A stretch of DNA of 24,564 bases from a virus. The stretch spans positions 1 through 24,564 of IMG/VR virus record IMGVR_UViG_3300024265_000199; one strand, written 5' to 3'. A program made the position numbers and the translations under genes. The notes under the pieces are model-generated. The model was not told where the DNA came from and did not search any database. It saw only the letters and a program-made list of their open reading frames with translations. Every line of letters begins with the position of its first letter. Within the stretch, counting starts at the first letter, position 1. Positions 1 to 24,564 of the stretch are shown in pieces.

Positions 1-88
1 CATGATGAAGCAAGCCATCGCTTGCGGCATCGAAGTGAAGATCATCACAACTGGAGAACAACATGAAGACGGAACAAGTACAGTTTAA
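1..88 (+). CDS. 3' end of an unknown gene (partial)
   Basis: An open frame enters from the left edge in phase with base 2 and stops at TAA 86-88, overlapping the next gene by 26 nt. About 28 codons are visible, ending in ...IITTGEQHEDGTSTV. It contains two Met codons at 2 and 5, so it could in principle be a tiny complete ORF, but it is more likely the C-terminus of a gene whose body lies outside the window. No function can be assigned from this fragment. Confidence 0.45.
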   Translation, partial: MMKQAIACGIEVKIITTGEQHEDGTSTV

Positions 89-380
89 GCGCAAGCCCAC
101 CATGTTTGGTGGACACGGTACATGGGTGGGCAGAGGTCACATACGTTTATGTGGCACGACCACGAACCGAGCAATAAGCATACCCAAGGGCACTGATATC
201 ATGTACGCTGTGTTCAGTGACAAGCGGAGTGTTAATGACTTCACCATCACGAAGCGTCCATCTTGGAATGGTGGCGTGGCTTACGGAGTGGACGTGAACT
301 TCATGCTCATGCTCAGTGCACGCATGCTGCTCGAACGCATGTACAAGAAGGGCTATCGGCACGTACGGATAGAGTACTGA
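63..380 (+). CDS. Hypothetical phage protein (105 aa)
   Basis: ATG start with a GGAG-type ribosome binding site (ctggagaacaac) 6-10 nt upstream, stop at 378-380. The product is basic, without a predicted membrane segment. The N-terminal half is Gly/Thr rich with a β-like pattern (WVGRGHIRL, TNRAISIP), and the C-terminal third (MLMLSARMLLERMYKKGY) looks like an amphipathic helix. I recognise no family. It is the first complete gene of a closely packed + strand run of small ORFs, which suggests an early-expressed accessory protein; that is inference from position only. Confidence 0.75.
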   Translation: MKTEQVQFKRKPTMFGGHGTWVGRGHIRLCGTTTNRAISIPKGTDIMYAVFSDKRSVNDFTITKRPSWNGGVAYGVDVNFMLMLSARMLLERMYKKGYRHVRIEY

Positions 381-382
381 GT

Positions 383-571
383 GTGTTCATCCTCAAGCAC
401 ACGCTTGGGCTGAAGAAGGTAGCTTACCTGAAGTACGATGGTTGGGCTCTCTTCGACGACTGCGCCCTCGATCTATCCAACTGCATCCAATTCACGGCGA
501 GCGAGACTCGCCTCAACCCACCTGCTGCTGATCAAGAGTGGCAGTACATCGGGAGTTACAAGAAACTATGA
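383..571 (+). CDS. Hypothetical small protein (62 aa, GTG start)
   Basis: The frame is open from further upstream, but the part before base 380 overlaps the preceding gene. The first sensible start is GTG 383, just after the previous stop (378-380). The protein begins V/M-FILKHTLGLKK and has two cysteines (DDCALDLSNC) and a tryptophan-rich C-terminus. The stop overlaps the next ATG (ATGA at 568-571), which supports translational coupling. No family recognised; the start is uncertain. Confidence 0.6.
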   Translation: MFILKHTLGLKKVAYLKYDGWALFDDCALDLSNCIQFTASETRLNPPAADQEWQYIGSYKKL

Positions 572-747
572 ACACCATCGAACTGATCGACCACCTTGGT
601 GACTACTGGTCACTGATGTTGCCGTGTGTCTATGAACGACAACGCAATGGGTTGGTGGTCATGTGGGTGTACGTGAAGAGAGGGCCACACCCTCTCCGCA
701 TGTACCAAGAGATACCCATCCCTATCTTCACTGAGTGGTGGGAGTGA
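568..747 (+). CDS. Hypothetical small protein (59 aa)
   Basis: ATG 568 overlaps the upstream stop by 4 nt (ATGA), with a GGGAG element at about 551-555. The product (MNTIELIDHLGDYW...) is hydrophobic in its middle (GLVVMWVYVKRG) and ends in a tryptophan pair. A 7-bp stem (GAGAGGG 678-684 / CCCTCTC 690-696) lies within the coding sequence. No recognised family. The tight coupling to both neighbours supports a real gene. Confidence 0.65.
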   Translation: MNTIELIDHLGDYWSLMLPCVYERQRNGLVVMWVYVKRGPHPLRMYQEIPIPIFTEWWE

Positions 748-908
748 TGTTAATTATTATCAGTCTTCTCTTGTTCTTCATCGCATTGCTATTGCTCGCC
801 AGCGTACACGTGCTGCTCGACATACGTGAGTACCTTGAGTGGACGAAGGACGCACACATGGTGGGCGCACGACGTAAGCACGCACTCTCCGACGGAGACA
901 GGTGGTGA
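747..908 (+). CDS. Small single-pass membrane protein (53 aa)
   Basis: ATG 747 shares a base with the previous stop (TGATG) and has GGGAG directly upstream. The N-terminus (LIIISLLLFFIALLLLASV, residues 2-20) is a strongly hydrophobic transmembrane segment, followed by a charged tail (DIREYLEWTKDAHM, ARRKHALSDGDRW). It is the first of three consecutive small membrane proteins. The role is unknown; small early phage membrane proteins often act on host envelope or superinfection, but nothing here shows that directly. Confidence 0.7.
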   Translation: MLIIISLLLFFIALLLLASVHVLLDIREYLEWTKDAHMVGARRKHALSDGDRW

Positions 909-1141
909 GCTTCCGACGTAAGGCACTGCGTTACATCATCATGGCGTGGCTGATCATCGCCGTGTTCTGGTTGTTCGCTTGTGTGTTTATCATCACTCCG
1001 TACATGGTGTACGAGGCATACGTAATACGCACGAGTACTGAGAAACCAATAGAAGAATGCAATCTCCCGTGTAGATGCAAGCATCTGCTCGGTCTCGGTA
1101 CATGGGAGTGGGCCGAGTGCATGGGAGTAGGGAGAAAGTAA
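905..1141 (+). CDS. Small membrane protein (78 aa, GTG start)
   Basis: GTG 905 overlaps the preceding stop (GTGA); an alternative GTG lies one codon upstream at 902. A positively charged N-terminus (SFRRKALR) precedes one long hydrophobic stretch of about 25 residues (IIMAWLIIAVFWLFACVFII), so an N-in topology is likely. The C-terminal part carries cysteines in EECNLPCRCKH and AEC, suggesting a disulfide-stabilised periplasmic domain or a metal site. No family recognised. The stop directly abuts the next ATG. Confidence 0.7.
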   Translation: MSFRRKALRYIIMAWLIIAVFWLFACVFIITPYMVYEAYVIRTSTEKPIEECNLPCRCKHLLGLGTWEWAECMGVGRK

Positions 1142-1330
1142 ATGAAATCAATAGCTTGTGTACTACTGAAGATAGTGCTGTATGTACTGGAGTTTGCATT
1201 AGGTGTGTTCCTATTCCCAGTCATGGTAATCGAACCTCTTATCTGGTACGTGGAAGAGGTACGGTACACCCTCTCTTCCGAGGGGGAGCGAAGCGACCCC
1301 TCGAAGAGAGAGGGTGATGGGATTTTGTGA
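1142..1330 (+). CDS. Small membrane protein (62 aa)
   Basis: ATG 1142 follows the previous stop without a gap and has GGGAG 8 nt upstream. Residues 3-33 are hydrophobic (ACVLLKIVLYVLEFALGVFL, then FPVMVIEPLIWYV), enough for one long or two short membrane helices. The last 20 residues (SSEGERSDPSKREG) are encoded by a large GC-rich inverted repeat at 1268-1315, so the C-terminus may have been added by a palindromic element and may not be functionally constrained. Third in a row of small membrane proteins. Confidence 0.65.
   Translation: MKSIACVLLKIVLYVLEFALGVFLFPVMVIEPLIWYVEEVRYTLSSEGERSDPSKREGDGIL
1268..1315. repeat. Long GC-rich inverted repeat (hairpin)
   Basis: The left arm ACCCTCTCTTCCGAGGGG (1268-1285) pairs with the right arm 1297-1315, which begins CCCCTCG and ends GAGAGGGT, leaving one bulged base and an 11-nt loop (gagcgaagcga). 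It lies in the 3' end of a small membrane ORF, just before the next ribosome binding site. A short T run (gatttt, 1321-1326) follows, so it could work as a weak terminator or attenuator, an mRNA-stabilising stem, or a palindromic repeat insertion. Confidence 0.7.
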
Positions 1331-1341
1331 CGGGAGACATT

Positions 1342-1746
1342 ATGCTTAAGGTACACACAGATAGAACCGTGCTGCTTCAGTTCGGAGAACGAGACGGCCA
1401 AGTAGGGCGACGACTCGACGCCGAGTCAATGCGTGAGCTGCGCAAGTCCTTCGACAGCATACGTATGAACAGACACCGAGGCACATGGACATCCAGACTC
1501 ACAACAGAGGTACCCAATGGAGAGGACGACGTACTACCAGTCACGGAGCCGCAAGATAATAACGACAGTGCTATCATACCGTGTGGTGTTAAAGAACGTC
1601 ATCCCATTAAAGGACGGAGTGCCAATATGGTCATCCTCGATGATGTCTTGGAAGACACACCAATCTATGCGCCGCTTAAACTACGGCACCCCACTAAGCG
1701 TCAAACGATTGACGTTGGAGACTACATCCAACTGGACCTGATATGA
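1342..1746 (+). CDS. Hypothetical protein (134 aa)
   Basis: The frame opens at GTG 1327 (overlapping the previous stop), but ATG 1342 has a good GGGAG site 5 nt upstream and is preferred. The product is hydrophilic: an N-terminal MLKVHTDRTVLLQF strand-like segment, an arginine-rich helix (RELRKSFDSIRMNRHRG), then an acidic linker and a C-terminus ending in DVGDYIQLDLI. The stop overlaps the next ATG (ATGA). No family recognised. A second frame is open over its C-terminal half (1517-1741), but that frame lacks context and is treated as a shadow. Confidence 0.65.
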   Translation: MLKVHTDRTVLLQFGERDGQVGRRLDAESMRELRKSFDSIRMNRHRGTWTSRLTTEVPNGEDDVLPVTEPQDNNDSAIIPCGVKERHPIKGRSANMVILDDVLEDTPIYAPLKLRHPTKRQTIDVGDYIQLDLI

Positions 1747-1928
1747 GTAAGGAATACATTAAGGAATTGGAAATGGAACTGTTCGACCTCACTGCCAAGG
1801 TGATACACCTGATCGTAACAGGCCCCGGCTGGAGTGAGGACGACGAGTCATACACGTTCCCCAATGGGGACACGTGGCATCGCTTTGATCCGGGGCGTGA
1901 CACAAAGGGAGAACCAACTGATGGCTGA
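1743..1928 (+). CDS. Hypothetical small protein (61 aa)
   Basis: ATG 1743 overlaps the preceding stop by 4 nt. The N-terminal 25 residues (KEYIKELEMELFDLTAKVIH) form a probable amphipathic helix, and the C-terminal half is acidic and aromatic (GPGWSEDDESYTFPNGDTWH). Cytosolic, no family recognised. It overlaps the start of the next gene by 8 nt. Confidence 0.65.
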   Translation: MSKEYIKELEMELFDLTAKVIHLIVTGPGWSEDDESYTFPNGDTWHRFDPGRDTKGEPTDG

Positions 1929-2178
1929 CACCATTGAGAAAGACCTCGACAATGCTCAAGACCTCAAGGTTGACGAGCTGCTGCGTACCATAGTGGGGCA
2001 GATGTTCGAGGCAGACAACGACATGACCACGCTGTATGCTACGTTAGAGGCAGCCGACGGCACCACCAGTGAGCTTGAGTTCGTGGTACACGTGACCAAG
2101 ATCAATGGGGTGGAGACAAGAGCCGAAATAAACAAGCAACCAACCAACGAAGGGAGCGCATCCAATGGCGTCACTTAA
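1921..2178 (+). CDS. Hypothetical acidic protein (85 aa)
   Basis: The frame is open from 1834, but ATG 1921 has a strong AAAGGGAG-type site 8-14 nt upstream and a short overlap with the previous gene, so it is the chosen start. The product begins MADTIEKDLDNAQDLKVDEL (acidic helix), followed by a β-like segment (MTTLYATLEAADGTTSELEF, then VVHVTKI). The 3' end overlaps the CobS-like gene by 14 nt, suggesting coupling. Function unknown. Confidence 0.65.
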   Translation: MADTIEKDLDNAQDLKVDELLRTIVGQMFEADNDMTTLYATLEAADGTTSELEFVVHVTKINGVETRAEINKQPTNEGSASNGVT

Positions 2179-3271
2179 GGACCTGTATGACTCAGAGGTC
2201 ATCGACTCTATCGTCCGTAACTACTCGGCTGATGTGTCAGTGGATGGCCCACCAACTGAGCCGAAGGTGGACCCACTCACTCAGATTGCTGAGCCCAAGT
2301 ACACAGCCGACGAAGGTGAAGTCAAGTTCAGCTCTGTATTCTGGGAACCAACCACCATACCTGACCTGCCCATCCCGATGTTTGCCATCGAGGATTGGGA
2401 CGAGATAGCACAGCACCATATACCAGAGGTCAACCCCAACTGGGTGTGGGACAGGCCAGTGCTTGAGTCATTCGCATTGGCGATGGTCAGCAACGACACC
2501 ACCTTAATCCATGGACTACAAGGCACGGGTAAATCGTGCTTGCCACAGCAATGGTGTGCTGCATTGAACATCCCGTTCTGGCGTATGTCCTGCAACCGTG
2601 AGACAAGAGAGCAACACTTCCTTGGCTCACCCGGAGTAGAGCATGACGACAAAGGACAGATGTCCATCAAACAGGAACCGACCACACTTACCGACAGCCT
2701 TAAGTACGGTGGTGTCTTCTGTGAAGACGAAGCGTTCAGGCATAACTCGGCTCTCGTACTCCAAAGTCTGCGCGAGAAGTCCAACCGAACTGTCCTTCTG
2801 CCGGACGCGCCGGGTAGAACTGCGGACGAGCGTAAGCTGGTTGCCCCCAAGGGCAAGTGGTGGTATTGCCTCACTGATAACACAACAGGTAGTGGTGATG
2901 AAACCGGGATCTTCGACGCGGAAGTACAAGATGCTAGTACCCTCGACCGCATCGACTGCACTATAGAGGTTGACTACTTGGCCAAGGAGCATGAGTTCGC
3001 ACTCATGAAGAAGGCAAGCACACTCAATGACGACATACTCAGTGGCATGATCGACCTCGCCAAGCTGGTACGCAAGGCGTTCAAGAAGCAGACCATCATG
3101 TCCACTATCTCAGTGCGTGGCCTATTGGCTTGGGCTGAGAAGATCGAGGCAACACACAGCATAGGCCAGTCGCTCAAGCTGAGCTGGTACAACAAGCTGT
3201 GCACCAATGACCGACAGGTCGTTGAGGACATGTACCATCAGGTCTTCAGTAAGAAGATGGGAGACAAGTGA
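2165..3271 (+). CDS. CobS-like / MoxR-type AAA+ ATPase
   Basis: This 368-aa protein carries a complete AAA+ core: Walker A GLQGTGKS at residues 117-124, Walker B VFCEDE at 184-189, and a C-terminal region TGSGDETGIFDAE...STLDRID like that of CobS, the ATPase of the aerobic cobaltochelatase, and of MoxR-type chaperone ATPases. The first 90 residues are divergent and proline/acidic rich. It overlaps the next gene by one base (TGATG), and that gene encodes a VWA-domain partner, the classical pairing for MoxR/CobS ATPases, which remodel a substrate via the VWA protein. No chelatase large subunit (CobN) or other cobalamin gene is visible, so a cobalt-insertion role is unlikely or at least unsupported. 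CobS/CobT-like genes are known from cobaviruses and other marine phages with unclear function. Confidence 0.85.
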   Translation: MASLKDLYDSEVIDSIVRNYSADVSVDGPPTEPKVDPLTQIAEPKYTADEGEVKFSSVFWEPTTIPDLPIPMFAIEDWDEIAQHHIPEVNPNWVWDRPVLESFALAMVSNDTTLIHGLQGTGKSCLPQQWCAALNIPFWRMSCNRETREQHFLGSPGVEHDDKGQMSIKQEPTTLTDSLKYGGVFCEDEAFRHNSALVLQSLREKSNRTVLLPDAPGRTADERKLVAPKGKWWYCLTDNTTGSGDETGIFDAEVQDASTLDRIDCTIEVDYLAKEHEFALMKKASTLNDDILSGMIDLAKLVRKAFKKQTIMSTISVRGLLAWAEKIEATHSIGQSLKLSWYNKLCTNDRQVVEDMYHQVFSKKMGDK

Positions 3272-5154
3272 TGACCAGTACCGCAAAGAAACGAGTGGCT
3301 GGGTTGTATGCCAACATGCCGGACAAGCCCATAGCTGGGGTGTTCGACGTGGCTAACATCACATCCATTGTGCATCGACGATGCGCTGACCTCGGTGTGA
3401 ACTTGGTGTTCGACGAGCAAGGGGGCACGGCCCACACTGATGGCAAGACCATCACCTTACCTGCTTTGCACCAGCCCATCACTCAAGATCAACTCGACCT
3501 CATGTATGGGTACGTGATCCACGAGTGTGGTCACCACCTGCGGCCCGAGGCATTCAAGATACTGCACTCTGCTCAACCACCCGAGCACGTATGTGCTCTG
3601 TTCAATATCCTTGAGGATGACGGGATGGAGAGGGACCGTGCCAATGAGTGGCGGGGTGACTGCAAGGCACTGTCGCAGATGAACGAGATACTCATTGAGA
3701 AGATGGCCACCAACTGGGGCCAAGAGAAGTTCAACGATGCCATTGCTGGTAAGGAATGGAAGTGCAACAACCCCGAAGCAGTGGCTTCCTTATGCTTGGG
3801 GCAACTGTCCCGCCTTGAGTGGGACACCCAGAGTGACCACCAAATCAAACGCATGCTCGACATCATGCCGAAGAACGTCACCGACCTGCTTACTGAACTC
3901 ATTGATGAAGGGTGGGTCGATAAGTTTAGAGGCACCAAGACAGAGCAAGACACATGGGATCAGACTATTGACTTGGTCAAGAGGCTGTACCCCGGCAACG
4001 ACAAGAAAGAATACGAGAAGCTCCGAAAGGCGGGGCACAAGATGAACAAGAGGGCACGTGATGACAGCAAGGATAAACTACCACCCCAAGGGAAACCCGA
4101 ACCCATCAAGGGTGACGGTGATAAGGACGATAAGAAAGGTGAAGCAACGGCAGCGAGTGCCGACCCCGAGGCAGAGGGTAAGGTAGTACACTGGAAGGAC
4201 ATGGTACTCAGCGAGCACAAAGAGTGGACACCACGTGATGACAACGAAGCAGGCAACGTCGGCATAGATTGGGCTGGCATAGAGAGTGGGGGCACAGTAG
4301 GACTGATGCCCTTGCACATGATCAATGTCATTGACTTGAAGAACGAACCAGCCAACTACAATAGTACGCCGGGAGCAGTGCGTGCATACATGCCTTCGGA
4401 CGTAGCCAATGCACAGTTCGGCAATCAGATACGTCGGTACTTGCAAGCACTGGGTAGGTCACGAGTGTCTCGACACAAGAGGCACGGCAAGTTGGATCGC
4501 AGCTCCATCGTTAAGCTGTTGCTGCCACCCATAGATGGGGGCGACTACAACAAGAAGATATTCTACCAACAAGAGAAGCACACGATGAAGGACACGGCGA
4601 TCTTTGTCCTCACTGACTGGTCAGGCAGCATGAAGGGACCGAAGATGCGGTCGGCTGCTGATGCCAGCCAACGGTTGGTGTATGTGATGGAGCGTATCCT
4701 CAAGATACCAGTGGCACTCGCTTGCTTCAGCAACAGCGAGACAGAGTGTGACATTGGGTACATCAAGCCCTTCGGTACACGTGGGCTATCCGCTGAAGAG
4801 ATAGCACTACGCTTCGCCAAGTTCAGGAAGTACACATCAGCGAACAACGACGCTGACTCATTGCACTGGGCGTGGCACCAGCTACGCAAGCGCACTGAAG
4901 AACGGAAGATACTCATTGTGTTGAGTGACGGATGCCCTGCTGGGTCATGGATCGGTAGAGGGTACGACAACTTGCACTTCGTAGTGGACGCCATCACAAA
5001 GGATGGCGGCATTGAACTGTACGGTGTGGGTATCCATAGTGATGCGGTGAAGAAGTACTACCCGCACTACAAGATACTGAACTCACCCGACGAGATCAAT
5101 GCCACCCTATTCAATCTGATCAAAGACGGAGACAAGTTAAGGAGAAAACGGTGA
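3271..5154 (+). CDS. CobT-like protein: metallopeptidase-like domain + VWA domain
   Basis: 627 aa from ATG 3271 (GTG 3268 is an alternative), with GGGAGAC 6-12 nt upstream. The N-terminal domain contains HECGHH (84-89), an HExxH zinc-protease signature, and about 25 residues further on NILEDDGMER (112-121), matching the downstream glutamate seen in gluzincin-like and DUF2201/CobT-type proteins. A charged low-complexity linker rich in K, D and E follows (about residues 255-310). The C-terminal VWA domain has an intact MIDAS: D449-W-S451-G-S453 and a later SDG at 552-554. The family pairs with MoxR/CobS AAA+ ATPases, here the gene immediately upstream. The complex probably acts as an ATP-driven remodelling machine. 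Whether the HExxH site is proteolytically active is unknown. Calling it cobaltochelatase would be over-annotation. Confidence 0.82.
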   Translation: MTSTAKKRVAGLYANMPDKPIAGVFDVANITSIVHRRCADLGVNLVFDEQGGTAHTDGKTITLPALHQPITQDQLDLMYGYVIHECGHHLRPEAFKILHSAQPPEHVCALFNILEDDGMERDRANEWRGDCKALSQMNEILIEKMATNWGQEKFNDAIAGKEWKCNNPEAVASLCLGQLSRLEWDTQSDHQIKRMLDIMPKNVTDLLTELIDEGWVDKFRGTKTEQDTWDQTIDLVKRLYPGNDKKEYEKLRKAGHKMNKRARDDSKDKLPPQGKPEPIKGDGDKDDKKGEATAASADPEAEGKVVHWKDMVLSEHKEWTPRDDNEAGNVGIDWAGIESGGTVGLMPLHMINVIDLKNEPANYNSTPGAVRAYMPSDVANAQFGNQIRRYLQALGRSRVSRHKRHGKLDRSSIVKLLLPPIDGGDYNKKIFYQQEKHTMKDTAIFVLTDWSGSMKGPKMRSAADASQRLVYVMERILKIPVALACFSNSETECDIGYIKPFGTRGLSAEEIALRFAKFRKYTSANNDADSLHWAWHQLRKRTEERKILIVLSDGCPAGSWIGRGYDNLHFVVDAITKDGGIELYGVGIHSDAVKKYYPHYKILNSPDEINATLFNLIKDGDKLRRKR

Positions 5155-5378
5155 GCAACCAGACCGACGCATTCTTAGGGTTTCATACCATACACGCAGA
5201 CCCAGATGAGCCCGTGATATTGCCGGGAAATCTTGCAGAAAAATTAGCCACTCGTCCTGACTACATGAATGGACCAGTGCGTACGGCAACAGCCGACGAA
5301 CTCAAACAGTACAACGCTATCCTTAAGGACAAGGGTAAAGAGGCAGCCAAGCAGTGGCTGACTGAGCAATGGGCCTGA
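5151..5378 (+). CDS. Hypothetical small protein (75 aa, GTG start)
   Basis: GTG 5151 overlaps the VWA gene stop (GTGA) and is preceded by AAGGAGA, a strong ribosome binding site. The product starts MSNQTDAFLGFHTIHADPDE and ends in a helical, Lys/Glu-rich segment (DELKQYNAILKDKGKEAAKQ). No motif or family recognised. It overlaps the primase start by 10 nt, so it is part of the same translation unit and might be an accessory of either the AAA+/VWA pair or the primase; that is only a positional guess. Confidence 0.65.
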   Translation: MSNQTDAFLGFHTIHADPDEPVILPGNLAEKLATRPDYMNGPVRTATADELKQYNAILKDKGKEAAKQWLTEQWA

Positions 5379-6280
5379 AACTAGACTCGTACATGACTGA
5401 GATCGAAGACCTTGAGATAGGTGACACCGTGCGTCTCAATCATGATGACTGTGCCGCAGGTACAGACTCACGTCGCAGGTTGTACATCACTCGACCAGTG
5501 TCCAACCCCACTTCAGTGGTGGCGTACTGCCACAACTGCCAGAGTGGTGGGTTCTACGTTACTGGCCAGCACTCCGGGTTCAGACGCACCCGGCATGAGA
5601 ACACACCAGCTCAGAATGTAACCAAGGTAGTGGACTGCCTCTTGCCGCCACCTAATCTACTGGAGAACATAGATGATTGGCCGCTGCTTGCCCAAGCTTG
5701 GGCGTTCAAGGGCAGGCTAAATAAGAACTTGATCAAGGGGTACGGCATAGCGTACGACCCCAGTAGTGACCGTGTGTACATACCACGGTACGATTGGATC
5801 TCGAAGAGTGGTGACACATACTTCTTCGGTGACCTCAAAGGTTACCAGTTGCGGAACGTGGACCCAAGCAATAAGGTACCCAAGTACCTGACTGTTACTG
5901 CAACGGACGACACCGGGTTCAGCTTGTTGAAGGCAGAACGTGATCCCGCTGCTATCCAGTGGACACGTGCAGTATTGGTCGAAGACTTGTTGTCAGGGAT
6001 ACACATCGTCGAGGCCACACATGAGGGTGCAGTCGTGACCGTTGTCATCGTCAACTACGGGACACAAGTCCAGTTACCTGCGCTCCACGCTTGCTCATTG
6101 CGAGGGCATGCCACTGTGTGGCTGGACAATGACAGCAAGCACGTCATCGAACAAGCAGAACAGATGGCACGCACCATCAACATGATCCGTTCGCAGTGCC
6201 TCGTTCGAACAGTGCGTACGGAGAGTGATCCCAAGCACCATAGCTGGGATCAAATCAACACCATCTTAGGAGACACTTGA
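5369..6280 (+). CDS. T7-type DNA primase (zinc-binding + TOPRIM)
   Basis: This 303-aa protein makes RNA primers for lagging-strand synthesis. A compact N-terminal zinc site is suggested by HDDC (25-28) and CHNC (54-57). The central segment contains the primase core (VYIPRYD, YQLRNVDPSNKVPKYL). TOPRIM motifs follow: VEDLLSGIHI with Glu 205 and WLDND with D253/D255 for metal binding. It lacks a helicase domain, which is instead encoded by the next gene, unlike fused T7 gp4. Its stop shares one base with the helicase ATG (TGATG), so the two are translationally coupled. The family assignment is secure; subfamily level is inferred from motif order. Confidence 0.85.
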   Translation: MGLKLDSYMTEIEDLEIGDTVRLNHDDCAAGTDSRRRLYITRPVSNPTSVVAYCHNCQSGGFYVTGQHSGFRRTRHENTPAQNVTKVVDCLLPPPNLLENIDDWPLLAQAWAFKGRLNKNLIKGYGIAYDPSSDRVYIPRYDWISKSGDTYFFGDLKGYQLRNVDPSNKVPKYLTVTATDDTGFSLLKAERDPAAIQWTRAVLVEDLLSGIHIVEATHEGAVVTVVIVNYGTQVQLPALHACSLRGHATVWLDNDSKHVIEQAEQMARTINMIRSQCLVRTVRTESDPKHHSWDQINTILGDT

Positions 6281-7542
6281 TGGACCCCATTGACATTGAT
6301 ATCCTTAAGTACCTCTCGAAGAGAGAGAATTACAATGCCCTCAAGGACACCATAACCAAGAGCTTATGCGTCAAGGAAGCTTGGCGTATGCTCGCCGACT
6401 ACGGAGCATTCTTCGATGCGCATCCAAGTGAGAACGCAATCACGTCCGACTTCATACTGTGGCAGAGACTCCAACGGCATCCTCATTGGAAACCCGAGGA
6501 AGCACGTGTTCAAGGCGCGATTGTTCAGAACATACTGGATCACCCGGAACCGCAACGTACTGCGTTCCTCGATAACATTAACCACTTGCGTACACAAGGA
6601 GCCTATCAAGGAATCGCTGATGCCATGGCAGCAGGAACTATGGGATCGAACGATGCAGAGGATGCGGCACGAAAGCTTATCCGTACCGACAGTACCGCTA
6701 ATGTGATGACGAGCTACACGCTCGACGATATAGCCACCTTGCAAGGCAAGGGTGGGTACTACTGGAGACTCGAAGACTTGAACAAGAGCCTCGGCCCACT
6801 GAGGAAAGGGGACTTCATAATTGTAGGCAAGAGACCAGAGGTAGGGGGCACATCGTTCCTTGTCTCGGAACTCTCTTTCATGCTGGAGCAGACAGATGGC
6901 AACGCGATTATCTTTAATAACGAAGAAGCACCAAACAAAGTTTACTCACGTATGGTGTCTTCTGCCCTTGGAGTCGATCACCGTAAGCTCCTCGGTGACA
7001 CTGGTCTATATCAAACTCAATACAACGCTTGGCTCGGCACGTCCCGATGGGACCTTGTCCACGATACGAATATGGACATCGGTTCATTGCATCGAGCCTT
7101 AGAGGATAGAGACTATGATCTCATTGGTATCAACGTCTTGCTTAAGGTCAAGGGAACAGGTGCAAAGGAAGATCATGATAAGTTCCAAGCACTTGGTGAA
7201 GAGTGTCGGCGTATATCGCAGAAGTATGGACCCGTCATCGCTATCGTACAAGCTGATCCTAGTGCTGAAGGCATGCAGTACATCCCCCAAGACCGCATCT
7301 ATAAATCTAAGACTGCGCTGCAAGGTGAAGCAGACGGACTGATCATGATCGGCACCGACGAGCTGATCAAGGACACAGTGCGGTACATACACGTGGCCAA
7401 GAACAAGCTACCACCTGCCATATGTACAGACACAAGGTTGAAGCACATACGTAGTGAAGTCAAGTTCGACTTCGATACGGGACGCTTCACTTCAGCCAAC
7501 TACAAGAAGAACAGCCGACCGGGTAAGAGGAAGACCAAGTAA
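6280..7542 (+). CDS. DnaB/gp4-like replicative helicase with altered Walker motifs
   Basis: 420 aa from ATG 6280 with AGGAGAC upstream. The N-terminal ~160 residues are helical (DnaB-N-like position). The RecA-like core begins at LGPLRKGDFIIVG. The P-loop reads GKRPEVGGTS (183-192): the usual lysine of G-x4-GK-T/S is Gly190. The hydrophobic Walker B strand reads DLIGINVLLKV, with Asn285 where family members have Asp. Other motifs remain: FNNEE (212-216, catalytic Glu region), IVQAD (H3-like Gln), SKTALQGEADG and the late KNK motif. Position between primase and polymerase fits a replication helicase. Either this protein hydrolyses ATP with unusual chemistry, serves as a non-motor loader/scaffold, or has been inactivated. 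No frameshift is present. Confidence 0.8.
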   Translation: MDPIDIDILKYLSKRENYNALKDTITKSLCVKEAWRMLADYGAFFDAHPSENAITSDFILWQRLQRHPHWKPEEARVQGAIVQNILDHPEPQRTAFLDNINHLRTQGAYQGIADAMAAGTMGSNDAEDAARKLIRTDSTANVMTSYTLDDIATLQGKGGYYWRLEDLNKSLGPLRKGDFIIVGKRPEVGGTSFLVSELSFMLEQTDGNAIIFNNEEAPNKVYSRMVSSALGVDHRKLLGDTGLYQTQYNAWLGTSRWDLVHDTNMDIGSLHRALEDRDYDLIGINVLLKVKGTGAKEDHDKFQALGEECRRISQKYGPVIAIVQADPSAEGMQYIPQDRIYKSKTALQGEADGLIMIGTDELIKDTVRYIHVAKNKLPPAICTDTRLKHIRSEVKFDFDTGRFTSANYKKNSRPGKRKTK

Positions 7543-9446
7543 TGGACATACCTTTTTGCGTAGATTTGGAGACCACAGTGAACGGTGGTCCCCAAGGTGA
7601 CAGCCCCGAAGCACACTGGCACAACAACAAGGTGCTGCTGTGCGGGTGGTACTGCGCCAAGCTGGGCAGCCCCATCCAGATAGACCCTACACCCCAGCGG
7701 CTAATGGATGCCATGGGTCATGTCATCAAGCAAGGCCATACCCCTGTCATCATAGCACACAACGCCAAGTTTGACATCAAGCACTTGATGCAGTACCGCA
7801 GTGATGACACGTGGACCAAGGTTAAGGTGTGGGACACCATGACTTGGCAGTACCGACACAGCGGACACGACGACAAGTTCATCAGCTTGGATGCACTGTG
7901 CTCAATGAACAACGTCAACTTTAAGAAGACGTTGGACCTCGGCGCATTGCTCGACAGCGGTGTGAAGATGGAAGACATACCCATCGACGACCTGAAGACG
8001 TACTTACGTGGGGATGTGAAAGCATTGGTTGATCTGCATGCCCTCCAGCTTGCTGACGCTACGTACGACATGGACTACATCATCCCGCTATCCTCAATGG
8101 AACTCAACGGGTTGTACGTGGACCAGAAACTCTGGCACCATGCGTTCATGAAGAATGATATCCAAGTGAAGCAGCAAGAGAAAACAATGCAAGACCACAT
8201 CATGCAATGCTGCGAGTGGGTGAATGATGGCAGCCCTGTCATACCGGCTGACTTCACTGACACTGTGGGACTCAAGTCCAAGTACGTCAAGGCGTTCAGT
8301 CGCCGGACGCTGTCGTTCCTATGGACGGGGGTACCAGCTCAGCTACCCATCACAGCCAAGTGGAAGCTCGGGTACAAGGACGGGTTCACCCCGTACTACC
8401 GTACGCCTCAGATACCACCCCACTTCAAGAACCCGACCAACCTCGGGTACGTCATCGACGACCCGGTACTCAAGGCTGACGGGAGCTGGATATCCAAGTG
8501 CGTGCAACTGCACCGGCATGCTGCCAAGGTGGTGAGTACGTACCTCACCCCATTCTGGGAGAGTATGCAGTGCCAGAACCGTACCGTCCACCCGAAATTG
8601 AACACGACAGCCACGTGGACAGGGCGTTTGAGTAGCTCCGGACCCAACGGGCAAAACATTCCTGAAGAAGTACGGAACTTAATCACGAGTCCGGTGTCTA
8701 ACACTGTGTATGAGATAGATTTTAAGCAGTTGGAAATGGTAGCGGTAGCTTGCGTATCGGGTTGCCCCACCATGATCGCCGCCTTGAACAGAGGCGACGA
8801 CCTGCACTATCTGTCCGGCAAGACGGTTATGGGGTGGAACACACCCGCTGACATGACAGACAGTGATCGCAAGATCGTGAAGGCTGTCAACTTCGGAGTA
8901 CTGTATGGTGGCAAGGCAGCAGGGTTGGCCAAGTCAACCGGCGTAGCCAAGGCCAAGGTCCAACGGATCATTGATTCATTCTACACCACGTACCCCGGAG
9001 TGGGTAAGTGGCAGATGAAGATGTTCGAAGATGTGGTTGACAACATGTACCCATATCGAATCACTCAAGGAGTACAACAGTATGCCTCTATGTACACGCT
9101 GCCCCTATCGGGACGCTTGTTCAAGTTCGTCGAAGGAGAAGCACCAAGGTGGGTCCAACGCAAAACAGGAAGACCGTTCTCGTTCAGCCCCACCCACACC
9201 AGCAACTATCCCATCCAAGGATTCGCTGGCGGGGATATAGTTATGTATGCTCTGTCATGGCTTTGGCGTAACCAAAGCCTCATGAGATTTATACTTACAG
9301 TACATGATAGTATAATCATAGAGAGTTCTCTGTCAGAGTCCCATGTTCAAGACCTCGTAGATCAGATGTGCGTAGCAACACAAGCACACTTCAACCTTCC
9401 TGTCAGTCTGCACTGTGATGTGGACGGCGGGACACATTGGAAGTAG
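7542..9446 (+). CDS. Family A DNA polymerase with 3'-5' exonuclease
   Basis: 634 aa, starting at an ATG that shares a base with the helicase stop (TAATG). The N-terminal DEDD proofreading domain has VDLET (D8, E10), AHNAKFDIKHL, and YLRGDVKALVD. The polymerase domain shows motif A DFKQLEMVAVA (D393), motif B KIVKAVNFGVLYGG and motif C VHDS (H588-D589). Motif B has Phe at the dNTP/ddNTP-selectivity position (E. coli Pol I F762 type; T7 has Tyr). Length is close to T7 gp5 (about 700 aa) and all catalytic residues appear intact, so it should be the phage replicase. A short AT-richer patch occurs at about 9235-9330 but does not break the frame. Confidence 0.92.
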   Translation: MDIPFCVDLETTVNGGPQGDSPEAHWHNNKVLLCGWYCAKLGSPIQIDPTPQRLMDAMGHVIKQGHTPVIIAHNAKFDIKHLMQYRSDDTWTKVKVWDTMTWQYRHSGHDDKFISLDALCSMNNVNFKKTLDLGALLDSGVKMEDIPIDDLKTYLRGDVKALVDLHALQLADATYDMDYIIPLSSMELNGLYVDQKLWHHAFMKNDIQVKQQEKTMQDHIMQCCEWVNDGSPVIPADFTDTVGLKSKYVKAFSRRTLSFLWTGVPAQLPITAKWKLGYKDGFTPYYRTPQIPPHFKNPTNLGYVIDDPVLKADGSWISKCVQLHRHAAKVVSTYLTPFWESMQCQNRTVHPKLNTTATWTGRLSSSGPNGQNIPEEVRNLITSPVSNTVYEIDFKQLEMVAVACVSGCPTMIAALNRGDDLHYLSGKTVMGWNTPADMTDSDRKIVKAVNFGVLYGGKAAGLAKSTGVAKAKVQRIIDSFYTTYPGVGKWQMKMFEDVVDNMYPYRITQGVQQYASMYTLPLSGRLFKFVEGEAPRWVQRKTGRPFSFSPTHTSNYPIQGFAGGDIVMYALSWLWRNQSLMRFILTVHDSIIIESSLSESHVQDLVDQMCVATQAHFNLPVSLHCDVDGGTHWK

Positions 9447-9458
9447 GAGTATTATTCA

Positions 9459-10031
9459 ATGGCACAACCCAACGCAACAGCAACACATGTCATCAAGGGC
9501 GTAGTAGATAGCGTCTTCACCAAGCAAGTCACGACTCGCTTCGGTGACAAGCAAGTCCATCACGCCAAGGTAGATAGCATCGAGTTCAGCACAGGCTTCA
9601 AGCAAGTCGTGCAAGCCGGTGAAGTTATCAATCTACCTGTCGCATGGCAGTACGGTAACTGGCAGTACGTCGAGACACCTGACGCACTGCGGGACACCTT
9701 GCCCATGGTGACGGCAGCCGAGACGGCAGCAGCAGCACCAGCAGCAAGCGGTGGTGGTGGTAGTGGTGGCCAGAAGAAGGGATACGGTAAGTTCCCGGTT
9801 GACCCACTGGATGGCCAGATGTCTATCATCAGGCAGAACAGCATGAACCGTGCGGTTGAGATCCTTGAGAACATGATGACGGCATCCCCGGCACTGTTCG
9901 CACCCAAGGATGAAGCGGAGTACCTCAAGAAGTTGATCGAGGTAGCACTCACGGTCACTGACTTCAACTCGGGTCAGGATATCATGCAGCTTAAGGCAGC
10001 ACAAGCGGCCAACCTTGCGGCAGCAGCGTAA
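9459..10031 (+). CDS. Probable ssDNA-binding protein (OB-fold-like)
   Basis: 190 aa, ATG 9459 with TAGGAG upstream. The N-terminal ~75 residues (HVIKGVVDSVFTKQVTTRFG, then DKQVHHAKVDSIEF) show the alternating strand pattern of an OB fold. There follow an Ala/Gly-rich linker (about residues 87-107, polyA then GGGGSGG) and a helical C-terminal domain ending in a polyalanine stretch. Location directly after the polymerase and before a recombination nuclease is typical for a phage SSB. It lacks the acidic C-terminal tail of T7 gp2.5 and E. coli SSB, so the assignment rests on fold pattern and context. Confidence 0.5.
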   Translation: MAQPNATATHVIKGVVDSVFTKQVTTRFGDKQVHHAKVDSIEFSTGFKQVVQAGEVINLPVAWQYGNWQYVETPDALRDTLPMVTAAETAAAAPAASGGGGSGGQKKGYGKFPVDPLDGQMSIIRQNSMNRAVEILENMMTASPALFAPKDEAEYLKKLIEVALTVTDFNSGQDIMQLKAAQAANLAAAA

Positions 10032-10321
10032 TGGGTAAGCCAACCAAAGCGCAGAAAGACCGGCAAGTCAAGGCCGTGGAACCTGTGAAGGACCCGGAGA
10101 CGGGTGTGTATGTCAGTCGTATGAGAGACGAAGACAAGGCACCCGAAGACAGAAAACTCTTGGCCTTCAAAGGTGCGTTCGAGTGCCAGATGACACCGCA
10201 AGGTGCGCTGGCTATCTTGGAAATGGTACCCGATGTGGGTAACAAGAACAAGGGACTGCCTATTCCCACTATCCGTCGGTTCATAGCCAACGGTGTGTGG
10301 GCTGAAGTAGTCATCAAGTAG
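10031..10321 (+). CDS. Hypothetical protein (96 aa)
   Basis: ATG 10031 shares a base with the upstream stop (TAATG). The N-terminal ~40 residues are Lys/Asp/Glu rich and probably disordered (GKPTKAQKDRQVKAVEPVKD). The rest (FECQMTPQGALAILEMVPDV ... IPTIRRFIANGVWAEVVIK) looks folded. It sits between the probable SSB and the Cas4-like nuclease, consistent with a small recombination or replication accessory, but no family is recognised. Confidence 0.65.
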   Translation: MGKPTKAQKDRQVKAVEPVKDPETGVYVSRMRDEDKAPEDRKLLAFKGAFECQMTPQGALAILEMVPDVGNKNKGLPIPTIRRFIANGVWAEVVIK

Positions 10322-10322
10322 C

Positions 10323-11225
10323 ATGCCAGCCATCGAAACACTGAGCAAGGATATCTACACCATCCTTGATCAGCGAGTGCAGCATGCGCCTAACTCTGAG
10401 CTTGCCGCTGCCTATGCCATGCGCATAGGTGGCGAGCTTGCCAAGTCCACGCTCCCACGTAACAGGCCCCGAGAGAAGGGCAAGATGTGGGCGTCGGACC
10501 TTGGTAAGACTTGCTTGCGCCAAGCTTGGTACAACTTCAACGCACCGCAGTACGGTGAGCCTCTCAATGGGCAGACCAAGTTCAAGTTCCTATATGGGAA
10601 CCTGATTGAAGAGGCAGTGCTGTACCTTGCCGAAGAGGCAGGGCACACCGTCACCCACCCGCAGTACAGGGTGGAGCATACCGTCAACTCTGATTGGAAG
10701 ATCAGTGGTAAGATAGATGGTTGCATTGACGGCACACTGATGGACGTGAAGAGTACGTCCAGCTTTGGGTTCAAGCGGTATAAGGATGGGATCAACGCAA
10801 CGAACGATTCGTTCGGCTACCGGTTCCAACTCGGGTACTACAAGGGGTTCAACGACATAACCCCGGCTCCCAAAGATACAGTGGGGTTCGTTTGGATTGA
10901 CAAGCAGAATGGGCACATCAAATACACACCGTGTAGTGTGCCATCACGTTCTGTTATCACCGCTAAAGCTGCGCAAATTATCACCGCAATTGACAAGACA
11001 GAGGATGACGTGCTTCGTGGATACACCACTGAGCCGTACGGCAAATCAGGTAACATGAAATTACGTGTCGGCTGTTCGTACTGTCCTTATAAAGAGCGAT
11101 GCTACAAGGACTCTAACCATGGCAAGGGCTTGCGTACGTTCCTATACAATCAGGGACCGATCAGCTTCGCGGAAGTAGCGAGGGAGCCTAAGACACAGGA
11201 GATAACACGTGGACAAATCGCTTAA
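10323..11225 (+). CDS. PD-(D/E)XK nuclease, Cas4/RecB-like with Fe-S cysteines
   Basis: 300 aa. The nuclease core is visible as GKIDG (Asp132) followed by LMDVKS (D141, K143), the D...D-x-K arrangement of RecB/Cas4-type nucleases, with YRFQLGYYKGF as the downstream Gln/Tyr motif. One cysteine near the N-terminus (C64, in TCLRQAWY) and three near the C-terminus (C251, C254, C260 in CSYCPYKERC) match the four-Cys 4Fe-4S cluster layout of Cas4 and AddB. There is no CRISPR nearby, so the likely role is DNA end resection in phage recombination or nucleotide scavenging from host DNA. The upstream stop lies 1 nt before its ATG. Confidence 0.85.
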   Translation: MPAIETLSKDIYTILDQRVQHAPNSELAAAYAMRIGGELAKSTLPRNRPREKGKMWASDLGKTCLRQAWYNFNAPQYGEPLNGQTKFKFLYGNLIEEAVLYLAEEAGHTVTHPQYRVEHTVNSDWKISGKIDGCIDGTLMDVKSTSSFGFKRYKDGINATNDSFGYRFQLGYYKGFNDITPAPKDTVGFVWIDKQNGHIKYTPCSVPSRSVITAKAAQIITAIDKTEDDVLRGYTTEPYGKSGNMKLRVGCSYCPYKERCYKDSNHGKGLRTFLYNQGPISFAEVAREPKTQEITRGQIA

Positions 11226-11646
11226 GTACTACCTTGCTGGACCCATGACAGGGTACCCGCAGTTCAACATACCATTGTTCGACCAAGTCACGGCAGTGCT
11301 GCGTGGCCAAGAGTACACCATCGTGTCACCGGCAGAACGGGACACGTACGAGACACGTCTCGGTGCCCTTGCCTCATTGACAGGCAGCCATGATGACCTC
11401 GCCATTGCGGAGACGTATGGTGACATGCTGGCCCGTGACATGAAGATTCTCGCCGATGAAGTGGATGGTATCATCTTGCTTCCCTTCTGGTACAACTCCA
11501 ATGGAGCACGTACTGAAGCATACATTGGCTTGATGACGGGTTGCGTCTTTGGGTATTATAATCAGGGCAAGGCTGAGCCTTTCCCTCTCGATCAAGTTGC
11601 AGGAGTAGTAGCCAGTGCCCTTACCGACAAGTTCCAAAGAACGTAA
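11209..11646 (+). CDS. DUF4406 protein (2-deoxyribosyltransferase-like)
   Basis: 145 aa, GTG start 11209 with AGGAGA 7 nt upstream; no better ATG exists before the conserved N-terminus. The protein begins KYYLAGPMTGYPQFNIPLFD, the hallmark of DUF4406, which is related to nucleoside 2-deoxyribosyltransferases, and contains VDGIILLPFWYNSNGARTEA, the matching C-terminal part of the nucleotide-binding fold. It overlaps the nuclease gene by 17 nt and the next gene by 32 nt. A role in nucleotide metabolism is probable from family relationship, but the exact reaction is not known. Confidence 0.8.
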   Translation: MDKSLKYYLAGPMTGYPQFNIPLFDQVTAVLRGQEYTIVSPAERDTYETRLGALASLTGSHDDLAIAETYGDMLARDMKILADEVDGIILLPFWYNSNGARTEAYIGLMTGCVFGYYNQGKAEPFPLDQVAGVVASALTDKFQRT

Positions 11647-12013
11647 GCAAATACCCATCTTCAGTGGGTTCCTCTCGTACTTCCCTGATGCAGTGGCAGC
11701 CGTGGCGGCGCACTCGTTCCAAAGCAACGAGCAGCACAACCCCGGTGAGCCCTTGCATTGGGCAAGGGAGAAGTCAACGGACCAGCTTGACGCTCTCGCT
11801 CGCCACTTGACTGAGTTGGCCATGCTCGGGGAGAACCCCCGGCTATCCGTGAAGATTCAGTTACTCAAGGCCATAGTGTGGCGTGCAATGGCTGAGTTGC
11901 AACTGACATTGGAAGAGTGGTTCAGGTTCACAAAGAAGACCCTTGCCGATGGTGACGTACGCAAGTACGGTGCTGTGTCCGACGAGTACCAACAGACGGG
12001 CGACATGTCGTGA
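11615..12013 (+). CDS. DUF5664-like putative dATP/dGTP diphosphohydrolase
   Basis: 132 aa, GTG start with AGGAG 9 nt upstream. The segment FSGFLSYFPDAVAAVAAHSF, NEQHNPGEPLHWAREKSTDQ and DALARHL resembles the DUF5664 / dATP-dGTP diphosphohydrolase N-terminal domain widespread in phages: an all-helical protein with conserved His, Glu and Asp that bind metal. The C-terminus is helical (KAIVWRAMAELQLTLEEWF). Being next to the DUF4406 gene supports a shared nucleotide-pool function. Family assignment is from memory of the motif; enzymatic activity is inferred. Confidence 0.62.
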   Translation: MPLPTSSKERKQIPIFSGFLSYFPDAVAAVAAHSFQSNEQHNPGEPLHWAREKSTDQLDALARHLTELAMLGENPRLSVKIQLLKAIVWRAMAELQLTLEEWFRFTKKTLADGDVRKYGAVSDEYQQTGDMS

Positions 12014-12501
12014 GACGTGGTCGCCGACGCAGTGGCATGAGGTCCGGTCTTGAAGACCGGATAGCCAAGGACTTAGATGATGCAGACGTTAAGTATGAGT
12101 ACGAGTCGATCCAATTGGAGTACGACGAATGCTTACGTAAAAACCTTGCACGATGTGGTGATTGTCAAAGCAAGAACCTATTGCGGACAGGTTGGTACAC
12201 GCCCGATTTTGTTCTGGATTCTGGGCTCGTCATTGAGACCAAGGGTTACTTCGATGCGGCTGATCGCAGAAAGATGCTCGCAGTCATCGAACACCATCCG
12301 GATCTCACCATCGTTCTACTCTTCGAACGTGACAACAAGATCAGAAAGAACAGCAAGAATCGTTACTCGGATTGGTGCTTGAAGAACGGCATCGACTATT
12401 CAATCGGAGAACTGAAACCGGAGTGGCTGAGCTATGTCAAGCCGACTGACGCGGGAACTGAACATAACAGCAATAGCAATGAGGGCGACTCGAATGGCTA
12501 A
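12010..12501 (+). CDS. T7-like endonuclease I (Holliday junction resolvase)
   Basis: 163 aa, GTG start overlapping the previous stop (GTGA). The layout matches T7 gp3: basic N-terminus then RSGLED (E15), YTPDF (D66), VIETKG (E76, K78) and the C-terminal YSDWCLKNGIDYSIGELKPEW, equivalent to T7's YGEFCEKHGIKF region. The PD-(D/E)XK residues are all present. The enzyme resolves branched DNA before packaging. Compared with T7 gp3 there is an insertion just before TPDF with cysteines (C40 region, CGDC at about 50-53), possibly a small zinc knuckle. The 3' end overlaps the next gene by 8 nt. Confidence 0.88.
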   Translation: MRRGRRRSGMRSGLEDRIAKDLDDADVKYEYESIQLEYDECLRKNLARCGDCQSKNLLRTGWYTPDFVLDSGLVIETKGYFDAADRRKMLAVIEHHPDLTIVLLFERDNKIRKNSKNRYSDWCLKNGIDYSIGELKPEWLSYVKPTDAGTEHNSNSNEGDSNG

Positions 12502-12739
12502 GAGAAAGGCAATACACAGACGCATGTGGTTAGCACCCAATGACTGTGACTCCATGGCATCGGTGAAGTACACCATCGACAGCTACTCCGACCAAGGGGA
12601 AATGGAAATCAGCATCGCTGACTGCTACAAGACGATCAACTTAACACTGAACAATCGAGCAGACCAACGCAAGATTCAAAAGCTGATTGACTTCCTCAAG
12701 GAAGCAATCGAAGTACATGTGCAGGAGCGCAACGCATGA
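12494..12739 (+). CDS. Hypothetical protein (81 aa)
   Basis: The frame is open from about 12434, but ATG 12494 with GAGGG 8 nt upstream gives a short overlap with endonuclease I and is preferred. The N-terminus is basic (AKRKAIHRRMW), the middle β-like (SVKYTIDSYSDQGEMEISIA), the C-terminus helical (KIQKLIDFLKEAIEVHVQ). No family recognised. ATGA overlap with the next gene supports coupled expression. Confidence 0.65.
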   Translation: MAKRKAIHRRMWLAPNDCDSMASVKYTIDSYSDQGEMEISIADCYKTINLTLNNRADQRKIQKLIDFLKEAIEVHVQERNA

Positions 12740-13500
12740 GAAAGAAACACAACATGAGGATACTGACGTTGGATATCGAGACGATGTACGCCATCGTGCA
12801 CACTTGGTCTCTGTTCCCCAACTTCATCAGTCCTAACGATGTGATCGCACCGGGCTACACCCTGTGTTGGGCAGCCCGATGGGAGTTCGAACGTGAAGTC
12901 ATGTTCGGACGGATGGACACAGCCGCAGGGTTGGAGAATATCTGGGCTCTATTGGACGAGGCTGATGCAGTAGTCACGTACAATGGCAAGTCCTTCGACA
13001 TGAAGCACTTGAACAAAGACTTCGCAGTGGCAGACCTACCACCCCCGTCATCGTACCACAACATCGACCTATATCAGACGGTGAAGCGTCGGTTCAAGTT
13101 CCAGTCCAACAAGCTGGACTTCGTAGCACCTGCCCTTGGGCTGGGCCGCAAGGTCAAGCACCCCGGCATGGAACTGTGGGACAAGGTGCGAGCCGACGAT
13201 CCCAAAGCGTGGCGTTTGATGGAACGGTACAACAAGGGTGACGTGGTGTTGACACAAAAGTTATACCATCGCATCTTGCCGTGGATAGTGGACCACCCCA
13301 ATGTGGGCCTCTGGGTAGAGAACACTGGCAAGCCGGTGTGCACCCACTGTGGATCGAAAGACTTGCAGAACAAGGGCAACCAGTATAACACCAAGGTCGC
13401 ATCGTACAAGCGGTACAAGTGCCGGAACTGTGGCACCCAGTTACGTAGCCGCTTCACCACTCGACCGAGGGATCACACCCTCTTGACGAATACGCTCTAA
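12736..13500 (+). CDS. DEDD (RNase H-like) exonuclease with C-terminal zinc ribbon
   Basis: 254 aa. The N-terminus ILTLDIET (D13, E15), the second motif VVTYNGKSFDMKHL and the third YNKGDVVLTQ are the acidic motifs of a 3'-5' exonuclease / YprB-like RNase H superfamily domain. The C-terminal 45 residues add a zinc ribbon: CTHCGSKD and CRNCGTQ separated by a short loop, likely for nucleic-acid binding. This domain pair occurs in many phages; substrate (DNA or RNA) is not established. A second Met (codon 7, ATG 12754) could be the start, but the ATGA overlap favours 12736. Confidence 0.8.
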   Translation: MRKKHNMRILTLDIETMYAIVHTWSLFPNFISPNDVIAPGYTLCWAARWEFEREVMFGRMDTAAGLENIWALLDEADAVVTYNGKSFDMKHLNKDFAVADLPPPSSYHNIDLYQTVKRRFKFQSNKLDFVAPALGLGRKVKHPGMELWDKVRADDPKAWRLMERYNKGDVVLTQKLYHRILPWIVDHPNVGLWVENTGKPVCTHCGSKDLQNKGNQYNTKVASYKRYKCRNCGTQLRSRFTTRPRDHTLLTNTL

Positions 13501-13649
13501 TGACCCCCGTCGAGAATCAACTGGAGATCCTTGCGGAGTGGGATGTCGATGCACTCGTTGAGTGCCTCGGCCTCACCACTGAAGAGATCCTCGCCGTACC
13601 CGAGTTCAAGGCTCGTGCGGTGGAGTGGATCGAAGAGAACGCTATATGA
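13500..13649 (+). CDS. Hypothetical small protein (49 aa)
   Basis: ATG 13500 shares a base with the exonuclease stop (TAATG); stop 13647-13649 overlaps the next ATG (ATGA). The product (MTPVENQLEILAEWDVDALV, continuing ECLGLTTEEILAVPEFKARA) is acidic and all-helical, resembling a small adaptor-type fold. Too short for family recognition. Real-gene status is supported by perfect coupling to both neighbours. Confidence 0.6.
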   Translation: MTPVENQLEILAEWDVDALVECLGLTTEEILAVPEFKARAVEWIEENAI

Positions 13650-13933
13650 GTGGTAACGTAGTCAAAGGCATGCAGGTGGGCTCCCTTGAGGGGGTCCACC
13701 ATGACGAGTACACGGTGAAGAACCTCGACTTCAGTGTCAACCTACCTGACCACATCAAGAGAAGTTGTACCAAGAAAGAGCAGCAAGACTACTTGCTGCA
13801 CGTGGCAGCCAATGAGCTGGCGCGGATCATCATTGAGTTGGACGGGGTGTTCACTATAGACACCCGGTACGATATCAATACGCACAACACCGAGGTAGGC
13901 CACCGCATGAAAGTGCTGGTGATAAAGAAATGA
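13646..13933 (+). CDS. Hypothetical protein (95 aa)
   Basis: The frame opens at GTG 13625, but ATG 13646 in the ATGA overlap is the likely start. The product begins MSGNVVKGMQVGSLEGVHHD and is followed by an amphipathic helical region (CTKKEQQDYLLHVAANELAR) and β-like C-terminus (HRMKVLVIKK). No recognised motif. The stop again overlaps a following ATG at 13930. Confidence 0.65.
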   Translation: MSGNVVKGMQVGSLEGVHHDEYTVKNLDFSVNLPDHIKRSCTKKEQQDYLLHVAANELARIIIELDGVFTIDTRYDINTHNTEVGHRMKVLVIKK

Positions 13934-14355
13934 TCGGGGCTGAAGCAGCATTGCTCGGACCCGTCATTGATAAAACGATTGAGATCATGCAGCAGCATGG
14001 CCTCATAGCCAGTACAGGAGAACCATCATGCCCAAGTACGACACCCGGTGCAGTGCGTGTGATCACGTTTATGAGCACACTCGAAAATCGAGCGAACCCG
14101 TTCCAGCGTGTCCCGAGTGTGGCGGTAGATCAACTGTTATCTGGTTGGCCGTCAACGTCTTGGACAAAGCTAAAGATCCGTACGATCTACTCAACGGACC
14201 CATCCCCAGCTCGCGTGCTATCAAATCCTTCGCTAATGATAGGCGGAAAGGCGGCAAGGACACTGTCTGAAGACGAGATCTGCCGGTCCATTGCGAGTGG
14301 TGAACCACTCGATGTGGTATGGGTTACGGATCATGAGCTTAGCTCAAAAGATTGA
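13930..14355 (+). CDS. Uncharacterised ORF that encloses the FmdB gene in another frame (141 aa)
   Basis: ATG 13930 overlaps the previous stop by 4 nt, as at most junctions here. The first 33 codons (IGAEAALLGPVIDKTIEIMQ, QHGLIAS...) read like a normal helical protein. The frame then runs through the entire FmdB-like gene in a different phase, where the translation is Ser/Pro/Thr rich and looks like antisense-quality sequence. After FmdB ends (14270) the last 28 codons (EICRSIASGEPLDVVWVTDH...) again look gene-like. Either the ORF is a true overlapping gene, or it comprises two short genes (second start ATG 14236) that merged without stops. Uncertain. Confidence 0.4.
   Translation: MIGAEAALLGPVIDKTIEIMQQHGLIASTGEPSCPSTTPGAVRVITFMSTLENRANPFQRVPSVAVDQLLSGWPSTSWTKLKIRTIYSTDPSPARVLSNPSLMIGGKAARTLSEDEICRSIASGEPLDVVWVTDHELSSKD
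14028..14270 (+). CDS. FmdB-family zinc-ribbon protein (80 aa)
   Basis: ATG 14028 with CAGGAGAA upstream. The N-terminus PKYDTRCSACDHVYE and ACPECGG give the CxxC...CxxC (C8, C11, C28, C31) pattern of the FmdB/CxxC_CXXC_SSSS zinc-ribbon family, usually small regulatory or nucleic-acid-binding proteins and common in phages. The C-terminal half is basic (SFANDRRKGGKD). Function in phage is unknown; candidates are transcription or host-protein binding. It lies wholly inside the 13930-14355 frame. Confidence 0.82.
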   Translation: MPKYDTRCSACDHVYEHTRKSSEPVPACPECGGRSTVIWLAVNVLDKAKDPYDLLNGPIPSSRAIKSFANDRRKGGKDTV

Positions 14356-14506
14356 GTAAAACGCCGAATCAGGGCATCGTCATGTGTCCTCGGCATAGAG
14401 AGGGGCAAGTTCTTATCCTCCTTTGCGCTTGCCCCTTTCGACCTCATAATTCAAGGATAAATCATTGGGGGTGGTATTGATTCCCCTTCTTAAACAAGGA
14501 CATACA
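14356..14506 (+). promoter_or_regulatory. Longest gene-free stretch of the + strand unit
   Basis: About 150 nt without a gene, unlike the overlapping junctions elsewhere. It contains a possible 5-bp stem GCCGA (14363-14367) / TCGGC (14390-14394), a strong terminator-like stem at 14401-14436, and a GGGG (about 14467) / CCCC (about 14483) pairing just before the next ribosome binding site AAGGA (14496-14500). The arrangement suggests a transcription break with re-initiation or an attenuator. I see no convincing -35/-10 pair. Confidence 0.4.
14401..14439 (+). terminator. Probable intrinsic terminator
   Basis: AGGGGCAAG (14401-14409) pairs perfectly with CTTGCCCCT (14428-14436) across an 18-nt loop; only a short TTT follows, so efficiency is doubtful and partial read-through is likely. 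Confidence 0.5.
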
Positions 14507-14719
14507 ATGGACAGCAGTAACAACTATCCCCAGCCCCACTTGGAGAAGAAGAAGCCGATCAAGCAGAGCCGGTGGGTGAAGAAGTCCAAGGTGGACCGGT
14601 ACGACAAGAACGGTTTGACCTACATCGCCGACCACTTCCGTGAAGCAGCCGGGTGGTGGAGAGGCGCACGAGCACGAAGCACAGCAACCAAGACCAAAGC
14701 AATGAGGATCGACCAATGA
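14507..14719 (+). CDS. Hypothetical basic protein (70 aa)
   Basis: The frame is open from 14465, but ATG 14507 follows AAGGA by 6 nt and is chosen. The product is strongly basic (LEKKKPIKQSRWVKKSKVDR, GWWRGARARSTATKTKAMR), consistent with nucleic-acid binding or a disordered interaction segment. First gene after the structured gap, coupled to the next by ATGA. No family recognised. Confidence 0.6.
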   Translation: MDSSNNYPQPHLEKKKPIKQSRWVKKSKVDRYDKNGLTYIADHFREAAGWWRGARARSTATKTKAMRIDQ

Positions 14720-14931
14720 CAGGACAAGACGTATCAGACGAACAGTGGCGCGAGTATCTATACGGTGATCGCATCTATCGAATCCCTGACCCGCAGACAT
14801 TGTATGTGGGCACCACTACCCATCGCGTATTGGACGCTGATGGTGTGGTCCATTGTGTACCGGCACCGGGGCAGTTCGACTGTGTCCTACGCTGGCTGCC
14901 CAAGGACCCCGGCAACCCGGTGGCATTCTAA
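14716..14931 (+). CDS. Hypothetical protein (71 aa)
   Basis: ATG 14716 overlaps the upstream stop (ATGA); the stop shares a base with the next ATG (TAATG). The product (MTGQDVSDEQWREYLYGDRI ... YVGTTTHRVLDADGVVHCVP) is probably β-rich with a Trp/Pro C-terminus. Function unknown. Confidence 0.6.
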   Translation: MTGQDVSDEQWREYLYGDRIYRIPDPQTLYVGTTTHRVLDADGVVHCVPAPGQFDCVLRWLPKDPGNPVAF

Positions 14932-15035
14932 TGACCGAGAACGAAATCGCTCAACTCACCGAGCTGATGATGCGCATCGCCAATGCTCTTGAGAACATCG
15001 AGTGCAACTTGAGACTATCGAGGGCGGGTCAATGA
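14931..15035 (+). CDS. Very small helical protein (34 aa)
   Basis: ATG 14931 in a TAATG junction and stop in an ATGA junction (15032-15035). The peptide (MTENEIAQLTELMMRIANAL...) is a single amphipathic helix. Its length makes it uncertain on its own, but the perfect coupling to both neighbours supports translation, at least as a coupling peptide. Confidence 0.5.
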   Translation: MTENEIAQLTELMMRIANALENIECNLRLSRAGQ

Positions 15036-15757
15036 AGCACGAAGGCGTAGAGTACCCCGACGGGGACGAGCTGATCACCAAGGGTGATCAAATCATGATC
15101 GACATTGAGACATTGTCGTCGGCTTCCAATGCGGCCATCGTGTCCATCGGTGCTTGCAAGTTCAGCTTGGACGAGGGGGCAGAGTATGCCAGCCCCGCTG
15201 ATTCGTTCCTTGTGGGCGTGGACCCCACGTTCTACGGCACAGTGAGTGTGCCTTGGGCTTTCGATATCAGTGAACGGACCTTGAAGTGGTGGAACGAGCA
15301 GAGCCAAGATGCGAAGGACTCACTCAAGATCAACCAAATGTCCTCCATAGGGGCAGCCTTCAGACATCTGGAAGTATGGTTGTACACGGTAGGGTTCGAG
15401 AAAGATCCCAATCCGTTCGGTGCAAACGCATCACGGATCTGGGCTTTCCCCCCTTCCTTCGACCTTGTCATCCTGCGCAATGCAGCGAAGCACATCTATG
15501 GTAGCACGAATGAAGTGCCATGGCATTACAGGCAAGAGACTTGCGCTCGTACCCATGCTTGGATCTTCGAAGATCTCAGTAAGCTGGCATACCAAGGGCG
15601 CAAGACCAACGGGCTGCTATCTGGGTTGACCGCACACAGAGCAGACCACGACGCAGTGCGTCAAGCACGTGTCGTTCAATTCATTGAGAGGGAGAGGCGC
15701 AATGGCCAAGAGGACAGGGAAAAGCAAACAGCTAAGGCGGCGAGTAAAGCAGCTTGA
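15032..15757 (+). CDS. DEDDh 3'-5' exonuclease, DexA / Rv2179c-like
   Basis: 241 aa from ATG 15032. The motif IMIDIETLS (D24, E26) near the N-terminus, FPPSFDLVILRNA (D144) and HRADHDA (H202, D207) make a complete DEDDh set in the order of the T4 DexA / Rv2179c exoribonuclease-like family; the WW-N-EQ segment after DISERTLK is also typical. It would trim 3' ends of nucleic acid; DNA versus RNA preference cannot be told. The C-terminal ~25 residues are charged (ERERRNGQEDREKQTAKAAS) and overlap the following gene by 56 nt. Confidence 0.8.
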   Translation: MKHEGVEYPDGDELITKGDQIMIDIETLSSASNAAIVSIGACKFSLDEGAEYASPADSFLVGVDPTFYGTVSVPWAFDISERTLKWWNEQSQDAKDSLKINQMSSIGAAFRHLEVWLYTVGFEKDPNPFGANASRIWAFPPSFDLVILRNAAKHIYGSTNEVPWHYRQETCARTHAWIFEDLSKLAYQGRKTNGLLSGLTAHRADHDAVRQARVVQFIERERRNGQEDREKQTAKAASKAA

Positions 15758-15854
15758 GCTGAAACTGTGGGCAGCACACCAACGACGCTGCACACCAGAA
15801 CAAGAGGCTGCCATTGAAGCAGCCCTCGACGATACGGCGATATCGAACGCATAA
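15702..15854 (+). CDS. Small basic protein (50 aa), last gene of the + strand unit
   Basis: ATG 15702 has a strong GGGAGAGG site directly upstream, inside the 3' end of the exonuclease gene. The product begins AKRTGKSKQLRRRVKQLELK and continues as a helix/coiled coil. No family recognised. The stop codon (15852-15854) overlaps the A-run of the opposing terminator. Confidence 0.6.
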   Translation: MAKRTGKSKQLRRRVKQLELKLWAAHQRRCTPEQEAAIEAALDDTAISNA

Positions 15855-15879
15855 AAAAGGCCAGTCGCAATGACTGGCC
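15853..15879 (-). terminator. Intrinsic terminator for the leftward (late) unit
   Basis: GGCCAGTC (15859-15866) and GACTGGCC (15872-15879) form a perfect 8-bp stem with loop GCAAT. On the - strand it is followed by six T (15858-15853), the classical rho-independent form, 61 nt after the SPFH stop. Confidence 0.85.
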
Positions 15880-15915
15880 AAAGAAGCAGGAAGTGAGTGA
15901 CCTGCTATTTCAATG

Positions 15916-15941
15916 GGGACCCGTTCGGGTCCCTATCTTTT
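15916..15941 (+). terminator. Intrinsic terminator for the rightward (early) unit
   Basis: GGGACCC (15916-15922) and GGGTCCC (15927-15933) form a perfect 7-bp stem with loop GTTC, followed on the + strand by TATCTTTT. The T run overlaps the stop codon of the convergent SPFH gene. Confidence 0.82.
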
Positions 15942-16467
15942 ATATCTCCCCAAAGATCTTGAACGTACGCGCACGCACGATGCTCTGGTATTTGAATGTC
16001 GAAGCGGTGATGCCCCACTTGCGGGCTTGCTTTTGTATCGCTTTCTTAATCTCCGTTCGGCACTCAGGTGTCTTGATGTACTCCCAGTCCTCGGACTCGA
16101 CCATGTCTTGAATGATCCCGAGGGCTATATCGCCCAACGTGTCCTCTGCATCTTCAACGTCACAGATTGCTTTCCGTATGTCGAAGATAGACCACATCAG
16201 CACACCCTTGACAACGATATCCTTACCGTCTCCCGTTGTCAGTGCTTGCTCGTCCAACTCTAATGCTGTGATCTTGACGTTCATGGTGTGGACTTCGTCC
16301 AATGCGAACGGAAGAATCAACCACCAACCGGGCTTCAGTACCCGTCGGAACCTGCCTGTTTGCAGTACTACTGCCTCTTCCCACTCGTCAATAAAAGTCA
16401 AGAACTCAAACCAACCCCAGATCTCCTTGATCACTTCCCATGCGCCGGTAATGAAATCGGTACTCAC
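15940..16467 (-). CDS. SPFH / Band 7 (stomatin-prohibitin-like) membrane protein
   Basis: 175 aa, GTG start with GGGAG 7 nt upstream. The core EAVVLQTGRFRRVLKPGWWL (31-50), ILPFALDEVHTMNVK and LTTGDGKDIVVKGVLMWSI follows the SPFH consensus (V-x-R-x-G-x...PG-x-h-hh-P-F-x-D; T-x-D-G-x-x-V). The N-terminal ~28 residues (WEVIKEIWGWFEFLTFI) form an aromatic amphipathic segment that likely sits in the inner membrane in place of a normal transmembrane helix. The family's long C-terminal coiled coil is missing, as length is short. Host SPFH proteins (HflK/C, QmcA) scaffold membrane microdomains and restrain FtsH. As the last gene after the spanins it probably acts at the membrane late in infection; its role is unknown. 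Confidence 0.8.
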   Translation of the reverse strand: MSTDFITGAWEVIKEIWGWFEFLTFIDEWEEAVVLQTGRFRRVLKPGWWLILPFALDEVHTMNVKITALELDEQALTTGDGKDIVVKGVLMWSIFDIRKAICDVEDAEDTLGDIALGIIQDMVESEDWEYIKTPECRTEIKKAIQKQARKWGITASTFKYQSIVRARTFKIFGEI

Positions 16468-16478
16468 TTGTTTCTCCC

Positions 16479-16757
16479 TTATTCTATGTCGCAGCTTGCC
16501 TCAAATTGCTCATTGTGTGTGTACACCAAGTCATCGACCAGTTCTATGTAGCCTTGCTGCTTGGCGTCGTTGACCACTACCTTGCGTAGTGTGTCCTTGC
16601 CGACCATGTTCTTAATGTCACGCTGCTCGTGCACCGTGATGTCCTCAAGTTGAGGCCAGTCAGGTAGGCACAGTGGTTCGATCAGATCGTTACTTGCGCA
16701 CCCTGCGCTTACGCTTGCTAAGATCAGCAAGATCGCCAACGCCCTTAAATTCTTCAT
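16479..16757 (-). CDS. o-spanin (Rz1-like outer-membrane lipoprotein)
   Basis: 92 aa with a clear lipoprotein signal: basic start MKNLR, hydrophobic ALAILLILASVS and lipobox SAGC (Cys20). The mature part (about 73 aa) begins ASNDLIEPLCLPDWPQL. Its start lies inside the 3' end of the i-spanin gene in a different frame (68-nt overlap), the standard Rz/Rz1 architecture. It would anchor in the outer membrane and bind the i-spanin to fuse the membranes at lysis. It is less proline-rich than lambda Rz1; context is the main support. Confidence 0.75.
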   Translation of the reverse strand: MKNLRALAILLILASVSAGCASNDLIEPLCLPDWPQLEDITVHEQRDIKNMVGKDTLRKVVVNDAKQQGYIELVDDLVYTHNEQFEASCDIE

Positions 16758-16986
16758 CTGGTTTCTCCAGTTGTTTCTTTATCTGAGCCACTCGGCTGAA
16801 CAGTTCCTTCTCCGCTTCCTTCTTGGCTATCCGTGTCTTCCGTTGTGCTTTGACGGTACTCTTGAGTGTAGCCACCTTCTTCCGTGCACCGTCCCGCTGC
16901 TTCTTCATTACCTTGCCGAAAGCGACAAGACCCGTAATGATCGCAGCGAGAGCAACCGCACCCCATACCTTAATCGACGAAAACAT
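16690..16986 (-). CDS. i-spanin (Rz-like)
   Basis: The frame extends to 17058, but ATG 16986 with GGGAGAG upstream is the start (98 aa). An N-terminal transmembrane helix (VWGAVALAAIITGLVAF, about 7-23) is followed by a long Lys/Arg/Glu-rich region (about 27-75) that will form a coiled coil in the periplasm, as in Rz. The C-terminus is basic (LSKRKRRVRK). Overlap with the o-spanin lipoprotein gene supports the call. It overlaps the holin candidate by 17 nt. Confidence 0.78.
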   Translation of the reverse strand: MFSSIKVWGAVALAAIITGLVAFGKVMKKQRDGARKKVATLKSTVKAQRKTRIAKKEAEKELFSRVAQIKKQLEKPDEEFKGVGDLADLSKRKRRVRK

Positions 16987-17260
16987 CGTCTCTCCCGTTA
17001 CGCCAATCACCCCCGTATTCTTGCGATCCCGCTTCCGTGAAGCGTACCGCTTTCTCACTGATGGCTCGCAGCAAGATGTTGATCAGTCCGACTGCCAACA
17101 TGATGAACGGGTACGCACCCGGTGCGATAAACGGTTCAACCAAGTAGAGCATGCTTAGCAATCCATCCACGGTGGTGCCGAGGACGGATATGATGTTGAA
17201 CCACACAGTCTTGGACTTGTACCAAGGCTTGCATTCTTTAGTTATCTGCAATGAGTCCAT
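16970..17260 (-). CDS. Holin candidate (two membrane helices, 96 aa)
   Basis: ATG 17260 is preferred over the upstream TTG 17278. A polar N-terminus (DSLQITKECKPWYKSK) precedes helix 1 (TVWFNIISVLGTTVDGLLSM) and, after a short loop, helix 2 (YPFIMLAVGLINILLRAI), with a charged C-terminus. This SKTVWFN...LRxIxxKAV pattern is shared by many phage holin-like proteins. Its place upstream of the spanins fits. It would form lesions in the inner membrane that free the endolysin. Alternative: an uncharacterised membrane protein. Confidence 0.65.
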   Translation of the reverse strand: MDSLQITKECKPWYKSKTVWFNIISVLGTTVDGLLSMLYLVEPFIAPGAYPFIMLAVGLINILLRAISEKAVRFTEAGSQEYGGDWRNGRDDVFVD

Positions 17261-17453
17261 GTTTTTCCAGTACCGCAATGATGTTGTTGACTGCTGCTAT
17301 CATTAGGTCTCGGTTGGCCGCCGAGTCGTACGCGCCCGCTGTGGCACCACTGCCACCTGCTGGTGCATCCGAGATTGCGGCTTGCTGGTCGTCGATCATA
17401 GGGTTGTCGTCCCTGTCTGTCATATGACTGTTTGCTTCTGTGGGTTGGGTCAT
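17238..17453 (-). CDS. Hypothetical protein (71 aa)
   Basis: ATG 17453 with AGGAAG upstream. The N-terminal two thirds is low-complexity (Asp, Ala, Gly, Ser; SDAPAGGSGATAGAYDSAAN), the C-terminal third a helix ending VNNIIAVLEKHGLIADN. It lies between tail spike and holin and overlaps the holin by 23 nt. No function known; the C-terminal helix resembles the one encoded at about 13970-14010. Confidence 0.6.
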   Translation of the reverse strand: MTQPTEANSHMTDRDDNPMIDDQQAAISDAPAGGSGATAGAYDSAANRDLMIAAVNNIIAVLEKHGLIADN

Positions 17454-17462
17454 GGTGTCTTC

Positions 17463-19328
17463 CTATAAGTACTTGAGGTATTGGTCAAAGTCTGCGTTGG
17501 CTTCCAGCTCAGTGGACATGAGTTCACACTTCCACGAGATCACGTACAAGTTGGTACCAGCCGGGGCACCGGTCAAGAACCCAAGGGTAGCCTTGGCATA
17601 GTTCGAGTTGTACCCTTCAGCTACTACGCAGTTTGGTGTGAGGATTTGCGCTTCGTCAAAGCTGGTCTGTGATTCAGACAGCTTACGAATATCTCGTACT
17701 CCATCACTCTCTTGCCATACGGCCCAGACAACCTCACCTGTTTGTACGGAGAGGACTGCTCCTGCCTTGGCTACGTAGGTCATCTTGAAGATAGCACCCG
17801 CTGCGTTGTTACCGATAGCATCAAGCGAGAACACGTCCACTTGGGTGGACTCTGCCAGTGCACTCTTGTGCCCAGTGATTACTCTCCAACTGTCCTTACC
17901 AAATGCGGTACCACTGGCATCATCCATCCCACGGAACGAGTAGTTCTGTAACTCTATTATGCCCAGCTTGTCCTTCATCACGCTGCCCGCGATCACTCTG
18001 TTCCGACCTATGGCTGCATCGGTAGAAACTCCGCCTATGCCTATACCACCACTGGTGGTGCCACCGGGGAAGGAGATAACATTACCTCCGTAGGTGTCCC
18101 CTGTCTCGGTATGCGTGAACAATGAGACGTTCTTGTTCGGGTCACTCCCCGAGGTATCGGGTAGCTCACACCACCCTTGTACACTGTTCTTGTACGCCGA
18201 CTCAATAGAGTATGCACCAGTGCCTGTCTCTACCCCGGAGTTTATGTCCGCAAAGTGAATAGCGTGCCGCTTGGTCGTCGAAGGTGTGACGTTATCAAGG
18301 GGTGACTCCATCTTGACACCATAGAGATCGTTAGCGTACGAACCATTGAAGTAAATGGCAGCCTTGATCCACGCAGACAGGTTGATGTGGAAGATTGAGT
18401 TAGCGTTAGCGTCCGATGAGAACTCTACGCCGACATCGCAGTTGATTACTTCCATATCCCAGAGGCAGTTCTTATACGTAGTGGTGCCAACGAAGTCGCC
18501 CAGCTTACGCTGTGCCGAGTGAATGTAGAGGCCCGGTGACCCTGTCTCCAGCTCATTGACTGTGTTCTCAGGTCCGACAATCTTCAACCCACTGATATGG
18601 TTGTTCTGACAGCGGACGTTGGTCGTCCCCGGCCACGCTTCACCCGGAGACTGGCCAAGCAGTACGATACCATCGGGATGGTCGTACAAGTTCTGTCGAA
18701 TGACAGCCTTGTTGCCTTCGAGGTTGTTGTAGTTGCCGTACACATGGATTATGGGCGTAGTAGCATCACCGCTGAACCGCTGTAATACCACTTGTCCTGT
18801 CAAGCGCAAGTGCTTACCAGCATTAGCGTTGGTGAGGTCGTTACCATCGAGTACGATGGTGCCTTCGATGTTGGCTATACCTTGGTCACAGAAAGCCATG
18901 TACCCTGACTGGACGGCATCGTTGAACGAGTCCGTGTCGTCAGTGGAACTGTCCATCTTGGCCCCGTACCTACGTACGTCGCCAAAGTAGAACTGAAGTT
19001 CAGTGGCCGTCACGCCATTGGCTGTCTCGATAGCCTGTTGAGGCCAGAGAACCGCAGCGACGTTGTCTTGCGTCATCGTAACGAATGAGACACCAGCCAC
19101 ATCGCCAACTTGGCTCAGTGTCACTGGTTCTTGTCCGTGGACAGCGTCTTGTAGATTGTGAATCCTACCGACACTGTTCATGTCGATGTCTGCCGACATG
19201 GTGTTCGGAGTTACACCGTCTCTCGACAACGTGTTCTCCATCGCAGCTTCCATGAGTGCGTAATTGTCGTTGAATGACGAGACACTTCCGTATCCGCCAC
19301 CTATGCGTTGAAGAGATAATTTAGCCAT
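17463..19328 (-). CDS. Tail fibre/spike with pectate-lyase-type β-helix
   Basis: 621 aa, ATG with AAAGGA upstream. The N-terminus (AKLSLQRIGGGYGSVSSFND, then NYALMEAAMENTLSRDG) is typical of phage fibre virion-attachment regions. At 115-140 FGDVRRYGAKMDSSTDDTDS is the start signature of the pectate-lyase-superfamily β-helix. Repeated Asn/Gly-rich strands follow through about residue 480, and a C-terminal β domain ends the protein. It probably binds, and may cleave, host surface polysaccharide. No catalytic residues can be assigned with confidence. Position among virion and lysis genes supports the role. Confidence 0.82.
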   Translation of the reverse strand: MAKLSLQRIGGGYGSVSSFNDNYALMEAAMENTLSRDGVTPNTMSADIDMNSVGRIHNLQDAVHGQEPVTLSQVGDVAGVSFVTMTQDNVAAVLWPQQAIETANGVTATELQFYFGDVRRYGAKMDSSTDDTDSFNDAVQSGYMAFCDQGIANIEGTIVLDGNDLTNANAGKHLRLTGQVVLQRFSGDATTPIIHVYGNYNNLEGNKAVIRQNLYDHPDGIVLLGQSPGEAWPGTTNVRCQNNHISGLKIVGPENTVNELETGSPGLYIHSAQRKLGDFVGTTTYKNCLWDMEVINCDVGVEFSSDANANSIFHINLSAWIKAAIYFNGSYANDLYGVKMESPLDNVTPSTTKRHAIHFADINSGVETGTGAYSIESAYKNSVQGWCELPDTSGSDPNKNVSLFTHTETGDTYGGNVISFPGGTTSGGIGIGGVSTDAAIGRNRVIAGSVMKDKLGIIELQNYSFRGMDDASGTAFGKDSWRVITGHKSALAESTQVDVFSLDAIGNNAAGAIFKMTYVAKAGAVLSVQTGEVVWAVWQESDGVRDIRKLSESQTSFDEAQILTPNCVVAEGYNSNYAKATLGFLTGAPAGTNLYVISWKCELMSTELEANADFDQYLKYL

Positions 19329-19341
19329 TGGTCCTTTCCTG

Positions 19342-19845
19342 TCAGTGTGACATTATTTGTTGCGTGGGTTTGCAGTTGTACAGTTCTCGCCATTCCTCGA
19401 CGTGCCGTATGTAGGGGGCAGATGTTCCGAGTTCGTCGGCGTACTTGTTGGTGTAGTCCATAGCCTCGTACTCAATGAGGCAAGCTAAGCTCTTATCGTA
19501 GCCGTCGCCCTCCACTCCATTCAGCTCTTGCATGTAGTGGACTTGTTCGTGAAAGATTGTGAGCCACACTTGGGTGAGTGTCTCGCCTTCGTCTATCCAG
19601 ACGATGGGTGATCCGTAGTAGTACACACCGTAAGCTCCCATCATTTCTCCCACTATGGGAGACCGGCGTACTTGCGGTGTGGTCTTCTGTTTGATGTCGT
19701 AATTGGTCAGCCGGGTAGCAGCTTTCCAAGTGATGCGTGCTATGCGTTGATCTTGTTCGAACGGTGAAGCTTTCTCGTATGTCTGTAAGCCAAGGTGCAA
19801 CAACAAGATAAAGAACAATGCAGTCCAGAATCTTCCGCGTGCCAC
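19342..19845 (-). CDS. Membrane-anchored HExxH protein (putative metallopeptidase)
   Basis: 167 aa from GTG 19845; the frame stays open up to 19905, so the start is uncertain. The N-terminus has a signal-anchor helix (WTALFFILLLHLGLQ, 7-21), placing the rest in the periplasm. The centre has FHEQVHYMQE (HExxH with H99, E100, H103) and, 22-24 residues later, CLIEYEAMDY with Glu125/127 as candidate third zinc ligand. It looks like a gluzincin-type zinc protein. The location between lysis/virion genes suggests cleavage of an envelope protein or peptidoglycan-linked target, but no substrate can be named. No close family is recognised. Confidence 0.6.
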   Translation of the reverse strand: MARGRFWTALFFILLLHLGLQTYEKASPFEQDQRIARITWKAATRLTNYDIKQKTTPQVRRSPIVGEMMGAYGVYYYGSPIVWIDEGETLTQVWLTIFHEQVHYMQELNGVEGDGYDKSLACLIEYEAMDYTNKYADELGTSAPYIRHVEEWRELYNCKPTQQIMSH

Positions 19846-19849
19846 GACG

Positions 19850-20083
19850 CTACCGTTTGATCCTGTCGTTGACCAGTAGGTCCACTTTGGCTTCCATGTT
19901 GCCAAGGGTACGGACTAACGTCCGTGTGTCCCTGTTGTACAGCTCGACGTGAGCGTCCAGCTTATGACTCACTCCGTTCAGCTTCTTCTGCTGCCCGTTC
20001 AATCCCACCTTGACACCCCCAAAAGCGGTTGCTCCCGCTATCACCCAAGGTGCCAGCATCTTTATTATTACCATGTATTCCAT
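19850..20083 (-). CDS. Small membrane/coiled-coil protein (77 aa)
   Basis: ATG 20083 shares a base with the endolysin stop (TAATG), with GGGAG upstream. One N-terminal membrane helix (APWVIAGATAFGGVKVGL, about 11-28) is followed by a heptad-rich coiled coil (KKLNGVSHKLDAHVELYNRD to VDLLVNDRIKR). This layout resembles XhlA/Bdr-like holin accessory or spanin-like proteins, and being just downstream of the endolysin suggests a lysis role. The evidence does not separate holin partner, i-spanin-like or other. Confidence 0.6.
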   Translation of the reverse strand: MEYMVIIKMLAPWVIAGATAFGGVKVGLNGQQKKLNGVSHKLDAHVELYNRDTRTLVRTLGNMEAKVDLLVNDRIKR

Positions 20084-20463
20084 TACAACTCCCTTGGATC
20101 AAGCTCGAAGTGTGCGAGATCCTTGATTGATCTGAAATGACCGCCCCACTTGATCCGCACGTTTACGCGGATCGCAGCGGCCATTATAATAGTGGCGAGG
20201 AAATAGAACTCCGCGTCACTGGCCTTGAACCCCTTCGGATAGGGGATTACGTCGAACGCTCGGCTCGGCATCACGTTGTGCCGTGACTGGCCGAACCTTG
20301 CTTTGGAGTTACCACTACGAAAGGCACGTTCTTGCTCGTCCCTTCCACGGTACCCCCAGATTACTGCAAAATTATAGAGAATGATGGCCTCGTCAAGCAC
20401 CAGTTGGAGCTTGACATGACACTCACCCCGGCACCGTTGTGACTTGGCTCCGAAGCTGGCCAT
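20083..20463 (-). CDS. Endolysin, peptidase M15 (VanY/L-Ala-D-Glu type)
   Basis: 126 aa. Zinc-site motifs of M15 peptidases are present: SRHNVMPSRAFDV (H62, D71) and DLAHFEL (D115, H118), after the characteristic YRGRDEQERAF segment. It would cut peptide cross-links in murein at lysis. No signal or membrane segment, so release depends on a holin. It begins at a TAATG junction with the upstream virion gene. Similar small phage M15 enzymes are the T5 endolysin and relatives. Two cysteines near the N-terminus (RCRGEC) are unusual but of unknown meaning. Confidence 0.85.
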   Translation of the reverse strand: MASFGAKSQRCRGECHVKLQLVLDEAIILYNFAVIWGYRGRDEQERAFRSGNSKARFGQSRHNVMPSRAFDVIPYPKGFKASDAEFYFLATIIMAAAIRVNVRIKWGGHFRSIKDLAHFELDPREL

Positions 20464-21971
20464 TACGGTATCAGTATGTCGTCAAGGGTGGCCTCTCGGG
20501 TCACCTTGGCTGCATCACCTGTGATGCGCTGCGCTGCTGGTACGTCGGCCAGCTCTGTAGGACTGGCCATCTTGGCGAGTGCTTCTTGAGACGTATCTCT
20601 CAAGGTTTGCGTCATGCGTGCTTCAATCTCACCGGCTTGCCGGGTGTACCGGGAGTGGGTGAGGTCCATTGCGTCAGAGTACGTCAAGCCGTCAGTCAGT
20701 GCGTCGGCCAGTTTGATCTGGTCTGCTTCTGACAGCCCCTTCGACAGCTCTTCCATCATGATACGGACATCCCGCTTCGTGGTCTGAGCCCACGCTTCAG
20801 CTTGGTGTACAGCCGCGTCCAAGTCCACGCCGGGACGCATCCACTCGAAGATGGACTTCTCCAACTTCTCCGCTGGGATACCTGTCTGCTCTGACAGGTC
20901 GCCGAGGTACTTGTAATAGGTCTCTTCTTTGAAGATGTTGTCGAGGTTGATCTTGCCCGAGGCTATGTCTCGGGTGATAATCTGGTCAGCATGAGCATCG
21001 GAAGCGGCGTTAATGCGGTTCATCCACTTCGTGGAGCTTGCGCCCCTTTCGAACCCTTCGATCTCTTGGACCAAGTGCTGTACTTCGTGGAGCAAGGTCT
21101 CTCGACCCAAGTCTCCATCGGTTTTGAATATGGTTACTTCAGGACCACTGAGGGTGGTCGCGGTTTGGCCACTTATAGACCTCTGGCGGGTAGACGACAT
21201 TTCAAACACGGCCTTGCCGTCAACGTCATCAGCCACTCGGATGAAATCGAAGTGGACAGGCACGTCCCTCAGTTGGGGGTATGCCTTATACAGTGCATCG
21301 TGCTGGAACAGCGAGCCCAAGGTACCCGATATGGTACCACCCTCGCCTACTCGTGCAGCTTTCCCAGCCAGTAGATCCTTGACCTTGTCGCCGTGAACTA
21401 CGCTGCCCTCATCACTGAGGATAAACTTCCAGTCGTCGTCTTGCTTGTACCAGCCGGTCTCTTTCCAGATATCGTCCGTATTGCGGCCCAATCTCTCCAT
21501 GCCCTTGGCGGAAGCCAGCGTGCCTTGCGTTACGTCTTCCAGTGCACGGGCTCCGATGACCATGGCCTTGCCTACGGCTGCTCCCTTGAGTAGTGCACCC
21601 TCGGGGTTGGCGAAAGCCGATGCAAGGAACGCTCCACTCTTCGTGTCAGCACCGAGGAACTCCCCTATGTGCTCACTGGTGCCCGGTATGTCGGTGAAGT
21701 CAATCATGGTGAAGTCACCACCCTTGGCCCAGTTGAGCCCTGAGTAGCCAGCCATGGTAACCATGCCGACGAGGTCGGCTGGCATGCCAAAGAGGTTGGC
21801 CGGTAACCCGATACCAAAATCCTTGGCTGCTGTCTTGAAAGACTCCCACTGATCCCGAGCCTCTTCCGGCTCGGCGGCGAAGACACGGCCCTTCTCTTGG
21901 TGCCGTGCTATCTTGGCATTGACAGCCATTTCTTGCTGTGCAATAGACGGGATTGCTGCTGGTACTGCCAT
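20463..21971 (-). CDS. Probable virion protein with HExxH metallopeptidase-like domain (502 aa)
   Basis: ATG 21971 shares a base with the preceding stop (TAATG). The N-terminal ~150 residues are Ala/Gly rich with hydrophobic patches (GIGLPANLFGMPADLVGMVT), as in ejected internal proteins. The middle part shows LLHEVQHLVQEIEGF (H295, E296, H299), and GEIEAR (447-452) follows, a combination seen in phage 'large polyvalent protein'-type zinc peptidase domains. C-terminal regions are helical. It likely travels in the virion and acts on the cell or on virion processing. The zinc motif appears intact; activity is not demonstrated. Confidence 0.65.
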   Translation of the reverse strand: MAVPAAIPSIAQQEMAVNAKIARHQEKGRVFAAEPEEARDQWESFKTAAKDFGIGLPANLFGMPADLVGMVTMAGYSGLNWAKGGDFTMIDFTDIPGTSEHIGEFLGADTKSGAFLASAFANPEGALLKGAAVGKAMVIGARALEDVTQGTLASAKGMERLGRNTDDIWKETGWYKQDDDWKFILSDEGSVVHGDKVKDLLAGKAARVGEGGTISGTLGSLFQHDALYKAYPQLRDVPVHFDFIRVADDVDGKAVFEMSSTRQRSISGQTATTLSGPEVTIFKTDGDLGRETLLHEVQHLVQEIEGFERGASSTKWMNRINAASDAHADQIITRDIASGKINLDNIFKEETYYKYLGDLSEQTGIPAEKLEKSIFEWMRPGVDLDAAVHQAEAWAQTTKRDVRIMMEELSKGLSEADQIKLADALTDGLTYSDAMDLTHSRYTRQAGEIEARMTQTLRDTSQEALAKMASPTELADVPAAQRITGDAAKVTREATLDDILIP

Positions 21972-24067
21972 TATTCTATTCCAAGGGCTGCTAACCAACC
22001 TGATCGGTCAGCCCATAAGCGGTACGATGGGGTAACGTCGTTATTGACGACTTCGGCGTTGGCGTAGTGCACGTGGGCACTCGCTCGGATGTCGTTATTG
22101 GCAAAGTCCAGATAGAACCGTGCTTCGGTAGCCACCTTGCGTTGCTCTTGGTCAATCTTCGGCTGGTTCCTGCTCTTCCACTCTGCGAACGTCTGCGGCT
22201 TGATGGCTGAGATCGTTGCGATCTGCCGTTCGTTGAATACGGCACGAGCCACGGCATCCCGGTCCACATCGACAACGAGTTTGTCGTCTTCGTCGAAATC
22301 CACTGATACCAGTGAGTTGAACGCAACCCCAAATCGGGTGGTATTGTAGCCTTGCTGCATTTCAGTCCGTTTCTTGTGCCAAGGCTCATTGGCTCCACCA
22401 AGGAAGTCTTGTGCTGCGTCACCGAAAGCCCAACGTCGGGCCTTCTGGTCCCCGTTGCCTACAATACGCAGGCCATTAAGAATGGCGTCGTCAGCGAGGA
22501 TCTCGACTGTCATGGTCAGCTCGTTATCGGCTGGATTCCCCAGATCGTTGAAAAGCAGCATTGCGGTGGTGCCTGCGGTCAGGATCTTGCCTGCCCCGGC
22601 TGCATCTTGGCCTTCTGCTATGTCAGGTATGCGCTGGAGTACCCGCTGCATCATATCCATCTGGGTGAGGCCGGACTCGATCTGCTCGTCCTCGGACTCA
22701 GCTCCACGCCCGAAAGGCGAGTGACCCGTACGTTGGTTGGTCCGCAATACCCCGGCGATCTGCGCCGAAGTCATGTCTGGTGTGATATTGCCTTGGCCTG
22801 AATTGTAGTACAAGCTGGAGATCACGTCAGTAGGGGTCGATGGCCTGAAGACTGAGTCAAACCCTGCCACGGCCATACTGGAGATCTGCTGGCCGACGAT
22901 AATGTCCTCGCCTGTGGCGCTCAGCTTGACCCACTCGAACAGGTTGCCGTTCTCGTCAACCGAGTTGAACCGCAACAGCTCCCGGTAGGCCGGACGCTGG
23001 TGTGACAGCTCCATGGCCTCTGCTTGAAGGGCTGAATGCTGTGTCTCGTAGTATTTGGCCGTCCGAGTCTCACGGAGACCGTCGATATAGTCATCCACGA
23101 GCTTGACTCGGTCATCCAGTACAGCCTTGCTCAGCCCATACTCTTGGCTGGCTCGGTGTAGGGGGTCAGACCACACAGCTTGGTGTGCGGTCAGTAATTG
23201 GGTTCGATACGCCTCATATGAGAAGATCAGCTCGTCTTTCCGAGCTGCAAACCCGTCGATAATCAGGGCACTCTGCTCATTCAAGGGCTTACCGGCCTCA
23301 TTGGTGTATTCTCGGATGGAGTTACTGGATTCCAAGAGCAGTGCAGACAGCCTCGACTTCGTTCCTTGCATATTGTCCTGAGAGGTCCTCAGTCGCGTCA
23401 GGTTGGACGCAGACTGATCGGCGATGACGAATGCCAACTCCAGCTCTGCTCCTTCGCGTGTGGCACGCATGGCGTCCTTGCGGGCAAATTCGCGTATCGT
23501 CTCAGGGTCCGTGAAGTCGGACGCAAATGACATGCCCAGCCCACCTTGACCGATTGTCTTGGTGGCCCGGTCGTAAAACGCCCGTAATTGGGTCTCTGCC
23601 GCAGTTGCGGCGGCTCGCCGTTCCAGATCCATGCCGCCCAGCTCTTCCAGAGTGGAGCTGGAGCGTGCAATACCCGTTATCTCGGCATCCAGCTTGGCTG
23701 CCAGCTTGGGGTGCTCTTGACGCACCCGTTCCATGGTGCTCTTGATCCGCAGCTCTGCTGCTGCTTGGAGACGGGAGTTCCCGTCGGCTGCATCACTCTG
23801 CCAGCCGAGGATCTTCCGGCGTATCCGGTTCTCGTCGTCTGTCAAGGACTCGTCAGTAGTAGGGGCGTCGGGGGTTTGCAGCGCATCTTGCCCTGCTTGG
23901 GTGAGGTCAGCTCTGACCTCGTCACCGGCCTTCCGGAGTACCTTCTGCGTGTGCAGTTCGGCGACCAAGCCTAAGCCCTCGCTTATGCCACTCTCAAGGG
24001 CACGGGTATCAACAGGTTGCGTACCTGCGTTCTCGTTCACACGCTGGATGGAGCCTAAATCGGCCAT
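21971..24067 (-). CDS. Probable internal/tail-tube virion protein (698 aa)
   Basis: ATG 24067 with AAAGGAC upstream. The product is hydrophilic and mostly helical, with coiled-coil-prone stretches (EVRADLTQAGQDALQ, AAELRIKSTMERVRQEHPKL, ETQLRAFYDRATK). No membrane helix or catalytic motif is visible. Its size, Ala/Glu/Gln richness and position upstream of a probable ejected protein fit the internal core or ejection protein class of podovirus-like phages (T7 gp15-like role). That is context-based and not a homology call. Confidence 0.55.
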   Translation of the reverse strand: MADLGSIQRVNENAGTQPVDTRALESGISEGLGLVAELHTQKVLRKAGDEVRADLTQAGQDALQTPDAPTTDESLTDDENRIRRKILGWQSDAADGNSRLQAAAELRIKSTMERVRQEHPKLAAKLDAEITGIARSSSTLEELGGMDLERRAAATAAETQLRAFYDRATKTIGQGGLGMSFASDFTDPETIREFARKDAMRATREGAELELAFVIADQSASNLTRLRTSQDNMQGTKSRLSALLLESSNSIREYTNEAGKPLNEQSALIIDGFAARKDELIFSYEAYRTQLLTAHQAVWSDPLHRASQEYGLSKAVLDDRVKLVDDYIDGLRETRTAKYYETQHSALQAEAMELSHQRPAYRELLRFNSVDENGNLFEWVKLSATGEDIIVGQQISSMAVAGFDSVFRPSTPTDVISSLYYNSGQGNITPDMTSAQIAGVLRTNQRTGHSPFGRGAESEDEQIESGLTQMDMMQRVLQRIPDIAEGQDAAGAGKILTAGTTAMLLFNDLGNPADNELTMTVEILADDAILNGLRIVGNGDQKARRWAFGDAAQDFLGGANEPWHKKRTEMQQGYNTTRFGVAFNSLVSVDFDEDDKLVVDVDRDAVARAVFNERQIATISAIKPQTFAEWKSRNQPKIDQEQRKVATEARFYLDFANNDIRASAHVHYANAEVVNNDVTPSYRLWADRSGWLAALGIE

Positions 24068-24077
24068 GGTATGTCCT

Positions 24078-24115
24078 TTAGGTTATTGTGTTGCACGTTC
24101 ATTAGGTTATTGTGT
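24078..24115 (-). repeat. Imperfect 24-nt tandem duplication spanning a stop codon
   Basis: On the - strand ACACAATAACCTAA occurs twice, 24 nt apart. The upstream copy carries the stop (TAA 24109-24107) of the partial virion gene; the downstream copy sits right before the ribosome binding site of the 698-aa protein. It looks like a slipped-strand duplication of the intergenic junction. Confidence 0.8.
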
Positions 24116-24564
24116 CGGGTTTTCACGCAACACCTTGTTTATGATCAGTTTGTCGTTCTCTTTACCCTGTCGGAACGCTTCGCGTCCGATGGCTTTGAGT
24201 TCTTCTCGAAGCACTGGGTCCATATCTGGGAAATAGTCGAGCATGTCCTCGAAACCTTCACCGGCTCGCCCGCTGGCGATGTGCTCGGCGATGAACTTGG
24301 AGACTGAAAGCTCCCCTTGGGGTCCTTCTTCCAGTAAGGAAGCGGTCAAGATGGCTTGCCTCTCTGCTTCCGGCCAAGCCTCTGACATGTAGGCCAAAGC
24401 TTGCAAGCTCTGAACGAGCTGCTCGCGTGGTGTGTCTCCGTCCCAGTAGTACGTGAACATCTTCTTCAAGAACTTCTTGTTCTCGTCCACGATGTTCCGG
24501 AAGTCCAGATTGTCCTGATAGACCTCTTCCCGTACGTCGTAGTAGTGCAGCTCTTCCTCGGTGC
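24107..24564 (-). CDS. C-terminal part of a probable virion protein (partial)
   Basis: The frame stays open to the right window edge (151 codons visible), so the GTG at 24490 is internal and the true start lies outside. The visible part is acidic and helical (TEEELHYYDVREEVYQDNLD ... DENKKFLKKMFTYYW) and ends in VLRENPTQ. No motif recognised. As the gene directly upstream of the 698-aa virion protein it is likely structural or an ejection protein. Confidence 0.65.
   Translation of the reverse strand, partial: TEEELHYYDVREEVYQDNLDFRNIVDENKKFLKKMFTYYWDGDTPREQLVQSLQALAYMSEAWPEAERQAILTASLLEEGPQGELSVSKFIAEHIASGRAGEGFEDMLDYFPDMDPVLREELKAIGREAFRQGKENDKLIINKVLRENPTQ

Follow-up and report, generated by a model that had tools for sequence, protein, structure and literature searches.

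A phage CobS/CobT-like gene pair with a conserved zinc-peptidase motif lies beside replication genes and may form a remodelling machine

The window, meaning here the whole stretch of DNA that was analysed, is a 24,564-base virus record from IMG/VR. Searching phage records with it at the DNA level gave no match and no close relative. On its plus strand, a run of open reading frames (ORFs) in which successive stop and start codons overlap extends from a small ORF at 1743–1928 through a family A DNA polymerase (PolA) gene that ends at 9446. The features of this run and of the genes that follow it are listed below; residue numbers of the CobT-like protein are counted from the GTG at 3268 here and throughout.

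1743..1928, + strand: small ORF of 61 aa, first in the coupled run; phmmer matches in 10 related loci
1921..2178, + strand: small ORF of 85 aa that overlaps the start of CobS; matched by phmmer in 9 related loci
2165..3271, + strand: CobS/MoxR-type AAA+ ATPase of 368 aa, assigned from Pfam, PHROG and solved CobS
2513..2536, + strand: Walker A motif GLQGTGKS, read from the translation; G117, G120, G122 and K123 invariant in the alignment
2726..2731, + strand: Walker B residues D188-E189, invariant in the CobS alignment
3268..5154, + strand: CobT-like protein with an N-terminal zinc-peptidase-type domain, an acidic linker and a C-terminal VWA domain, assigned from CobT_C and PHROG_1576
3268..4053, + strand: N-domain, modelled alone (pLDDT 92.6, pTM 0.87)
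3520..3534, + strand: HECGH motif (H85, E86, H89) on predicted helix 73-90; invariant in 45 homologues
3604..3630, + strand: NILEDDGME motif (N113, E116, D117, E121) on predicted helix 106-127
4615..4629, + strand: MIDAS motif DWSGS (D450, S452, S454), without variation across the 60 phage and 30 cellular rows
5151..5378, + strand: small ORF of 75 aa, joining CobT to the primase through overlapping start and stop codons
5369..6280, + strand: DNA primase-like gene (PHROG_47, 1.9e-13)
6277..7542, + strand: DnaB-like replicative helicase (DnaB_C, 1.6e-8; PHROG_19, 2e-25)
7542..9446, + strand: PolA (DNA_pol_A, 2e-49)
9459..10031, + strand: conserved replication-module gene of 190 aa, with 36 matches in related loci besides the window
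10323..11225, + strand: Cas4/RecB-type exonuclease (PHROG_1990, 1.2e-31)
12010..12501, + strand: phage endonuclease I, T7 gp3-like (PF05367, 9e-29)

A sequence-only reading of this DNA had proposed that a MoxR/CobS ATPase and a CobT-like partner, coupled by a one-base overlap, stand directly before primase, helicase and polymerase genes. Both genes are real (ORFs 2165-3271 and 3268-5154, plus strand), and the primase-, DnaB-helicase- and PolA-like genes start at 5369, 6277 and 7542. The overlap is also borne out, the junction reading AAG TGA TG ACC (TGATG), provided that the CobT-like protein starts at ATG 3271. This is the most likely start and gives 627 aa, against 628 aa from GTG 3268; the H84, E85 and D449 numbering given earlier is correct from the ATG and corresponds to H85, E86 and D450 here. 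The search for a third conserved partner gene produced just the two small upstream ORFs, conserved only in close relatives. The first of them is kept upstream of CobS in these relatives, its stop overlapping the start of the next ORF, and the second (1921..2178) has no PHROG match and belongs to no known family. The 75-aa linking ORF is poorly conserved. Homologues of the 190-aa gene are located downstream of the polymerase in related loci, and it is possibly a single-stranded DNA-binding protein. The structural (tail-type) and lysis genes of the window lie on the minus strand, opposite the replication arm that carries the pair. An Rfam search of the window found nothing.

The ATPase matches AAA_5 (3e-7) and CbbQ_C (2.4e-4) in Pfam, PHROG_249 (1.4e-39) and, among solved cobaltochelatases, the CobS chains (1.5e-20). 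Its Walker A and B motifs, N239, R262 and R318 are all intact, so that it is an AAA+ protein of the MoxR/CobS clade with complete Walker motifs and sensors. The CobT-like partner matches CobT_C/VWA in Pfam (CobT_C, 7e-18) and PHROG_1576 (7e-42). The HECGHH, NILEDDGMER and MIDAS motifs claimed for it are all present, the last with DWSGS, N526/D528 and SDG 553-555, so that a VWA protein with an intact MIDAS adjoins the ATPase, as expected of a MoxR/VWA pair. With the curated equivalog models, however, CobS scores 84.3 bits against the TIGR01650 cut-off of 558.55, and CobT 36.8 bits against the 759.05 of TIGR01651. PADLOC gave a defence-model match for neither protein. A dedicated defence or toxin role for the pair found no support of any kind and was dropped.

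Scanning viral contigs with the window CobT or CobS as a single sequence recovered no relatives. A tblastn search of phage records found the pair in Vibrio ICP2 and in Rhizobium, SSU5-like, Stenotrophomonas, nickie-like and Roseobacter phages, and a search of viral contigs with an alignment of phage CobTs yielded 304 relatives, from which 80 loci were kept. In an alignment of 45 homologues with a mean column identity of 24%, H85, E86, H89 and D117 do not vary, so the HExxH is not a chance occurrence. The wider comparison took in 60 non-redundant phage proteins, 58 of them with letters at the site, and the residues are kept in 55 (H85), 56 (E86), 55 (H89) and 57 (D117) of these 58 rows. The cellular set comprised 30 CobTs, each scoring over the curated CobT cut-off and all from Alphaproteobacteria. 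HExxH occurs in none of the 27 cellular rows that could be scored, and the position of D117 is mostly Gln, whereas the MIDAS residues do not vary in either set. A profile of the 45 phage homologues aligns over the full length of the solved CobT 9uka (9uka_G, E 5.8e-66), which makes the phage CobT-like proteins and cellular CobT full-length homologues; opposite the phage HExxH, the 9uka protein has DSMAL. An HExxH followed by a downstream acidic ligand, the pattern of zincin-type metallopeptidases, is present in the window protein. A cobaltochelatase would be expected to have a CobT-type N-domain devoid of a metal site, but in the window both HExxH and NxxED are intact. As judged from the aligned sequences, the peptidase motif is genuine and conserved, and specific to the phage proteins when these are set against true CobT; the NILEDDGME motif is a candidate source of the third zinc ligand.

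The distribution of the site is not uniform. HExxH is also found in some relatives from bacterial genome contigs, Firmicutes included (L107, L112 and L118). On a tree of the VWA domain only, whose root is unknown, the true CobTs group in a single supported clade next to phage rows, of which 59 in the tree carry the site, and the zinc site changes about six times. Several phage lineages have lost HExxH but still have CobS and the MIDAS (Stenotrophomonas phage BUCTxx99, the nickie-like phage hairong and the loci L041 and L065), which implies that cleavage is not always required and that remodelling alone can suffice.

The predicted structure of the full CobT-like protein (pLDDT 84.5) found its best PDB matches, in a fold search, among NorD VWA domains and the midasin MIDAS. 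In the N-domain model, helix 25-41 and strands 45-49 and 61-65 precede helix 73-90, near the end of which the HExxH lies, and NxxEDxxxE falls within the neighbouring helix 106-127. Zincins share the order of a small beta unit, an HExxH helix and then a helix with the acidic motif. Although the predicted element order fits, Foldseek of the N-domain alone against the PDB gave no significant zincin match (best E 0.5), and a claim of zincin homology at the fold level was dropped. A profile search of the PDB with the N-domain had no significant match either, and Pfam recognised no peptidase family in the window's own N-domain and only scattered weak metallopeptidase families among relatives (Peptidase_Mx, 6e-4; MPTase-PolyVal, 0.04). 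A predicted N-domain with no zinc site had been named as an outcome that would count against a peptidase; the model instead sets the two motifs on adjacent helices.

Co-occurrence with replication genes, another expectation of the sequence-only reading, recurs across unrelated phages. Fifty non-redundant loci contain the pair together with 4 kb or more of downstream sequence. The two genes are on the same strand in all 50, in either order, and in 46 a primase, helicase or polymerase gene on that strand begins no more than 2.4 kb downstream, again with both gene orders. The four loci with no such neighbourhood are L005, L069, L075 and L078. If the pair were placed at random on a genome of about 45 kb, roughly 5–10% of placements would have such a neighbourhood, a rough figure to be read with the loci not being independent of one another, and common ancestry of the early regions could account for part of the synteny. 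The adjoining polymerase is PolA in the window and ICP2, and Pol III alpha in Rhizobium phage, the SSU5-like phage Cyrano, Stenotrophomonas phage, hairong and PhiR41_1, while T4-like phages have gp46/47 on one side of the pair and gp45/gp44/62 on the other. The pair thus sits with replisome genes in phages of three different replication systems.

Based on these observations, we give a little better than an even chance to the pair being a replication-linked MoxR/VWA remodelling machine with a zinc-metallopeptidase-type module, one that does not serve cobalamin synthesis. In the NorQD system, cryo-EM and biochemistry led to the proposal that a MoxR ring rotates a VWA finger, so that the linker leading to the N-domain of the partner is stretched (PMC13036017). 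By analogy, CobS would assemble as an AAA+ hexamer, on which the C-terminus of CobT would dock through its VWA domain, with the MIDAS gripping an acidic or extended segment of the substrate. ATP hydrolysis would then twist and stretch the acidic linker between the VWA and N-domains, in line with the proposal drawn from the NorQD structures, and the strained substrate would be handed to the N-domain. There it may be cut at a zinc ion whose ligands would be H85, H89 and either E116 or D117 as the acidic one, E86 serving as the general base. Remodelling followed by cutting is the simplest reading because a NorQD-like layout is combined with a catalytic-type zinc site in the N-domain; the invariant Glu of HExxH argues for catalysis, and an ATP-gated protease activity, as the motifs suggest, is plausible. 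Given the synteny with replication genes, the likeliest substrate class would be an early or replication-phase protein, such as a component of the phage replisome or primosome that has to be processed or turned over, or else a host protein involved in replication or defence.

The established alternative is that phage CobS and CobT join the host's CobN to form an aerobic cobaltochelatase, boosting cobalamin for B12-dependent nucleotide reduction, in keeping with the auxiliary-metabolic view of these genes (PMC8651126). Both proteins are indeed full-length homologues of solved cobaltochelatase subunits, and the close relatives of the window contain adenosylcobalamin-dependent ribonucleotide reductases (RNRs) of the RTPR or NrdJ type, which keep this explanation alive. 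However, the bit scores do not come near the curated cut-offs (84 of 558 for TIGR01650 and 37 of 759 for TIGR01651), and the zinc site is retained in phages and lost in true CobT. The window record has no CobN match, in agreement with the earlier statement that no cobalamin gene is present, and a CobN search of 37 carrier phage records found none in any of them. Further, E. coli, a host that lacks CobN, has phages with the pair: MG1655 is the host of the carrier PhiR41_1, and among 14 control genomes E. coli had no CobN, and Caulobacter had CobT but no CobN. RNR large-subunit matches were obtained in 22 of the 37 carrier records. The pair is found in phages with a B12-independent class Ia RNR (Cyrano and cyanophage S-8S53) and in ICP2, where, as in the CRP-810 record, no RNR large subunit was detected. 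As the RNR class varies among carriers, B12 demand exists in the window's clade but does not generally follow the pair. Taken together, a cobaltochelatase role is unlikely, and the vitamin-B12 label that databases attach to the pair is probably wrong.

Two further explanations retain the remodelling activity and assign it elsewhere. The pair could be a MoxR-VWA chaperone with no relevant proteolysis, whose metal site is structural or delivers metal and which matures a metalloenzyme (e.g. RNR) or remodels the replisome. Client handling of this kind is known for NorQD, CbbQO and RavA-ViaA, the closest folds are NorD, midasin and related VWA domains, the twisting mechanism of NorQD would serve it, and the pair persists in phages that have no HExxH. 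Yet the catalytic Glu is conserved like both His residues (56 of 58 rows), and a purely structural site would not need it, which leaves this explanation as improbable as the cobaltochelatase. The pair could also act late, remodelling and cleaving structural proteins during virion assembly. A proposal to this effect was published for the same architecture in jumbo phages, and tail assembly of an archaeal virus is reported to need a MoxR-VWA pair (Iyer et al. 2021). In the window, by contrast, the structural and lysis genes are on the strand opposite the pair, and across lineages the pair accompanies replication genes, making a virion role very unlikely.

The replication-linked machine preferred here also bears on a core gene of cyanophages annotated as a 'peptidase', which is a homologue of the window CobT: 463 phage records match, 429 of them over at least 80% of the length. 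In S-8S53, P-SSM2, P-SSM7 and ACG-2014d, this protein has HEVGHA, NVxEDxRIE and DWSGS. A 2010 paper counted cobS among the cyanophage core genes, as a 'vitamin B12' gene (PMC3037559), and its function in phages is still stated as unknown (PMC9983427). The name 'peptidase' for cyanophage cobT was called a mistaken annotation in 2021, when hijacking of CobN was proposed (PMC8651126); evidence at the level of sequence favours the name. As a tentative extension, for which the chances are well short of even, phage CobS/CobT, including the T4-like cyanophage core pair and the SSU5-type phage-plasmid pair, may be one widespread replication-associated, AAA+-driven metalloprotease, from which cellular CobT would have descended by loss of the zinc site.

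The pair had been put forward as a candidate uncharacterised phage machine, a description that needs correcting, as Iyer et al. (2021) already reported a MoxR protein paired with a VWA protein bearing an N-terminal metallopeptidase domain in jumbo phages, with a proposed role in virion assembly (PMC7824862). Cobaviruses had also been said to carry similar genes. One Cobavirinae record does carry the pair, but the founding paper, which names the group for its cobalamin-dependent RNR and not for cobS/cobT, does not mention these genes. Searches of open-access text, which covers the literature incompletely, returned no paper linking phage CobT to zincins. The present analysis adds the comparison with true CobT, the recognition of the cyanophage 'peptidase' as a homologue, and the finding that different lineages share the synteny with replication genes. 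What was assumed to be a metabolic gene thereby becomes a testable machine for remodelling or cutting proteins, present in abundant marine phages and in enterobacterial phage-plasmids, with the exact residues for mutation now given.

Among known systems, cobaltochelatase CobT/CobS (TIGR01651, PDB 9uka; TIGR01650) has the same two-protein AAA+/VWA layout and MIDAS residues as the window pair. Unlike the window protein, true CobT works with CobN and has neither HExxH nor the Asp of NxxED. In NorQ/NorD, CbbQ/O and RavA/ViaA, a MoxR AAA+ ring drives a VWA partner, as proposed for the window pair, but their clients are respiratory or metabolic enzymes, unlike the substrates proposed here; a zinc site is not mentioned in the NorQD paper (PMC13036017), whereas the window CobT has HExxH. 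The T4-like cyanophages resemble the window in having a homologous CobT, the 'peptidase' (T4-GC 146), near cobS (T4-GC 150) and replisome genes. They differ in that a few small genes separate the two and in that the neighbours are gp46/47, gp45 and gp44/62 instead of primase, helicase and PolA. The jumbo-phage pair, likened by its described architecture, matches the window in domain architecture and partner. It was proposed for virion assembly, whereas the window pair belongs to a replication operon and is found in podovirus-like and other phages.

CobN, the third cobaltochelatase subunit, is absent from several genomes with a cellular CobT, namely the control genome of Caulobacter vibrioides and the genomes G013 and G015. 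Orphan cellular CobST pairs may also have a role other than cobalt chelation.

Elsewhere in the window, two proteins of the 3'-5' exonuclease type are encoded:

15002-15757, plus strand, Rv2179c-like 3'-5' exonuclease-type protein (1.9e-28)
12736-13500, plus strand, RNase H/DnaQ-like 3'-5' exonuclease-type protein (9.7e-14), with a Cys cluster at its C-terminus

An SPFH/Band 7 (stomatin/prohibitin-like) protein gene, uncommon as phage cargo, adjoins the lysis genes (15940-16467, minus strand; Pfam, 2.1e-14); the PHROG search of the window returned no match for its product. The M15-type endolysin (20083-20463) lies beside a 187-aa protein (19342-19905, minus strand) that contains an HExxH motif (FHEQVHYMQE), matches DUF3920 weakly and is a second possible metallopeptidase. 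The polyvalent-protein domain LPD23 (2.9e-10) was found in a large protein (20463-21998, minus strand), possibly an internal virion or ejected protein.

The window's close relatives, phage-record regions L155-L162, encode divergent adenosylcobalamin-dependent ribonucleotide reductases that score below the RTPR cut-off. The related phage record L004 (5684-7792) confuses phage CobT with the unrelated CobT dimethylbenzimidazole phosphoribosyltransferase, as does the paper describing phage CRP-810 (PMC11288001). In the plasmid collection, a phage CobT matches ~990 plasmids, chiefly from Klebsiella, Escherichia and Acinetobacter, which are likely to be SSU5-type phage-plasmids.
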